The position numbers and the translations under genes were made by a program. DNA of 64,000 nt from Candidatus Nitrosocaldus schleperae (GTDB lineage: Archaea; Thermoproteota; Nitrososphaeria; Nitrososphaerales; Nitrosocaldaceae), in assembly GCA_013538805.1 (NCBI GenBank), contig JABXGR010000002.1, positions 1 to 64,000 of the forward strand. Reading direction: 5' to 3'. Under the pieces are notes generated by a model that worked only from the letters and a program-made list of their open reading frames with translations, was not told the origin of the DNA and did no database searches. Shown here piece by piece: positions 1 through 64,000 of the stretch (positions within the stretch are counted from its first letter, which is position 1; every line of letters starts with the position of its first letter).

Positions 1-2
1 TA

Positions 3-659
3 TTTGTATTCCAAGCACAGGAGCAACAGCAACAGCCAATAACGCAGCAGCCTGTACAGGATGGTCTTGGCAATGGTATAAGCACAGATACTAGTACTAG
101 CATTAGCAGTACTAGCATAAGAAGGTTAGAACTTAGGTTATCTGTACCAGCACCAGCAACGGTTGGCATCAATGAGCATGCAAGGGTGCTAGCAAAGGTA
201 ACCCTTGATGGTATACTCCTCAAGGGCGAGCAGTCCATGCTCCAAGCAAGGTTGATCATGCCAGATGGAAAGGTTAGGGAGCTTCAGTTCATTGCTGTTG
301 ATGATGGCATATTCACTGCTGAATTCACCAGCAGTACTCCTGGGGAGCATATTATAGTTGCAAGGTTTGCATACAATGAACTCTTAGCATATGATGCTGT
401 AAGCATAGTTGTGCAGGAGAGCCCAGTATTAACGCTAAGCAATGAACTTGCTAGGCTGAGTTCAGGTATAGATAACCTTAATGCAAGGCTTGATTCCTTC
501 ATAAAGGATGATGCAAGCAAGGATGAGAGGTTTGAGGATTCTATAGCAAGGCTTAGAGATGCCAATGGGCAGATGCTTGCTCTCTTGCTCCCTATAGTTG
601 GGATGATAACGATAGTTGTTGCACTACAAGCAACGATACTTGCAAGAAAGAGCAAGTAA
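3..659 (+). CDS. Secreted Ig-like protein with C-terminal membrane anchor (5'-truncated by window edge)
   Basis: The reading frame is open from the first bases of the window, so the true start lies upstream; an internal GTG at 186 is probably not the start. The first visible residues (FVFQAQEQQQQ) look like the end of a signal peptide followed by a Gln/Ser/Thr-rich linker. A beta-rich Ig/macroglobulin-like segment follows, then a short charged coiled-coil stretch and a C-terminal hydrophobic helix ending in RKSK. This is the layout of an archaeal surface protein anchored at its C-terminus. The protein 9716-11029 has a similar Ig-like plus tail-anchor layout. Function is unknown; the nearby giant subtilase is also extracytoplasmic. 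Confidence 0.7.
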   Translation, partial: FVFQAQEQQQQPITQQPVQDGLGNGISTDTSTSISSTSIRRLELRLSVPAPATVGINEHARVLAKVTLDGILLKGEQSMLQARLIMPDGKVRELQFIAVDDGIFTAEFTSSTPGEHIIVARFAYNELLAYDAVSIVVQESPVLTLSNELARLSSGIDNLNARLDSFIKDDASKDERFEDSIARLRDANGQMLALLLPIVGMITIVVALQATILARKSK

Positions 660-726
660 GTAGATGATGGACGAGGCGTATAGAGGATATGCTCTTAATT
701 CATACCTTATCCCATTGTTAAATCAA

Positions 727-1617
727 TCAATCAGTAACCATATTCCCATATATACACTCTATCCCTAACTCTCTTGCCTTATCTACTGCCTCCTTATCTA
801 TATGTACTGCTACTGCTATCAACCTTTTAACTCCTGCTCTATACTCTACCTCTATAACCTGCCTTATGCTGTTCACCTTCTCATAGAATACTACCATATC
901 CTCCTCTTCCATATAGCTCTTAACCTCTAGTATATCTACATGGCTGTTGCTAACAACCACATCGAACTCATATACCTTCCCTTTAAGACCATACAGCCCT
1001 TCCTTATCAATATACTTGAACCTTCTAGCCTTATCCTTGTCTATACCCAATTGCATCAACTGATCCCTGTATATGTTAAGGATTAACTTCTCAAGATCCT
1101 TGCCCATCCTTCTCCCTAGGGAGCCCTGACCAACCCATAACTCTTGCAATAGTTTGTCATGCTTCTTGAACCCTTCCTGCATATCCTGCCTCATCTTAGC
1201 AAACTCCTCATCATGCCTCCTAAACCCTTCAAGCATATCCTGCCTAAGCTTCTCTATACTCTCCCAATGCCTCTTTAGTTCCTCATCATGCCTCCTAAAC
1301 CCTTCAAGCATATCCTGCCTAAGCTTCTCTATACTCTCCCATACCCTAGCGAATTCCGCATCATGCCTCCTAAACCCTTCAAGCATATCCTGCCTAAGCT
1401 TATTCATCTCCTCTCTAAGATCCCTTATCTCCTTCTCAATCCTTACAAACCTTCTATTAGAATTTGCTTGGTTCTTTGCCATCCTCTCCTCAACTCTAGC
1501 AAACCTATCCAGCAACTCTTTGTAGCCTATTGCACCTGCTACTGCATGCCTAAACTCCTTATCCTCAAGCAGTAGATCTAGCAAGGTCTTCTTCAACTCT
1601 TCCTTATTGCTCTGCAT
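727..1617 (-). CDS. Coiled-coil protein with C-terminal PD-(D/E)XK nuclease-like domain (DUF3782-like)
   Basis: 296 residues. The N-terminal half is an acidic/basic coiled coil containing a 25-residue unit (core EKLRQDMLEGFRRHD) repeated about three times, encoded by near-identical 75-bp DNA repeats. The C-terminal ~110 residues contain FDVVV...VDILEVKSY, the D...ExK pattern of the PD-(D/E)XK nuclease superfamily. Proteins with this layout are common in archaea and cyanobacteria and are usually labelled DUF3782 or coiled-coil hypothetical; their biological role is unsettled. No partner gene or toxin is adjacent. The ATG at 1617 is supported by the start of the helical domain (MQSNKEELKKTLLDLLLED). 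The nuclease call rests on the motif only. Confidence 0.7.
   Translation of the reverse strand: MQSNKEELKKTLLDLLLEDKEFRHAVAGAIGYKELLDRFARVEERMAKNQANSNRRFVRIEKEIRDLREEMNKLRQDMLEGFRRHDAEFARVWESIEKLRQDMLEGFRRHDEELKRHWESIEKLRQDMLEGFRRHDEEFAKMRQDMQEGFKKHDKLLQELWVGQGSLGRRMGKDLEKLILNIYRDQLMQLGIDKDKARRFKYIDKEGLYGLKGKVYEFDVVVSNSHVDILEVKSYMEEEDMVVFYEKVNSIRQVIEVEYRAGVKRLIAVAVHIDKEAVDKARELGIECIYGNMVTD
1206..1401 (-). repeat. 75-bp direct repeats coding for the coiled coil
   Basis: Two full units (1206-1280 and 1281-1355) and a partial third (1356-1401) are nearly identical at the DNA level. Each encodes 25 residues with the core LRQDMLEGFRRHD. The low divergence suggests recent expansion or ongoing homogenisation by slippage or recombination. 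Confidence 0.85.
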
Positions 1618-1676
1618 AATGTAAGTATACTTAAGAGGTATATAAGGGTAGTATGCAATGCATCAATAGATAGGAT

Positions 1677-1738
1677 CAAGGATACCTTGCTTTATTAACA
1701 TTTATAGCAAGGATACCTTGCTTTATTAACATTTATAG
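1677..1738. repeat. Perfect 31-bp tandem duplication containing an inverted repeat and a TATA-like box
   Basis: Positions 1677-1707 and 1708-1738 are identical and directly adjacent. Each copy starts with the inverted repeat CAAGG-ATA-CCTTG and ends with a TATA-like ATTTATAG. The second TATA-like element (about 1731-1737) lies roughly 33-38 bp before the ATG of the subtilase gene at 1770, so the block probably holds its promoter plus one or two operator half-sites. Confidence 0.8.
1731..1738 (+). promoter_or_regulatory. Putative TATA box of the subtilase gene
   Basis: ATTTATAG in the second copy of the 31-bp repeat, just over 30 bp upstream of the ATG at 1770. An identical element lies one repeat upstream (about 1700-1707), so two alternative start sites are possible. 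Confidence 0.5.
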
Positions 1739-1769
1739 GTTTCTTATCTCTATCTAAATTAGGAGCATA

Positions 1770-4700
1770 ATGTATACTAATAATAGGAGGCTGCTGCTAG
1801 CATCATCCTTATCATTGCTGCTAATCATCTCCATAATCCCTAGGGATTCATATTCATCTACATATGCATATCAGCATAAGTACCTTGATGATCTTCCCAT
1901 GCTTATGGATGCAGAGAGGAGCATATACAGCAGGTATCCTGATCCCTACTCTAGCATTCAACCTATGCTATCAGACTTAAGGAGCCAATCCATGCTCATA
2001 TCTCTAGATGGGTTAAGGTTTGAGCCAGCAGGTGTATCAAGGGTTATAATCATGGGCAATGGAGACCTAGACCAATCCATTGCAGGCAGGGTATTAAACT
2101 ACATGAAGGTAGGGGATGGTTCTTACATTGCATCTTTAACAGTAAGGGATGATGCAATACCATTCCTTCAGGCTAAGGGGTTGAGGGTTATGAAGGACTT
2201 CATGGTAACGTTGGATGGTTATAATAATGGTAGTAGCAGCAGTAGTAGTAGCGGTAATGATAGCAATAGTAGCAGTAGTAGTACTACAGCAAACAACATC
2301 GATGCCTCAAGGTTTTCCCTCATCTACAATCTAGATAAGATACATTCTAAAGGCATATCTGGCAAAGATGTTAGGGTAGCTATAGTTGATTCTGGTGTTG
2401 ATTTCAGCAGTAAGGATATGAGCAATACAATAGCAAGGGATGAGCATAACATGCCTATCATGCTTGATGCTGATGGACAAGGTATAGTGCTAACAAGTGC
2501 AAGGTTCATAGCAAAGATAGTTGATGGGATGATAGTAAATGCACCATTGCCAGATGAGTTCAAGGATGATCAATCTGTATCAAATGTTTACGTTGATGAT
2601 ACAGGTGTATACCTTAACATAAAGAACAGGGAGAAGGGGATGAAGTTTGAAGTTTACAACCCAATCTATCCTTACATCTCCCCCATCAAGTTCACAGCAA
2701 CATCAAGCATGGACTGGAAGATAGGCAATAGTGCTACAGACTTCATCCAGTCTAAGAGCGGGATATACAGGATGGGCTTCTTCCTTCAGTTGAACTTCCA
2801 TCTAGGGAGGGCATCCCTAATAATAGTGCCTATACTCCTTGTAGATAGCAAGGAGGCAGGTGTATACGATACAGTTTATGCTGATATGTCAGATGCTTGG
2901 GCTGACTTTGCCCTATTTGAGTTGAGGAAGAAGCCTGAGGAGGTAAAGTTCGACTTTGACTTTACAGATGAGAGAGCGATAAGGATAGGGGAAGGGAATG
3001 AGATGTTAGTGTATGATGCTGATAACGATGGTAATGCAGATCTATCAGCAGGGATGCTTGGTGCATATGTTCTTGATGTATGGGGTGTGATTGGGGATGA
3101 GAAGGGCAATGGTGATGGGAAAGAGAGCAAGGATGGTAGTAGTAGTGAGGAGGAGAAGGGTGGAGGCAAGGGCTCACATATAGATGATTATCTTGGCGCA
3201 GTTAATGGTAGGCTATTGGAGCCTATAGATAAGGATGGTAGATATCTTACAGTTATGTTCGATTTCTTTGGGCATGGCACACAATCTGCAGGTACCATAG
3301 TAGCAAAGGGTATGGTAGATTATCCTGTGTATGAGTCCCAGCAGCATAAGATCAAGGGTATTGCACCAGATGCAAAGATAGTGCCAGTGAAGGCACTCTG
3401 GTTCGGGGATATAGCATATGCATGGCTCTGGGCATCTGGCTTTGATCAGGTTAGGGAAGAGGCTAAGAGAGATGATGCTAATGTTACTGCTAATGTTACT
3501 GCTAATAATGCTCCTCTTCCATCATCAAGCGATGGAACTGCTACTCCTACCAATAGTACAAGCCATAGCACTGATTCTACTTCCAGCAATGTTAGCAATA
3601 CAGTATGGAAATGGATATACACTGGCAAGCATAGGGCAGATGTTATAAACAATAGTTGGGGCATACCATCTATGCCTATTCTAGATCATGGTGCTGGTTA
3701 TGATGCGATAAGCATGCTTGCTACAGTGCTAAGCATCCCTGGCTCCCTAGACCCTGCATATCCTGGAGTGTTGATGGTCAACAGTGCTGGTAACTCTGGT
3801 CATGCATATGGTACAGTATCTGCACCAGCAACATCACCTTTAGCACTTACAGTTGGTGCAACTACAAACAACATTATAGTTGGGTTAGAGTTCACAAAGA
3901 AGCAGCCAAGGTTTGGGAACAGCATAGAGTACTATGATGATATTGCAGACTTTTCAAGCAAGGGACCAAGTATAATAGGCGATGCAAAGCCAGAGTTGGT
4001 TGCTACAGGAGCGTATGGGTTTACACCACTGCCTGTAAACTCAAAGCATGCAATGGCAACAAACCAAACAGATGCATTTGGTGTCTTTGGAGGAACGAGC
4101 ATGGCAGCACCAATAGTAGCAGGTTCTGCAGCACTGCTCATACAAGTGCTCAAGGAGAAAGGCATAGGCTATGATCCATCGTTGGTCAAGTCTATACTAA
4201 TCTCTACTGCTACTGATCTAAAGCATGATCCATTCACCCAAGGCTCAGGAAGGGTTGATCCTCTAAAGGCTATAGAGTATGTTGAAGGGAAGCAAGGTTC
4301 GTTCATAGCATATACAGATGATACTTACAGGAACTACCTTGATGTATTGAGCAATGCTGTTAAGAGGCAGAACCTGATGCTTGAAGAGGGGAGCAAGGAT
4401 AAAGGTGATGTTGGTGGTGGTGAGGAGAAGTATGGTTTCAGATTAACCATGCCTGATGGTGTTGATATCATAGCAAGCAAGTGGTATGCAGGTTATGTTG
4501 CAAAGGGCAGTAGCAAGCATGCAGAGTTCACCATAGTTAACAATAGTGATGAGAGGCTTAGGGTAACTGTAGAGCCAACTATGCTTAGGCTCATATCCAT
4601 AAGTAGTATGGATGGTAGAACATCTCCAAGGGAGAAGGATCCATCATTTGATAGCGAGGATTATGGCTATATACCAAACTATATCAAGGTTGGCAAGAAT

Positions 4701-7205
4701 GGAAGTATTGCTATAGTTGGAGGTAGCAATGGCTCCAACAGTTATAGTAGTGATAGTAATGGTGAGGGTAGCAGTAATAATAGTAGTAGTGATGGGAAGA
4801 GTGATGTAGGTAAGGTGATAAAGGTAGGCTCATTTGATCTTGATGTGGAGAAGGTCAAAGATGCAGATCTCATGATAGCAAAGATCTACTACCCATTCGA
4901 TAAGTTCATGAATCTTGATGATCCTCTCTATGCAAACGAACTAAGAATAGCATCACTCTATGCATACGATTGGAGGGATGAGGATAAGAACTCAAGTCTA
5001 ACGTACAAGGAGACAGCAATGATCAATAGGGCTGGGGCATGGGGCACTATACAGCATCTAACAATAAGGGAGCCATTCAAACGTGTAAATGGCGACCTCT
5101 TGCTTGGAGTATATCCAGTTCCAAGCATCATCTCTTACTGGTTTGGTAACACACAGAAGGATACTGAGCCATTAGATTACAAGTTGGTCATAGCATTCTA
5201 CAAGAAGGATGCATGGAATATGGTTGATATAGATGGGGGCATAGTGATGAGGGATGATAAGGATGGTAGGGCTAAGAACGTTCTATTAATTGGTCCGAAG
5301 AGCAAGGCAACATTCCAAGCAACAGTAAATGTGCCAAAGGATGCAAGGGAAGGAGTTTATCAAGGCTTCATAACAGTAAGTAGTGACGTACAGATTGCAA
5401 ATATACCAGTATCATTTGTAGTACCAGTAGAGATAGGTAGCAAGGATAAGGATATCCCAGTTGTTATGGGGAGCAGGGTAGATGGAGAGATGGAAGATGT
5501 TGGCTCCAGCATTGGCTCTAGCGTTAGTGGAGGTGGAGGTGGAGATAGATATAACAGTGATGCTATTAGTAGTAATAATATTAGTAATGGTAAGGACAGT
5601 GCTAGTACTAGTAGTAGCAGTGATGGGCAGGGTAGTGCTAATATACTTGATCTCACAGAGTTGTATAGAAGTAAAGGTATAACACTACTCTACGATAACT
5701 CTGTTATTGCAGGAGCCTTTGATATGCTTGGTAGATACAACTCTGGTGAGTGGAAGTACTACCATCTCAACATAACAGATCCAAGCATAAATGTATTGAG
5801 CATGAACCTTAAATGGAAGAGCAGGTGGAGCAGCGTTGATGTGTTTGTTGTAAGCCCAGATGGTAGGATAATAGCAACCAATGTGCCTGGAGGTGTATTC
5901 AAGACATTCATAAACTGGCCAAGCAATGACTGGCTTGGAAGGACAAGGGCAAGCGATGGAGGAGGTTTCTATCCATCACAGAACAATGGCGAGAACTCTA
6001 GCGTACTCTACATCCCTATAGACTCACCTGGTATATACTCGATAATGCTGCATACAACACTATTCTCTGCTGGGTATGATGTTTATGAGCCATTGCAGAT
6101 AGAGATAAAGCCAGCAACAATAATGCCAGATACAGAGCCACCAAGCATCAAGGTTGATCTGCCAGAGTATGCTAGAGGTATGATAGAGGTAAGGATAGAG
6201 GTTGTAGATGATAACATAGAGGAAGTAGTATACAGAATAGATGACCTGCCTCCATTATCATTAGTTAGCAGTAAGGCTAGTAGTGTGGATGGGGCTAATG
6301 TTGTGATGGTGGATGAGAGAGGAAGGGGAGGAGGAAGTGCAAGAAGCAATGATAGCAACTATAGCATGATGATGGTGATGCCAAGCAAGAATGAAGGGAT
6401 AATGTCAAGTACAATAAGCATAGATACAAGTAAACTAGCAGATGGGCCACATACAATAAGCATAATAACAAGGGATAAGGTAGGGCATAGATCATTCACA
6501 AATGTGAAGTTCATTGTAGATAATACTCCCCCAAGTATAGTAGTAGATGGGCTTAGCAATAGGAGAGATGGTACAGCAAGCATAGCAACTATTACAGGTA
6601 CGCTTACATTTAGTTTAGATGTTAGAGATGCTAACCTAAAGTCATTCAGTGTAATCCTCCCAGATGGAAGAATGGTGGATGATGAGCATGAGATAAGCAT
6701 AGATACCACAGTGCTGAACGATGGTATGCATGAGGTTAGGATAGTTGCAGAGGATATGAGCGGTAATGTATCTGAAGAGGTAAGGAGGTTCAGGGTAGAT
6801 AACACACCTCCAGCAGTATCCATACTCGAGGAGGATGGCAGGACTGTATCAGGTATATTTGAATTGAGGTACTCCGTTGTAGAGGATAACCTAAAGCAAC
6901 TACTCATTAGTATAGATGGCAATGTAAGGCAGGTTGAGAATACAGGTTCATTCACAATAAATACCATGGACCTAATAGATGGTAGGCATAGGGTAGAGGT
7001 TATTGCAGAGGATGATGCAGGGCATAAGAGTAGTGCAAGTATTGAATTCATAGCAGTCAACTACGAACCAATAATAAAGGCTAGGGTGGAGGATGCTAGG
7101 ATAACTGCACAGAATACAGGTTTAGCAATAGGACTTGCAATAGGAGCAGGGGTAGCAGTAGTAGCAACGATGGTAGTGATGAGGTATAGGAGTAGGCAAG
7201 GGTAG
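1770..7205 (+). CDS. Giant cell-surface subtilisin-like serine protease
   Basis: 1811 residues with a signal peptide (about 1-35). The S8 catalytic triad is D207 (VAIVDSGVDF), H502 (FGHGTQSAG) and S777 (GGTSMAAP), with oxyanion Asn N675 (NSAGNSG). The D-H and H-S spacings (295 and 275 residues) are far larger than in ordinary subtilases and hold beta-rich and Ser/Asn/Gly low-complexity insertions. Downstream are beta-sandwich regions and three Ig-like repeats marked by EPP/DNTPP at about 1454, 1584 and 1678. A hydrophobic C-terminal helix (about 1785-1806) before RYRSRQG anchors the protein. It likely acts outside the cell in protein degradation or processing of surface-layer proteins. All triad residues are present, so it should be active. 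The gene stands alone behind a duplicated promoter block. Confidence 0.9.
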   Translation: MYTNNRRLLLASSLSLLLIISIIPRDSYSSTYAYQHKYLDDLPMLMDAERSIYSRYPDPYSSIQPMLSDLRSQSMLISLDGLRFEPAGVSRVIIMGNGDLDQSIAGRVLNYMKVGDGSYIASLTVRDDAIPFLQAKGLRVMKDFMVTLDGYNNGSSSSSSSGNDSNSSSSSTTANNIDASRFSLIYNLDKIHSKGISGKDVRVAIVDSGVDFSSKDMSNTIARDEHNMPIMLDADGQGIVLTSARFIAKIVDGMIVNAPLPDEFKDDQSVSNVYVDDTGVYLNIKNREKGMKFEVYNPIYPYISPIKFTATSSMDWKIGNSATDFIQSKSGIYRMGFFLQLNFHLGRASLIIVPILLVDSKEAGVYDTVYADMSDAWADFALFELRKKPEEVKFDFDFTDERAIRIGEGNEMLVYDADNDGNADLSAGMLGAYVLDVWGVIGDEKGNGDGKESKDGSSSEEEKGGGKGSHIDDYLGAVNGRLLEPIDKDGRYLTVMFDFFGHGTQSAGTIVAKGMVDYPVYESQQHKIKGIAPDAKIVPVKALWFGDIAYAWLWASGFDQVREEAKRDDANVTANVTANNAPLPSSSDGTATPTNSTSHSTDSTSSNVSNTVWKWIYTGKHRADVINNSWGIPSMPILDHGAGYDAISMLATVLSIPGSLDPAYPGVLMVNSAGNSGHAYGTVSAPATSPLALTVGATTNNIIVGLEFTKKQPRFGNSIEYYDDIADFSSKGPSIIGDAKPELVATGAYGFTPLPVNSKHAMATNQTDAFGVFGGTSMAAPIVAGSAALLIQVLKEKGIGYDPSLVKSILISTATDLKHDPFTQGSGRVDPLKAIEYVEGKQGSFIAYTDDTYRNYLDVLSNAVKRQNLMLEEGSKDKGDVGGGEEKYGFRLTMPDGVDIIASKWYAGYVAKGSSKHAEFTIVNNSDERLRVTVEPTMLRLISISSMDGRTSPREKDPSFDSEDYGYIPNYIKVGKNGSIAIVGGSNGSNSYSSDSNGEGSSNNSSSDGKSDVGKVIKVGSFDLDVEKVKDADLMIAKIYYPFDKFMNLDDPLYANELRIASLYAYDWRDEDKNSSLTYKETAMINRAGAWGTIQHLTIREPFKRVNGDLLLGVYPVPSIISYWFGNTQKDTEPLDYKLVIAFYKKDAWNMVDIDGGIVMRDDKDGRAKNVLLIGPKSKATFQATVNVPKDAREGVYQGFITVSSDVQIANIPVSFVVPVEIGSKDKDIPVVMGSRVDGEMEDVGSSIGSSVSGGGGGDRYNSDAISSNNISNGKDSASTSSSSDGQGSANILDLTELYRSKGITLLYDNSVIAGAFDMLGRYNSGEWKYYHLNITDPSINVLSMNLKWKSRWSSVDVFVVSPDGRIIATNVPGGVFKTFINWPSNDWLGRTRASDGGGFYPSQNNGENSSVLYIPIDSPGIYSIMLHTTLFSAGYDVYEPLQIEIKPATIMPDTEPPSIKVDLPEYARGMIEVRIEVVDDNIEEVVYRIDDLPPLSLVSSKASSVDGANVVMVDERGRGGGSARSNDSNYSMMMVMPSKNEGIMSSTISIDTSKLADGPHTISIITRDKVGHRSFTNVKFIVDNTPPSIVVDGLSNRRDGTASIATITGTLTFSLDVRDANLKSFSVILPDGRMVDDEHEISIDTTVLNDGMHEVRIVAEDMSGNVSEEVRRFRVDNTPPAVSILEEDGRTVSGIFELRYSVVEDNLKQLLISIDGNVRQVENTGSFTINTMDLIDGRHRVEVIAEDDAGHKSSASIEFIAVNYEPIIKARVEDARITAQNTGLAIGLAIGAGVAVVATMVVMRYRSRQG

Positions 7206-7258
7206 TATAAGCCATTGCATGATAGAGGCTAAATCTATCTGTCTCTTGCCATCAATAA

Positions 7259-7268
7259 ATTTAAAATA
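7259..7268 (+). promoter_or_regulatory. Putative TATA box of the Rieske-cytochrome b operon
   Basis: ATTTAAAATA about 20-29 bp before the ATG at 7288, as expected for a nearly leaderless archaeal transcript. Confidence 0.5.
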
Positions 7269-7287
7269 AGGCGAAGTTAAATACTCA

Positions 7288-7911
7288 ATGATGGGTGGGA
7301 GGGAGGATAAGGGAGAGGATAGGATATCCCGTAGGGAGTTCCTTAAGTTGATGGCTGCTGCTGGAACAGTATTATCATTCACACCATTCATAGACTGGGG
7401 TAAGTTCATGCCTCGTGCTGCATCTGGCAGGATAGAGAAGGTTGCTGTTGAACTACCAGATGGTACACAGGCTAATGTTAAGACCTTTCCTACAAACCAT
7501 GCAGAGACTGTAATATACCCAAAGACTGGTGATAGAGTGCTGGATCAGGAGCCATTCAGGGTATGGAAGGTAGTAAGATTACCAGAGGAGATGGGTGGAG
7601 CAAGGAATGATGTATCTGCATTCAGATGCTATAGTGATGTATGCCTTCATCTCTGGTGTCTATGGAACTACTTCCCACAAGAGAATAAGAAGAGGGGAGA
7701 ATGCCCATGTCATGGTAGCATATATGATATGCGTACTGGTGTAGCGATAGCAGGGCCAGCGTTCTACCAGTCTCCTCCAGCAAACCTTCTACCTAAGCTG
7801 GATTTGGAGGTTGACTCCCAAGGCTATCTATGGATACTTCCTCCAACATTCTCTTTGGAGAAGAATGGTATAATAGGCTTTGGTAGGTTTGAGAAAGGGG
7901 TGAATGTATGA
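7288..7911 (+). CDS. Rieske iron-sulfur protein with Tat-type membrane anchor
   Basis: 207 residues. A twin-arginine motif (SRREFLKL, residues 14-21) precedes a hydrophobic stretch, so the folded protein is probably exported by Tat and kept as a membrane anchor. The 2Fe-2S ligands are C119/H121 (CLH) and C139/H142 (CPCH); C124 and C141 are placed to form the classic Rieske disulfide. It should transfer electrons from quinol, via the cytochrome b encoded next, to a soluble or anchored acceptor, probably the cupredoxin at 11383. Its TGA overlaps the cytochrome b ATG (ATGA), so the two are translationally coupled and likely form a cytochrome bc-type complex III. Confidence 0.93.
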   Translation: MMGGREDKGEDRISRREFLKLMAAAGTVLSFTPFIDWGKFMPRAASGRIEKVAVELPDGTQANVKTFPTNHAETVIYPKTGDRVLDQEPFRVWKVVRLPEEMGGARNDVSAFRCYSDVCLHLWCLWNYFPQENKKRGECPCHGSIYDMRTGVAIAGPAFYQSPPANLLPKLDLEVDSQGYLWILPPTFSLEKNGIIGFGRFEKGVNV

Positions 7912-9530
7912 TGAGTATACAGAGGGGGGAGAATGGGCTTGTAAGGTTCTTCAAGTGGCTCTGGCAAGGGCTTGAGCGTACCATCTTCGTTGGGATAAAG
8001 TTCACCTATCCATCAAGGTTTGTAAGCCCCATGGGCTTTCTAGGCATGTTAACATTCATCACATTCATCATACTTGGCATAACTGGAGCATTGCTCATGT
8101 TCTACTATGAGCCCATATTGGATAGGGCATGGGATAGCGTAAAGACAATAAATAATACAATCCCCTATGGATTCCATATAAGGAATATACACTACCATGC
8201 ATCTAACACAATGGTATTCCTTGCTTTAGCACATATGTACTATCAATACTTCTCTGGAAGGTACAAGATAAGGAATGAGGTGCTATGGGTTACAGGTGTG
8301 ATACTTGGAACTGTAACCATACTCGAGGCATTCACTGGCTACGATATAATATACAATGAGAGGGCAGAACTTGCAATAAGTATTGCATCATCCCTAACCA
8401 ACTCTATACCAGTTATAGGACCACAGTTAAGGGAGATGGTATTTGGTGCTGGCTTTGCTGATTTCGTGCTTAGGTTCTATGCCCTTCATGTCTTCATCCT
8501 CCCAATAGTTATGCTAGGGCTCATGGCTGTTCACTTCCCCCGCTTCCTTGTATTCGATGTACCAATGGTTATGGCTGTAGCAGGGATGATATTCATAGTT
8601 GCAGGTGTATTCCCTGTAGAGTTGGGTAACAAGTTCGATCCTACAGTACCTCCAGATATAACCGTGCCTGAATGGTATCTGACTGGTATATATGCATTCC
8701 TTAGGACACAGTATGACAAGTTTGTAACTGGTGTGCTCTGGCCAGGGCTCTTCATAGCAGCATTAGCGATGATACCCTTCATAGATAGGTACAAGAAGCT
8801 TTCATGGAAGGATAGGCCATTGATAACTGCCATAGGCATAACTAGCCTAGCACAGATAATAGTTACTACCTATTGGGGCTTCTACATCGATCCTGACTTC
8901 AACAAGCCATTACTGGATAGGATAGTTATAGACCCTATCCTATTCTACACTGTTATGCTACTTCTAGTACCCTTGTCATTTGGCTTCACATACATGATGA
9001 TCAAGTTGGCAAAGCACTTTGAGGAACTTAACAAGAAGGAAGCTGCAGCAAGGAAGGCTAAGGGCACCACTGGCCTGAACATATCTATAAAGTGGGGCTG
9101 GTGGCTCCTTGCAGTACTCCTAGCATTCCAGGTATATCTTAATATAGCAGCATACTATGCTGGCATAAATGGATTCAAGAATGTTCAGTTGTTCATAATT
9201 GGGTTGGTGCTTGTAACATTCGCTGGAATATTCCACCTCTACAGATACCTCAATGAGCAGGTTAAGAAGGCAAAGCCTATGGCAAAACCTGCTCCAAAGG
9301 AGCCTACACCAAGGCCAGTTATAGAGCATAAGGAGAAAGAGGCAGAGGTGAAGCCTGTAGTAGAGGCAAAGGTACGGGCAAGTACGGTAGATAACGTTAA
9401 GTCTCCAGTAACCTCCTCTCTCCCTCCATCTACACAACCATCTAGCATGGGTTCTAATCCCAATCCTAATCCTGCTAGCAGTATTGGTTCTAATGTAAAG
9501 GCTAGTGGGGATTTGAGCGATATAGTATAA
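7908..9530 (+). CDS. Cytochrome b/b6-type subunit of complex III
   Basis: 540 residues with multiple hydrophobic helices. Histidine pairs that could bind the two b hemes are seen around HYHASNTMVFLALAHMYY and LHVFILPIVMLGLMAVHF. PEWY in DITVPEWYLTG is the conserved quinol-oxidation (Qo) site motif. The last ~90 residues form a Pro/Lys/Ser-rich cytosolic tail of low complexity that is not part of the family core. With the preceding Rieske gene (4-bp overlap) it forms the quinol-oxidising module of ammonia-oxidiser-type respiration. No cytochrome c1 gene is adjacent; the cupredoxin at 11383 is the plausible acceptor. Start is ATG 7908 or 7911. Confidence 0.93.
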   Translation: MMSIQRGENGLVRFFKWLWQGLERTIFVGIKFTYPSRFVSPMGFLGMLTFITFIILGITGALLMFYYEPILDRAWDSVKTINNTIPYGFHIRNIHYHASNTMVFLALAHMYYQYFSGRYKIRNEVLWVTGVILGTVTILEAFTGYDIIYNERAELAISIASSLTNSIPVIGPQLREMVFGAGFADFVLRFYALHVFILPIVMLGLMAVHFPRFLVFDVPMVMAVAGMIFIVAGVFPVELGNKFDPTVPPDITVPEWYLTGIYAFLRTQYDKFVTGVLWPGLFIAALAMIPFIDRYKKLSWKDRPLITAIGITSLAQIIVTTYWGFYIDPDFNKPLLDRIVIDPILFYTVMLLLVPLSFGFTYMMIKLAKHFEELNKKEAAARKAKGTTGLNISIKWGWWLLAVLLAFQVYLNIAAYYAGINGFKNVQLFIIGLVLVTFAGIFHLYRYLNEQVKKAKPMAKPAPKEPTPRPVIEHKEKEAEVKPVVEAKVRASTVDNVKSPVTSSLPPSTQPSSMGSNPNPNPASSIGSNVKASGDLSDIV

Positions 9531-9684
9531 TGTAAAGATATCATCCAATTATCTAATTTAACCAATCTATTATTATTATCATCATCCATGCTCATAACAA
9601 CTACTCTTAATCCAAGAACCTACTGTACACAATATATTGATTATCTGTTGATATAGAATGTATTAGATAACTGATAAGGGAAAG

Positions 9685-9694
9685 ATTTATATTA
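9685..9694 (+). promoter_or_regulatory. Putative TATA box for the 9716 gene
   Basis: TTTATATTAA-like element about 22-31 bp before the ATG at 9716, matching leaderless archaeal promoters elsewhere in the window. Confidence 0.45.
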
Positions 9695-9715
9695 ATATAC
9701 CCTTATTTAGGTCTA

Positions 9716-11029
9716 ATGCAGAAAATCACCATATTATGGGTAATAAGTCTATTCTTATTACCAATATTAGTAATTGGTGCCTATGCATCTACAGAGTTGG
9801 ATCAACAGCGAGCAGATAAGAGTAGGCCCGTAAAGATAGGCACAGATAAGGATGTATATGAATGTGGTAAGGATGGAAAGGTTGTAGTCTCTATATCAGG
9901 GAATCCAAACACAACATATACGCTAGTTGTAACAAAACCAGATAACACAACACTAACTTACACTGTAGTAACAGATGCATCTGGGAATGCTAGTGTTAGC
10001 ATACCATTATCAGCATCTGAACCATCTGGTACATGGGCTCTAGTACTTTACAATACAGATAGAAGGGCTGTAGCAGAGGGGAAGTTCCTTGTAAGGTGTG
10101 ATAAGAAATCAACAGAACCAGTACCACCACAAACACCAACAGAGCCAGTAATGAATCCATGTCTAACAGTTGTTAGTGATACAACAACATTCGTAGATAG
10201 AGGTAATACAGTTGCAATAAACTTCACATGGCCAGCACCTATAAATGGCAGTGATCTAGGCATTCCAGGAGCAACACCTATATGGTCAAGCAATGGTCTA
10301 GATACAAATAACCCATACACATTCACAAAGTACTTCCTTCTACCTTCAGGTAACATGTACCATGCTACACTAACCATAAATGCGGATGATCAATGGATGG
10401 ATCTTAAGATAAACGGTAACTTTGTGGCAAGCGAGCCATCATCAAACTGGGGCAATGTGCATACATACAATGTATCAGCATATCTGCAACCAGGGCTTAA
10501 CACGCTAGAGGTCAAGGCTGTTGATATAGGAAGGAGTGTTGCAGCACTTGCATACAAGTTGGAGGTGAAGTGCGAACCTGTACAAGGATCAACACATTGG
10601 GATAAGATAATATTCACAATAGATGTTAAGGAGGTGCAACCTTCCACAACACAGCCAGGTAATGTGGAACTTGTAAAGAAGTTGAGACCATTGATGGGCA
10701 AGACTCTAGACATAAAGGTTAGGGATGAGCCAAGCGAGGTTGTTGCACTAGAGGATACAGTTAAGGCATTCCTTGCTGCAAAGTATAACCTTAGCAAGCA
10801 AGATCTTGATTACATAACTGTTAGGATAGTTGAGGTTGAGTATGCTATAGATCCCAACATGCATGACAAACCAATACCAATTGATAAGCAAAAGGAAGAG
10901 GAGGCTAGCATGGGTAAGAAGAGCACAAACCCTACTCCTTCAAGCAATGAGATATACTATGTATTGCCACCACTCCTGGGTATAGCAGGGTTAGGAGCAT
11001 TCTTTGCTATTAGACATAGAAAGGTATAG
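9716..11029 (+). CDS. Secreted Ig-like surface protein with C-terminal anchor, unknown function
   Basis: 437 residues. An N-terminal signal peptide ends near AYASTELDQ. The first domain (about 35-135) has the beta-sandwich pattern of macroglobulin/Ig-like domains, bounded by two cysteines. A Pro/Thr linker (PVPPQTPTEP) leads to a second beta-rich region with further cysteines. The tail YYVLPPLLGIAGLGAFFAIRHRKV is a membrane anchor with a positive end. The gene lies between cytochrome b and the cupredoxin, so it may support the respiratory chain at the outer membrane face, but the sequence shows no cofactor motif. I do not recognise a named family beyond the Ig-like fold. Confidence 0.75.
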   Translation: MQKITILWVISLFLLPILVIGAYASTELDQQRADKSRPVKIGTDKDVYECGKDGKVVVSISGNPNTTYTLVVTKPDNTTLTYTVVTDASGNASVSIPLSASEPSGTWALVLYNTDRRAVAEGKFLVRCDKKSTEPVPPQTPTEPVMNPCLTVVSDTTTFVDRGNTVAINFTWPAPINGSDLGIPGATPIWSSNGLDTNNPYTFTKYFLLPSGNMYHATLTINADDQWMDLKINGNFVASEPSSNWGNVHTYNVSAYLQPGLNTLEVKAVDIGRSVAALAYKLEVKCEPVQGSTHWDKIIFTIDVKEVQPSTTQPGNVELVKKLRPLMGKTLDIKVRDEPSEVVALEDTVKAFLAAKYNLSKQDLDYITVRIVEVEYAIDPNMHDKPIPIDKQKEEEASMGKKSTNPTPSSNEIYYVLPPLLGIAGLGAFFAIRHRKV

Positions 11030-11059
11030 AGCAACAAACCCAACATTATTTTTTATTTT

Positions 11060-11293
11060 TTATATATCTACGCATGGAAGTATCCTTGTATCACTAACCC
11101 CCTTGATTATCTGTATCTTCCTCATCACTATATTGTAGATGCCCTTAAAGTCTTTAGCCTCTATTATTGCTAGGATATCACAATGCTCAGATACAGCATG
11201 TGCCTCTTTAACACCATCTATCTGCCTTATTATGCTTGCAGATGCTATAACATCCCTCCCAGGCTCAAGATCTATCTCTATGTATGCACGCAT
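11060..11293 (-). CDS. Stand-alone Lrp/AsnC ligand-binding (RAM) domain protein
   Basis: 77 residues covering only the regulator-of-amino-acid-metabolism (RAM) domain: a beta strand (RAYIEIDLEPG), helix, and GVKEAHAVSEHCDILAIIEA, the glycine-containing effector-loop region of Lrp/AsnC proteins. There is no helix-turn-helix. Such proteins are thought to bind small molecules or to form mixed oligomers with full-length Lrp proteins. It closely resembles the product of 44664-44897 and more distantly that of 16946-17188. It is transcribed against its respiratory neighbours. Confidence 0.85.
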   Translation of the reverse strand: MRAYIEIDLEPGRDVIASASIIRQIDGVKEAHAVSEHCDILAIIEAKDFKGIYNIVMRKIQIIKGVSDTRILPCVDI

Positions 11294-11382
11294 ACTTGCA
11301 TTACCATGCTAGTGATAAAAGTAGTTAGGTCTACTAACCTTTATAAGTATGGTAAAGTAGAGTAAACGATGCATGATGTAGC

Positions 11383-11880
11383 ATGGCTGTAGCAAGGGAG
11401 CAGAGCCCATTCGTTATAGGAGCAATAGCATTCGTGCTGATGATTGGCGTAGCGATATCCTACTACATCTTCTCCTACCTGCCAGAGATAAACAGGAAGC
11501 CTACATTCCCTGCAGAGTGGATCAATCCTCCTAAGATAACAGAGATCAGGATAGTTAATGGTGCATTCGATCCAAACCAGCAGGATAACTTTGTACCAAA
11601 GAGGGTTACAATAAACATAGGCATAGATAACAAAGTTGTATGGATCAATGAGGATATAACTGCTCATACTGTAACATCAGATACAAACTACCATGACCAT
11701 TATAGTGGGCCATTCGACTCTACAGCAAAGGAGCACTGGGATGAGTTGCCACCAAACGGCTACCTTATGCCTGGTAGCAAGTGGGAGTTTGTATTCGTTG
11801 AGCCTGGAGAGTATCCTTATCACTGCATACCTCATCCATGGATGCAAGGTGTCATAGTTGTGAAGAAGCCTACTGCATAA
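11383..11880 (+). CDS. Membrane-anchored cupredoxin (plastocyanin-like blue copper protein)
   Basis: 165 residues: one N-terminal helix (about 10-31) then a single cupredoxin domain. Type-1 copper ligands are H95 (AHTVTSD), C148, H151 and M154 (CIPHPWM). Small blue copper proteins replace cytochrome c in ammonia-oxidising Thaumarchaeota. With Rieske and cytochrome b genes 2 kb upstream, this is a good candidate electron acceptor of complex III. It has its own promoter region: TTTATAAG at about 11339-11346, 37 bp before the ATG. Confidence 0.9.
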   Translation: MAVAREQSPFVIGAIAFVLMIGVAISYYIFSYLPEINRKPTFPAEWINPPKITEIRIVNGAFDPNQQDNFVPKRVTINIGIDNKVVWINEDITAHTVTSDTNYHDHYSGPFDSTAKEHWDELPPNGYLMPGSKWEFVFVEPGEYPYHCIPHPWMQGVIVVKKPTA

Positions 11881-11905
11881 ACTGTATAGCAACAATTTAT
11901 TTAGT

Positions 11906-13342
11906 TCAGCCAGCAGTGAATGATACATTATCTATTGCTATGTAGGGTAGCAGTGAGTCTAGAACCAGTCTCCTCTCTTTAGATACCATAGATATATCAT
12001 TCAATGCATCATATATATTGCCTGCAACCATCATCTCCCTAACAGCGTATGCCACCTCCCCATCCTTTATCATATGACCCCCTTTAACCACGCCAGAGAA
12101 GTTCCCATCAACACTGCTAACATTGCCAGAGAACCTATTCACAATTATCCCATTCTTAACCTCTCTTACCATCTCATCATAACCAATATCCCCTGCCTCT
12201 ACTATCAGGTTTGTAGTATCTATTGAGGGAGGGGATGCTATCCCTCCAGATGCATTACCAGTACTCTCTATACCAGCCTTACCTGCTGTATAGGTGTTAT
12301 GTATGAACCCTTCAAGTATACCATGCTCTACTATCACATTCTTCTTGTGAGGAACACCCTCCCTATCGAAACTGCTTGCACCTATACCCTCTGTATATGT
12401 TGCATCATCGATGATGGTTACTCTATCTGCTGCAACCCTTCTGCCTAGCATCCTAGCAAACCTGCTTACCCTTCTCTGAACATTGAATGCATTTATAGCA
12501 TATACTAGGGGATCCTTCACGAGTTCAAGGAATGCGTTAGGCGTTATTATCATAGTACCCTTGAAACTCTCGACCTTCCTACTGTTGAGGGATTTGACAA
12601 CATTGCTAGCAAACTCTCTAGCAGTTGATACAACATCCACACCCCTTAGATAATGGCTAGAGCCCATCTGTACATCAAAGTTCGATACATTGCTACTCCC
12701 ATCCCTAGCCATACCCATGATGCTCCACGTGATTATGCTTATCCTCTCACAAGCATCTATCCCATTCGAGTTAGATACTGCATGCTCCAGGGATGTGGAT
12801 GAGAATAGTGCACTATCAACTGTAACCCTTGCATCATAACCTTTAGCAGTCTTTAGCATCTCATAAGCATACAGGGCAACATCATCCACGCCTATCCCCT
12901 CAATACTGCTATCGTATATGCCATTGAGCCTTGGTATCTTACTACTCTTGCTAGGAAGCCTCTGATACCTATCCCTTGGGCATGCCCTTGCCATACTTAA
13001 TGCAGTGTTAATAGCATCCCTAATCTTATCAGCATCAAATGTATTTACTGAGGCAAAACCCTGTGCCTTGTTGAGTATAACCCTTATCCCTATACCTAAA
13101 GGCTCATCAACCTTTATATGCTTTAGATCATTGCTCTCTACGTATGCTGTAATATGTCTACTCCTACTAGCATAAGCCTCTGCCTCGCTTGCTCCTAGCC
13201 TTAATGCCTCATTAACTGCAAGTGAAGATAGGTGTAGGAGATCTACATCTTTGCAAGTATTACTATCCATATTGAGACCTTCCTTTATACGCTTTATACG
13301 CTTCCTCTTGCCCTTACCATCATTATGATCCTTAACCTTCAC
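11906..13342 (-). CDS. tldE: TldE/PmbA-type metalloprotease subunit
   Basis: 478 residues in the U62/TldD-PmbA family. It lacks a HExxxH zinc motif, as expected for the non-catalytic TldE partner, while the gene upstream encodes the zinc-bearing TldD. The pair forms a heterodimeric or larger protease that degrades unfolded peptides and matures some peptide products in bacteria. The first ~24 residues (KGKRKRIKRIK) are highly basic and unlike the family; an internal ATG before DSNTCKD is a plausible true start. The gene overlaps tldD by 4 bp. Confidence 0.87.
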   Translation of the reverse strand: MKVKDHNDGKGKRKRIKRIKEGLNMDSNTCKDVDLLHLSSLAVNEALRLGASEAEAYASRSRHITAYVESNDLKHIKVDEPLGIGIRVILNKAQGFASVNTFDADKIRDAINTALSMARACPRDRYQRLPSKSSKIPRLNGIYDSSIEGIGVDDVALYAYEMLKTAKGYDARVTVDSALFSSTSLEHAVSNSNGIDACERISIITWSIMGMARDGSSNVSNFDVQMGSSHYLRGVDVVSTAREFASNVVKSLNSRKVESFKGTMIITPNAFLELVKDPLVYAINAFNVQRRVSRFARMLGRRVAADRVTIIDDATYTEGIGASSFDREGVPHKKNVIVEHGILEGFIHNTYTAGKAGIESTGNASGGIASPPSIDTTNLIVEAGDIGYDEMVREVKNGIIVNRFSGNVSSVDGNFSGVVKGGHMIKDGEVAYAVREMMVAGNIYDALNDISMVSKERRLVLDSLLPYIAIDNVSFTAG

Positions 13343-14763
13343 TGCACACCACCAACTATTGCATTACACCTTATATATGAGCCTCCTCCATCAACCTTCA
13401 TAGGTTGGTACTTTCCACAATAGCCAGTGCCTATATCATACTTGAAGTCATTGCTACTGCTTATAGCATCAATACTCTTTAGCACATCCATAGTTATGCC
13501 AGATATGCTCACTCCTCTGAATACTTCTTTAACCTCCCCATGCTCTATAAGGTATGCCTCCTCTGCCCCAAACATGAACTCACCATTAGCATCAGCCTGC
13601 CCATTCCTTGCACCCTTGAGCATATAACCATGCTTAACCTCCTTGATCATCTCATCCAGCCTGTACTCTCCAGGCTCTATGTACGTATTCCTCATCCTTA
13701 TCAATGGCTCATCGTTGTACTCAAATGCTCTAGCATTCCCAGTTGGCTCTACTCCAAATATATAAGCACTCTCTCTATTGTGAAGGTATGAACTCATAAC
13801 ACCCTTATCTATTATCCTTACACTCCTAGTCATGACACCCTCATCATCAACAAACACTGTGCCAGCAGCATTTGGCACTATGTTAGATGTACCACTATCA
13901 ACCAAGGTTACAAGTTCGCTTGCTACCTTCTCGCCTAGAAGATCCTTTGCTATAGAACCTGAGAGCACAAAGTCAGCCTCAACAACATGCCCAATTGCTT
14001 CATGTGCCAATAGCCCAACCATAGCAGGGTCAAGGATGATCGTTGTACGCTCTCCTCTAGGTTGTTTAGCATTAAGAAGCCTTGTAGCCTTCTCTGCTGC
14101 CTCTCTTGCTATTGCAAGGTGATCCTTATCCTTGAAGAGATCATCCCAGCCACCAGTTACACATACACCCTCGCTTGCACTTACCTTCATGCTTCCCTTA
14201 CCTGCTATAGCAGTAACAACGATCTCTGGCTTTGAGTCATGTAGTTCTGCACTTGCACCATCACTACTCAGTATAACCTTTGCATCTATCATCTCCCTGT
14301 ATGTGCATGATGCAGAACTGATATCCTTGCTCTTACTGCCCTTGCCCTTCCTTGCCTCTCTCTCTGCCTCCCTTGCTATCCTAACCTTCTCCTCTATGCT
14401 ATGATCCTCCAACCTACCATTTATCTCTGGCATGAATAAACCTCTAGCAAGCCTTGCCTCTGCTAAGCCTCTTACAGTATTGGTATCACTACCATAACTC
14501 TTTGCACTTGCAGACTTGATTGCTTGCTCAAGTGCTCTGATCAGTTCATCCCTTGTGATTATGCTTGTGCTACTGAAGCCCCATCTACCGTACTTGAGTA
14601 CCCTTATGCCTACACCAGACTTGATAACAGATCTTGCCCTCTCAACCTTGCCATCAACTATCCTGATCTCGTTGAGAGTTCTAGCATGATATCTCAACTC
14701 AGTGTATTGTGCACTTGAAGCATCAAGCACCTTATGAAGCATATCCATATCTACAGTATGCAT
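13339..14763 (-). CDS. tldD: TldD zinc metalloprotease subunit
   Basis: About 474 residues from the ATG at 14763; a TTG at 14781 in the same frame is less likely. The motif LLAHEAIGHVVEADF carries HExxxH zinc ligands and the catalytic Glu typical of TldD. C-terminal family features (EYNDEPLIRMRNTY, NGEFMFGAEEAYLIEHG) are present. It forms the active subunit with the overlapping tldE. The two genes are one transcription unit on the minus strand. Confidence 0.9.
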   Translation of the reverse strand: MHTVDMDMLHKVLDASSAQYTELRYHARTLNEIRIVDGKVERARSVIKSGVGIRVLKYGRWGFSSTSIITRDELIRALEQAIKSASAKSYGSDTNTVRGLAEARLARGLFMPEINGRLEDHSIEEKVRIAREAEREARKGKGSKSKDISSASCTYREMIDAKVILSSDGASAELHDSKPEIVVTAIAGKGSMKVSASEGVCVTGGWDDLFKDKDHLAIAREAAEKATRLLNAKQPRGERTTIILDPAMVGLLAHEAIGHVVEADFVLSGSIAKDLLGEKVASELVTLVDSGTSNIVPNAAGTVFVDDEGVMTRSVRIIDKGVMSSYLHNRESAYIFGVEPTGNARAFEYNDEPLIRMRNTYIEPGEYRLDEMIKEVKHGYMLKGARNGQADANGEFMFGAEEAYLIEHGEVKEVFRGVSISGITMDVLKSIDAISSSNDFKYDIGTGYCGKYQPMKVDGGGSYIRCNAIVGGVQ

Positions 14764-14860
14764 GGTTATGCTCCATATCAACCCCTTTATTATCTATGTG
14801 TTTCAACCATGTAACCTTTGTTATATAACATGGGATACTTGTATAGAATTCCATAATTTT

Positions 14861-14868
14861 TTTATATA
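14861..14868 (+). promoter_or_regulatory. Putative TATA box for the 14888 gene
   Basis: TTTATATA about 20-27 bp before ATG 14888. Its placement supports that ATG rather than the in-frame upstream one at 14762. Confidence 0.5.
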
Positions 14869-14887
14869 TGTAATGTACTATCCAACC

Positions 14888-15634
14888 ATGCTAGAAAAAC
14901 TCTACATGGTTCTTGCTGTGCTGGTACTTGTATCAACAGGCTTCGCTAGTACTTATGCAGCTGGTGGAGATGATGCAGAGCATCTTACACCTGGAGATGA
15001 GCCTGGTGGAGAGCCTCCATCTTCACCACCAGAAGAGCCATTGCCTCCACCAATAGATGAGATATGTGAGGTGCCAGGACCTCCACATAATCCAATAATA
15101 TGTGGCGGTGACATCCCTACAATATTGGAGAATGATGCTGCTGTCAAGGCATATCATACAAGTGGTGCTCTAGTAACCAATGCAAACCCATTGATGCTCA
15201 ATGAGGATGTTGATTGTGTAGCAGGGATAGATTGGGCTGCTGTACCCCTTCCAGGCAATGATGTTGAGATGGTCTGCTATATACTCCCTCCAGGATCAGA
15301 TCCAACACAGTACGAAAGCCATGGATTGGCAAAGCTCTCATCATCAACACCAATACCATGCCCTCCAGAGCTCTCTAGCATGGATCAGTGCTTCTCTGTA
15401 CATTGGGATGGCAGCAATATAGATCAGGTTGGAGAGTGGTACTTCGTTGCAGTCTTCTTCCTGAACAATGATCCAGTTGCATTAGTAGGCAATGACTTTA
15501 GGGTATATCCATTCATGGTTGTGCCAGAGTTCATGATAGGAGGAGTAGCATCTGTAGCAAGCATGTTTGCTGCATTGGCATATAAGAGGTATAGGCAAGT
15601 AAGCAATCAAGCAAGTAAGCAGGTAAGCAGGTAG
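14888..15634 (+). CDS. Secreted Pro-rich surface protein with C-terminal anchor, unknown function
   Basis: 248 residues from ATG 14888, chosen because a TATA box sits just before it and a signal peptide (KLYMVLAVLVLVSTGFASTYAA) starts there. A Pro/Glu-rich linker (about 30-60) precedes a beta-rich domain with six or so cysteines that could form disulfides outside the cell. A C-terminal helix (MIGGVASVASMFAALAYKRY) anchors it. I do not recognise a family. It is divergent from tldD and shares the tail-anchored layout of the other surface proteins in this window. Confidence 0.7.
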   Translation: MLEKLYMVLAVLVLVSTGFASTYAAGGDDAEHLTPGDEPGGEPPSSPPEEPLPPPIDEICEVPGPPHNPIICGGDIPTILENDAAVKAYHTSGALVTNANPLMLNEDVDCVAGIDWAAVPLPGNDVEMVCYILPPGSDPTQYESHGLAKLSSSTPIPCPPELSSMDQCFSVHWDGSNIDQVGEWYFVAVFFLNNDPVALVGNDFRVYPFMVVPEFMIGGVASVASMFAALAYKRYRQVSNQASKQVSR

Positions 15635-15784
15635 GTATGATAAGTGGTAGATAGTAGCAAATGACCATAAATTAAGCAGATAAGAGCAGGAGGAATACAA
15701 ACGGGAAGAGAAGAGGATTAATATATTTGGATATACACCCTCATCCTTTTATAATACATATGTATAGGCGTACTGATAGAAAGG

Positions 15785-16372
15785 TTGGGTATAGTAGATG
15801 AACTACTGAGATGGACTAGAGAGGTGTTCATGCCTATAGGCGATGCTGGGCTATTCATACTTGCATTCCTAGAGTCATCTGTATTCCCTGTACCTCCAGA
15901 TGTACTGCTTATAGCATTAGCATTAGCAAACCCTGCTCTAGCATTATACTATGCTACCATAGCAACCGTAGGCTCTGTGCTTGGAGGCGTAGCAGGTTAC
16001 TACATAGGCTTGAAGGGAGGTAGAAGGGTAGCAAAGCGAATCTTCTCTGAGCGTATGCTTGCTAGAGCAGATGAGTACTTCAAGGAGTACGGTGTATGGG
16101 CTGTGCTTATAGCAGCATTCTCACCAATACCATACAAGGTATTCACAATAGCATCTGGCATATTCAGGCTAAGCCTGAAGGGGTTCATAATAGCATCTAT
16201 AATAGGAAGGGGAGCAAGGTTCTATGCTGAAGCAGTACTTATAATGCTATGGGGGGAGCAGATGCTAGCATTCATCGATGAGAACCTTGAGATTGTATCC
16301 CTAGCAGTTGCAGTAGCAATAATTGCATACATCGTGCTGCGTAGGAGGCTTACAAAGGCTAGGAGAGTCTAG
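15785..16372 (+). CDS. DedA-family (SNARE-associated/VTT) membrane protein
   Basis: 195 residues with several membrane helices. It carries the family signature: an acidic residue in FLESSVFPVPPDVLLIALAL, GYYIGLKGGRR, and FSPIPYKVFTIASGIFRLSLKGF. DedA/VTT proteins act in lipid scrambling or proton-dependent membrane homeostasis, and the YqaA subgroup is closest by length. The frame opens at a TTG (15785), 33-38 bp after a TATA-like TTTTATAA at 15747-15754; no in-frame ATG precedes the domain. Confidence 0.85.
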   Translation: MGIVDELLRWTREVFMPIGDAGLFILAFLESSVFPVPPDVLLIALALANPALALYYATIATVGSVLGGVAGYYIGLKGGRRVAKRIFSERMLARADEYFKEYGVWAVLIAAFSPIPYKVFTIASGIFRLSLKGFIIASIIGRGARFYAEAVLIMLWGEQMLAFIDENLEIVSLAVAVAIIAYIVLRRRLTKARRV

Positions 16373-16461
16373 CACAGTAATAATAGTAGTAGCAGTAGCA
16401 GCAGTATGATGGTAAGCAATAATAATATGTATTCTCTAGTAGCGTGTTCCGATACTCAGTA

Positions 16462-16830
16462 TTAAGTAACACTCTTTGCTTCTCTAACTATCCTCTCTAC
16501 ATCATCATATGCTAGACCCTTATCCAAACTTATGTATACTATGTACTTATCGTGCAAGAATGATACAAGATCAACCTTCTCATGTACAGTAAATGTGAAT
16601 GAGCACTTGCCTAGAGAGTTGTAGAACCTCTCTCGCATCGACTCCCTTATTGCGGTAAGGAAGAACTCATCCCTTGCCTCTTCAGGCTTGAACAATGGTC
16701 TAACATCACTCCTCATACTCCCTGCTAGGGTCTTGCCAAACCTGTTTATTATACCAACATATCTTACCTTGGGGCTAAGCATGAGTATCCTATTGCATAT
16801 CTCCTTGTAGTTGTTATTGCTAGCCATCAT
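16462..16830 (-). CDS. Conserved thaumarchaeal-type small protein of unknown function
   Basis: 122 residues from ATG 16830. The open frame extends further upstream but that part overlaps the divergent regulator gene, and a TTTAT element about 25-30 bp upstream supports 16830. The pattern (KVRYVGIINRFGKTLAG, then a basic loop and TFTVHEKVDLVSFLHDKYIVYISL) looks like a roadblock/profilin-like alpha-beta fold, a family of small hypothetical proteins often multiplied in Thaumarchaeota. No catalytic motif is visible. Confidence 0.65.
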   Translation of the reverse strand: MMASNNNYKEICNRILMLSPKVRYVGIINRFGKTLAGSMRSDVRPLFKPEEARDEFFLTAIRESMRERFYNSLGKCSFTFTVHEKVDLVSFLHDKYIVYISLDKGLAYDDVERIVREAKSVT

Positions 16831-16945
16831 ACTGAGTATATATGCAAGGTTGATAAACTTATTGCATAGTGGTATGCTAACAAACAGATACCATCTCATC
16901 CTATATAGGTAAACCACTAAATATAGCAGGGTTTGAATAGGATTT

Positions 16946-17188
16946 ATGCCATCAGCATACGTGCTCATAAACTGTGATCTAGGCTCAGAGGAGGAGATAA
17001 TAAGGGAGATAAGGACAATAAGAGGAGTTAAAGAGGTGAAGGGCACCTACGGTGTATATGATATAGTTGTGAAGGTTGATGGGAATAGTATGGAAGAGCT
17101 GAAGGATACAATAACATGGAAGATAAGGAGGCTACCAAAGGTACGCTCAACTGTAACGCTTATAGTCATAGAGGGTCAGGGGGAGTAG
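16946..17188 (+). CDS. Stand-alone Lrp/AsnC ligand-binding (RAM) domain protein
   Basis: 80 residues with only the effector-binding RAM fold (AYVLINCDLGSEEEIIREI, then GVKEVKGTYGVYDIVVKVDG). No helix-turn-helix. It is the most divergent of three such single-domain proteins in the window. It is divergent from the small protein at 16462-16830, with both start regions in a 115-bp gap. Confidence 0.85.
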   Translation: MPSAYVLINCDLGSEEEIIREIRTIRGVKEVKGTYGVYDIVVKVDGNSMEELKDTITWKIRRLPKVRSTVTLIVIEGQGE

Positions 17189-17474
17189 AGTAGTTAGTAG
17201 TAGTTAGTAGCAGCAGTTAGTAGTAGTAGGAAGATGATGATAAGCAAGTAGACAGATGATCTAGATGAAGGCATAGTGGTAGCGAGTATAGTGTATCAAC
17301 GCTAGGGAAGATGATCCATACAATGCTACAACATGCAAGAGAATGTAGAACCAACAGATCAAGCAAGCAAGTGATAATGTGGTGGTGAAGAAGAGGAAAG
17401 GATGACGATAATGATGATGATAATGATGATGCACTGCAATACAAAAATAAGGCATATTGTTTATTTACTTACTT
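17189..17474. other. Non-coding convergent intergenic region with triplet repeats
   Basis: 286 bp between the ends of two convergent genes. It starts with TAG/TAGTAG-type triplet repeats and has ATGATG runs near 17400-17430. Open frames here are composed of simple repeats and look spurious. No tRNA, C/D-box pair or strong hairpin was found by eye. Confidence 0.5.
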
Positions 17475-18527
17475 TTAAGGGTTAAGCACAGCCCTACCCA
17501 TTATCTTACCCTCTTTGAGTTGGGTTAGAGCATCATTTGCCTCATCAAGCCTGAACCTCTTGCTTATAACACTCTTCACCATACCCCTTCTTGACAATGC
17601 TACCAACTCTACAAGATCAGCATACTTGCCAGTGTATGAGCCTATTATCCTGTATGCTCTAAGGGGCATGAGTGCAAGGTTGAGTTCTGTAGAGCCACCA
17701 AATAACCCTACAAGCACCAATCTACCTCTCTTCCTAAGCATATCCAGATCCTTTGCTACAGTCTTCGATGAGTTAACAAAGTCTATAACAGCATCTGCAC
17801 CAAGCCCATTGGTTAGATCCTTAACCTCCTTAACAGGATCGCTCCTGCTTGAGTTTATGATGTGATCTGCACCAAGCCTTCTTGCCTCCTCAAGCCTCTT
17901 ATCATCAAGGTCTATAACTGCTATGGTTGAACCTGCTATCGCTCTTGCTATCTGCACCCCTATTAGCCCAAGCCCTCCAGCACCAACTATAACAAGGAAC
18001 TCCTGAGCCTTTGCAGATGAGTTCTTGAGTGCTGTATATGCTGTAAGGCCAGAGCATGCAAGGGAGGCAACCTGCTCAGGCTCCTGCCCATCTATCCTGA
18101 TTAGATACCTCTCATTTGGCACTAGTAGATATTCAGCATACCCTCCATCCTGGAATATGCCAAGAGACCTTGGTCTATCGCATAGGTTCTCCTCTCCAAC
18201 TACACATGCTGGACATGCACCATCGCCTATCCATGGATACACCAATACCTTCTCTCCCTTGCTTGTATTAGCAACCTCATCCCCAACCTCCTCCACAGTA
18301 CCTGCTACCTCATGCCCAGGGGTTAGGGGGAACCTAACACCTCTATCCTCAACCCTCATGAACATATCCCTAGGTCCAGCGTAGCCCCCTTCCCAGAGGT
18401 GAAGATCACTATGACATACCCCGCTTGCAAGTACCCTTACAAGAACCTGCTTACCTCTAGGCTTTGGTAGTGGAAGATCCTCTATCTGTAATGGCTCCTT
18501 TGGCTTAACTATGCGTGCAGCTTTCAT
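17475..18527 (-). CDS. Zinc-dependent medium-chain alcohol dehydrogenase
   Basis: 350 residues from ATG 18527; an in-frame upstream start at 18548 would add seven residues. Catalytic zinc ligands are seen in SGVCHSDLH (Cys) and PGHEVAGTVEEVG (His-Glu). The structural-zinc loop is GDGACPACVVGEENLC: three Cys with Asp where the first Cys usually sits, comparable to the Glu substitution in Sulfolobus ADH. The Rossmann motif is GAGGLGLIGVQIA, followed by DLDDKRLEEARRLGA, where the acidic residue points to NAD(H). Substrate cannot be read from sequence. Confidence 0.9.
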   Translation of the reverse strand: MKAARIVKPKEPLQIEDLPLPKPRGKQVLVRVLASGVCHSDLHLWEGGYAGPRDMFMRVEDRGVRFPLTPGHEVAGTVEEVGDEVANTSKGEKVLVYPWIGDGACPACVVGEENLCDRPRSLGIFQDGGYAEYLLVPNERYLIRIDGQEPEQVASLACSGLTAYTALKNSSAKAQEFLVIVGAGGLGLIGVQIARAIAGSTIAVIDLDDKRLEEARRLGADHIINSSRSDPVKEVKDLTNGLGADAVIDFVNSSKTVAKDLDMLRKRGRLVLVGLFGGSTELNLALMPLRAYRIIGSYTGKYADLVELVALSRRGMVKSVISKRFRLDEANDALTQLKEGKIMGRAVLNP

Positions 18528-18536
18528 GTCAATTGT

Positions 18537-19001
18537 ATGGATAGGCAAGTTATTATACTTTGGGATGCTTTATGTACAGTAAGTATGAGGTATACATTCA
18601 TGGTACTGGTTACTATAGCAGTAGTTGGAGCATTAGGCATACCATTGGGCGATCCTAGGTTCTTATACACTGCTATAACGTTAGAGTGTGCGTATATAGC
18701 ACTTGCAGTACTAGCATTATTGATAGGTGATGGTGTTTATATAGGGAGTAGGGTTGGTACGATGGTTAAGAATAGGAAGAGGAGGATTATGATAGTTACA
18801 GTACCATCTATAGCAATAGCATCTATGGTGATTGTAGCAAATACGTTATCAACAACACACCTTAGCATAATGATGAGCCTCACACCACTCTACAATGCAT
18901 TGATACTTATAGTTGGAGGTTATATACTACAAATACTTCTCATAATAAGCAGTATCTATGAGTATAGCAGGGTAAGGCTTGCTGATTTAAATGCTAGATG
19001 A
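18537..19001 (+). CDS. Four-helix membrane protein of unknown function
   Basis: 154 residues with about four hydrophobic helices separated by a basic loop (KNRKRRIM). The ATG at 18537 gives a 16-residue lead before the first helix; an in-frame ATG at 18585 sits about 30 bp after a TATTATAC element and may be the true start. It overlaps the ScpA frame by 11 bp, so the two may be coupled. No recognised family. Confidence 0.6.
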   Translation: MDRQVIILWDALCTVSMRYTFMVLVTIAVVGALGIPLGDPRFLYTAITLECAYIALAVLALLIGDGVYIGSRVGTMVKNRKRRIMIVTVPSIAIASMVIVANTLSTTHLSIMMSLTPLYNALILIVGGYILQILLIISSIYEYSRVRLADLNAR

Positions 19002-19776
19002 GCAGAGATGGTGTAGGGTAATGAGTGGAGAGGATAAGGCTGAGGTTAGGGAGGAGTTGCAGGCATCTATATCAAAGCCTCCAGTGAACCTGCTCTTCAA
19101 TCCTAGTCTAGTAAGCAGGAGGGGTATATGGAGTATAAGCATATCCTACCTGCTTGAGCGCTTCCTTAGCATACTAGAGCAGATGAGGAGTAAGGATCTT
19201 AGGTTATGTGGGGTAGCAGCACTATCCTCAGCAATAATATTCAGGCTGAAGGTTGAGAGCATATTCATTCTTGAGAGGATAGCAAACCAGCATAGGCAGG
19301 TTGCTAAGGAAGGTAATGGTAGCAGTAGCAGCAATAGCATGGTTGATCTAAGCAGCCTAAGGCTAGAGATGCCATACAGGCATGAGGTAGCATACGATCT
19401 AACGCTGGAGGATCTGCTAGAGATGCTCTCAAGCATAGTTGAGAGGATATACTTGAGAAGTAAGGATGGAGCAGTTGATGCTACAGGCACAGATCTTAGC
19501 ATAGAGCCTGTAGGCTCTTCACCAACAGATATCGATAGTCATCTCATCACACTTGAGAGGCTCATAGATGATTACAAGTCAAGGTTGTATGCACTTGTAG
19601 TAGAGCAAGGAAGTATATCCTTCAATAGTATAACTCTTGCTCTAGAGCCCATAGAGGTTGCAAGGTACTTCATAGCACTCCTCCATCTATGCATCGATGG
19701 CAAGGTTGATGTTCTAGAGGCTGCAGATGATGATATACTCATAAGCGTAAGGTCATCCTCAGATACTCAAGTATAG
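18991..19776 (+). CDS. scpA: Segregation and condensation protein A (kleisin)
   Basis: 261 residues from ATG 18991; ATG 19021 is an alternative. The N-terminal helix region SISYLLERFLSILEQM with DLRLCGVAALSSAIIFRLKVESI matches the ScpA kleisin that bridges SMC heads. A Ser/Asn insertion lies around residues 108-115. The C-terminal winged-helix segment (SFNSITLALEPIEVARYFIALLHLCIDGKVDV) is intact. scpB follows after 65 bp, making a condensin accessory operon. Confidence 0.87.
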   Translation: MLDEQRWCRVMSGEDKAEVREELQASISKPPVNLLFNPSLVSRRGIWSISISYLLERFLSILEQMRSKDLRLCGVAALSSAIIFRLKVESIFILERIANQHRQVAKEGNGSSSSNSMVDLSSLRLEMPYRHEVAYDLTLEDLLEMLSSIVERIYLRSKDGAVDATGTDLSIEPVGSSPTDIDSHLITLERLIDDYKSRLYALVVEQGSISFNSITLALEPIEVARYFIALLHLCIDGKVDVLEAADDDILISVRSSSDTQV

Positions 19777-19841
19777 TTGAGTATGTTATCAAGAGTATAT
19801 GAATAGCCTGTTTAAATCTTTCATGTGCAGGATGAACCTGC

Positions 19842-20429
19842 ATGCAGAGAGAGGATGAGATGCTTGCTAGGCTGGAGGTTGCATTGTACGCATCTGGAAG
19901 GCCTCTTAGCATAGAGGAGGTACAGAGTGCTATAGGTACTGATAGTAGGAGCAAGGCACTCAAGATAGCAAGGATGCTTGCAGAGAAGGTCAACTCAACC
20001 TTCCATGCATTAGAGGTTGTAGAGTCCCCATCCAACTCATTCGTGCTCCAAGTGAAGCCATCATACTACAGCATGGTTAGAAGGTTCTCAAGCAAGCCTC
20101 TACTATCCAAGGCTGCTCTAAGGACCCTAGCATATATAGCATGCATGCAGCCTGTTAATGCTAAGAGGCTTGCTGAGGTTAGAGGATCACAAGTCTATGA
20201 GCATCTTAGGGAGTTGAGATCTCTAGGCTTCATATCCTTCAAGGTTGAAGGGAGGAGCAAGATGTACCATACAACTGAGAAGTTTGCTGAGTACTTTGGT
20301 ATTGCTAGCAATGTGGGCAATGATGGTAAAGAGTTAAGAGCTTTGATCAACAAAGCAATACATGTAAGAAGATCAGACCCTCTTCTAGTTGATGATGCAA
20401 TAACCACCATGGCTGCCCAAACAGGTTAA
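19842..20429 (+). CDS. scpB: Segregation and condensation protein B
   Basis: 195 residues with two winged-helix domains typical of ScpB: LEVALYASGRPLSIEEV at the start and LSKAALRTLAYIACMQPVNAKRLAEVRG...YEHLRELRSLGFI in the middle. It should dimerise and bind the ScpA linker in the SMC complex that compacts and segregates the chromosome. It follows scpA by 65 bp and precedes S8e by 39 bp. The final ~35 residues are family-variable. Confidence 0.9.
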   Translation: MQREDEMLARLEVALYASGRPLSIEEVQSAIGTDSRSKALKIARMLAEKVNSTFHALEVVESPSNSFVLQVKPSYYSMVRRFSSKPLLSKAALRTLAYIACMQPVNAKRLAEVRGSQVYEHLRELRSLGFISFKVEGRSKMYHTTEKFAEYFGIASNVGNDGKELRALINKAIHVRRSDPLLVDDAITTMAAQTG

Positions 20430-20468
20430 CAGGAAAGACTTAATTATGCTAGTAGGGGAGGTAATGTT

Positions 20469-20852
20469 ATGAAGAAGAGTGTTGAGAACCTATTGAAGAG
20501 GAAGCCTACTGGAGGTAAGAGGAAGGCATACAGGGGTAGGAGGAAGTATGAGATAGATAGATACCCTATAGAGACTGTGCTAGGCAAGGAGGAGAGGATA
20601 GTGAAGAGGGTTAGAGGTGGTAACATAAAGGTTGCATGCAAGAGTGTAGAGTATGCAAATGTCGTTGATAGCAAGGAGAGGAAGGTTGTAAAGGCAAAGA
20701 TACTAAGGGTTGTTAGGAACATAGCAGATAAGGATTATGATAGAAGGGGTGTTATAACCAAGGGAGCAATTATAGAGACAGAGGCTGGAACAGCAAGGGT
20801 AGTATCTAGACCAGGGCAGGATGGAGTTGTAAATGCAGTCAAGATATCATAG
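20469..20852 (+). CDS. rps8e: 30S ribosomal protein S8e
   Basis: 127 residues, full length for archaeal S8e. Signature features are the basic GGKRKAYRGRRKYE, GGNIKVACKSVEYANVVD, and TKGAIIETEAGTARVVSRPGQDG. ATG 20469 follows a purine-rich AGGGGAGG-type site (about 20454-20461). Confidence 0.95.
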   Translation: MKKSVENLLKRKPTGGKRKAYRGRRKYEIDRYPIETVLGKEERIVKRVRGGNIKVACKSVEYANVVDSKERKVVKAKILRVVRNIADKDYDRRGVITKGAIIETEAGTARVVSRPGQDGVVNAVKIS

Positions 20853-20919
20853 TTAGTTAGTCTGTTCTCTATTATCAATGTCTAGAAAGTGATATGATTA
20901 ATTAATTAATCTAGTTAGG

Positions 20920-21075
20920 TTAACCTATACTCCCTTTACCCTTGCATACAGGGCATGATACCTCACCAGTACCAACACAATCATTGCAATGCTTATCATG
21001 GAGATACCAGCCAGTTCCCTTGCAACTTCTACATACGTAGAGACCTTTACCGTTACATAGTGGACATTTATACAT
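20920..21075 (-). CDS. 51-residue zinc-ribbon protein with DnaJ-type CxxCxGxG repeats
   Basis: The frame on the minus strand reads MYKCPLCNGKGLYVC..., with four CxxC pairs: CPLCNGKG, CRSCKGTG, CNDCVGTG and CPVCKGKG. This is the complete pattern of the DnaJ cysteine-rich domain, which binds two zinc ions, but without a J-domain. Very small CxxCxGxG proteins occur widely, sometimes as assembly or folding factors. It is divergent from the SRP19 gene, with a 164-bp AT-rich region between them. The regular spacing and low-bias codons make this a convincing gene despite its size. Confidence 0.82.
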   Translation of the reverse strand: MYKCPLCNGKGLYVCRSCKGTGWYLHDKHCNDCVGTGEVSCPVCKGKGSIG

Positions 21076-21239
21076 CTTCACCTTGATAAGATTATTTAAC
21101 TATAAATGTGTTATCTATCGATAAATAATGAGCTAATACGATAGCATAATGTAATGTATAGTATGTATCAACCCTACTTAAGGGCAGGAATTAAATCTTA
21201 AAATATATTCTTGTTGTACTCTTTACAGGTAACAAATGT

Positions 21240-21542
21240 ATGAAGGACTATGATCATCACATAATCTGGTTAGAGTACTTCAACAAGAACCTAAGCAAGG
21301 GCAAGGGAAGGAGGGTAAGTAAGAGCAAGGCAGTATTCGATCCAAGCATGGATGAGCTTGTGGAAGCAGCAAGGCTTGCTGGTTATGAGCCGAAGGATGT
21401 GAATGATGGTGCACGCTATCCTAGAAGGGCATACACAAGATCAGGCTACATCATGGTTGAGAAGAAGGAGGGTGTAAGCAAATCAACAGTACTCAGCAGG
21501 ATAGCAGCGGCATTACTACAGATAAGGAGTAAGAAGAAGTAG
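21240..21542 (+). CDS. srp19: Signal recognition particle protein SRP19
   Basis: 100 residues, typical for archaeal SRP19. Recognisable features are DHHIIWLEYFNKNLSKGKGRRV near the N-terminus and YEPKDVNDGARYPRRAYTRSGYIMV in the middle, with a basic tail. It binds SRP 7S RNA and helps SRP54 load; neither the RNA nor SRP54 is in the window. The gar1 gene follows closely. Confidence 0.92.
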   Translation: MKDYDHHIIWLEYFNKNLSKGKGRRVSKSKAVFDPSMDELVEAARLAGYEPKDVNDGARYPRRAYTRSGYIMVEKKEGVSKSTVLSRIAAALLQIRSKKK

Positions 21543-21596
21543 TTATGATAACGATATAAAGAAAGATTGACAGTTAGTGATAATAGTGGTGTAGGA

Positions 21597-21983
21597 ATGA
21601 GGGGGAAGATAGAGGTGGGAGAGGTCTTGCATATAGCGAAGAGTGGGAGGATTATAATAAAGAGTAGTAAGAGCAGTGATGTTGCAGGGCTGAGTAGAGG
21701 TACCATACTTGTAGATGCAAAGGGTAGGAGCGTTGCAAAGGTAATCGAACTTATAGGACCTGTAAGTTCTCCATACATATCTGCCTTGCCTTTGACTGAT
21801 AGGGTTAAGAAGTATGTTGGTACAACGTTGTATGCTGAGAGAGATGCTCGAAAGGTAAGAATGCAAGAGAGTAAGAGCAAGAGAGTAGAGAGAGGAATGG
21901 GAAGAGGAGGAAGGATTAGAGAAAGGATGGGAGAGAAGAAAGAGAAGGGGGAGGAAGAGAGGGAGGAGGAGAGGGAAGAATGA
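21597..21983 (+). CDS. gar1: H/ACA ribonucleoprotein subunit Gar1
   Basis: 128 residues from ATG 21597 (MRGKIEVGEVLHIAKSG); an in-frame TTG at 21567 is less likely. The beta-barrel core GTILVDAKGRSVAKVIELIGPVSSPYISALP is the Gar1 signature. The tail is low-complexity, with Arg/Gly then a long Glu/Arg run, which is unusual for archaeal Gar1 and may be a thermophile-style charged extension. It works with Cbf5 (53666-54712) in RNA-guided pseudouridylation. Confidence 0.88.
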   Translation: MRGKIEVGEVLHIAKSGRIIIKSSKSSDVAGLSRGTILVDAKGRSVAKVIELIGPVSSPYISALPLTDRVKKYVGTTLYAERDARKVRMQESKSKRVERGMGRGGRIRERMGEKKEKGEEEREEEREE

Positions 21984-22040
21984 TGATAATGATGATACGT
22001 TAAACATGTTATAGCATGAGCAGGATTTTGGTGATGCATC

Positions 22041-23042
22041 ATGGTAGTAACAAGCCAAAGGTCATGCCCAGAATGTGGTTCTTCAATCATAGAGGATCAG
22101 AGTAGTGGTGAGTGCTTCTGCTCATCCTGTGGCTATGTTGCTATGGAGCATATACCAACTCTGCTGCCAGAGAGTATAGCAAGGGAGCCAGAGGAGAGGC
22201 TTAAGAGTTCAAGGAGTGGTGGGCATACAAGTTATGCATATCATGATCTAGGCATATCTACAGAGATATCATATGTAAACAAGGACTTCACAGGTAAGAG
22301 CATATCTTCCAGCATGATAGATCAGATAGCAAGTATAAGGAGATGGCATACTAGACTAAGGGTATCCTCTGGCAGGGATAGAAGGCTACGTAACATTCTT
22401 ATCAAGATAAACGAGATATGCTCAATACTCTCATTACCAAGTATAGTATGTGAGACAGCATCAATCTTGTACAGGAACTTTGAGAACAAGAGTAAGGCAA
22501 AGGGTAGATCAATAGCATGTATGGCTGCTGCTAGTGTATATCTAGCATGCAAGAGATGCTCTATAGTAAGATCGATGGATGAGATCGTTGAGGCAGCAAA
22601 CTGCATGCAGAGCAAGAAGTTGGTGTACAGATACTACAGAATGCTTGCCATAGAGCAGGATACTTACAGCATTGGCATCTATGCAGAGAAGGAAGCAGAT
22701 AAGAAGCAGGAGAAGCATGAACAGTATGTACAGTTGACATTAGACAGGTACATATCAAAGCTCTCAAATCTATCAAAGGTAGATACAAGGGTTGAGAAGC
22801 TTGCAATAGATATAGCAAGGAAGGTTGAGTGTGAGGATCATAATGCTATGATAGATGGCAAGGCTCCAAATGGGCTTGCAGCAGCATATATATACATAGC
22901 AGCAATGCTTCTAGGCATAAAGATGCTTCAGCATGACATCTCAAATATATCAAAGGTTACTGAGGTTACCATAAGGAATAGATGCAGGGAGATCCTCAAC
23001 AACTACAGGATAAGGTTACTGTTAAAATCAGCAGGACAATGA
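22041..23042 (+). CDS. tfb: Transcription initiation factor TFB (TFIIB)
   Basis: 333 residues. An N-terminal zinc ribbon (CPECGSS...CFCSSCGYV) is followed by the B-reader/linker and two cyclin-fold repeats, the first including NILIKINEICSILSLPSIVCETASILYR and the second RKVECEDHNAMIDGKAPNGLAAAYIYIAAM. The C-terminal helix-turn-helix that contacts the BRE (ISNISKVTEVTIRNRCREI) is intact. Thaumarchaeota commonly carry several TFBs, so this may be one of several. Confidence 0.93.
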   Translation: MVVTSQRSCPECGSSIIEDQSSGECFCSSCGYVAMEHIPTLLPESIAREPEERLKSSRSGGHTSYAYHDLGISTEISYVNKDFTGKSISSSMIDQIASIRRWHTRLRVSSGRDRRLRNILIKINEICSILSLPSIVCETASILYRNFENKSKAKGRSIACMAAASVYLACKRCSIVRSMDEIVEAANCMQSKKLVYRYYRMLAIEQDTYSIGIYAEKEADKKQEKHEQYVQLTLDRYISKLSNLSKVDTRVEKLAIDIARKVECEDHNAMIDGKAPNGLAAAYIYIAAMLLGIKMLQHDISNISKVTEVTIRNRCREILNNYRIRLLLKSAGQ

Positions 23043-23133
23043 TCTCTATATAATTAATTTTTATTTAATTCCTTGCTAGTATGTAATTAACTAATAAGAA
23101 TTAGATAAATGCTAGCAGAGTTAGCATCCCAAT

Positions 23134-23143
23134 ATTTATATAA
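23134..23143 (+). promoter_or_regulatory. Putative TATA box of sufC
   Basis: ATTTATATAA about 22-31 bp before ATG 23165. Confidence 0.5.
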
Positions 23144-23164
23144 GATCGCTCTAATAACGGTGTT

Positions 23165-23950
23165 ATGAGGCTAGAGATAGTTGACCTTCACGTTAACATA
23201 GACTCAAGGGAGATAATCAAGGGCTTGAACCTTACTGTTGAGAGTGGGCAAGTGCATGCTATAATGGGTCCAAATGGCTCTGGGAAGAGCACATTAGCAT
23301 ATACGCTGCTTGGGCATCCAAGGTATACAGTAAGCAGAGGAGATATAAGGATTGATGGGGAGAGCATCCTTAACCTATCAACAGATGAAAGGGCAAGGAA
23401 GGGTCTCTTCTTAGGCTTCCAGTACCCTGTTGAGATCTCTGGCGTTAGTTTCAGTAACTTCCTAAGGAATGCATACAACATAATGAACAAGTCCTATCAG
23501 GATAAGAGCAGGGAAGTATTCATAACTGTTAGAGAGTTCCATGATTACATGAAGAGGCAGATAGATGTTGTTGGGCTTGATGGCTCATTCCTTGCAAGGT
23601 ATCTTAACGAGGGCTTCTCTGGAGGCGAGAAGAAGAGGTCTGAAGTTCTCCAGATGTTAGTACTTAAACCTAGATTTGCTATACTTGATGAGCCAGACTC
23701 TGGTCTAGATATAGATGCTGTTAAAGCAGTTGCAAATGCTATAAACAACTTCATAAGCAACGATACCTCTGTTATGGTTATAACGCATTATGCTAGGATA
23801 TTGAGGTACCTTAAGAAGTTGGATTACGTGCATGTTATGGCTAATGGTAGAGTTGTTAGATCTGGAGGTAAGGAACTTGCTGAGATGCTTGAGGAGAAGG
23901 GCTATGGCTGGATAGAGAAGGAGGTAAAGGAGAGAGCAGATGGTGTGTAG
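23165..23950 (+). CDS. sufC: Fe-S cluster assembly ATPase SufC
   Basis: 261 residues of ABC-ATPase type. Walker A is GPNGSGKST, the signature is FSGGEKKRSE, Walker B is FAILDEPDSGLDID, and the switch is VITHYARIL. The GGEKKR signature and the ENNxPxx-like context are specific to SufC rather than to transporters. It energises the SufBCD scaffold. sufB and sufD lie 14 kb downstream as a separate operon, so the suf genes are split in two transcription units. Confidence 0.95.
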   Translation: MRLEIVDLHVNIDSREIIKGLNLTVESGQVHAIMGPNGSGKSTLAYTLLGHPRYTVSRGDIRIDGESILNLSTDERARKGLFLGFQYPVEISGVSFSNFLRNAYNIMNKSYQDKSREVFITVREFHDYMKRQIDVVGLDGSFLARYLNEGFSGGEKKRSEVLQMLVLKPRFAILDEPDSGLDIDAVKAVANAINNFISNDTSVMVITHYARILRYLKKLDYVHVMANGRVVRSGGKELAEMLEEKGYGWIEKEVKERADGV

Positions 23951-23972
23951 TTTACTAACAATAATATTTGAC

Positions 23973-23984
23973 CTATATATATAT
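23973..23984 (+). promoter_or_regulatory. Putative TATA box of the first metalloprotease pair
   Basis: CTATATATATAT about 24-35 bp before ATG 24008. The second copy of the pair has a very similar CTATATATATC element at about 31929-31939 before ATG 31960, so the two promoters also resemble each other. Confidence 0.5.
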
Positions 23985-24007
23985 AGAAGAGTTCATAATT
24001 CCTTCTT

Positions 24008-24571
24008 ATGGGAGTGCTTGTAGCAGTAGCACTCATAATAGTTGCACTTGCAGTAATAGCCAGCATTGGCATTGCTCATGCATCCCACTACACTGGCTAT
24101 AGATGGGCTCTACCATACACTTATTCATGTTATGACTCTTACAGTCTTAACAACGTAAGGATAGATGGGAGTACGCAAAGATACTCCTTAGTTGCAAGCG
24201 AGATAGATCAAGCAAGGAACAGTTGGAATAGCCTTCCATCCATATTTGAGATAAGTTGTAATAACTGGATAACTGCAGCGAGTTTTAATGCTGACTTCTT
24301 AGCAAGAACGTTCTGGAATCAGCAAGGTGGTTACTTGGTAGATGTTGATACAGAGATAAACAGTTATTACAGTTATGCTAGCAGTGGTAGATGCACTGTA
24401 CCACCTTACACATTAGATTATGTAATGAGGCATGAGTTTGGGCACTGGGTCATGTTTGATGATGTATTCTACTGGAACCCTAGCAGTGTAATGTATGGAG
24501 GTTATCATTGCCAGAGATGGGATAGCATAAAGTCATATGATAGTAATGAGCTTAGCAGTATATATGGGTGA
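24008..24571 (+). CDS. Secreted metzincin-like zinc metalloprotease (copy 1)
   Basis: 187 residues with a clear signal peptide (VAVALIIVALAVIASIGIAHA). The zinc motif is HEFGHWVMFDD: the HExxH pair plus Asp at position 11, where matrixins have His. Snapalysin-type enzymes also use Asp there. The Gly normally at position 8 is Met. A downstream SVMYGG fits a metzincin Met-turn. Several cysteines (C42-type, NNC/SGRC, YHCQ) may form disulfides. It should act outside the cell on proteins or peptides. It overlaps the next gene by 4 bp, and the two-gene unit recurs at 31960-33129, where the protease shares HEFGHWV, the position-11 Asp and the V-M-Y turn. Family assignment is by motif only. Confidence 0.82.
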   Translation: MGVLVAVALIIVALAVIASIGIAHASHYTGYRWALPYTYSCYDSYSLNNVRIDGSTQRYSLVASEIDQARNSWNSLPSIFEISCNNWITAASFNADFLARTFWNQQGGYLVDVDTEINSYYSYASSGRCTVPPYTLDYVMRHEFGHWVMFDDVFYWNPSSVMYGGYHCQRWDSIKSYDSNELSSIYG

Positions 24572-25131
24572 GTGAGAGTATGGGTACAAGGGCAAATATA
24601 ATAATAGCAGGAGTAAGCATAAGCGTAGCAGCATATCTTATACTGAGTTTCTTCACAAGCACAGGTATATTTGAGAAGAGGATGGGTGTTACTCATGCAG
24701 AGATAGATATGAGTATAGAGGAGATAGCAAGATGGGCAGATATAATAGTCATAGGTACTGTTGGTGATAGAATAGGAGTTAAGAGCCATGATGATGGGAA
24801 GATATACAGGGTTGTTGGAGAATTGGCTCTTAACATAGAGCAAGAGTTAACAGGTAATTACAACGATAAGGTTATAGTGTTGAAGACTGTTGGTGATGGT
24901 GAGAAGGTTATAAACATGAATGTAAGCCTAAAGAAAGGCGAGAGGGTATTACTCTTCCTTAACTATGTAACGACTGATCATCCATGGAAGGGAGAAGAGG
25001 GTTATCTTGTATGCTGCACTCAGCAGAAGTTCTCTATAGATGAGAATAACATAGCATACAATCCAAAGTATGGGAGTTACAAGTTGGATGAACTGATAGA
25101 GATCATAAAGAAGGCTAGAGAAGGCTTATAA
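24568..25131 (+). CDS. Membrane-anchored partner of the metalloprotease, TIMP/netrin-like OB-fold candidate (copy 1)
   Basis: 187 residues from GTG 24568, or 183 from ATG 24580. One N-terminal helix (IIIAGVSISVAAYLILSFF) places the rest outside the cell. The mature part has strands ADIIVIGTVGDR, a variable loop, a central EQELTGNYNDKVIVLKT strand, LKKGERVLLFLNY, and a C-terminal IDENNIAYNPKYG-helix segment. The order recalls the OB fold of TIMP/NTR domains (ADVVIxAxV ... KGxxxxVxVxT ... GxxYLLF). It is clearly homologous to 32554-33129. It is translationally coupled to the protease, so it could be an inhibitor, chaperone or anchor. The fold link is inference. Confidence 0.7.
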   Translation: MSESMGTRANIIIAGVSISVAAYLILSFFTSTGIFEKRMGVTHAEIDMSIEEIARWADIIVIGTVGDRIGVKSHDDGKIYRVVGELALNIEQELTGNYNDKVIVLKTVGDGEKVINMNVSLKKGERVLLFLNYVTTDHPWKGEEGYLVCCTQQKFSIDENNIAYNPKYGSYKLDELIEIIKKAREGL

Positions 25132-25221
25132 CCAATTTTATTGTTTGATTGATTACTTGCTTGCTTGATTGTTGTATGCATTACAGTAAAGCAAATATGC
25201 CTATACCATCTAGAATGATGC

Positions 25222-25929
25222 ATGAGCAGTGCACAAAGCATCCAGACCAAGGCTCAAGGCGAGGCTCAGCACACGTTCTTCAACTTCTCATTCTTCAAGG
25301 TTGATCAGAAGTGGAGATGGCTCAACGATATTACAAAGCAAGAGTCAGCAAAGGAGTTCATCTCAATACTTGAATCTGCATCTTCAGATCTGAAGTATAG
25401 ATCATATTCACTAGTTGGTCTAAGGGAGGATGCTGATTTTATGCTATGGTTTGCATCAGATGCACTAGAGAAGGTTCAAGGTGTAGTAGCAAGGCTGTAC
25501 AGAACAGTTCTAGGCAAGTACATAACCCCTGCATACGTTTACATCTCAGTCCTCAAGCCATCAACATACACTGGTAAGGCAGAGTCCTCATTCCTAAAGG
25601 GTGAGAAGCCACTCAAGTACGTTATAGTCTACCCATTCATAAAGAGTAGAGAGTGGTATCTATTACCATTTGAGGAGAGGAGGAGGATGATGGAGGAGCA
25701 TGCAATGGTTGGCAGAAAGTTCCCCATGGTAAGGTTGAATACATCCTACTCCTTTGGGCTTGATGATCAGGACTTTATGCTTGCGTTTGAGACCGATGAT
25801 ATATATGCATTCCATGAACTCGTTATGCAGTTGAGGGAGACTCAAGTAAGCAGGTATGTTGTTAAGGATACTCCCATGTTGGTAAGTATATATAAACCAA
25901 TAGAGGAGGTGATAAGAGACCTTGGCTAA
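25222..25929 (+). CDS. Chlorite dismutase-family heme protein, HemQ-like
   Basis: 235 residues. The core (FLKGEKPLKYVIVYPFIKSREWYLLPFEERRRMMEEHAMVGR, then LNTSYSFGLDDQDFMLAFETDD) matches the Cld/HemQ family; H in EEHAMVG corresponds to the proximal heme ligand region. HemQ members decarboxylate coproheme to heme b, true chlorite dismutases make O2 from chlorite. The setting next to siroheme-route heme genes favours the coproheme decarboxylase role, by inference. It overlaps the DUF1802 gene by 8 bp. Confidence 0.87.
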   Translation: MSSAQSIQTKAQGEAQHTFFNFSFFKVDQKWRWLNDITKQESAKEFISILESASSDLKYRSYSLVGLREDADFMLWFASDALEKVQGVVARLYRTVLGKYITPAYVYISVLKPSTYTGKAESSFLKGEKPLKYVIVYPFIKSREWYLLPFEERRRMMEEHAMVGRKFPMVRLNTSYSFGLDDQDFMLAFETDDIYAFHELVMQLRETQVSRYVVKDTPMLVSIYKPIEEVIRDLG

Positions 25930-26506
25930 CGTTGGTGCTAAAGCAGTTAACTGGCATGCACTCAAGGAGTGGGCCATAGTTGTTAGGGCAGTTGAGCAGG
26001 GCAGGCACTTCATCCTATTCAGGAAGGGAGGGATATTGGAGGATGGGTTCTCAGTAGCAAGCAATGAGTTCTTGCTATTCCCAACCTTTGAGCATCAGAG
26101 CAGGCAGTACATAAAGGATGAGTATAGGCTTGATTATGATATGCTGGAGGTTCATGCACCAGTAGATAAGGTTGTTATAAGATCAGCAGCAAGGGTAGCA
26201 TCATACTATGAGAGCAGTGACAGGTCTAGATTGCTTAAACTCGATAGATACCATATCTACAACGATCTCTTCATAGACTATAGGATGCAGTGGAACAGGG
26301 ATAAGCCTGTTAGCGTTATGCTTGTTAGAGCATATAGGCTTGAGGAGCCAATAGTGGTTGATATGAAGGGAGAGTACTATGGATGCAGATCATGGATAAG
26401 GCTTGTTAATGATGATCTCAAGGATGTTAGGGTAGGCAAGCCCGTTGTTGATGATTATAGGTTTGATAGGATAAAGAGGGAGGTTGATGGGGTGATGGCA
26501 GGATGA
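25922..26506 (+). CDS. DUF1802 family protein
   Basis: 194 residues. It shows the DUF1802 pattern: HALKEWAIVVRAVEQGRHFILFRKGGI and FLLFPTFEHQ, with a short motif-rich C-terminus. The biochemical function of the family is unknown. The start is a TTG (25922) inside the end of the HemQ-like gene, and the end overlaps the aldo/keto reductase ATG by 4 bp, so the three genes form one operon. The constant position next to hemQ suggests a link to heme or redox metabolism, but this is only context. Confidence 0.82.
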   Translation: MANVGAKAVNWHALKEWAIVVRAVEQGRHFILFRKGGILEDGFSVASNEFLLFPTFEHQSRQYIKDEYRLDYDMLEVHAPVDKVVIRSAARVASYYESSDRSRLLKLDRYHIYNDLFIDYRMQWNRDKPVSVMLVRAYRLEEPIVVDMKGEYYGCRSWIRLVNDDLKDVRVGKPVVDDYRFDRIKREVDGVMAG

Positions 26507-27492
26507 GGTATAGAAGGTTAGGGAAGAGTAACATACTTGTCTCTGAGATAGGCTTTGGTGCATGGACTATAGCATTGGATTGGTGGGGCAAGCAGATAGA
26601 TGATGATTATGCTATAAGGATGCTCAAACATGCATATGACCTTGGCATAAACTTCTTCGATACAGCAGATATATATGGGAAGGGGAGGAGTGAGAGGCTC
26701 CTAGCAAGGGCATTCAAGGATATGAGGGATGAGGTTGTAATATCAACGAAGTTTGGCTATGATATATACTCTAACGTAGAGCAGATAGGGCATAGTGAGT
26801 TACCCCAAAGATTTGATGCTAAATATGTTAGATTTGCATTAGAGAAGAGTTTAGAGCGTTTAGAGAGCAGTTATGTTGATGTTTATAACCTCCATAACCC
26901 AAAGATGTATGCCATAACACATGATCCACTCTTCCTAGCATTGGAGCAGTTAAGAGCAGAAGGGAGGATAAGGCATTATGGTGTTGCTTTAGGTCCAGCG
27001 ATAGGATGGAAGGATGAAGGTATATATGCTATGGAGAGGAGGAATGTTACTGCTCTACAGACTGTATATAACCTATTGGAGCAGGAGCCAGCAAGGCAGT
27101 TCTTCCCATATGCTAGAGCATATGATGTTGGTATACTGGTTAGGGTGCCAGATGCATCTGGAGTGCTTACAGGCAAACTTACAGTTAATACACAGTTGGA
27201 TAAGAACGATCATAGAGCATTCAGGAAGAGGGCATGGATAGAGGAGGCTAGCAAGAGGCTTGATATGCTTAAGCCTATAGCAGAGGCTCGAGGATGGAGC
27301 ATAAGAGAACTTGCAATAAAGTTCATACTCTCAGAGCAGTGTGTATCATCAGTGCTACCAACGGTAACCAGCATAGAGGAGTTGGAGGCATATGCAGCAA
27401 TCTCAGATGGCAAGTATCTGAGCAGTGATGAGTTGAATGCAATAAGAGAGATGTATGATAAGGACTTTGTATTGCTGCAGAGCATACAGTAA
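26503..27492 (+). CDS. Aldo/keto reductase
   Basis: 329 residues with the AKR catalytic tetrad visible: D and Y in FFDTADIYGKGRSE, K in VVISTKFGYD, H in YVDVYNLHNP. The NADP-binding C-terminal segment includes FILSEQCVSSVLPTVTSIEEL. It closes the HemQ-DUF1802-AKR operon with a 4-bp overlap. The substrate cannot be told from sequence. Confidence 0.92.
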   Translation: MRYRRLGKSNILVSEIGFGAWTIALDWWGKQIDDDYAIRMLKHAYDLGINFFDTADIYGKGRSERLLARAFKDMRDEVVISTKFGYDIYSNVEQIGHSELPQRFDAKYVRFALEKSLERLESSYVDVYNLHNPKMYAITHDPLFLALEQLRAEGRIRHYGVALGPAIGWKDEGIYAMERRNVTALQTVYNLLEQEPARQFFPYARAYDVGILVRVPDASGVLTGKLTVNTQLDKNDHRAFRKRAWIEEASKRLDMLKPIAEARGWSIRELAIKFILSEQCVSSVLPTVTSIEELEAYAAISDGKYLSSDELNAIREMYDKDFVLLQSIQ

Positions 27493-27543
27493 GCAGGCAA
27501 GAAACATAACATAATAAATAAGAGGTTGTAGCGATAGCGACTA

Positions 27544-27568
27544 CCTATTAATTGATAGAATTAATAGG
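27544..27568. terminator. Perfect 10-bp inverted repeat between convergent genes
   Basis: CCTATTAATT and AATTAATAGG flank a 5-base loop (GATAG). It sits between the ends of the aldo/keto reductase gene (+) and the siroheme decarboxylase gene (-), overlapping the latter's last codons. The placement suits a bidirectional terminator or mRNA 3'-end structure. Confidence 0.5.
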
Positions 27569-28598
27569 AATCCTCTACGAAGTACCTAACCCTCTCCTTC
27601 TTGAACTCTCTGGTTGAGAAGAGTATCCTGTAATCGCTTATGCCAACATGTGCTGCAAACTCCCTTGCTATACCCTCACATACCTCTTTGCTCTTTGCAT
27701 GTACCATGCTGTACAGGTTGTATGGCCAGTCTGGATAGGTTGGCCTTCTATAGCAGTGTGTAACCTGGGGGAATGATGCAAGAAGTGTACCAACCTCATC
27801 AACCCTTGCATCTGGCACTATCCATACAATCATACCATTCGCTATAAACCCAGCATTCCTATGCCTTAGTATTGCTGCAAACCTACGCATAACACCTATA
27901 CTCTCATAGTACTTTGCTCTAGCAAGATAATCCTCAACACTTATACCAAGCCTCCTTGCAGGTTCACTGAAAGGCTCACTTACAACCTCTATATCCTTCT
28001 GCAACTCCCGTATGAAGATCTTATCAACCTCATCAGGCTCAAAGTTAACATTTGGCGCTATTGCTGTGGATCTTGTACCTGTACTAGCCTCTACAGGCTT
28101 TATATCTGTTATATCATCACTACTCATATCAAGCCTTACACCTATCTTGTACAACTTGATTGTAGGGAGTATCATGTACCTCCTCACACCTTCAAGGGCA
28201 GCAAACCTCTCAACCTCACGCTTAACATTGCCATATGGGGGTACTGCTATTGTGAACCATAGATTGTAGTTTGGATCATCCCTCTCGTAGTTATGGCTAA
28301 CACCAGGATGCCTATTCACTGCCTCTGCTACATACTCTATCCTTGACTGCTCTACACTCATCGCTACTAGAGCACTCTTGTACTTCAACCTCCTAGTATC
28401 GAATATAGCATCTATCTCTCTTATGATCTGCTCATCCTTGAGCCTCCTTATCCTTGCAATGACCTCCTCTTCACTTATACCAAGCCTCTCACCTATTACA
28501 AGGAACGGTCTTGCAACTAGAGGGAACTCCCACTGTATGATGTTGAGTATCTCCCTATCTACTGCATCTAGTTGCTGTACTTGCATATACCTCCTCAT
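27561..28598 (-). CDS. ahbAB: Fused siroheme decarboxylase AhbA-AhbB
   Basis: 345 residues made of two Lrp/AsnC-like modules. Module one (about 10-160) has HTH VIGERLGISEEEVIARIRRL and the motif HNYERDDPNYNLWFTI. Module two (about 190-345) has a second HTH and HCYRRPTYPDWPYNLYSMVH. These H-Y-R and NLW/NLYSM motifs are diagnostic of siroheme decarboxylases (AhbA/AhbB, NirDLGH), not of transcription regulators. The enzyme removes two acetate carboxyls from siroheme to give 12,18-didecarboxysiroheme, the first step of the siroheme-dependent heme route. AhbA and AhbB are usually separate proteins; here they are one chain. The gene is divergent from sirC-hemA-hemB. Confidence 0.88.
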   Translation of the reverse strand: MRRYMQVQQLDAVDREILNIIQWEFPLVARPFLVIGERLGISEEEVIARIRRLKDEQIIREIDAIFDTRRLKYKSALVAMSVEQSRIEYVAEAVNRHPGVSHNYERDDPNYNLWFTIAVPPYGNVKREVERFAALEGVRRYMILPTIKLYKIGVRLDMSSDDITDIKPVEASTGTRSTAIAPNVNFEPDEVDKIFIRELQKDIEVVSEPFSEPARRLGISVEDYLARAKYYESIGVMRRFAAILRHRNAGFIANGMIVWIVPDARVDEVGTLLASFPQVTHCYRRPTYPDWPYNLYSMVHAKSKEVCEGIAREFAAHVGISDYRILFSTREFKKERVRYFVEDSY

Positions 28599-28645
28599 AT
28601 CAAAGTGGTTAATATTGGTAACTGTATGTATGTAACCAACCTTGG

Positions 28646-28687
28646 TTAGGCATACGTTTAGGCATATAGAAATGGGGTATTAGGCAT
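28646..28687. promoter_or_regulatory. Three phased TTAGGCAT direct repeats in the ahbAB/sirC divergent promoter region
   Basis: Exact TTAGGCAT copies start at 28646, 28658 and 28680, giving steps of 12 and 22 bp (about one and two helical turns). A palindrome ATGTATACAT follows at 28690-28699, then the sirC TATA box. The position suggests an operator for a regulator of heme synthesis. Confidence 0.5.
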
Positions 28688-28707
28688 GCATGTATACATA
28701 CCTCAAC

Positions 28708-28716
28708 CTATAAATA
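28708..28716 (+). promoter_or_regulatory. Putative TATA box of sirC-hemA-hemB
   Basis: CTATAAATA about 20-28 bp before ATG 28736, indicating a leaderless transcript. Confidence 0.55.
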
Positions 28717-28735
28717 AGATGTTAGCCTATGCTAG

Positions 28736-29416
28736 ATGATCAACTTGATAGTTGACCTCAACATACAGGGCAAGAGCGTTCTAATCATAGGTGCTGGTGT
28801 TGAGGGTACTAGGAAGGTTAAAGCACTTCTAGGGCAAGGTTGTAAGAGCATAACAGTAGTAAGCAATAGGTTCAACAGATCCCTGCTAAATCTTGCTAAA
28901 GAGGGTAAGATAAATTTGGTTAAGAGGAGCCTCAAGGATCCATCCATACTCTATGAGTTTGAGAGACCATTCTTGGTTATGGCAGCAACCAACGATAAGG
29001 CATTGAATAGAAGTATAGTTGAGAGGGCAAAGGCTATGGGTATACTTGCATATGCTGCAGATGACCCAACAATAAGTGATTTCATCCATCCTGCTGTTAT
29101 CAACATCCATGATACACTCTTCATAGCAATATCAACTAGAGGGAGTAGCCCAGCCATGGCTAGAATGCTAAGGATAAAGGCTGAGAGGGTACTCAAGAGG
29201 CTTATAAGAGAGGAGGATATAGAGATGATAAGGCTAGCAGATTATGCTAGAAGTATGGCTATGAAGTATATAAGCGATATCCATGCTAGAAAGGATTACA
29301 TATACTCAGTTATAAGGGATAGAGAGATAGTAGATATGCTCAAGAGTAAGAGGCTTGAGGAGGCTAGAGCAAGAGCATTAACCCTTCTTAGCAGTTATGG
29401 GGGTAGCGTTAGGTGA
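28736..29416 (+). CDS. Precorrin-2 dehydrogenase / siroheme synthase N-domain protein
   Basis: 226 residues. The NAD-binding motif KSVLIIGAGVEGTRKVKALLGQG opens the protein. MAATNDKALNRSIVERAK and the dimerisation segment DDPTISDFIHPAVINIHDTLFIAISTRGSSPAMAR are typical of SirC/Met8 proteins. It oxidises precorrin-2 to sirohydrochlorin and may also insert iron; no separate ferrochelatase lies in the window. Its stop overlaps the hemA start by 4 bp. It feeds both siroheme and the AhbAB-dependent heme route. Confidence 0.9.
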   Translation: MINLIVDLNIQGKSVLIIGAGVEGTRKVKALLGQGCKSITVVSNRFNRSLLNLAKEGKINLVKRSLKDPSILYEFERPFLVMAATNDKALNRSIVERAKAMGILAYAADDPTISDFIHPAVINIHDTLFIAISTRGSSPAMARMLRIKAERVLKRLIREEDIEMIRLADYARSMAMKYISDIHARKDYIYSVIRDREIVDMLKSKRLEEARARALTLLSSYGGSVR

Positions 29417-30762
29417 TGAACATCCTAAATGCTAGGATAACATACAGGCAGATACCTATACACATGCTTGAGCGATTCACATTCAAGGATACAGCATCAA
29501 TATATAGGATGAAGGACAAGCATGGTTTTGATGAGCTGCTCATCCTCCAGACATGCAACAGGGTAGAGGTTTATGCAGCAAGCAGTAAGGTTGATGACCC
29601 ATCATCCTTGCTAGATATCTGGCATGAGCATCTTAACATCGATAGAGGAGTGCTGGAGAAGAGTGTTGAGTTGAGCAAAGGCAAGGATGCTATACTTCAT
29701 CTCTTCAGGCTTGCATCTGGTCTTGACTCACTTGTTGTAGGGGAGGATCAGATACTTGGACAGGTGAAGCGTGCATTAGATAATGCTAGGAAGGGTAATG
29801 GAGTTGACTCATACCTTAGCATGCTCTTTGAGAAGGCAGTTAGGGTTGGTAGCAGGGTTAGGGCAAGCACAAACATAAACAAGGGTAGCATCTCCTATGG
29901 CTCTATAGCAGTCAAACTTGCAGAGGAGCACCTCCATGGGCTTTATGGTAGGAGGATAATGCTAATAGGCTCTGGTGAGGCAGCAAGCATGGTAGCAAAG
30001 CCCCTCTTGAGTAAGGGTATTGAGTTCATGGTTACAAGCAGAACAATGGAGAGGGCAAAGGCATTCTCTGAGAGTGTTGGAGGAAAGCCTATGGAGTTTG
30101 ATCATGCTATGAGTGAGTTGGATAAAGTAGATGCACTATTCATTGCTACTACAGCACCATACTGGCTTATAACATATGAGAAGATGGTAGAGGTTATGGA
30201 GAGGAAGAAGAAGAGGAGTATGGGCATGAACAATATCGATGGAAGGATTGAGCAAGGATCATCATCTTCATCTACATCTATCCTTCCTCTTCTCCTACTA
30301 CTAGACCTCTCAAACCCAAGCACAGTAGAGCCTAGGGTAGATAGCATAGATGGTGTTAAGGTGATAAGGTTCGATGAGATAGCCAGCATGGTTGAGAGGA
30401 ATATAGATGCAAGGATGAAGGAGGTTAGTGAGGCTGAGCGTATAGTTAGGGAAGAGGTTGATGCTATGGAGGCTAGGTTAAGGAGGTTTGAGGTAGAGCC
30501 AATAATAGACTCACTCTTCAGGAGTGTTGATAGGATAAGGAGGAGAGAGTTGGATAAGGCGTTGAGTATGCTCAACCTTGATGAGCATAGCAAGCAGGTA
30601 GTTGAGCAGATGAGTTATGCAATAGTTGAGAGCATCCTATCCATACCTATGGATGAGTTGAGGAAGGCATCAGAGAATGGGGATGTTGAGTTTATAAGAA
30701 CTGCAAGTAGGTTATTCAAGTATGGGCATGGTTTGGAGGAGCAGTATAACCATACGAGGTGA
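29413..30762 (+). CDS. hemA: Glutamyl-tRNA reductase
   Basis: 449 residues. The catalytic Cys lies in LLILQTCNRVEVYAA; GEDQILGQVK and the NADPH-binding IMLIGSGEAASMVAKPL motifs follow, and the C-terminal dimerisation helices are present. It reduces Glu-tRNA(Glu) to glutamate-1-semialdehyde, the committed step of C5 tetrapyrrole synthesis. A Ser/Thr low-complexity insert (QGSSSSSTS) with a basic lead sits around residues 258-295, where relatives have a short loop. It overlaps sirC by 4 bp; hemB follows 10 bp later. Confidence 0.95.
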   Translation: MMNILNARITYRQIPIHMLERFTFKDTASIYRMKDKHGFDELLILQTCNRVEVYAASSKVDDPSSLLDIWHEHLNIDRGVLEKSVELSKGKDAILHLFRLASGLDSLVVGEDQILGQVKRALDNARKGNGVDSYLSMLFEKAVRVGSRVRASTNINKGSISYGSIAVKLAEEHLHGLYGRRIMLIGSGEAASMVAKPLLSKGIEFMVTSRTMERAKAFSESVGGKPMEFDHAMSELDKVDALFIATTAPYWLITYEKMVEVMERKKKRSMGMNNIDGRIEQGSSSSSTSILPLLLLLDLSNPSTVEPRVDSIDGVKVIRFDEIASMVERNIDARMKEVSEAERIVREEVDAMEARLRRFEVEPIIDSLFRSVDRIRRRELDKALSMLNLDEHSKQVVEQMSYAIVESILSIPMDELRKASENGDVEFIRTASRLFKYGHGLEEQYNHTR

Positions 30763-30772
30763 ATAGATAGTA

Positions 30773-31846
30773 TTGAAGGGCTCAAACCTTACTGAGGAGG
30801 AGAGATCACAAGAGCAAGAGCAAGAGCAAGAGCAACAACATTCCAAATCAAGCATACCAAGCATAACATTCCCATCTACTAGGTTAAGGAGGTTGAGGAA
30901 GAGCAGTCCAATAAGGAGCATGCTTATGGAGAGTAGGATAAACCTAGATAGCCTTGTATATCCTGTATTCGTGCAAGAGGGTATAGAGGATAAGGAGCCT
31001 ATCCAATCTATGCCAGGGCTAAGCAGGCTCCCATTATCCATGCTCAACGATGAGGCTAGGCACCTCATAGAGTTAGGGATAAGAGCAGTACTGCTATTTG
31101 GCATCCCAAGTATCAAGGATGAGTATGCATCATCTGCATATGCTGAGGATGGGATAGTGCAGAGGGCAGTATCATCATTAAGGAGGGAGTTCAGTAGTGA
31201 TGAACTTACAATAATCACAGATGTATGCACATGCCAGTACACAACACATGGCCACTGTGGCCTGCTCAAAGGTAATAGAGTAGATAATGATAGTACACTT
31301 GATCTTCTTGCAAGGATAGCAGTAAGCCATGCCTATGCTGGTGCAGATATAGTTGCTCCATCAGCAATGATGGATGGTCAGGTTAGAGCAATAAGGGATG
31401 CACTTGATGATCATGGCTTCAAGGACGTGCTAATAATGTCATATTCAGCAAAGTACTCCTCTTCTCTATATGCACCATTTAGAAGTGCAGCAGACTCAGC
31501 ACCAAGGTTTGGGGATCGCAAGAGTTACCAACTCTACTATGCAAATGCTAGGGAAGCGTTGAGAGAGATTGAGCAGGATATACTTGAGGGTGTTGATATA
31601 ATAATGGTTAAGCCAGCCATAGCATACCTTGATATAATAAGGCTTGCTAGAGATACGTTCAAGCATCCATTGGCAGCGTATAGTGTCTCTGGAGAGTATG
31701 CATTGGTGAAGGCAGCATCCATGCAAGGGTTAATAGATGAGGATGCTGTTATAATGGAGTTGCTAACATGCATAAGGCGTGCTGGTGCAGATATAATAAT
31801 AACATACTTTGCAAAGAGAGTAGCAGAGATAATGAATGGTAAGTGA
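30773..31846 (+). CDS. hemB: Porphobilinogen synthase (delta-aminolevulinate dehydratase)
   Basis: 357 residues. The zinc-site motif DVCTCQYTTHGHCG is present, and Schiff-base lysine regions are seen in MSYSAKYSSSLYAPFR and IIMVKPAIAYLDII. It condenses two ALA into porphobilinogen. The frame opens at TTG 30773; the first ~25 residues are a Glu/Gln/Ser extension (SQEQEQEQEQQ) ahead of the family start FPSTRLRRLR, so this lead is either a real low-complexity extension or partly untranslated. It is third in the sirC-hemA-hemB operon. Confidence 0.93.
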   Translation: MKGSNLTEEERSQEQEQEQEQQHSKSSIPSITFPSTRLRRLRKSSPIRSMLMESRINLDSLVYPVFVQEGIEDKEPIQSMPGLSRLPLSMLNDEARHLIELGIRAVLLFGIPSIKDEYASSAYAEDGIVQRAVSSLRREFSSDELTIITDVCTCQYTTHGHCGLLKGNRVDNDSTLDLLARIAVSHAYAGADIVAPSAMMDGQVRAIRDALDDHGFKDVLIMSYSAKYSSSLYAPFRSAADSAPRFGDRKSYQLYYANAREALREIEQDILEGVDIIMVKPAIAYLDIIRLARDTFKHPLAAYSVSGEYALVKAASMQGLIDEDAVIMELLTCIRRAGADIIITYFAKRVAEIMNGK

Positions 31847-31928
31847 TCAACGATTGATTGATTGGTAGATATGGGATGCATTTATATTATCTAAGAGTAT
31901 AAATACATAGGTTCAATTATTAAGATCG

Positions 31929-31939
31929 CTATATATATC
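31929..31939 (+). promoter_or_regulatory. Putative TATA box of the second metalloprotease pair
   Basis: CTATATATATC about 21-31 bp before ATG 31960, nearly identical to the element before copy 1 of the pair. It points to 31960, the signal-peptide frame, as the start of translation. Confidence 0.5.
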
Positions 31940-31959
31940 AGATGTAAGTAATTCATCTA

Positions 31960-32121
31960 ATGCTGTCAATAAGACAGATAGTAATAATTGGTATAGTATT
32001 TATGAGCAGTGTAACAGCCACAGCATTAGCAACCCATGTACCATTATATTCTGGATGCAGATGGTGGAGTGCAGTAGAGCATGTACAGTATAACTATTCT
32101 AGATACATTAGGAATACCTAG
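31960..32121 (+). pseudogene. Signal-peptide fragment of the copy-2 metalloprotease, out of frame with its catalytic domain
   Basis: The frame from ATG 31960 encodes a typical signal peptide (QIVIIGIVFMSSVTATALA) followed by THVPLYSGCRWWS, which lines up with ASHYTGYRWALP of copy 1. It then runs into a TAG at 32119. The catalytic domain continues in the next frame from about 32078, so a single +1 shift within 32078-32118 would join them into one protein of the same layout as copy 1. It may be a sequence error, a real inactivating mutation, or recoding. Confidence 0.7.
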
Positions 32122-32536
32122 AAGCACATGGGTAAGCGAACTTGATGCTGCTAGACAAGCATGGAATGGACATTCTAGATTTACACTGTATGAAGCAGCA
32201 AGTAATCCTCATACAGTATACGCAGGCATTCCTCCATCTCGCACTGCCCTTGCAGTAACCACTACAGTCTGTCTGCCAGGTTATCTACAGGATGCAGATA
32301 CGGTATTTAATAATACAGTAGCTTGGGCTACAGATGGTCGAACATGGCCAGATTTTAGGCGTGTAGCGGTACATGAATTCGGGCATTGGGTTAGATTAAA
32401 GGATACTTCTACACTGAGCGGTAATAACTATTGCTATCAGTATACTGTTATGTATGACTGCTTCCCTGTTGTCGCTGGCTATAGAACGTTATTCGAAGAA
32501 GATAAACAGTGGTTGAGATCTATATATGGTAGATAG
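32081..32536 (+). CDS. Metzincin-like zinc metalloprotease catalytic domain (copy 2), apparent +1 frameshift from its signal peptide
   Basis: 151 residues in the frame opening at ATG 32081; a TAG at 32075 blocks this frame just upstream. STWVSELDAARQAWNGHSRF aligns with SLVASEIDQARNSWNSLPSI of copy 1. The zinc motif HEFGHWVRLKD keeps HExxH and the Asp at position 11; TVMYD fits the Met-turn; the protein ends IYGR like copy 1 (IYG). As written it has no export signal, whereas the preceding out-of-frame fragment (31960-32121) supplies one. All catalytic residues are conserved, which argues against long-standing decay. It sits between hemB and hemL, splitting the heme cluster. Confidence 0.75.
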   Translation: MYSITILDTLGIPRSTWVSELDAARQAWNGHSRFTLYEAASNPHTVYAGIPPSRTALAVTTTVCLPGYLQDADTVFNNTVAWATDGRTWPDFRRVAVHEFGHWVRLKDTSTLSGNNYCYQYTVMYDCFPVVAGYRTLFEEDKQWLRSIYGR

Positions 32537-32553
32537 ATAGAGGTGTTGGATTA

Positions 32554-33129
32554 ATGGCTAGAGGGATTGGGTTTGGATGGCTGATAGTTGTTACAGCAGT
32601 TAGTGGTATAGCAGCATATATGTTGATAGCACAACCAACATTGATAAGATCCAATACAAGTTCTATGTTAGAGTTGCTTCCTTTAGATAAACTTGTAGAG
32701 CATTCAAAGATAATAGTAGTAGGAGAGATAGTAGAGCAGAAACCAAGTGTAAAAGACATGGTAGAGAATACAGACGTGCAGATAGCATACACAGAATACA
32801 TTCTAAAGGTAGAAAGATATCTATTGAACAATTCAGAATATGAAGAAGGCGATACGCTTATTTTCAAGAACCTAGGAGGCAAGGTAGGTATTGAGGAGTT
32901 TATAGTAGAAGACTCCCCAGAATTCAAAGTAGGGGATAGAGTTCTCCTCCTACTAACAGATGAATGGGATGACTTCCTTAAAGGCTCATGGAATGTAGTT
33001 GGTTGGAGGCAAGGAGCATACACCATCAAGGATGGTATAGCATACAACCAGTTCTACAAGGAGAGAAGTATGCCAGAGGATGAACTTGTAAAGACTATAG
33101 AGGAAATAATAAAGAAGAAGAGTAAATAA
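32554..33129 (+). CDS. Membrane-anchored partner of the metalloprotease, TIMP/netrin-like OB-fold candidate (copy 2)
   Basis: 191 residues. One N-terminal helix (GWLIVVTAVSGIAAYMLIA) anchors an outside domain with SKIIVVGEIVEQ, EGDTLIFKNLGG, KVGDRVLLLLTDEWDD and IKDGIAYNQFY, matching the strands of the copy-1 partner (ADIIVIGTV, GERVLLFLN, IDENNIAYN). The pairwise similarity is moderate overall but the block order is the same. A purine-rich GAGGTG site precedes the ATG. Position after the protease is conserved. Role as inhibitor, chaperone or co-anchor is inference. Confidence 0.7.
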   Translation: MARGIGFGWLIVVTAVSGIAAYMLIAQPTLIRSNTSSMLELLPLDKLVEHSKIIVVGEIVEQKPSVKDMVENTDVQIAYTEYILKVERYLLNNSEYEEGDTLIFKNLGGKVGIEEFIVEDSPEFKVGDRVLLLLTDEWDDFLKGSWNVVGWRQGAYTIKDGIAYNQFYKERSMPEDELVKTIEEIIKKKSK

Positions 33130-33190
33130 CACATCAATTTAATTTATTTTGCTCTATGAAGGATAAGATTATAACCGATGATGAATAAGC

Positions 33191-34549
33191 ATGGTTATGA
33201 GGCGATCGATTAGGGTTAAGAAGAGTATCAAAGATACTAATAGTGGTAACAGCAGTAGCCTTAACCCAAGACTCTTTGAGAGAGCCTCAAGGCTTATGGT
33301 TAAAGGTGTTAATAGCCCGATAAGGTACTTTGAACCATACCCATTCTTCGTTAAGCATGCTAGAGGATGCAAGGTTTATGATGTTGATGGCAACTCCTAT
33401 ATAGACTACTGCATGGGCTATGGTGCACTACTCCTTGGACATGCATTCAAGGATGTTATAGATGATGTCAAGGCACAACTCTCAAGAGGCTCTCTATACT
33501 GTATGCCAACTGAGCATGAGGTTGAGCTTGCTGAACTGCTCAGCAGATGCATACCATGTGCAGAGATGATAAGGCTTCTCAACACAGGTATGGAGGCTAC
33601 ATACCATGCCATAAGGATAGCAAGGGCATACACAAAGAGGAGGAAGATAATCAAGTTCGATGGCTGCTACCATGGCTCCCATGACTATACACTTGTTAAA
33701 TCATATGCTAGCATGGATGAGATGCTCTCCTCTGCAATGCTGGAAGGCATTGCAAGCAACACAATCATCCTACCATACAATGATATAGATGCAGTAAGGG
33801 ATGCTATGCAGAAGGTAGGTAGTGATGTTGCAGCAATAATAGTAGAGCCAGTGATGGCCAATGCTGGATTGATACCTCCATCCAATGGATTCCTTGAGAC
33901 CCTTAGCAGTGTCTGCAAGGAGCATGGCTCACTACTTATATTCGATGAGGTTGTTACAGGGTTCAGGCTAGCATTGGGAGGAGCACAGGAGTACTATAAC
34001 ATCAAGCCAGATATAGCAACATTTGCAAAGGCAATGGCAAACGGATTCCCAATAGCATGCATTGCAGGGAGAAGGGATGTTATGAGTGTACTTGCACCAG
34101 AGGGCATGCTATACCAAGGGAGCACGTTTGCTGGCAACCCTGTATGTGTTACAGCAGCAATAGCAACGATAAGGTATCTGATGAGGCATAGATCAATATA
34201 CAAGTTGATGGAGAAGAGGTGCAACGAACTTGTAAGTATGATAAGTGATATGGTTAGGGATAATGGGATTGAGGCAAGGATCAACTCAATAGCATCAATG
34301 CTCCAGATATTCTTTACAAGCAATGAGGTTAGAGATTATGCTACTGCTAGACTATCAAACACAACGCTATTCAAATCATACTTTAATGGGCTCCTTAAGC
34401 AAGGAGTATTCATACCACCATCACAGTTCGAGGTATGCTTCCTCTCACTTGCACACGATGATACCATCATAAGGAGTACAGGGGAGAAGATAGGTAGAGT
34501 ATTGGCAAGGGAGTTGAGAAGAGGGGTTGAGGTTACTGGTAGGGAGTAG
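33191..34549 (+). CDS. hemL: Glutamate-1-semialdehyde 2,1-aminomutase
   Basis: 452 residues. Class-III aminotransferase features are MGYGALLLGHA, GCYHGSHDYTLV, IFDEVVTGFRLALGG, and the PLP lysine in ATFAKAMANGFPIA. It converts glutamate-1-semialdehyde to ALA. The first ~25 residues are basic and Ser/Asn-rich before the family start LFERASRLMVKGVNSP. Its end overlaps hemC by 23 bp. The protease pair separates it from hemB. Confidence 0.93.
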   Translation: MVMRRSIRVKKSIKDTNSGNSSSLNPRLFERASRLMVKGVNSPIRYFEPYPFFVKHARGCKVYDVDGNSYIDYCMGYGALLLGHAFKDVIDDVKAQLSRGSLYCMPTEHEVELAELLSRCIPCAEMIRLLNTGMEATYHAIRIARAYTKRRKIIKFDGCYHGSHDYTLVKSYASMDEMLSSAMLEGIASNTIILPYNDIDAVRDAMQKVGSDVAAIIVEPVMANAGLIPPSNGFLETLSSVCKEHGSLLIFDEVVTGFRLALGGAQEYYNIKPDIATFAKAMANGFPIACIAGRRDVMSVLAPEGMLYQGSTFAGNPVCVTAAIATIRYLMRHRSIYKLMEKRCNELVSMISDMVRDNGIEARINSIASMLQIFFTSNEVRDYATARLSNTTLFKSYFNGLLKQGVFIPPSQFEVCFLSLAHDDTIIRSTGEKIGRVLARELRRGVEVTGRE

Positions 34550-35498
34550 AGGGAGCAGGCTCTCGTTGGTGCAGAGTGAGCATGTTATATCACTACTTAA
34601 GCATGTGGATAGCAGTATAGAGTTTGAGATAGTTACTATAAAGACCAAGGGTGATATCGATGCTAGACCACTCTACACTATAGATGGTAAGGGTGTATTT
34701 GAGAAGGAGGTTGATCAGGCAGTGCTCTCTGGTAGTGTGCATCTTGCTGTCCATAGCATGAAGGATGTACCATCAGATCTGCATGAGGATCTTCTGATAG
34801 CATCTGTGCCTAGAAGGGATAGTCCATACGATATGCTTATAAGCAAGGCTCAAGGCCATAGCCTTACAAGCCTCCCAAGCAAGAGTGTTATAGGCACTAG
34901 TAGTCTAAGAAGGATTGTGCAACTAAAGAGGGTTAGAGGTGATCTTGTGGTGAAGCCAATAAGGGGTAATGTGGATACAAGGATAGGGAAGATGCTCGAT
35001 GGGGAGTATGATGCAGTAGTACTTGCAGAGGCTGGGCTAGCAAGGCTAGGGCTATTATCAGGATTGGTGCAGAGGTCATGCTTCTTTGAGAGGCTTAGCA
35101 AGGATATAATGATGCCAGCCCCAGGGCAGGGTGCACTTGCAGTAGTTGTAAGGAAGGATAGCAAAGATCTTATCAGGTTGTTGAAGAGGATAGAGGATAG
35201 AGCATCTAGAGCAGAGATAGAGGCTGAGAGGGTACTGTTGAGGGAGATGAATGCTGGATGTAGGATGCCTCTAGGTGCACTTGCAAGAGCATACCCATCA
35301 GGCCTTCTAACATTAGAGGCATGCATGATCTCTGCAGATGGTAGAGATGTTGTAAGGGCAGGTTCATCATCAAGCATTGATGATGCTGAAGGATTAGGGG
35401 CAAGGGTTGCAAGATCCTTGTTGGAGCAAGGAGCAAGGAGGATATCTGAGGAGTGGAGGTTGATTGACTTTGAGCATAACAATCTTAGCATCCAGTGA
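34527..35498 (+). CDS. hemC: Porphobilinogen deaminase (hydroxymethylbilane synthase)
   Basis: 323 residues. GSRGSRLSLVQSEHV, VHSMKDVPSDL and the dipyrromethane-cofactor Cys in NAGCRMPLGALA define the family. It links four porphobilinogens into hydroxymethylbilane. The start is a TTG (34527) inside hemL, needed to include the conserved LLVGSRGSRLSL strand; no ATG precedes it. Confidence 0.94.
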   Translation: MRLLVGSRGSRLSLVQSEHVISLLKHVDSSIEFEIVTIKTKGDIDARPLYTIDGKGVFEKEVDQAVLSGSVHLAVHSMKDVPSDLHEDLLIASVPRRDSPYDMLISKAQGHSLTSLPSKSVIGTSSLRRIVQLKRVRGDLVVKPIRGNVDTRIGKMLDGEYDAVVLAEAGLARLGLLSGLVQRSCFFERLSKDIMMPAPGQGALAVVVRKDSKDLIRLLKRIEDRASRAEIEAERVLLREMNAGCRMPLGALARAYPSGLLTLEACMISADGRDVVRAGSSSSIDDAEGLGARVARSLLEQGARRISEEWRLIDFEHNNLSIQ

Positions 35499-35525
35499 GA
35501 GAAGGAGAAAGGAGGAGGGCTAGAG

Positions 35526-36380
35526 ATGGGTAGCAATGGTAAGAGTAGTAATAAAGATGGTAATAGCAATGGTAACAATAATAGCAACAGTAATGGTAAC
35601 AGCAAGATAAACAGCAACAGCAAAGGCAAGGTATACATAGTTGGTGCTGGTCCAGGGGATCCAGGATTATTAACCATCAAGGCATTGAAGGTTATAGAGC
35701 AAGCAGATGTTGTGCTTTATGATAGGCTTGTTAGTGATGGGGTACTTGGATTTATACCTGAGCATGTTGAGAAGGTTTACGTTGGTAGAGAGGTTGGGGA
35801 TGATTATGCACATCAGGATACTACCAATATGCTCATGCTCAAGTATGCTAGAGAAGGTAAGATGGTTGTTAGGCTTAAAGGAGGGGATCCATTCATATTT
35901 GGGAGGGGAGGGGAGGAGGCAGAGTTTCTGGTAGAGCATGGCATAGAGTTTGAGATCATACCAGGGATAACCTCTGCCATAGCTGCACCAGCATACGCAG
36001 GTATACCCTTAACCCATAGAGCATACTCATCATCTCTAGCAATAATCACTGGGCATGAGGCTCTGAAGGATAAGCATGGTATTGATATAGCAGGTATAGC
36101 AAAGGCAGTAGATACTCTTGTAGTGCTTATGGGCGTATCAAACCTCAAGGATACTGTAGATACTCTATTGAGCAATGGTATTGCTGAGGATACGCCAATT
36201 GCTATAGTAGAGTATGGTACTATTAAAGATAAGCAGAGGGTTACCATATCAACACTCAAGAAGATAGTTGAGTATGCAAGGGATGTTAGACCCCCTGCTG
36301 TAATAGTTATAGGTAGAACTGTGGATCTTGCAGAGAGGTTAAGATGGTACAAGGAGTGCAAGTATAGATCGTTCAGGTGA
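35526..36380 (+). CDS. cobA: Uroporphyrinogen-III C-methyltransferase
   Basis: 284 residues. After a 35-residue Asn/Ser/Gly/Lys-rich lead comes the SUMT core: VYIVGAGPGDPGLLTIKAL, VLYDRLVS, VRLKGGDPFIFGRGGEEAEFL, GITSAIAAPAYAGIPLTHR. It makes precorrin-2 from uroporphyrinogen III using SAM, feeding SirC. It follows hemC by 27 bp and precedes hemD by 6 bp. The low-complexity N-terminus is encoded by AAT/AGT/GGT repeats and is not part of the family. Confidence 0.95.
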   Translation: MGSNGKSSNKDGNSNGNNNSNSNGNSKINSNSKGKVYIVGAGPGDPGLLTIKALKVIEQADVVLYDRLVSDGVLGFIPEHVEKVYVGREVGDDYAHQDTTNMLMLKYAREGKMVVRLKGGDPFIFGRGGEEAEFLVEHGIEFEIIPGITSAIAAPAYAGIPLTHRAYSSSLAIITGHEALKDKHGIDIAGIAKAVDTLVVLMGVSNLKDTVDTLLSNGIAEDTPIAIVEYGTIKDKQRVTISTLKKIVEYARDVRPPAVIVIGRTVDLAERLRWYKECKYRSFR

Positions 36381-36386
36381 TTTACT

Positions 36387-37244
36387 ATGCAGAAGATCAT
36401 ACTTATCACAAGGGATAGGATGGAGGTGAGAGAGGATGGGGAGAGTAATGCTAGCAGTAGCAGTAATATTAAGAGCATGATTGCAGAGTTGGAAGGGAAG
36501 GGCTTCAACCTTGTGCTTCATAAGACCATAGATGTTGTAAGGGATGAGGAGAGGGTCATCAATGCATTGAATAGGTTCATCTCATCAGAGTATGACTTCA
36601 TAGTATTCATGAGCGTTAGTGCCGTTAGGTTCATTATTGATGCTATACATGCTAATGGTCTTGAGCCTAGCATACTCAATGATAGATGTTACGTTATTGC
36701 AGTTGGTCCAAGCACTAGGGATGAGTTGGTTAAGAATGGTGTAAAGGTAGACCTCATCCCTTCAAGGTACTCATCCTATGGGCTAATAGAACTCTTCAGA
36801 TCAATCAAGGATGATCCTAAGTATAGTGATAAGGTTAGGGTATTCATACCAAGGAGTAGAGAGGCAAGTACTCTCCTTGTTGATGCCTTAACCTCTCTTG
36901 GATTCAGGGTTGATGAGGAGCATATCTACAGGATAGTGCCAAGTAGGCATGATGGATGGAAGAAGGTTGCAGAGTACCTTGCAAATGGGAGTTTACATTA
37001 TATAATCTTCACTAGTTCATCATCTGTTAACGCATTCTTTACACTTATTAACGAGTATAGCAAGGATGATACTATTATAGATGCTATCCTGAATAATGGT
37101 ACTGGTATAGTTGCAATAGGCCCATTAACTGCAGATACACTTAGAGCCTATGGCCTTAACCCATATGTTGCTGATGAGCATACAGTACATGGCACGCTTA
37201 AATTATTACTGAAGATCGTGGAAGATATTGAATATAATCCATGA
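36387..37244 (+). CDS. hemD: Uroporphyrinogen-III synthase
   Basis: 285 residues with weak but recognisable HemD pattern: FIVFMSVSAVRFIIDAI, VIAVGPSTRDEL, HYIIFTSSSSVNAFFTLI and GIVAIGPLTADTLRAYGL. It closes and inverts ring D of hydroxymethylbilane. It ends the hemL-hemC-cobA-hemD operon, which together with hemA/hemB covers the full C5 route to uroporphyrinogen III. HemD sequences are poorly conserved, but context is strong. Confidence 0.9.
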   Translation: MQKIILITRDRMEVREDGESNASSSSNIKSMIAELEGKGFNLVLHKTIDVVRDEERVINALNRFISSEYDFIVFMSVSAVRFIIDAIHANGLEPSILNDRCYVIAVGPSTRDELVKNGVKVDLIPSRYSSYGLIELFRSIKDDPKYSDKVRVFIPRSREASTLLVDALTSLGFRVDEEHIYRIVPSRHDGWKKVAEYLANGSLHYIIFTSSSSVNAFFTLINEYSKDDTIIDAILNNGTGIVAIGPLTADTLRAYGLNPYVADEHTVHGTLKLLLKIVEDIEYNP

Positions 37245-37281
37245 TAGAAGCACCTATTCAGTAAGATGGAGTGGTACAATG

Positions 37282-37290
37282 TTTAAATAT
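37282..37290 (+). promoter_or_regulatory. Putative TATA box of the sufB operon
   Basis: TTTAAATAT about 22-30 bp before ATG 37312. Confidence 0.5.
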
Positions 37291-37311
37291 GTATAACAGA
37301 GTTATAATGCT

Positions 37312-38712
37312 ATGACAAGCCAGGATGTGATCAGAGATTACAGCAAGTACGACTTTAAGGACCCTATTGATATGTACGTTTACATAAGCAGGAAGGGTCT
37401 ATCAAGGGAGACGATAGAGGAGATAAGCAGGATAAAGAATGAGCCTGAGTGGATGCTCAAGTTTAGGCTCAATGCTTATGAGACCTTCCTGAAGATGCCC
37501 ATGCCAAGATGGGGAGGAGATCTCAGCAACGTTGATTTTGATAACATCTACTACTATGCAAAGCCAACTGAGAAGAAGGGTAGGAGTTGGGATGATGTGC
37601 CAGAGAATATAAGGAAGACATTTGAACGTTTAGGCATACCAGAGGCTGAGCGAAAGTTCCTTGCTGGTGTTGGTGCACAGTATGAGTCAGAGACTGTATA
37701 CCATAAGTTGAGGGAGGATCTTGAGAAGAAGGGTGTGATCTTCTGCGATACGGATACAGCACTCAAGGAGCATGAGGATATATTCAGGAAGCACTTTGCA
37801 AAGGTTGTACCCCCAAACGATAACAAGTTTGCAGCATTGAATAGTGCTGTATGGAGTGGAGGCTCGTTTGTGTACATACCTGAAGGTGTTGAGGTTGATA
37901 TGCCACTCAATGCATACTTTAGGATAAATGCACAGAACATGGGTCAGTTTGAGCGTACACTGATAATAGCAGAGCCATACAGCAAGGTACACTACATAGA
38001 GGGGTGCACAGCCCCAATCTACTCAACAGAGTCACTGCATTGTGCTGTTGTAGAGGTTATAGCAAAGAAGGGTGCAACAGTACGCTACACAACGCTCCAG
38101 AACTGGAGTAATGATGTATACAATCTAGTAACGAAGAGGGCATATGCGTATGAGGATGCTGTTGTTGAGTGGGTTGATGCAAATATAGGGAGCAAGTTAA
38201 CCATGAAGTACCCATCTGTATACCTGCTAGGAAAGAATGCTAGGGCAGATCTGTTGAGCGTTGCTTTTGCTGGCAAGGGTCAACATCAGGATACTGGAGC
38301 AAAGGCAGTGCATCTTGCACCAAACACAACCTCAAAGATAATCTCAAAGTCAGTCAGCAAGGATGGAGGAAGAACATCCTATAGAGGATTGTTGCATGTT
38401 GCAAAGGGCGCTACTAACGTAAAGTCAACTGTGCGATGTGATGCCCTGCTTATAGATGAGATCTCTAGGACTGATACATATCCATACATAGAGGTTAATG
38501 AGGATGATGCAACAATAACACATGAGGCTAGCGTAGGGAAGATAGGAGAGGATCAGATCTTCTACATAATGAGTAGAGGCTACACTGAGCAGGAGGCTCT
38601 AAGCCTAATAGTCTCAGGCTTCCTAGAGGTGTTCACAAAGGAGTTGCCAATGGAGTATGCTGTTGAGTTCAATAGGTTAATAAAGATGGAGATGGAGGGT
38701 GCTGTAGGTTAA
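37312..38712 (+). CDS. sufB: Fe-S cluster assembly scaffold SufB
   Basis: 466 residues, usual length. Features include [16 protein letters not shown] near the start, [25 protein letters not shown], the beta-helix core and the C-terminal [27 protein letters not shown]. SufB is the scaffold on which clusters form with SufC and SufD. It heads a five-gene operon with sufD, a Rieske-type ferredoxin, sufS and sufU. Confidence 0.96.
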
Positions 38713-38729
38713 ATAAGGTATGGATCTAT

Positions 38730-40172
38730 ATGAAGAGTATATTACCTATCTCATATTTTGATGAGCAAAAGATAAGAGAGATAGGGTTAATGCGTAATGA
38801 GCCAGATTGGCTCATAGAATCTAGGATTAAAGCACTATCCAATTATATAACTCTTCCAGATGAGAGATCATCACTCTTCAACAAGTATACAACAGCAAAT
38901 CTACTTGATGCTAATAGGTTGATGATCATGCTTGATAGCATCAATGAGTTGAATGATGAGCTGAAGAGGAGGAGGGATGAGATAAGGAATGGTATAGTCA
39001 TAACTCAAGCAGGAAGCGATATAGAGGTTAAGGGGTTGAGCAAGAGCCTTGAAGAGGAAGGGTTGATCATAAAGGATGTTATTGCTGCACTCAAGGATGA
39101 TGAGTATGCTGAGATTATAAGGAGAGCATCAAGCAGGATAGATACTGGCGAGGATAGGTTCCTTGCATTAGAGCATGCACTATTCAACTCTGGCCTCTTC
39201 ATATATGTGCCAAGGGATATGGTGCTTGATGAACCTATAACCATAATCCGCTCTCTTCCAAGTGATGGTACAGTTGTTGAGAGGAACATCGTATATGCTG
39301 GTACATCAAGCAGGGTAAGGATAGTTCAAGAACTCTATTCAGGATATAGTGATGAGGGTGATACTAGCACTAGCAATGGCAATGGTATCCAGCAGGCATA
39401 CTTTGAATCAAATGAGTGCTACATTGAAGATAATGCAGATGTTGAGTTCATAACAACACAGGGCATGAGCAGCAAGATAGCATACTTTACAAATAGAAAG
39501 GCATTCATAGCAAGGGATGCAAGGTTCAACTCGTATCTAGGCTTGTTTGGAGGTGCATTGAGTAGATGTAAGGTAGATAACATGCTCGATGGGTTTGGTG
39601 CAAATGCAGAGCACTTTAACATAATCTTTGCTGATGGTACTCAAGTATTCGATATTACAGCAAACATGATGCATCTGAAGGCAAATACAAGGGGTAGAGT
39701 GCTATCAAAGGCTATAGTCAAGGATACATCGAGATCACTATTCAAGGGCATGATAAATATAGGCAAGGATGCAAAGGGCTCAGAATCCTATCTTGCTGGT
39801 CATGCAATAATCCTTAACAAGGGTGCAAGGGCAGACTCTATACCAGCACTAGAGATAGAGACCAATGAGGTTAAGGCAACACACTCTGCATCTGTTGCAC
39901 AGATAGATGAGGAGCAGATCTTCTACATGATGAGCAGAGGTATGAGCAGGGATGAGGCAAAGAGAGCAATAGTCTTTGGCTTCATAGAGCCATTGCTGAA
40001 GAGGCTGAGCATGGATGCAAGGATATACACAACATACCTAGTTGATTCCAAGTGGAGAGGAAGGCAGTTGATGCTTAGATCTGATGATGTTATGAGGGAG
40101 ATATGGGAGGTTGAGGAGGAGTCTAGGAGGATAGAGAGCGATATATTTGAGAAGCACTACAAGTATAGATGA
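38730..40172 (+). CDS. sufD: Fe-S cluster assembly protein SufD
   Basis: 480 residues. It has the SufB/D fold with MRNEPDWLIESRIKALSNY, ALFNSGLFIYVPRDMVLDEPI, GHAIILNKGARADSIPALEI and EEQIFYMMSRGMSRDEAKRAIVFGFIEPLL. A Ser/Asn/Gly insertion (DEGDTSTSNGNG, about 210-221) lies in the beta-helix. It partners SufB and SufC. 17 bp separate it from sufB. Confidence 0.94.
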   Translation: MKSILPISYFDEQKIREIGLMRNEPDWLIESRIKALSNYITLPDERSSLFNKYTTANLLDANRLMIMLDSINELNDELKRRRDEIRNGIVITQAGSDIEVKGLSKSLEEEGLIIKDVIAALKDDEYAEIIRRASSRIDTGEDRFLALEHALFNSGLFIYVPRDMVLDEPITIIRSLPSDGTVVERNIVYAGTSSRVRIVQELYSGYSDEGDTSTSNGNGIQQAYFESNECYIEDNADVEFITTQGMSSKIAYFTNRKAFIARDARFNSYLGLFGGALSRCKVDNMLDGFGANAEHFNIIFADGTQVFDITANMMHLKANTRGRVLSKAIVKDTSRSLFKGMINIGKDAKGSESYLAGHAIILNKGARADSIPALEIETNEVKATHSASVAQIDEEQIFYMMSRGMSRDEAKRAIVFGFIEPLLKRLSMDARIYTTYLVDSKWRGRQLMLRSDDVMREIWEVEEESRRIESDIFEKHYKYR

Positions 40173-40193
40173 TGCATAATTAACTGATTGGAT

Positions 40194-40502
40194 ATGAGAT
40201 GGGTTAGAGCATGCAGCAAGAACGAGATTAAAGAGGGAGATGTAGTAAGCATAGATGTTGATGAGAGGCAGTTGATGCTTATAATGCAGAATGGTATCAT
40301 ATATGCTTTAGATAGGATATGTACACATATGGATGCAGATCTGAGCATGGGTTTTCTTGCTGAAGGACAGATAACATGCCCATTACATCTATCAAGCTTT
40401 AGGCTTGAAGATGGTGTAGCATTGAACCCACCAGCAGAGAGACCATTGAGGAGGTACAATATTAAAATAGATGGCGATGATATATATGTACAGGTGGGCT
40501 AG
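40194..40502 (+). CDS. Rieske-type [2Fe-2S] ferredoxin
   Basis: About 102 residues from ATG 40194; an in-frame TTG at 40188 is an alternative. The ligand motifs are CTH and, 17 residues on, CPLH within ITCPLHLSSFRLEDG. No membrane segment, so it is a soluble cytosolic electron carrier of the NirD/BphF type. It is embedded between sufD and sufS, with its TAG touching the sufS ATG, so it probably supplies electrons to cluster assembly or sulfur reduction. Confidence 0.9.
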   Translation: MRWVRACSKNEIKEGDVVSIDVDERQLMLIMQNGIIYALDRICTHMDADLSMGFLAEGQITCPLHLSSFRLEDGVALNPPAERPLRRYNIKIDGDDIYVQVG

Positions 40503-41798
40503 ATGCTGAGCATCATAGATGTTGAGAGGATAAGGGCTGACTTTCCAATACTGAGTAGGAAGGTTAGGAATGGTAAGAGGTTGATCTACTTCGATAATGC
40601 TGCTACAACACAGAAGCCAAGACAGGTTATAGATGCTATATACAACTACTACATGAACTACAATGCAAACATACACAGGGCAGTGCACCAACTCTCTGAG
40701 GAGGCTACAGAGGCTTATGAGGGTGCAAGGAGCAAGGTTGCTAGGTTCATAAATGCTAAGGATGAGGAGGTGGTATTTGTAAGGAATGCAACAGAGGCAA
40801 TAAACCTTGTTGCATATGCATGGGGTAGGGCAAACATCGATGCTGGGGATACGATAGTTGTTAGTGAGATGGAGCATCATAGCAACATAGTGCCTTGGCA
40901 GTTGCTTGCTAAAGAGAAGGGTGCTAAACTGCATTACATAAGGATAGATTACAATGCTGATGGAGGCAGTAGTACTAGTAGTAGTACTATTAATTATAGC
41001 GATGATGGTTCACTCATAATGGATGATCTATACGATGTTATATCTCATGCAAAGGTTAAACTAGTTGCAATAAGCCATATGTCAAATGTACTAGGCACGA
41101 TAAACCCAGTAAAAGAGATAGTTGATATATGTAGGGATAAGGGCATAAGAGTCCTTGTTGATGGTGCACAATCTACACCTCATATGCCTATAGATGTTAA
41201 GGATATCGATTGTGATTTCTTTGCATTCTCTGCACACAAGATGCTTGGTCCAACTGGTGTTGGCGTGCTATATGCCAAAAGGGATATACTTGATGCTATG
41301 GATCCATTCATAGGTGGCGGGGATATGATAAGGGAGGTACACAAGCATGCTGCATCATGGAACGATCTACCATGGAAGTTCGAGGCAGGCACTCCCAATA
41401 TAGCAGATGTTATAGGCTTTGGTGCAGCGATAGATTACCTCAATGCAATAGGCATGGAGAATGTTAGAGCATATGAGCATCAACTCACAGAGTACATGCT
41501 ATCAAGGCTGATGGAGGTTAAGGGCCTGAGGCTTTATGGGAGCAAGGAGGCAGATAGGCGTGGGGCAGTATTCTCATTCAACCTAGCAGATATACACCCT
41601 CATGATCTAGCAACTATACTCGATGAGGATGGGATAGCGATAAGGTCTGGGCATCATTGTGCTCAGCCATTGATGGAGAGGCTAGGGGTAGCAGCAACAT
41701 CTAGGGCAAGTCTGTACATATACAACACAAGGGAGGAGATAGATAGGTTCATAGACTCCCTAGAGAGGGCAAGGTTGATATTCAGGGTAGGAGGTTGA
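40503..41798 (+). CDS. sufS: Cysteine desulfurase SufS
   Basis: 431 residues. It has YFDNAATTQKPRQVIDAI, the PLP lysine in FAFSAHKMLGPTGVGVLYA, and the catalytic Cys in IRSGHHCAQPLM. It releases sulfur from cysteine as a persulfide for SufU/SufB. A Ser/Thr/Asn insert (about 155-170, GGSSTSSST) is encoded by AGT/ACT repeats and absent from typical SufS. It abuts the Rieske ferredoxin gene with no gap and precedes sufU by 7 bp. Confidence 0.95.
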   Translation: MLSIIDVERIRADFPILSRKVRNGKRLIYFDNAATTQKPRQVIDAIYNYYMNYNANIHRAVHQLSEEATEAYEGARSKVARFINAKDEEVVFVRNATEAINLVAYAWGRANIDAGDTIVVSEMEHHSNIVPWQLLAKEKGAKLHYIRIDYNADGGSSTSSSTINYSDDGSLIMDDLYDVISHAKVKLVAISHMSNVLGTINPVKEIVDICRDKGIRVLVDGAQSTPHMPIDVKDIDCDFFAFSAHKMLGPTGVGVLYAKRDILDAMDPFIGGGDMIREVHKHAASWNDLPWKFEAGTPNIADVIGFGAAIDYLNAIGMENVRAYEHQLTEYMLSRLMEVKGLRLYGSKEADRRGAVFSFNLADIHPHDLATILDEDGIAIRSGHHCAQPLMERLGVAATSRASLYIYNTREEIDRFIDSLERARLIFRVGG

Positions 41799-41805
41799 TC
41801 AATCT

Positions 41806-42243
41806 ATGAGTAGTGCGGATATCTACAGGGAGATAATACTTGATTACTACAGGAACCCAAGGAACTATGGGAGGCTTGAGATGCCAGATGTTGTGGTTAG
41901 GGATACAAACCCTCTATGTGGGGATGAGGTTGAGATGCACATAAAGTTTGAGGATGGCAAGATAAAGGATATAAGGTTCAACGGCAAGGGTTGTGCGATA
42001 AGCCAGGCAAGTGCATCAATGCTTACAGAGATGGTCATGGGTAAGAGTTTAGAGGAGGTTAAGGCTCTAGGGAAGCAGGATATACTTGAGGCACTTGGCT
42101 TACCCAACCTTGGTCCTGCAAGGATAAAGTGTGCATTACTCTCGCTTAAAGTATTCAAGCTTGGTATATACTCTTACCTTGCTGAGAAGATTGGTGAGAG
42201 CGAGGCATCAAACATAAAGGAAGAAGCATCAAAACTCTTTTAA
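41806..42243 (+). CDS. sufU: SufU/IscU-type sulfur acceptor or scaffold
   Basis: 145 residues with the three conserved cysteines: C38 (NPLCGDEV), C63 (GKGCAISQAS) and C109 (RIKCALL), plus the D40 needed for zinc or cluster handling. The protein is in the SufU subgroup by its ASASML helix and placement after sufS. It takes persulfide sulfur from SufS. It ends the operon; the convergent pgk gene ends 23 bp away. Confidence 0.94.
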   Translation: MSSADIYREIILDYYRNPRNYGRLEMPDVVVRDTNPLCGDEVEMHIKFEDGKIKDIRFNGKGCAISQASASMLTEMVMGKSLEEVKALGKQDILEALGLPNLGPARIKCALLSLKVFKLGIYSYLAEKIGESEASNIKEEASKLF

Positions 42244-42266
42244 CCTGCTCTATATGCTATGCTATA

Positions 42267-43502
42267 CTATGCTTTTGCTGCTACCTTCTCATATGCCATC
42301 TCCAGAACCTCCATCATAGGCAACTTCTTCCCTGCAAGGTAGAGTACTAGTGCACCACCAGCAGTACTTATGTGATCAACCTTATCGCTTAGCCCAAACC
42401 TCTTGAGTGCTGCAGTCATATGCCCTCCACTAACTATTGTAGTGCTTAGAGATCTTGCAACTATCTCTAGCAGTGTTCTTGTACCGTATGCAAACTGCTC
42501 CCTCTCAAATGCACCAGCAGGCCCGCTCATGAATATAGTGCCAGCACCACTTATAACCTTCTCATAGCTCTCTATGGTCTTGCTCCCTATATCAAGGATG
42601 GTATCATCATCACCAAACTCATCAAGGTTCTTCTCAACCCTCTCGCCATTGTTCTCTGTAGCGTAATCCACAGGAAGCATGAATACATTTGGATACTTCT
42701 GCATCAACTTCCTAGCCTTCTCAACTAGTGCCTCCTCCTTTATGCCTAGTCTGTTTGCTTTGAACCTACCCTGTGCCATGAGGAAGATTATTGATATGAG
42801 CCCAGTAAGGAGAACCTTATCAGCCCTGCCTCCTTGTATAAGAGTCTCTATAGCCTCAAGCCTATCTGAGATCTTTGAGCCACCAAGTATAACTACATAT
42901 GGCCCCTTTGCAACAGTTAACACCCTATCCAATGATTGTACTTCCCTTGCAACAAGTCTTCCAGCACATGCAGGGAGCAAGTATGGGAAGCCTACAATAG
43001 ATGGATGTGCCCTATGTGCTGATGGGAAGCAGTCAAGTATACATGCATCTATTAACTTTGCAAGCCTTCTGACCATGACTGTGTTTGCAGCATCCTTTGG
43101 AGTAAACTCGTAGTTCTCCTCTGCACAGAACCTTAGGTTATCAAGAAGCAGAACATCCCCATCATTCATCCTCTCTATGCTCCTTCTAGCCTCTGGACCC
43201 ATGACATCCTCAACAAACATAACCTTTCTACCTATCATCTCTTCAAGTACCTCAGCATGTTGCCTTAGATCTATGTAGTCATAGCGCCCAACCCTGCCTT
43301 GATGGGAGCCTACAACAACCCTTGCATGCTCCAGTTCCTTTATAGTTGTGCTTGCCTCACTTATCCTTATACTCTCTATTATCTTGAGTGTATCTGGATG
43401 GATTGGAACATTCATATCAACCCTTATGAATACAGTCTTGCCCTTCAGATCCATATCATCCACTGTTAGCATGTTCAATCTCTCATTACCCCTTATCTGC
43501 AT
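42267..43502 (-). CDS. pgk: Phosphoglycerate kinase
   Basis: 411 residues, archaeal type. RVDMNVPIHPDTLKI (substrate site), SHQGRVG, LLDNLRFCAEEN, ILGGSKISDRLEAIE, GPAGAFE and GGHMTAALKRFG are in the family order. It converts 1,3-bisphosphoglycerate and 3-phosphoglycerate in gluconeogenesis/glycolysis. The ATG at 43502 sits about 20 bp from a TTTTTATC element on the minus strand; the next ATG (MLTVDDMD) is also possible. Confidence 0.95.
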   Translation of the reverse strand: MQIRGNERLNMLTVDDMDLKGKTVFIRVDMNVPIHPDTLKIIESIRISEASTTIKELEHARVVVGSHQGRVGRYDYIDLRQHAEVLEEMIGRKVMFVEDVMGPEARRSIERMNDGDVLLLDNLRFCAEENYEFTPKDAANTVMVRRLAKLIDACILDCFPSAHRAHPSIVGFPYLLPACAGRLVAREVQSLDRVLTVAKGPYVVILGGSKISDRLEAIETLIQGGRADKVLLTGLISIIFLMAQGRFKANRLGIKEEALVEKARKLMQKYPNVFMLPVDYATENNGERVEKNLDEFGDDDTILDIGSKTIESYEKVISGAGTIFMSGPAGAFEREQFAYGTRTLLEIVARSLSTTIVSGGHMTAALKRFGLSDKVDHISTAGGALVLYLAGKKLPMMEVLEMAYEKVAAKA

Positions 43503-43581
43503 CTAGATCCCATAGTGATAAAAACTTTATTTTGTATCTTCATAGTAATGATAATATTATTTCTTATGTGCTCTGCTATAT

Positions 43582-44247
43582 ATGCTTGGAAGAACAGCAT
43601 TAGTACCTTTACGCTCCATAACATTCTTATCACTACTAATAGCCTTTGCAGTAGTAAGCATTCTAGTGGCATCTGGAGCAACAAACGATCTAGATAGTAG
43701 GATATTCAATGCAATAACTGGTTCCAGAACATATAGTGTTGATCTGATGATGGTTGGGATAACAACAACAGCAGATATATTCCCCATATACTTCTCACCA
43801 CTACTCATCATAGCATTCATACTCATTGTGAGGAAGAGGAGTAGAAGGGTAGGTGCAGTGCTCATGCTTGTAATACTTGTTACTGCTCTAGCATCACTGC
43901 AGTTGAAGAACATAGTGTATAGAGATAGACCAGATTATGAGTTCAGGGTAGAGGGCTTAGATTATAAGGTTGAGTTGGATACTATTGGAACGCATTCGAG
44001 TTCGTATCCATCTGGTCATGCCTCATGGAGCACTGCATTCTCTCTAGTAGTAAGTTACATGCTCAGGGAGAGGCGTATTGGTAGGATGAGCATATGGATG
44101 CTACTCTGGCTCTATCCTATACTGATATCATTCAGCAGGGTATACGTTGGAGCACATTATCCAATGGATGTGGTTGGGGGCATGCTATTAGGGCTAATAG
44201 TTGGTAATTTCATGGCAAGAATCTTCAAACTCCATACATCATCTTAA
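43582..44247 (+). CDS. PAP2-family membrane phosphatase
   Basis: 221 residues with about six membrane helices. The three phosphatase motifs are visible: KNIVYRDRP, SSYPSGHASWS and SRVYVGAHYPMDVVGG. Catalytic His residues lie in PSGH and AHYPMD. Likely substrates are lipid phosphates such as polyprenyl or isoprenoid diphosphates. The frame starts at an ATG next to a divergent promoter shared with pgk. Confidence 0.92.
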   Translation: MLGRTALVPLRSITFLSLLIAFAVVSILVASGATNDLDSRIFNAITGSRTYSVDLMMVGITTTADIFPIYFSPLLIIAFILIVRKRSRRVGAVLMLVILVTALASLQLKNIVYRDRPDYEFRVEGLDYKVELDTIGTHSSSYPSGHASWSTAFSLVVSYMLRERRIGRMSIWMLLWLYPILISFSRVYVGAHYPMDVVGGMLLGLIVGNFMARIFKLHTSS

Positions 44248-44250
44248 TGT

Positions 44251-44562
44251 TTATAACATGAAGGTATTTGCAGAATCCTCATCAAGGAGTAGCATTGCAT
44301 AATGGTCGTTATCATGATGGTATACAATGTATCTTATGTTCATGCTTATGCTACCCTTGAAGAGATGCCTTAGCCTTAGGTTTAGTTCGTTAAGTAGTGC
44401 ATAGCCTATGCTCCTTGCATTACTCTTCTTCGGTAATAAAACCCTAAACCTTATCACCTTGTATTGCCCATAGAGTTGTAGCATGCCATCTATAGCATCC
44501 ATAGCATCGTTCATATCACCAACAATGAAAGAGTCTATCACTGGTACTTGGGATGGGTGCAT
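44251..44562 (-). CDS. Small conserved protein of unknown function
   Basis: 103 residues from ATG 44562; a TTG at 44595 also opens the frame but lies within the promoter region, and TTTATTT about 25 bp upstream supports 44562. The pattern (alternating strands VIRFRVLLPK, SMNIRYIVYHHDNDHYAMLLLDED, and a long helix) suggests an alpha-beta fold. It does not match a family I can name. It is convergent with the PAP2 phosphatase gene, 3 bp away. Confidence 0.6.
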   Translation of the reverse strand: MHPSQVPVIDSFIVGDMNDAMDAIDGMLQLYGQYKVIRFRVLLPKKSNARSIGYALLNELNLRLRHLFKGSISMNIRYIVYHHDNDHYAMLLLDEDSANTFML

Positions 44563-44632
44563 GGCTTTTGTATAAGCAAGAGGTAAATAAAGCAATAACG
44601 GAGAGTGTTATGTCTACTATCTTGGGTTCAAA

Positions 44633-44640
44633 TATTTATA
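44633..44640 (+). promoter_or_regulatory. Putative TATA box of the 44664 regulator
   Basis: TATTTATA about 24-31 bp before ATG 44664. Confidence 0.5.
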
Positions 44641-44663
44641 AGTAGATCTGTTCTAACCAATGC

Positions 44664-44897
44664 ATGAAGGCATTCGTGGAGATAAAGATAGAGACTGGTG
44701 CAAATATAGAGAGGATAATACAGTTGCTTAGGAGCACTGAAGGGGTTAAGGAGGCATTTGCTGTTACAGGACATACAGATATAATAGCAAGTATAGAGGC
44801 TAGTGATCTCAAAGGTATAGCAGATATAGTTACGCAGAAGATACATGCTATAAAGGGTATAGAGGATACGGAGACCATGGTATGTGTTGAGGATTAA
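44664..44897 (+). CDS. Stand-alone Lrp/AsnC ligand-binding (RAM) domain protein
   Basis: 77 residues: AFVEIKIETGANIERIIQLL, GVKEAFAVTGHTDIIASIEA, then a helix and IKGIEDTETMVCVE. It is closely related to the product of 11060-11293 (same length, EGVKEA/DGVKEA, xHxDIxAxIEA, KGI/KGV). It contains no DNA-binding domain and is probably an effector-binding subunit. Gene stands alone behind its own promoter. Confidence 0.86.
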   Translation: MKAFVEIKIETGANIERIIQLLRSTEGVKEAFAVTGHTDIIASIEASDLKGIADIVTQKIHAIKGIEDTETMVCVED

Positions 44898-45011
44898 CAC
44901 TAACTATCTATCATTGATTGATGAGCAATCTTACCCTTGCCCATCTTACCCTTGCTGTATCTATTTATTTAACACTTAAATTGGTAATTATGGTAGAACC
45001 AATGGATAAAT

Positions 45012-45830
45012 ATGGAGTATATAAAGACTGTGTATGTTAATAAGCCTCCAAGGCTCAACGAACCTTACATGATATGTGGATTCCCAGGGAGTGGGTATGT
45101 TGGTAAGTTGGCTGTAGAGCATCTAGTGCAGGAACTCAAAGCAAAGCCCCTAATCGATATATACTCTTACTCATTCCCTCCACAGGTTGTTATAAGGCAG
45201 GATGGCACAGTTGAGCTTATGAAGAACAGCATATACTACTGGCAGAACGATGGGAAGAAGCATGTTAGCAATAGCAATAACAATGATCTACTCCTTCTTA
45301 CTGCTGATGCACAACCTTTAACCCCAGAGGGGGAGCATCTACTTGCTGAAGCCATAATGGATATAGCAGCAGAGTTGAACGCAAAGATGGTATTCACGCT
45401 AGCAGCATACATAACTGGCGTATTCATGGACAAACCAAGGGTGTATGTAACAGCAACAAGAACTGATATGATTGAGGAGTTCAAGAGCAGAGGTATGGCA
45501 ACAATGGATAGTGGTAGCATAACAGGCATGAACGGTCTACTGCTTGGAATGGCTAGGCTGAAGGGTATAGATGGTGTATGTCTACTTGCAGAGACATCTG
45601 GCTATGTTGTGGATGCAAAGGCATCCCAGGCAGTGTTGAAGTCACTACTTGAGTTGGTTAACATGAGCATAGATATGAGTAGTTTAGAGAAGAGGGCAAA
45701 GGATACAGAGATGATAATAAAGGCTCTTGAGCAGCAGGCAAGAAGGGGTGGTATGGGAGGCATAGTGCAGGAACAGTTTAGGGAGGAGCAGGAGAAGGAT
45801 AGGGATAGGGAACTAGGCTACATAAGTTAA
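45012..45830 (+). CDS. PAC2-family protein (proteasome-assembly-chaperone-like)
   Basis: 272 residues. PYMICGFPGSGYVGKLAVEHL, SFPPQVVIRQDGTVEL, LLLTADAQPLTPEGEHLLAEAIM and SITGMNGLLLGMAR follow the archaeal PAC2 family pattern. Eukaryotic PAC2 helps assemble the proteasome; archaeal members are assumed similar but mostly untested. The C-terminus is a charged coiled coil. A Ser/Asn insert (NSNNND) lies near residue 85. Confidence 0.88.
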   Translation: MEYIKTVYVNKPPRLNEPYMICGFPGSGYVGKLAVEHLVQELKAKPLIDIYSYSFPPQVVIRQDGTVELMKNSIYYWQNDGKKHVSNSNNNDLLLLTADAQPLTPEGEHLLAEAIMDIAAELNAKMVFTLAAYITGVFMDKPRVYVTATRTDMIEEFKSRGMATMDSGSITGMNGLLLGMARLKGIDGVCLLAETSGYVVDAKASQAVLKSLLELVNMSIDMSSLEKRAKDTEMIIKALEQQARRGGMGGIVQEQFREEQEKDRDRELGYIS

Positions 45831-45886
45831 TTTGGGCGAATTATCTGCAAGGGAAGATCATATTCCTTTATATGATGCTATAACAG

Positions 45887-46183
45887 TTAGTACTCTACCA
45901 CATCCAACCTACCATATCTGCCTATATTCAGAGTACTCTCACCCTTGAACTCCTTTGTATAACCATTTGTTATAGATATCATGGAGCCTTCTCTAACCAT
46001 ATCTATCTGATCATTCCAGAGCGTTAACTTTATCCTCCCTGAATCATCCTGGATTATGCAGTCTGCAACCTTTGCCTTACTACCATCCTTCAGCCTAACC
46101 TCTCTAACCTCAGATATACTTACAACCTGTGCAGCATCTATGGATACCTTGCTCATCCCACTCCTTATATCAGATATTCGCAT
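45887..46183 (-). CDS. RPA/SSB-like single OB-fold protein
   Basis: 98 residues from ATG 46183; a GTG at 46201 also opens the frame but a TTTATTATA-type box just above 46201 favours 46183. VVSISEVREVRLKDGSKAKVADCIIQDDSGRIKLTLWNDQID is the nucleic-acid OB-fold pattern of archaeal RPA-type proteins, here as one domain only. It probably binds single-stranded nucleic acid. Its promoter region is shared with the tRNA-Leu gene. Confidence 0.82.
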   Translation of the reverse strand: MRISDIRSGMSKVSIDAAQVVSISEVREVRLKDGSKAKVADCIIQDDSGRIKLTLWNDQIDMVREGSMISITNGYTKEFKGESTLNIGRYGRLDVVEY

Positions 46184-46235
46184 AGATTGTGAGCGTAACA
46201 CATTATAATAAAGGTTATGCTATATACCATAGCAG

Positions 46236-46385
46236 GCGGGGGTAGCAGAGCCTGGTCAAATGCGCGGGACTCAAGATCTATATCATCTGCAATGGTGTAT
46301 ATGCATAGGTTGGGCTTGACTGATTGGTGATAGATGGGTGATCCCGTCCCTTAGGGGTTCGTGGGTTCAAATCCCACCCCCCGCA
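46236..46385 (+). tRNA. tRNA-Leu (anticodon CAA) with a 65-nt intron
   Basis: The acceptor arm pairs GCGGGGG (46236-46242) with CCCCCGC (46378-46384), discriminator A at 46385. The T arm is GTGGG-TTCAAAT-CCCAC. The anticodon stem pairs CGGGA with TCCCG, the loop is CTCAAG...A, so the anticodon CAA is at 46272-46274. A long variable arm (CCCTTAGGGG) fits leucine. The intron 46276-46340 lies at the canonical 37/38 site; the mature tRNA is 85 nt without an encoded CCA. Confidence 0.9.
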
Positions 46386-46540
46386 TCCTTGCATGTTAGT
46401 TAGTTAATTGGCACTATCAACTAACAATACTATACTATAGAGTCTCTAGTATGTATATACTACTAGATATTTGATAAACGTTAGTCAATAGTAATAAATT
46501 TTACATAAACTTTTTAAATAAATATGTAATTATTAAAGAT

Positions 46541-46633
46541 ATGAACACAAAGAACAGGATGGATGGTGTAGAGAGCAAGTATGTATGCACAGTAAGTGCT
46601 GCAGATGGAATAGGCAAGAGTAAGGGGGTGTAG
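46541..46633 (+). CDS. Possible 30-residue leader peptide before trmB-like gene
   Basis: An ATG at 46541 follows a TTTTTAAATA element (about 46510-46520) by about 25 bp, so transcription probably starts here. The frame MNTKNRMDGVESKYVC... stops at TAG 46631, eight bases before the regulator's ATG 46642. It could be a leader peptide or a meaningless first frame. No family recognised. Confidence 0.3.
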   Translation: MNTKNRMDGVESKYVCTVSAADGIGKSKGV

Positions 46634-46641
46634 GCAAGGGG

Positions 46642-47448
46642 ATGATGACAGGCATGTTCATGCTCTTCAGCAACGATGAGTACAAGGAGCCTATAGAGAA
46701 GATAATCAGGGTGCTGTTGGACCTAGGCTTGACGTTAAACGAAGCCAAGGTTTATGTGTACCTTGCAAAGACTGGCTACAGGAAGGCCATAGAGATAGCA
46801 GAGAGTATAGGCATACCAAGGACTGAGACATATCAGATACTTAACAGGTTGCAGAGTAAAGGGCTTGTTATAGCAACTATGGAGCATCCAGTTAGGTATA
46901 CAGCGGTTGAGTTTAACGATCTATTGAAGACGATGATAAATGTAAGTATGGAGCGCTTGAAGGAGTTCGATAGGAGAAGGGAGGAGATACTACAAACATG
47001 GAAGAGCCTGCCAGAGTTCGCAAAGAACCCATGTGATGATAGGGATAAGTTTCAGATACTTGAAGGTAGGGATAATATATACACAAGGATAAGCAGTATG
47101 GTTGCTGATGCAGGCGAACTGCTGATAATATGCAATGAGGTCGATGCCTTAAGGCTGTACAACTATAGTATAATGGATTTAATAGCAAAGTGCAGCAATG
47201 TGAAGATAATAAGCAACATATCCCCAAACATGGCTTCTGTATTCATGGATGTAGGCTTGAGTAATGTAAGGAGGATAGAGAATAGTTTTCCACTGGTTGT
47301 GATAAAGGATAGGAAAGAGATGGTCCATGTAATAAGGGAGAGGAACAAGAATGAGACAGCAGCACTATGGACAGATTCAACAGCACTCATAGAGTCAATA
47401 GTAGTACTCTTCTCTATGCTATGGAAGGATGTAGATGGTAGCAAGTAG
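46642..47448 (+). CDS. TrmB-family transcription regulator
   Basis: 268 residues. The N-terminal winged helix (LLDLGLTLNEAKVYVYLAKTGYRKAIEIAESIGIPRTETYQIL) is the TrmB DNA-binding domain, followed by a coiled-coil dimerisation helix (RLKEFDRRREEIL) and a smaller effector domain. It lacks the full sugar-binding TrmB C-terminus. Several TrmB-like regulators exist in Thaumarchaeota, with targets mostly unknown. ATG 46642 or 46645. Confidence 0.87.
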   Translation: MMTGMFMLFSNDEYKEPIEKIIRVLLDLGLTLNEAKVYVYLAKTGYRKAIEIAESIGIPRTETYQILNRLQSKGLVIATMEHPVRYTAVEFNDLLKTMINVSMERLKEFDRRREEILQTWKSLPEFAKNPCDDRDKFQILEGRDNIYTRISSMVADAGELLIICNEVDALRLYNYSIMDLIAKCSNVKIISNISPNMASVFMDVGLSNVRRIENSFPLVVIKDRKEMVHVIRERNKNETAALWTDSTALIESIVVLFSMLWKDVDGSK

Positions 47449-47526
47449 CATAGAAGCAAGAATAGAAGAATAGGTAAGCAGGATATCCTAGGTTTACCCA
47501 CTTACCTTGCACATGCAACCATGAGG

Positions 47527-47538
47527 TAGCCTAGGCTA
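47527..47538. promoter_or_regulatory. 12-bp palindrome upstream of the L18 operon
   Basis: TAGCCTAGGCTA, a perfect palindrome, sits in the 178-bp gap between the TrmB-like gene and L18, about 55 bp before the L18 TATA box. A pyrimidine-rich T tract follows at about 47549-47572 and may end the upstream transcript. A possible operator, unproven. Confidence 0.35.
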
Positions 47539-47592
47539 TCCATCCCCACTTCCTTTTTTCTTCCTTCCCCTTTAGCAGATGCACCTGCTGAA

Positions 47593-47600
47593 GATTTATA
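47593..47600 (+). promoter_or_regulatory. Putative TATA box of the L18-S5-L30 operon
   Basis: GATTTATA about 27-34 bp before the TTG start of L18 at 47627, consistent with a leaderless transcript that begins at or near a TTG codon. Confidence 0.5.
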
Positions 47601-47626
47601 AATGCTCAAATCCATCCTAGCAAGGG

Positions 47627-48202
47627 TTGAACTACATACAGACACTCAAACGCATAAGGGAGGGTAGAACAGATTACAGGAAGAGGAAGGCTATACTGCT
47701 AGGTAAGCATGTATTTGCAACTATAAGGATAAGTAATGAGAATATCATGGTTCAGATAAGCAGGGCATCAATAAATGGTGATGTTGTGTTAGCATCTACG
47801 CATAGCAGAGAACTTCTCAAGTATGGGTGGAAGGGTTCTAGCAAATGTACTCCAGCATGCTATCTCACAGGTCTACTTGCTGGGAAGAAGGCCAAGGCTG
47901 CAGGTATAGATGGTTGCATAATATATACAGGATTGAGAGGCTTCTCCTCTAGGATAGGAGCATGTACCAAAGGGATCATAGATGCAGGGTTGGATGTTCC
48001 AGTTGGTGAGGATGCTCTACCAGATGAGGATAGGATAACTGGCAAGCATATAGCAGATTACGCAGAGATGCTCAAGAAGGAGGATGAAGAACTCTACTCA
48101 AGGATCTTCTCAAGAATACTTGCTAGAGGTTTGAGACCAGAGGATTATGTTAAGCACTTCAACGAGGTGAAGGATAATATAATGAGAGAGGGTGGTGATT
48201 GA
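47627..48202 (+). CDS. rpl18: 50S ribosomal protein L18
   Basis: 191 residues. RREGRTDYRKRKAILLG-like N-terminus (here RIREGRTDYRKRKAILLG), VQISRASINGDVVLASTHS and GLRGFSSRIGACTKGIIDAGLDVP define archaeal L18, which binds 5S rRNA. TTG start at 47627. It heads a short operon with S5 and L30; genes normally upstream (L6, L32e, L19e) are not adjacent. Confidence 0.94.
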   Translation: MNYIQTLKRIREGRTDYRKRKAILLGKHVFATIRISNENIMVQISRASINGDVVLASTHSRELLKYGWKGSSKCTPACYLTGLLAGKKAKAAGIDGCIIYTGLRGFSSRIGACTKGIIDAGLDVPVGEDALPDEDRITGKHIADYAEMLKKEDEELYSRIFSRILARGLRPEDYVKHFNEVKDNIMREGGD

Positions 48203-48848
48203 TATGGGTATGTATTCAGAGAGTGGGCATACAAGCAGGGAAGGGGAGGGCAAGGATTTAGAGGGATGGGTGCCTAGAACAAAGGTAGGTGTCTATGTGG
48301 CAAACAAGCAGATAACTACTCTGGAGCAGATCTTCGAGCAAGGCTACAGAGTTAGGGAGCCAGAGATAGTGAAGATGCTACTCCCAGATCTGAAGAGCGA
48401 GGTTGTGCATGTTGGTGTTGTGCAGAAGCAGACAGATGCTGGAGAACTCACAAGGTTCAGTGCAATAGTTGCATGTGGAGATGAGCATGGCTGGTTTGGT
48501 ATAGGGAGGGGAAAGGCTTCACAGATGAGGCTTGCAATAGACAAGGCAACTAGGAATTCCATGCTCAACATAATTCCAGTAAAACTTGGATGTGGTAGTT
48601 GGGAGTGTAGATGCAACGTACAGCACTCAGTACCATTCAAGGTAGTTGGCAAGGGAGGGAGCGTTAAGATAGAGATCATCCCTGGGCCTAGAGGTCTTGG
48701 GCTTGTAGCAGGAGCAAATATAACAACTATGCTAAGACTTGCAGGAATAAGGGATGCATGGACAAGAACCTTTGGCTCCACAAGTACAATGTCCTCTACC
48801 GCTCTTGCAGTGTATAATGCGTTAAGGAATACATACAGCATAGGTTGA
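48192..48848 (+). CDS. rps5: 30S ribosomal protein S5
   Basis: 218 residues from GTG 48192, or 214 from ATG 48204, which I favour slightly. WVPRTKVGVYVANKQITTLEQIFEQG, ARFSAIVACGD-like strand and GIGRGKASQMRLAIDKATRNSMLNIIPVKLGCGSWEC are the S5 signature. Overlaps L18's end by 11 bp. Confidence 0.95.
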   Translation: MVIDMGMYSESGHTSREGEGKDLEGWVPRTKVGVYVANKQITTLEQIFEQGYRVREPEIVKMLLPDLKSEVVHVGVVQKQTDAGELTRFSAIVACGDEHGWFGIGRGKASQMRLAIDKATRNSMLNIIPVKLGCGSWECRCNVQHSVPFKVVGKGGSVKIEIIPGPRGLGLVAGANITTMLRLAGIRDAWTRTFGSTSTMSSTALAVYNALRNTYSIG

Positions 48849-48871
48849 AGGAAGAGGTGTGTTATATAAGT

Positions 48872-49312
48872 ATGGCTTACCTCGTTATAAGGATGAGAGG
48901 CACAGTAAACGTACCATACTGGGCAAGACATACGCTAGCACTCCTCAACCTTAAGAGAAGGTTCAATGCAACTATAGTACCTGAGCAGGAGCCTTACATA
49001 GGGATGCTTAGGACTGTCAAGGATTATGTAGCATGGTGTAAGGTTGATGCTGGGTTTGTAAAGCAGTTGCTTGAGAAGAGAGGCAAGTATAAGGATGGGG
49101 ATGTAACTAGGCTTGGGTTCTCAAACATAGATGAGTTTGCAGAGGCCCTTGCAAGTGATAAGGTTGTCTTATCAAGAGTTGGTGTTAAGCCTTGGTTTAC
49201 ACTAGCCCCTCCCAAAGGAGGATTCAAAAGGAGCAGCAAACATATGTACAGCGATGGTGGCATATTAGGGGATAACAAGGAGCTGCTAGAACTTGCCAGT
49301 AGGATGGTATAA
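48872..49312 (+). CDS. rpl30: 50S ribosomal protein L30
   Basis: 146 residues from ATG 48872 (MAYLVIRMRGTVNVPYWARHTLALLNLKRR begins the family core); a TTG at 48845 in the same frame is less likely. GTVNVPYWARHTLALLNL and VSxPK-like C-terminal FTLAPPKGGFKRSSKHMYSDGG are typical of archaeal L30. A GAAGGAAGAGG purine tract about 20 bp upstream may serve ribosome binding. Confidence 0.93.
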   Translation: MAYLVIRMRGTVNVPYWARHTLALLNLKRRFNATIVPEQEPYIGMLRTVKDYVAWCKVDAGFVKQLLEKRGKYKDGDVTRLGFSNIDEFAEALASDKVVLSRVGVKPWFTLAPPKGGFKRSSKHMYSDGGILGDNKELLELASRMV

Positions 49313-49706
49313 CAACACCATCATAATTCAGGAATGATTCAAGTAGATCAATAATACCCAGTCTAGCAACAATAATTTGATGTATTTATGGTAAGAGATA
49401 TAATGGATTTATGTGGTGTATAGCAAACCACATACTATAATCAATCTAGCCATCCTCTTACTCCATGCCAGACTTACTTTGCTTGGATTAAGAATATTTC
49501 CTCTTGTATTCATACCATATCATCATCAACCAGTTATATCATATAGAAGAACTATGTTAACCTTGCATCTAGTAGAACCTTTTCAACATCACTCCCCAAA
49601 GCATATCCTCTAGCCTATCTATCATTCAACCATCATTCAACCATGTCTAATTCCATCACTTAGAGGTTCAGCAAGGCTTAATTAACGCCTCCTCATCTGG
49701 TAATGT
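49313..49706. other. 394-bp gap between L30 and L15
   Basis: No convincing gene. An open frame at 49413-49613 encodes a hydrophobic, His/Pro-rich peptide with no family resemblance. The gap contains a perfect 8-bp hairpin at 49410-49434 and TATA-like elements. In other archaea L30 and L15 are adjacent, so the gap may hold a promoter or an RNA regulator for the L15-SecY operon. Confidence 0.5.
49410..49434. other. Perfect 8-bp inverted repeat (hairpin) in the L30-L15 gap
   Basis: TATGTGGT and ACCACATA flank a 9-base loop. It lies about 100 bp after L30 and 270 bp before L15. It could be an mRNA 3' structure or a binding site. Confidence 0.4.
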
Positions 49707-50132
49707 GTGGCAACTAGGCTCAGAAAGGTTAGGAGGTTGAGAGGCTCAAGGACCCATGGATGGGGGCAGATAGGCCAGCATAGGGATACAGGAAAGAAGG
49801 GTTACAGGAAGGTTGGCTTGCATAAGCACAAGTGGACCCAAGCAGTGCTCATGGAAGGTAAGTACTTCGGCAAACATGGGTTCCATAACCCAACCAGTAA
49901 GAGAGTAAAGCATTGGATAAATGTTGGTAGCCTAGATGATCTCTTCCTCAAATATGGTAGGGTTGATAATGATGGCAATGGTAAGAAGGTTATAGATCTA
50001 AACTCATTAGGTTATGATAAGTTACTTGGCTCTGGTAATGTTAAGGGTGCTTACAGTGTAATAGTTAAGGCATGTACAGAATCAGCAAGGAGTAAGGTTA
50101 CAAGCGTTGGTGGTGAGATCATCCTATGCTAA
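49707..50132 (+). CDS. rpl15: 50S ribosomal protein L15
   Basis: 141 residues from a GTG start. MATRLRKVRRLRGSRTHGWGQIGQHR and GYRKVGLHKHKWTQAVLMEGKYFGKHGFHNPTSK are archaeal L15. Its stop overlaps the SecY start by a few bases, starting the operon L15-secY-adk-DUF106-cmk-cbf5. Confidence 0.95.
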   Translation: MATRLRKVRRLRGSRTHGWGQIGQHRDTGKKGYRKVGLHKHKWTQAVLMEGKYFGKHGFHNPTSKRVKHWINVGSLDDLFLKYGRVDNDGNGKKVIDLNSLGYDKLLGSGNVKGAYSVIVKACTESARSKVTSVGGEIILC

Positions 50133-51550
50133 AGCCTACTGGCATAAGCTTCAGGAGTATAGTTGACAAGGCTTCAGTATATCTGCCTCAGATACCAAAA
50201 CCAAAGAAGAAGTTAACCCTTACCCAGAAGTTCGTATGGAGTGGGTTAGCACTCCTAGTCTACCTTGTGATGGGGCAGATTCCTCTCTACGGTGCACCTA
50301 CAAGCCCATTCGACCCATTCGCTGCATTCAGGGTTATATTTGCATCACAACAAGGTACGTTGATAGAACTTGGTATAGGACCTATAGTAACTGCTGGATT
50401 GCTGATGCAGTTACTCAAGGGTGCAGAGATATTCAAGTTGGACTTCAAGAACCCTGAGGATAGAGCATTATTCACCTCAGCAACCAAACTTGTTACAATA
50501 ATAGTGATAATAGTTGAGGGAGCAATATATGGATCCATGGTTTACAAGATGCCTCAGGATGTTACCATGGTGATAATAGGGCAACTGATAGGTGCAAGTT
50601 TGATAGTTATGTTCCTTGATGAGATGGTGCAGAAGGGCTGGGGTCTAGGGAGTGGGATAAGCCTCTTCATAATGGCTGGGGTAGCACAGAGCGTGCTCTG
50701 GCACATGTTCAGCCCTGTAACTGCACAGGATGGCCTGCCATTTGGTGTATTCCCCATGCTAATACAGATGGCTTCTAGTGGTAACTTTGATATAGTGTAT
50801 GCATTGTTAAGGTTAGGTCAGTTACCAAACATAATAGGCCTGTTAGTAACTATAGCAATAATAGCACTCCTCCTATTCACACAAGGTATGAAGATTGAGA
50901 TACCCATAGTCTCCAGCAGGTTTAGAGGGTTCACAGCCTCCTACCCAATAAAGTTCATGTACGTATCAAACGTTCCAGTCATACTTGCATCTGCACTTAT
51001 CGCTAACCTTGTATTCATGAGCCAACTATTCTGGGCAAACTACAACCCATTGAATAACAGGGAAGAGTTCAACTGGATAGCCATGTTTGATCCTCAGAAT
51101 CCCACAACCCCAATAGGAGGCATAGTCAAGTTCCTCATCCCAACAAGGGGTATAGAGACTGCAATATCTGAACCATTGCATGCTGTTGCTTACGTGCTGA
51201 TACTTACAGGTATAGTTGTGCTCTTTGGCAGATTATGGATAGAGTTGGGAGGATTATCACCCAAGGCAGCAGCAAGCAGCCTCATAGATGCAGATGTACA
51301 GGTCCCAGGGTTCAGGAGGGTAGAGTCATCCATAGAGATGTTATTGAAGCGTTACATACCATCAGTAACGCTCATGAGTTCGCTCTTCCTAGGCTTCCTT
51401 GCTGGGGGTAGTGATGTGCTAGGTGCGTTTGGTACTGGCACAGGATTACTGCTCATGGTAGATATACTGATCAACTACTACAACCTGTTGCTGAGGGAGC
51501 AGATTGATGTTTACATGCCAAGGTTGAGTGCGCTCCTTGGAAGGAAGTAG
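50126..51550 (+). CDS. secY: Protein translocase subunit SecY
   Basis: 474 residues with about ten membrane helices. PLYGAP in the plug region, IVTAGLLMQLLKGAEI, KGWGLGSGISLFIMAGVAQ, PIVSSRFRGFTASYPIKFMYVSNVPVILASAL and the C-terminal LLMVDILINYYNLLLREQ are the archaeal SecY pattern. It forms the protein-conducting channel. Overlaps L15 by 7 bp and adk by 23 bp. Confidence 0.96.
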   Translation: MLKPTGISFRSIVDKASVYLPQIPKPKKKLTLTQKFVWSGLALLVYLVMGQIPLYGAPTSPFDPFAAFRVIFASQQGTLIELGIGPIVTAGLLMQLLKGAEIFKLDFKNPEDRALFTSATKLVTIIVIIVEGAIYGSMVYKMPQDVTMVIIGQLIGASLIVMFLDEMVQKGWGLGSGISLFIMAGVAQSVLWHMFSPVTAQDGLPFGVFPMLIQMASSGNFDIVYALLRLGQLPNIIGLLVTIAIIALLLFTQGMKIEIPIVSSRFRGFTASYPIKFMYVSNVPVILASALIANLVFMSQLFWANYNPLNNREEFNWIAMFDPQNPTTPIGGIVKFLIPTRGIETAISEPLHAVAYVLILTGIVVLFGRLWIELGGLSPKAAASSLIDADVQVPGFRRVESSIEMLLKRYIPSVTLMSSLFLGFLAGGSDVLGAFGTGTGLLLMVDILINYYNLLLREQIDVYMPRLSALLGRK

Positions 51551-52142
51551 CATAATAAATAACAAACGTGCAATAGTGGTAGGGATACCAGGAGTTGGGA
51601 AGACAACAGTGATAACTAGGGCTGTGGAGATGCTCAATGCTCAGGGTTTAAATGCTAGACTTGTTGTATTTGGTACTGTTATGTTTGAAGAGGCAATGAA
51701 GATGGGTGTAAAGCATAGGGATGAGATGCGCAGGTTGAGTGTTGAGGATCAACGAAGGTTGCAAGAGAATGCTGCAGTGAAGATATCAAACATGAAGGAT
51801 GATGTGATAATTATAGATACGCATCTCTTCATAAGCACTAAAGAGGGTTACTACCCTGGCTTGCCATTCCACCTTCTTAACCTACTCAAGCCAACAAACT
51901 TGATCCTTGTTGCTGCAGAGCCTAGGGAGATATTGAGTAGGAGGATTAATGATAAGACAAGGCAGAGGGACCTTGTTGATGAGGCTGAGATAGCACATGA
52001 GTTGGAGATAGCAAAGATAATGCTTGCCTCATGCTCAATACTAACTGGGGCACCATTTGCAATAGTCATGAATAGAGAAGGCAAGGTTGATGAAGCATCC
52101 AACGAGTTAGCAAATCTACTTGCTGATAGGAGGGTTAGATGA
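51528..52142 (+). CDS. adkA: Archaeal-type adenylate kinase
   Basis: 204 residues. AIVVGIPGVGKTTVITRAVE is the P-loop; LVVFGTVMFEEAM, DEMRRLSVEDQRRLQENAAVKI and TKEGYYPGLPFHLLNLLKP are specific to the archaeal AdkA family. It balances AMP, ADP and ATP. The frame starts at GTG 51528 within secY; the real start could be a little later because no ATG precedes the P-loop strand. Confidence 0.94.
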   Translation: MRSLEGSSIINNKRAIVVGIPGVGKTTVITRAVEMLNAQGLNARLVVFGTVMFEEAMKMGVKHRDEMRRLSVEDQRRLQENAAVKISNMKDDVIIIDTHLFISTKEGYYPGLPFHLLNLLKPTNLILVAAEPREILSRRINDKTRQRDLVDEAEIAHELEIAKIMLASCSILTGAPFAIVMNREGKVDEASNELANLLADRRVR

Positions 52143-53005
52143 CTAGCATGATCGTTGAGCTTAATCTTATATTTACATATATTTTGCAGTCATTGCACTA
52201 CTCATCATCTTTATCATCATTACTATCATTACCATCCATACTATCATTACCGTTACAGTTTGCACCTCAAGCATCTGCACACCCATACATAACTAATATG
52301 CTTACTGCTTCCATCCTAGTAAGTGTAATAGCAATAGCATTGCAGTTCTTCTATGCACTGCTCAGACTCAAGATGGTTGATATGCAGAAGTTGAGGAGGA
52401 TGATGAAGGAGGTTAATGATTGGAGGAGGGAGTACATGGATGCTATAAGGAAGCAGGATAAAGATAGGATAGAGAAGTTGAGGGGCAAGCAGGAGTACAT
52501 GAACAGACTCAACATGGAGGTTATGCAGATGAACTTTAGGCCTATGATGGTCTTCATGATACCCATGCTCATAATATGGTGGGCTGTACTCCCTCAGGTA
52601 TTTGGGCATACAGTTGCCATATCTCCAATCTCACTCAACATAGTTGGTGATCTACTTCCAATAACATGCACAAAAGGTATGATAGTCAAGGATGTTAACA
52701 GCATAACTGAGGAGATAAACAAGCATGCAGAGGCTATACAGAACCCTTTGATAAGGGATCAGATAACCTCACTTACAAAGGAGGCTAGGGAGTTGGTTGA
52801 TGCAGGGCAGTATATAACTGCTAGAGATAGGATACTTACAGCATACAGTATACTTAACGCAAACCTTGAGAGCAAGGTTCAGGAGAGGGTACCATCATGC
52901 ACAGCAGAGAATGAAGTACTGCTCTGGGCATGGTATGCAATAGCATCAATAGCATTCTCTGGCATAGTGATGAAGATAACTAGAACTGAGATGAGCATCA
53001 ACTGA
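52139..53005 (+). CDS. DUF106 / EMC3-like (Oxa1-YidC superfamily) membrane insertase
   Basis: 288 residues. Helix one lies at about 55-72, followed by a cytosolic coiled coil (QKLRRMMKEVNDWRREYMDAIRK) and MQMNFRPMMVFMIPMLIIWWAVLP, the archaeal DUF106 pattern. Family members insert membrane proteins and are found, as here, between adk and cmk beside secY. The C-terminal half adds an extra region with paired cysteines and a last helix (WAWYAIASIAFSGIVMKI). Overlaps adk by 4 bp. Confidence 0.9.
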   Translation: MTSMIVELNLIFTYILQSLHYSSSLSSLLSLPSILSLPLQFAPQASAHPYITNMLTASILVSVIAIALQFFYALLRLKMVDMQKLRRMMKEVNDWRREYMDAIRKQDKDRIEKLRGKQEYMNRLNMEVMQMNFRPMMVFMIPMLIIWWAVLPQVFGHTVAISPISLNIVGDLLPITCTKGMIVKDVNSITEEINKHAEAIQNPLIRDQITSLTKEARELVDAGQYITARDRILTAYSILNANLESKVQERVPSCTAENEVLLWAWYAIASIAFSGIVMKITRTEMSIN

Positions 53006-53081
53006 TCATCACAGGGAGTATGCAAACAAGCAAACAAAGAGCAAGAGTAAATTAGATATTGCTCAAACACCAGTTCAGGGT

Positions 53082-53669
53082 ATGGGGGCGAGGTTATCCA
53101 TAGTGGTATCTGGTCTACCTGCCGTAGGTAAGACCACTGTAGCAAAGGCACTAGCAGATAGGTTCAATCTACGCTACTACTCTGGAGGGGATATATTGAA
53201 GGAGTTGGCTATAGCAAGGGGTTACATGCACTCTGGAAGTGATTGGTGGGATAAGGAGCATGGTATAATGTTCCTTGAGGAGAGGGAATCCAATCCAGAG
53301 TTCGATAAGCATGTTGATGATTACCTCATCAGATTGGTTAAGGATGGGGGTGTTGTGGTTACAAGTTACACATTACCATGGCTCATAGATGGCGAAGCAA
53401 TAAAGATACTCCTCAAAGGCTCTAGGGAGAGGAGGGCTGAGAGGATGGCTGCTAGAGATTCCATACAATATGAAGAGGCTCTAAGGATAGTAACAGTAAG
53501 GGATGAGAGGAACAAGAGCCTTTACAAGAGACTCTACAACATCGATCTATGCAAGGATATAGATGTATTTGACTTTGTTATAAACACAGATCATCTCAAG
53601 GCAGAGAGCGTTATAGATATAGCATGTAATATAGTAGAGCATCTAATCAAGGATATGGGTAAGATATGA
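53082..53669 (+). CDS. cmk: Cytidylate kinase
   Basis: 195 residues. The P-loop is SGLPAVGKTTVAKALADRFNLRYYSGGDILKELA; DDYLIRLVKDGGVVVTSYTLPWLI and ERMAARDS follow the archaeal Cmk layout. It phosphorylates CMP/dCMP. The position between DUF106 and cbf5 matches the conserved archaeal cluster. Overlaps cbf5 by 4 bp. Confidence 0.93.
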   Translation: MGARLSIVVSGLPAVGKTTVAKALADRFNLRYYSGGDILKELAIARGYMHSGSDWWDKEHGIMFLEERESNPEFDKHVDDYLIRLVKDGGVVVTSYTLPWLIDGEAIKILLKGSRERRAERMAARDSIQYEEALRIVTVRDERNKSLYKRLYNIDLCKDIDVFDFVINTDHLKAESVIDIACNIVEHLIKDMGKI

Positions 53670-54712
53670 TATGCAATAGCAACTTACCTCAACTCAACGA
53701 TCTTGTTAGCATAGATGATGATGTTACAGATGAGTGTTATGGTTACTATCCATTCTCTAGGCCTATAGATGTACTACTAGACTATGGTCTAATAGCACTT
53801 GATAAACCAGCGGGACCAACTAGCCATGAGGTGGTTGCATGGGTTAAGAGGATCCTTGCAGTAGAGAGTGCAGGGCATAGTGGTACACTAGACCCTCCAA
53901 CAACTGGCTTGCTTCCTATAGGGCTTGGGGAGGCAACCAAGGCATTAACAGTACTACTCCTTGGACCAAAGGAGTACTATGCAATAGCAAGACTGCATGC
54001 AACTGTGCCTAGCAAGATGCTCCATGATGTCATAAGCATGTTCATAGGCGATATATACCAGAGGCCCCCTCAGAGGTCATCTGTGAAGAGGGAGGTTAGG
54101 GTAAGGAGGATATACGAGTTGGAGGTGGTTGAGGAGCATGGTAGGTTACTCCTGCTCAGGGTGCTATGCCAAGCAGGAACATACGTTAGGAAGTTGATAT
54201 ACGATATAGGGGAAGTGCTAGGCTCTGGTGCAAGCATGGTAGAGTTGAGGAGGAGTAGGGTTAGCATGCTTGGTGAGGATGATATGGTTAGGCTCCATGA
54301 CCTCTACGATGCATACATGCTATGGAGGGAGAAGGGCGAGGAGGAGAAGTTGAGGAGGATGATCAAGCCTATAGAGTATGCTTTGATGCATGTAAAGGCT
54401 GTAGTGGTAAGGGATAGTGCTGTAGACTCTATATGCCATGGTGCACAGTTGGCAGTGCCAGGGGTTCTGAAGGTATCCAAGGATCTACAGAAGGGCGATC
54501 TTGTTGGAATATACACCTTGAAGGGAGAACTTGTTGCTCTTGCAGAGGCTATGATGTCTGCATATGAGATTGCTGAGGCTGATAAAGGCATAGCATTCAC
54601 GCTCAAGCGTGTTATTATGAAGCCAAACACGTATCCCAAGGCTTGGAAGAGTAAGAGCAATAGCAATAGCAGTAGTAGTAGCAATAGCAATAGTCGCAAA
54701 AGTTACACGTAG
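53666..54712 (+). CDS. cbf5: tRNA/rRNA pseudouridine synthase Cbf5 (TruB family)
   Basis: 348 residues. GLIALDKPAGPTSHEVVAWVKRI, catalytic Asp in AGHSGTLDPPTTGLLPIGLGEATK, RPPQRSSVKREVRVR and CQAGTYVRKLIYDIGE are the TruB/Cbf5 motifs; a PUA domain follows (AVVVRDSAVDSICHGAQLAVPGV). It is the catalytic core of H/ACA RNPs with Gar1 (21597-21983). The last ~20 residues are Ser/Asn/Lys low complexity, not part of the family. Confidence 0.95.
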   Translation: MICNSNLPQLNDLVSIDDDVTDECYGYYPFSRPIDVLLDYGLIALDKPAGPTSHEVVAWVKRILAVESAGHSGTLDPPTTGLLPIGLGEATKALTVLLLGPKEYYAIARLHATVPSKMLHDVISMFIGDIYQRPPQRSSVKREVRVRRIYELEVVEEHGRLLLLRVLCQAGTYVRKLIYDIGEVLGSGASMVELRRSRVSMLGEDDMVRLHDLYDAYMLWREKGEEEKLRRMIKPIEYALMHVKAVVVRDSAVDSICHGAQLAVPGVLKVSKDLQKGDLVGIYTLKGELVALAEAMMSAYEIAEADKGIAFTLKRVIMKPNTYPKAWKSKSNSNSSSSSNSNSRKSYT

Positions 54713-54744
54713 TGAATAGAGAAGAATTACTGACAGGGTTAAGG

Positions 54745-55062
54745 TTAGCCCTGCTGCATCACATGCCTATCTATAAGCTTTGTTAATAGAGCAGCATGCT
54801 TTTCAGCATCCTTCTCATTCTCCTCCAGCAGTCTCTTTGCATCATCGTTCTTAACCATTGTAATATAACCTTTGTATGCAACTATCATCTTTAGTTCATT
54901 CTCAAGAGCATCAAGCAGTGCCTTTGCCTCATCGTTATTAGCCTTGCTTATAGCAGCATCCTTGAAGCAAGTGAAGTGCACAGCACCCTTTGAGTAGAAT
55001 GTGAACAACTCACTCCATGATATCTGCCTTGAGCATATAGCACAACTCCACCTTGTACTCAT
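54745..55062 (-). CDS. DUF2175 family protein
   Basis: 105 residues. A CAIC zinc-knuckle-like motif plus VHFTCF form a small metal site in the first 35 residues, followed by a long helical region (KALLDALENELKMIVAYKGYI). This is the archaeal DUF2175 pattern; function unknown. It faces the cbf5 gene tail to tail, 32 bp apart. Confidence 0.8.
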   Translation of the reverse strand: MSTRWSCAICSRQISWSELFTFYSKGAVHFTCFKDAAISKANNDEAKALLDALENELKMIVAYKGYITMVKNDDAKRLLEENEKDAEKHAALLTKLIDRHVMQQG

Positions 55063-55160
55063 ACCTGTACTTCTCTGGCATGGTTATTAAACTATTTGAT
55101 TACTGCAAGGAATCATATTTATGTATGTGGAGAGGAAGATGTCATGGATGTGTAAGATGT

Positions 55161-55337
55161 GCCGGGGTACCCTAGTCTGGTAGGGGGCAGTTTGGATGGT
55201 AGATAGGAGAGTGATGTATAGCATATGGTAACCAAGCCCATGCCTGGAGTAGTTAGGGTTAGGGTGAGCAGGTAACATACAAGATACAAGTAGCCTGTGC
55301 CCGCAAGGGCTCGTGGGTTCAAATCCCACCCCCGGCG
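55161..55337 (+). tRNA. tRNA-Ser (probable anticodon GGA) with an intron of about 95 nt
   Basis: The acceptor arm pairs GCCGGGG (55161-55167) with CCCCGGC (55330-55336), discriminator G at 55337. D stem CCC/GGG, T arm GTGGG-TTCAAAT-CCCAC, and a long variable arm CCC-GCAA-GGG fit a type-II serine tRNA. In exon 1 GCAGT-TT-GGA gives anticodon GGA at 55194-55196. With an intron at about 55198-55292 the anticodon stem has one mismatch (31-39) and a G-T pair, so the exact splice sites may be shifted. No encoded CCA. Confidence 0.75.
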
Positions 55338-55381
55338 TCCTTATACACATTTATTATATTCTTACTATCATCCTCCTATCT

Positions 55382-55780
55382 ATGGTAGGAGGAGTTAAAT
55401 TCTCAAAGAAGGAGGTCGAGTTTATAAATAGGCATGAGGTATGTAGGTTTGCAACATGCCTCAACGATAGACCCCATGTAGTGCCAGTATGCTACATCTT
55501 CCTGAATAATAACTTCTACATAGCAACAGATTACAACACAAGGAAGTTCAAGAATGTATCAAGGAATAGGAATGTAGCATTGGTAATAGATACGTACAAA
55601 CCAAACAAGGCTGTAATGGTTGAGGGTATAGCAGATATAATAGAGTATGGACAGGAGTTCAAGGAGATCTACAAGTTGTTCCATGATAGGTTTGAATGGG
55701 TTAGGAGAGAACCCTGGGATGAAGGAGAGGCACCATTCATAAGAGTGAGTGTTATCAAGAAGGTATCATGGGGCTTATAA
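55382..55780 (+). CDS. Pyridoxamine-phosphate-oxidase-like flavin-binding split-barrel protein
   Basis: 132 residues from ATG 55382; an upstream in-frame start would begin inside the tRNA gene. FINRHEVCRFATCLNDRPHVVPVCYIFLNNNFYIATDYNTRKFKNVSRNRNVALVID is the PNPOx-like split barrel that binds FMN or F420. The C-terminus has a small basic tail. Likely a reductase or oxidase of unknown substrate. Confidence 0.85.
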   Translation: MVGGVKFSKKEVEFINRHEVCRFATCLNDRPHVVPVCYIFLNNNFYIATDYNTRKFKNVSRNRNVALVIDTYKPNKAVMVEGIADIIEYGQEFKEIYKLFHDRFEWVRREPWDEGEAPFIRVSVIKKVSWGL

Positions 55781-55818
55781 CCGTTAATGTATTTAACTAG
55801 CCAACAAACAGTAGCAAT

Positions 55819-56307
55819 ATGGGAGGGTTCATCGCAGAACTAGCTGGGCGGTTATGTGAGTTGATACTTCCAATAAAGTATGATATCTTCATAGGCAATA
55901 CAAGTTCTAGCATAGCATTATGCACCTTATCTAGTATAGATCTACTGCTTGAGGTATCTAGATCTGATCTCATGAGTAGTATTGCAGTTGCTGGAAGACT
56001 GTTATCTGAGAATAAAGGTATAGATGCACTTGTAAGGCATGTTATAGCAGATAAGAGGATAAGATGCATGGTACTTGCTGGCAAGGACTCGAAGGGGCAT
56101 CTTGCAGGACAGTCACTTCTTGCTTTATGGCTTAATGGTGTTGATGATGAGGGAAGGATAATAGGTTCTATGGGCAAGGATGCAGTACTTACCTTAAGCA
56201 AGGATGAGGTAGAGGAGTTTAGAACCCAGATAAGTACGATGATAGATATGAGAGGTATCAGGGATGTGGAGATAATACGTAAATTCATACTGGCTAGCAC
56301 TTGCTGA
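55819..56307 (+). CDS. MtrA-like corrinoid-binding protein
   Basis: 162 residues. ENKGIDALVRHVIADKRIRCMVLAGKDSKGHLAGQSLLALWLNGVDD matches the core of methyltransferase subunit A (MtrA) of methanogens, including His94 in SKGH, which I take to be the cobalt-ligand position. The C-terminal membrane helix of methanogen MtrA is missing, so it is soluble. Without the other mtr subunits, a role as a general corrinoid carrier in a methyl transfer is likelier than methanogenesis. Conserved in Thaumarchaeota by my recall; function unknown. Confidence 0.83.
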   Translation: MGGFIAELAGRLCELILPIKYDIFIGNTSSSIALCTLSSIDLLLEVSRSDLMSSIAVAGRLLSENKGIDALVRHVIADKRIRCMVLAGKDSKGHLAGQSLLALWLNGVDDEGRIIGSMGKDAVLTLSKDEVEEFRTQISTMIDMRGIRDVEIIRKFILASTC

Positions 56308-56348
56308 AGTAAAGCAATGCTTAATAACATGTACATCGCCATTTATAC

Positions 56349-56624
56349 ATGGCTACAGCATTCCTAGTACTCTACCAGTTCAAGAGTATGAGCGATGAGG
56401 AGGCATCCAAGGCAAGCAAAGAATGGGATGAGTTGAAGAGGAGCATTCCAAATGGTATAAGGTTGGTTGGTGAGTACATCCATGCTTGGGGTACTGAGTA
56501 CAATGGATTCCTCATATTTGAGAGCGATGATGCAGATAAGTTCCTTGACTGGTGGCCTGGATTCAAGGATAAGATAAGGTGGTATGTTACAAAGACCCAT
56601 ACTATAGTTGCTAGAAAGCGTTGA
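56349..56624 (+). CDS. Small DUF3303-like alpha-beta protein
   Basis: 91 residues: ATAFLVLYQFKSMSDEEASKASKEWDELK, then YNGFLIFESDDADKFLDWWPGFKDKIRWYVTKTHTIV. The pattern fits a ferredoxin-like (dimeric alpha-beta barrel) fold seen in DUF3303-type proteins. No catalytic residues are evident. It follows the MtrA-like gene by 41 bp and may share its transcript. Confidence 0.7.
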   Translation: MATAFLVLYQFKSMSDEEASKASKEWDELKRSIPNGIRLVGEYIHAWGTEYNGFLIFESDDADKFLDWWPGFKDKIRWYVTKTHTIVARKR

Positions 56625-56744
56625 TTCCATAATAATCGGTATATGCAATAAATAATCAATCTAATGATGATGTAGATGAGATGGGCATGCCAGATAGATC
56701 AACAAAATTTTTAGTTATAGAATAGGATATGCTGCTCACTCTAT

Positions 56745-57686
56745 TTATGTGATCCTAGTAACAACAAATGTTATTATGAAACTTAGCAATGTGGATCCTA
56801 TCCAAGAGGATACAAGTAAGAATAGTGAACGTTTATTGTATAGATGAGGCTTCCTTATCATGTTGATACCTATGAGTGAGCTTACAAGCATCTGAGAGAA
56901 AGGTAATGGTATATGCATCTGTGTAGATAACCATAATATGATGGAACATGATGATATACCACTCATTATGGTAGCAGGAGTGTAGCCAACTATCTCCTCA
57001 CTTAAGAACCTTGATATGTTTTTGCCCTTGATCATACCAATAGTAAAGGCTAACAGTATAGAAAGCATCATACAGATACCATCAGCAGTAGTAGCATCAG
57101 CAGTAGTAGCATCAACAGCAATGTACCTATTGCCCATGGAGTAGAGTAGTCCTAGGTTGTTTGCCCCTATAGTGTATGATGCATAGAAGGTTAAAACTGG
57201 TAGCATGAGTGAATAGAACCTGAATAGGTTGACAAGGCTTAATCTAGTTGTGAACCTTAGTATGAGATGGTATATCAATATAGTAGTTGTTAATGCCATG
57301 AAAGGTGCTACGATCCACCATGATATCACAGATACTGTATTAGGCGTACTCTCTATAGTGCTTCCAATATAACTTGCAAATATTATATTTACCATGCTCA
57401 CAGGTATGTGTAGGAATGAGAATATGGATAGCATTATGGCTGTTACTACTGATGTAGTTGTGTAATCCTCTAGTGTTATAACGCTAACCATCTTCCACCC
57501 CTCAACCAATGCTCCAACAGCAAACCCTAAGGTTGAGATGCTTATACTCATCCTATAGTTGAAGCCAGAGGCTAACATATTTGCCACTGCTATACCAGCA
57601 TTATTGATACCAAAGAGTAATGCTATGTAGAGTAGTAAGATGGTATCTAATGGATGGCTCATCATTGTTGTTATTATGCTATGCAT
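56745..57686 (-). CDS. pitA: PiT-family inorganic phosphate permease
   Basis: 313 residues, about eight to ten helices. LLYIALLFGINNAGIAVANML has the PiT-type repeat (GxNDxx region altered to GINNAG), and SYTIGANNLGLLYSMGN is the second repeat. Both inverted repeats are present, somewhat short of the family length. It takes up phosphate with a cation. It overlaps the DUF47/PhoU-like gene by 8 bp, the usual operon partner. Confidence 0.85.
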   Translation of the reverse strand: MHSIITTMMSHPLDTILLLYIALLFGINNAGIAVANMLASGFNYRMSISISTLGFAVGALVEGWKMVSVITLEDYTTTSVVTAIMLSIFSFLHIPVSMVNIIFASYIGSTIESTPNTVSVISWWIVAPFMALTTTILIYHLILRFTTRLSLVNLFRFYSLMLPVLTFYASYTIGANNLGLLYSMGNRYIAVDATTADATTADGICMMLSILLAFTIGMIKGKNISRFLSEEIVGYTPATIMSGISSCSIILWLSTQMHIPLPFSQMLVSSLIGINMIRKPHLYNKRSLFLLVSSWIGSTLLSFIITFVVTRIT

Positions 57687-58365
57687 ACCCTTTGGCCAGC
57701 ATAAGTATTATAACATCGCTAGCATCTTCTGCACTATCTGCAATCCTATCTATGAGCTGGATGAACTCCTTGAGTTGTATTATGGTGAGTATGTCATAAG
57801 CATTGCTTGAGTATAGTTCATGCAGTACTATGCTCTTTATTTCATCAACCCTCTCCTCACCCTGCTCTACCTTCTTTACCTTCTCAAGTATGAGATCTCT
57901 CTTCTCATGCAATGAATATATCAGGTCTAGAAGGCGCATAACCGTCTCTATACTCTCGTTTATGTATGCTATGGTGTTAGCATTGAGGAACTTGAGCAGT
58001 GAATCATCTGGAACCCTTCTTATCATCAATGTTCTAGATGCCTCCTTTGCACTATCTGCTATATCATCAACATGCTCCATGAATGCAAGAATATCCTCAC
58101 GCATGTAACCAAAGAACGATCCCTTACATACCTTGATAACATTCTCCCTATGCACATCATCAGCCCTAGTCTCTAGAGCATCTATCAACTCAACATACTC
58201 TTGCCCCTTCTTTATATCAAGTGTAAGGATAGAGTCTATCATACTCTTGAAGTTGTTAAGTATCTCTACTACAATATTCATATGCTCTAGCAATATATCT
58301 TGAATACTATTACTGCTACTACCAATATCCCTCCTTATACCATTGAATATTCTACCCTTCTTCAT
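57679..58365 (-). CDS. DUF47 / PhoU-like phosphate-transport regulator
   Basis: 228 residues from ATG 58365 (MKKGRIFNG); the frame continues upstream but that part is hydrophobic and overlaps the divergent promoter. Helical repeats with ALETRADDVHRENVIKV, MEHVDDIADSAKEASRTL and DRIADSAEDASDVI (acidic metal-binding E/D-xxx-D motifs) match the TIGR00153/DUF47 family that pairs with PiT transporters. It probably controls the permease encoded next. Confidence 0.9.
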   Translation of the reverse strand: MKKGRIFNGIRRDIGSSSNSIQDILLEHMNIVVEILNNFKSMIDSILTLDIKKGQEYVELIDALETRADDVHRENVIKVCKGSFFGYMREDILAFMEHVDDIADSAKEASRTLMIRRVPDDSLLKFLNANTIAYINESIETVMRLLDLIYSLHEKRDLILEKVKKVEQGEERVDEIKSIVLHELYSSNAYDILTIIQLKEFIQLIDRIADSAEDASDVIILMLAKGYA

Positions 58366-58437
58366 ATAATCTAATGAAGATCTGAGTAATAATAGTCTTA
58401 GGACTAGATAAAGATAAAAAGAGGAAAGGGATTGCAT

Positions 58438-58698
58438 ATGGATGATATGATTCCAGATAAGTGCTGTATAAGGACAGGGTTAAAGGTCTGCAGGAATGCA
58501 CCATCATACATACTCTCCATACTAGATAGTTCTGGAGGGGAATACATGATAGGCCTTGTATGTAGAGAGCATATAACCCTTGTAGAGAGGTTGGTTGAGT
58601 TGAAGCAGAAGCATGGTGAGATACCTGAAGGCTCTGTAAGGTTTACAGAGCTAAAGTGTGTAGCAACAGCATGTAACTACACCTTTAATCAAGCATAA
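58438..58698 (+). CDS. Small cysteine-containing protein of unknown function
   Basis: 86 residues from ATG 58438; a TTG at 58432 also opens the frame. CC, C and a C-terminal pair of cysteines (LKCVATACNYTFNQ) may bind metal. It resembles small conserved thaumarchaeal proteins I cannot name. Divergent from the phosphate-transport genes. Confidence 0.62.
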   Translation: MDDMIPDKCCIRTGLKVCRNAPSYILSILDSSGGEYMIGLVCREHITLVERLVELKQKHGEIPEGSVRFTELKCVATACNYTFNQA

Positions 58699-58771
58699 TT
58701 TGATAGTAAGGCTAGATATGCAACTCTACATAGTTAAACATATTTAAAAGAAGGTAGCATCTATTACTAAT

Positions 58772-58945
58772 ATGGATGATACCGTTACTGATGCAGATGT
58801 TGATAGCGATAGTGATGAGGTAGAGATGGTCTTCTGTGATATATGTGGTAATGCTATAGAGGCATGCTCATGTGTCTGCCCTTACTGTGGAGAGAGGGAA
58901 GGTTGCAGATGCTGCCTATTCGATGCTACAACTGGAGGAGGTTAG
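58772..58945 (+). CDS. 57-residue cysteine-rich zinc-binding protein
   Basis: From ATG 58772 the frame reads an acidic lead (MDDTVTDADVDSDSDEVEM) followed by nine cysteines: FCDICGNAI, CSCVCPYCG and CRCC. The CxxC pairs suggest two zinc sites. A TATTTAAAAG element about 24-31 bp before the ATG supports expression. No family recognised; reminiscent of small zinc-ribbon adapters. Confidence 0.7.
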   Translation: MDDTVTDADVDSDSDEVEMVFCDICGNAIEACSCVCPYCGEREGCRCCLFDATTGGG

Positions 58946-59033
58946 CCATCATTCTGCTATTAATGTATATTATACACTATTTTTAAAATATCTTAACGAA
59001 TAGGATAAAAGAGAGGATCAATATAGATAAAGC

Positions 59034-63081
<4,048 letters not shown>

Positions 63082-63166
63082 AGGAATAAGGCATAATGAT
63101 TAATTAATTAATAACCGTACAACTCAACTAACAAACCACAATATAGCATCATCATACTATATTATA

Positions 63167-63835
63167 TTATACTACCGCACTATCTATGAACCTTCTAATC
63201 CATCTTACTGTCCTTCCAACATCTGCAGACTTTGTTATATATGAGCCCATAACTATGATCTCTGCCCCTGCCCTTATCAACTCACATATATTTGAGTCAT
63301 CTATGCCTCCAGCAACGGCTATAGGAATATTACATGAACTACTCAATGCCTTCACAACCTTGATCATCTCATCCATCTGCATAGCCCCTGCTCTTACAGC
63401 ATCTATACCCCTGTGTATGCATATGTAATCTACACCCAACTCACATAGGTCCATGCCTCTATCCAATGGGTCCCTTACATGCAGAAGATCAACCATTATC
63501 TTTACACCATGGTTCCTTGCTGTTATAACAGCATCAAGTATGGTCTTATCGTGTGCTAGGGCAGATACGGTAACTATATCAGCACCATTCCTTGCTGCCA
63601 TCTCAACCTCCTCTGCTCCAGTATCAAGTACCTTCATGTCAGCAACAACAGGCAGATCCCTGCACACCTCCTTTATGCTCTTTACAGATGAGATGCCAGT
63701 ACTCTTTATGAGTAGTGTGCCAGCCTCTATGATATCAGCACCATTCTCCCTAGCCATTATCGCTATGCTTAAAGCATCCTCAACCCTTGCAACATCTAAC
63801 GCTATCTGAAGTAATGCCTTGCCCATACCATCCAT
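63167..63835 (-). CDS. 3-hexulose-6-phosphate synthase
   Basis: 222 residues from ATG 63835, supported by a TTTATATA box about 25 bp upstream; a further in-frame ATG at 63880 lies upstream of the box. LQIALDVARVEDALSIA, VVADMKVLDTGAEEVEMAARNGADIVTVSA and the loop IPIAVAGGIDDSNICELIRAGAEIIVMGSYI fit the HPS branch of the OMP-decarboxylase superfamily. In archaea this enzyme runs in reverse in the ribulose-monophosphate pathway to make pentoses for nucleotides. Confidence 0.9.
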   Translation of the reverse strand: MDGMGKALLQIALDVARVEDALSIAIMARENGADIIEAGTLLIKSTGISSVKSIKEVCRDLPVVADMKVLDTGAEEVEMAARNGADIVTVSALAHDKTILDAVITARNHGVKIMVDLLHVRDPLDRGMDLCELGVDYICIHRGIDAVRAGAMQMDEMIKVVKALSSSCNIPIAVAGGIDDSNICELIRAGAEIIVMGSYITKSADVGRTVRWIRRFIDSAVV

Positions 63836-64000
63836 GTATGGATAGCATACAGAATTATATAAATTTTGATTTATATCCATAGTCGTATTAAATTAATTAA
63901 TAGTTGTACCTATCTTAATAAGATATTACTCATATAGCAAGGATATATCATAGAATATATAGTAAGATGATAAGGGCAAAGTATTAAGTTAACTTCCTTG

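Follow-up and report, generated by a model that had tools for sequence, protein, structure and literature searches.

Two described routes of heme synthesis come closest to the locus analysed here: the siroheme-dependent pathway, which runs through AhbAB, AhbC and AhbD, and the bacterial coproporphyrin-dependent pathway, which uses HemE, CgoX, CpfC and, as its last enzyme, ChdC/HemQ. One source lists either HemQ or AhbD as the enzyme that ends the siroheme route (PMC8587615). The idea that a HemQ-type enzyme completes heme synthesis in archaea growing aerobically has already been published for Haloferax, in which the pitA deletion strain needs heme aerobically and the ahbD deletion strain only anaerobically; its authors allowed for a still unknown source that would supply coproheme under aerobic conditions (PMC5746218). 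For Nitrosopumilus maritimus and Sulfolobus acidocaldarius, the accessible portion of Storbeck 2010 gives ahb-nirD/H (one gene for both) and no ahb-nirJ1/J2, and it questions whether these organisms make heme at all; HemQ, which our analysis connects with this gap, is not connected in that portion (PMC3004389). The known late heme genes have also been described as missing from ammonia-oxidising archaea (AOA), and further screening was called for (PMC4010524). In the text accessible to our search, which did not extend to most subscription journals, we found no publication that brings AOA and HemQ together with the Ahb route.

The window, the whole 64,000-nucleotide stretch of Candidatus Nitrosocaldus schleperae DNA that was analysed, is AOA DNA with a full predicted glutamate-to-siroheme cluster around AhbAB and HemQ. 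The HemQ-type gene (25222..25929, + strand, 235 aa) and the fused siroheme decarboxylase gene ahbAB (27561..28598, − strand, 345 aa) are separated by 1631 bp, and the first-pass annotation was right both about the AhbA-AhbB fusion and about a HemQ/chlorite-dismutase-like gene 1.6 kb from it. Both halves of the fusion scored well over the curated cut-offs of their NCBIfam models (262.7 bits for AhbB, cut-off 125; 253.9 bits for AhbA, cut-off 140), a likeness to the siroheme-dependent pathway, and the best solved relative was the fused NirD-like protein 4ch7 (247 bits). The span covered by that annotation also contains two + strand genes which it passed over, one for a DUF1802 protein (25922..26506, 194 aa) and one for an aldo/keto reductase, AKR (26503..27492, 329 aa). 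Beyond ahbAB, all on the + strand, lie the genes for precorrin-2 dehydrogenase (CysG N-terminal domain; 28736..29416; TIGR01470, 108 bits, cut-off 62), glutamyl-tRNA reductase HemA (29413..30762; TIGR01035, 308 bits, cut-off 210), porphobilinogen synthase HemB (30773..31846; NF006762, 466 bits, cut-off 297), glutamate-1-semialdehyde aminomutase HemL (33191..34549; NF000818, 500 bits, cut-off 398), hydroxymethylbilane synthase HemC (34527..35498), uroporphyrinogen-III C-methyltransferase CobA (35526..36380) and uroporphyrinogen-III synthase HemD (36387..37244; PF02602, 5e-44). SufC (23165..23950, +) lies upstream of hemQ and is its usual neighbour on that side in AOA. AOA are aerobes, and complex III needs heme b; a cytochrome b subunit, a heme b consumer, is encoded at 7908..9530 (+; PF00033, 2e-28). 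An Rfam scan of positions 54500-56000 gave no match.

Key residues and the tree support the assignment of the window HemQ to the ChdC type. Its PF06778 domain scored far over the cut-off (6.8e-64, 215 bits, cut-off 25), and the best solved relatives were coproheme decarboxylases (9miq, 129 bits; 6xub, 115 bits), with the chlorite dismutase 4m09 at 81 bits. In the alignment, the ChdC set of radical tyrosine Y137, K141, W145 and proximal histidine H160 was kept in 100/100 AOA HemQ sequences, R205 in 99/100 and S210 in 98/100, which are the key residues of the bacterial enzyme. Chlorite dismutases (Clds) carry a catalytic arginine at the distal position (PMC5157759), and no conserved distal Cld arginine was found in the 100 AOA sequences: the distal Gln/Ala position is leucine (L172 in 97/100) and R171 occurs in 34/100, the distal column being placed via the Geobacillus glutamine in an alignment that holds no Cld sequence. 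In the tree, which held no Cld sequence, the HemQ clade united ChdC of bacteria with those archaeal HemQ proteins whose operons contain hemE; its 100/100 branch includes the 6xub, 9miq and 1t0t fragments, and is to be read with caution because of long branches. The operons in question (G004, G019, G024, G080) combine hemQ with hemA, hemC, hemB, hemL, hemE and hemH. The window HemQ scored below the cut-off of the NCBIfam HemQ_actino equivalog NF042928 (168 bits, cut-off 235). The fold was dropped as a discriminator between ChdC and Cld, since the matches to 9mhq on the ChdC side (Z 24.5) and to 4m05 on the Cld side (Z 22.9) were too alike.

In the genome, a draft of 97% completeness, 22 radical-SAM genes were found, and none of them is an AhbD equivalog (best 68 bits, cut-off 500) or an AhbC equivalog (best 54.5 bits, cut-off 650); this is the one whole genome that the AhbD model search covered. 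HemE and HemH also had no match in this genome. HemQ is therefore the only recognisable enzyme for the conversion of coproheme to heme b, and the earlier suggestion that HemQ replaces AhbD, for which a search of the genome for ahbD had been proposed, remains plausible in the light of the ChdC residues and the tree. The same suggestion had taken it as given that AhbC makes the coproheme, and this part fell: AhbC is found neither here nor in 98/99 genomes of the order. With AhbC, HemE and HemH all absent, the coproheme supply of HemQ is unexplained. The hybrid pathway first proposed is partly supported: its last step is plausible, and the supply of the substrate through AhbC is not supported. 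A route through HemE and HemH was rejected, as AOA have neither and so would get no coproheme from coproporphyrin III in the bacterial way.

The same combination of genes was found across the order (99 genomes, with AOA membership inferred from named records), where HemQ occurred in 98/99 and AhbA over its cut-off in 96/99, HemE and HemH were over cut-off in 1/99 (G080), and an AhbC-model match was present in 1/99 (G115). None of the 120 class genomes had AhbC over the 650-bit cut-off. Because genuine-looking Thermoproteota AhbC also miss this cut-off, presence and absence were counted at E<=1e-20, which also catches other SPASM proteins, so that presences are if anything overcounted and absences can be relied on. 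In a phylum sample of 299 genomes, an AhbC-model match was found in 48/48 genomes with AhbAB and no HemQ, and in 16/78 with both, leaving 62/78 without one, and these genome counts are not independent events. AhbC loss was seen only where HemQ is present. In f28, a probably Sulfolobaceae-like group, 14/17 genomes with HemQ kept the AhbC-model match, and those without it were G175, G185 and G305.

The order hemQ-DUF1802-AKR was found in 29/31 AOA loci (33 loci minus 2 bacterial), and the remaining 2 contigs stop short of the AKR. Among 69 AOA stretches, the AKR was downstream of hemQ in 67, AhbAB was on the same stretch in 64 and SufC was upstream in 59. Since the hemQ-AKR-ahbAB arrangement recurs across AOA loci, we do not regard it as chance; in G073 the AKR adjoins AhbAB rather than hemQ. 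G010 and G210 have the AKR as well and both keep an AhbC-model match, so in these two genomes the AKR does not simply stand in for AhbC. No AKR was seen near hemQ (G175, G305) or near AhbAB (G175, G185, G305) in the AhbC-less f28 genomes. DUF1802, where present, was always beside hemQ, yet it occurs in 51/120 class genomes, is lost in many Nitrosopumilus-like genomes, is missing from many complete AOA genomes and is decayed in G096. No solved structure matched it by sequence, and its predicted fold is ASCH/PUA-like (5gus, Z 10.2, rmsd 3.3, 131 aligned). This patchiness, and a predicted fold that is not an obvious catalyst, led us to reject DUF1802 as the missing enzyme. An apparent DUF1802-AKR fusion in G116 (L155) was also rejected, because DUF1802 and the AKR do not share a frame there and the AKR open reading frame has merely been extended too far.

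We read the late heme module of AOA as a hybrid of two known pathways in which one step would be carried out by an enzyme not recognised so far, and we put the probability of this reading, drawn from sequence comparison, at about 0.68. Glutamyl-tRNA would be converted to uroporphyrinogen III and precorrin-2 via HemA, HemL, HemB, HemC, HemD and CobA, followed by CysG-N, the genes for which are present, and fused AhbAB would, by homology, convert siroheme to 12,18-didecarboxysiroheme. Two acetate chains would then be removed to give coproheme, probably in an oxygen-tolerant step by an enzyme not recognisable as AhbC. Finally HemQ, standing in for AhbD, would by homology use two H2O2 to make heme b by converting two propionates of coproheme to vinyls. 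A gap in this route lies between didecarboxysiroheme and coproheme, where no enzyme can be assigned; since the known enzyme for this middle step is missing, another must exist if AOA make heme. By linkage, the AKR between hemQ and ahbAB is the best candidate for the job of AhbC, as catalyst or helper. HemQ and the AKR might even together be an oxygen-tolerant replacement of both radical-SAM steps, leading from didecarboxysiroheme to heme b without AhbC and AhbD and letting the AOA common ancestor shed oxygen-sensitive enzymes on becoming an obligate aerobe, but we consider this extended version doubtful.

The middle step could also belong to a strongly diverged radical-SAM enzyme that the AhbC and AhbD models miss and that perhaps performs the last step too, with HemQ serving just as an alternative under aerobic conditions, as it does in Haloferax. 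These models derive from distant lineages, and the AhbC/AhbD-like pairs of Thermoproteota also fall far below the cut-offs; radical-SAM genes without assigned function here are L010, L012, L013, L007, L022 and a group of B12-type genes. However, the nearest candidates, L010, L012 and L013 (TIGR03961-like, 67-103 bits), are of a type without a match in 65/120 class genomes at E<=1e-14, including several single-contig AOA genomes, so this type cannot be the universal enzyme and was rejected as such, and in the stretches examined none of the three showed linkage to the heme cluster. We think this explanation rather unlikely, though it carries some weight.

Much less probable is that HemQ does both jobs, its ferryl/tyrosyl radical expelling the acetates of didecarboxysiroheme before the propionates are decarboxylated, which would make AhbC and AhbD dispensable. 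The pairing of AhbC loss with HemQ (62/78 against 0/48), in AOA and in the three f28 genomes alike, fits this idea; the substrate's iron is the cofactor of ChdC, didecarboxysiroheme also bears iron, and rings A and B carry both the reactive propionates and the acetates. But we know of no such HemQ activity, most f28 genomes with HemQ retain the AhbC-model match, and the pattern is statistically weak because it comes from few lineages. That the protein is a chlorite dismutase or general peroxidase unrelated to heme synthesis is highly improbable: PF06778 is named after chlorite dismutase and the fold matches are nearly equal, but the distal arginine is not conserved, hemQ is near-universal in AOA and has a fixed place in the heme cluster, and in G107, which has lost AhbAB and has no AKR beside hemQ, HemQ is decayed and its proximal histidine is replaced by cysteine.

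Returning to the hybrid reading, Haloferax volcanii is among its closest parallels, with an archaeal ChdC-type domain in PitA, AhbAB, and no HemE, CgoX or CpfC; but Haloferax keeps ahbC and ahbD, of which AOA have neither in recognisable form (PMC5746218). PitA also has an extra ABM domain whereas AOA HemQ is single-domain, and AOA have the AKR cassette. HemQ with Ahb genes (Haloferax) and missing ahbC/ahbD (Nitrosopumilus) were known, while the HemQ-linked loss of AhbC and the AKR cassette look new. The literature treats heme synthesis in AOA as an open question (PMC4010524), and a few components can now be named for testing: AhbAB, HemQ, one AKR and DUF1802. The pattern points to an undiscovered reaction making coproheme in air, and the gap in AOA bears on the same gap noted for Haloferax (PMC5746218).

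The heme genes of the window lie together at 25222-37244, in the order hemQ (25222-25929, + strand), a DUF1802 gene (25922-26506, +), an aldo/keto reductase gene (AKR, 26503-27492, +), the fused ahbAB on the opposite strand (27561-28598), cysG-N, hemA, hemB, hemL, hemC, cobA and hemD. The cluster covers the steps from glutamyl-tRNA to precorrin-2 and onward in the direction of siroheme, together with AhbAB and HemQ, and the first-pass annotation was correct in reporting a HemQ-type gene near ahbAB. A heme-requiring cytochrome b is encoded at 7908-9530. The window HemQ shares 93% identity with the HemQ of a Ca. Nitrosocaldus MAG and 96% with that of archaeon HR04, which makes it very probable that the source, represented by a 1.45 Mb draft genome of 97% completeness, is a thermophilic ammonia-oxidising archaeon (AOA). 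Among the heme genes, one gene pair occurs twice (24008-25131 and 32081-33129), each time as a small HEFGHW-motif protein and, after it, one with no match in Pfam; the motif protein at 32081 had a weak matrixin match (E 0.0017), and the second gene of the 24008-25131 pair was present again in stretch L025 and not detected in L026.

Elsewhere in the window, the 2-oxoacid:ferredoxin oxidoreductase beta subunit at 60997-63081 is 694 aa long because an intein is inserted near its CPGC motif (Intein_splicing 42.9 bits, cut-off 35.8; LAGLIDADG_3 51 bits); aligned relatives in L027 and L170 have 322-325 aa, too short for an intein. ARAGORN called a 100-base tRNA at 55241-55340 with an anticodon not determined by the tool, Rfam gave no match there at gathering threshold, and this is perhaps an intron-bearing tRNA.

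The 22 radical-SAM genes that PF04055 detected in the genome were all scanned against NCBIfam, and every one stayed below the cut-offs for AhbC (best score 54.5 bits, cut-off 650) and AhbD (best score 68 bits, cut-off 500). The first-pass annotation had proposed that AhbC leads to Fe-coproporphyrin III and that HemQ could then act in place of AhbD, and had suggested an ahbD search. The second half is likely, with no AhbD found among these genes; the AhbC step is not supported in this organism. The class sample had 120 genomes, 99 of them of the window's order, and in these 99 HemQ was present in 98 and AhbA over cut-off in 96, an AhbC-model match (E<=1e-20, our measure of AhbC presence) was found in one (G115), and HemE and HemH were each over cut-off in one, both in G080, which has a hemE-hemH operon without AhbAB. 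By gene content, AOA thus carry AhbAB and HemQ without a recognised coproheme-making enzyme, since the former are common and AhbC, HemE and HemH nearly absent. The missing ahb genes were partly seen before: PMC3004389 describes N. maritimus and S. acidocaldarius as having ahb-nirD/H and lacking ahb-nirJ1/J2, and PMC4010524 describes marine AOA without ahb-nirJ1/J2. G115 has two adjacent SPASM radical-SAM genes (L168, G115:C1:1100287-1102398), unlinked to heme genes and nearer to the TIGR04053, NirJ2 and AhbD models, all below cut-offs.

Of the 299 genomes in the phylum sample, 81 have HemQ, 126 have AhbA and 204 give an AhbC-model match. AhbC loss occurred only where HemQ is present, in at least two lineages, a correlation over few lineages, because all 48 genomes with AhbAB and no HemQ keep the match, versus 16 of the 78 with both. 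The other 62 were 59 AOA and three genomes of family f28 (G175, G185, G305). Both HemQ and the AhbC-model match are kept in 14/17 f28 genomes, and AhbC-like and AhbD-like genes can adjoin in other members (G341).

The closest solved structures to the window HemQ by sequence are coproheme decarboxylases (ChdC). Across 100 aligned AOA HemQ sequences, no variation occurs at the positions of the ChdC radical tyrosine, lysine, tryptophan and proximal histidine, and very little at those of the arginine and serine; an arginine conserved as in chlorite dismutase (Cld) is not seen across the set, a result to be read with care since the alignment holds no Cld sequence. The predicted fold matched ChdC (Z 24.5, rmsd 2.1, 212 aligned) and Cld (Z 22.9, rmsd 2.1, 206 aligned) alike, so it does not discriminate the two. 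In a tree of 55 sequences, AOA HemQ grouped with bacterial ChdC and the archaeal HemQ of hemE-containing operons, and a second clade held HemQ of f28, f21, f7, f52 and TA0507. Six archaeal stretches (L063, L064, L065, L066, L080, L085) have HemQ within hem operons with hemE, which hemH adjoins in 4, and so represent a bacterial-type coproporphyrin pathway in archaea.

The AOA neighbourhood set had 71 stretches, 2 without hemQ, and in 67 of the remaining 69 the AKR gene directly follows hemQ or hemQ-DUF1802 on the same strand. In one exception (G073) hemQ is relocated and the AKR adjoins AhbAB; the other, the 0.8 Mb genome G107, lacks AhbAB, has no AKR in the vicinity of hemQ and carries a HemQ that no longer has the proximal histidine. 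Related AKRs adjoin hemQ in G010 and AhbAB in G210; the two pair in the tree at 100/100, as do their HemQs at 100/96. By these linkage counts and exceptions, the AKR tracks the AhbAB-HemQ combination. G010 and G210 keep AhbC-model matches, so there the AKR is not merely an AhbC stand-in. At the positions assigned to the catalytic tetrad of the family, the alignment has Tyr58 in 97/97, Lys83 in 96/97 and His131 in 97/97; the Asp position (53 in the window AKR) is Glu in 81/97 and Asp in the window and G010. DUF1802 is dispensable, being disrupted in G096 (L153) and lacking in many Nitrosopumilus-like genomes that retain the AKR. The G107 stretch (L075, AOA order) keeps hemA, hemB and cysG, its HemQ is decayed (His160 to Cys, long branch in the tree), and G107 is possibly a symbiont no longer making its own heme.

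In the proposed route, AhbAB would form didecarboxysiroheme. The acetates at C2 and C7 of didecarboxysiroheme are normally taken off by AhbC through a radical-SAM reaction; in an aerobe, a catalyst other than AhbC may act, and the AKR is the best-linked candidate for this step. Calculated from the formula, losing two acetic acids involves no net oxidation or reduction, and the related NirJ work describes ring A and B acetates giving lactones in air (PMC12505453). HemQ would then decarboxylate coproheme using two H2O2, the known ChdC/HemQ reaction (PMC5157759). In Haloferax, according to PMC5746218, the ChdC-domain protein PitA is required aerobically and AhbD anaerobically, and its authors left the aerobic coproheme source open; AOA are a cleaner case, because they have no recognisable AhbC or AhbD. 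The system thus varies known pathways, with a single step that has no recognised enzyme, and this makes the question of how AOA form heme directly testable.
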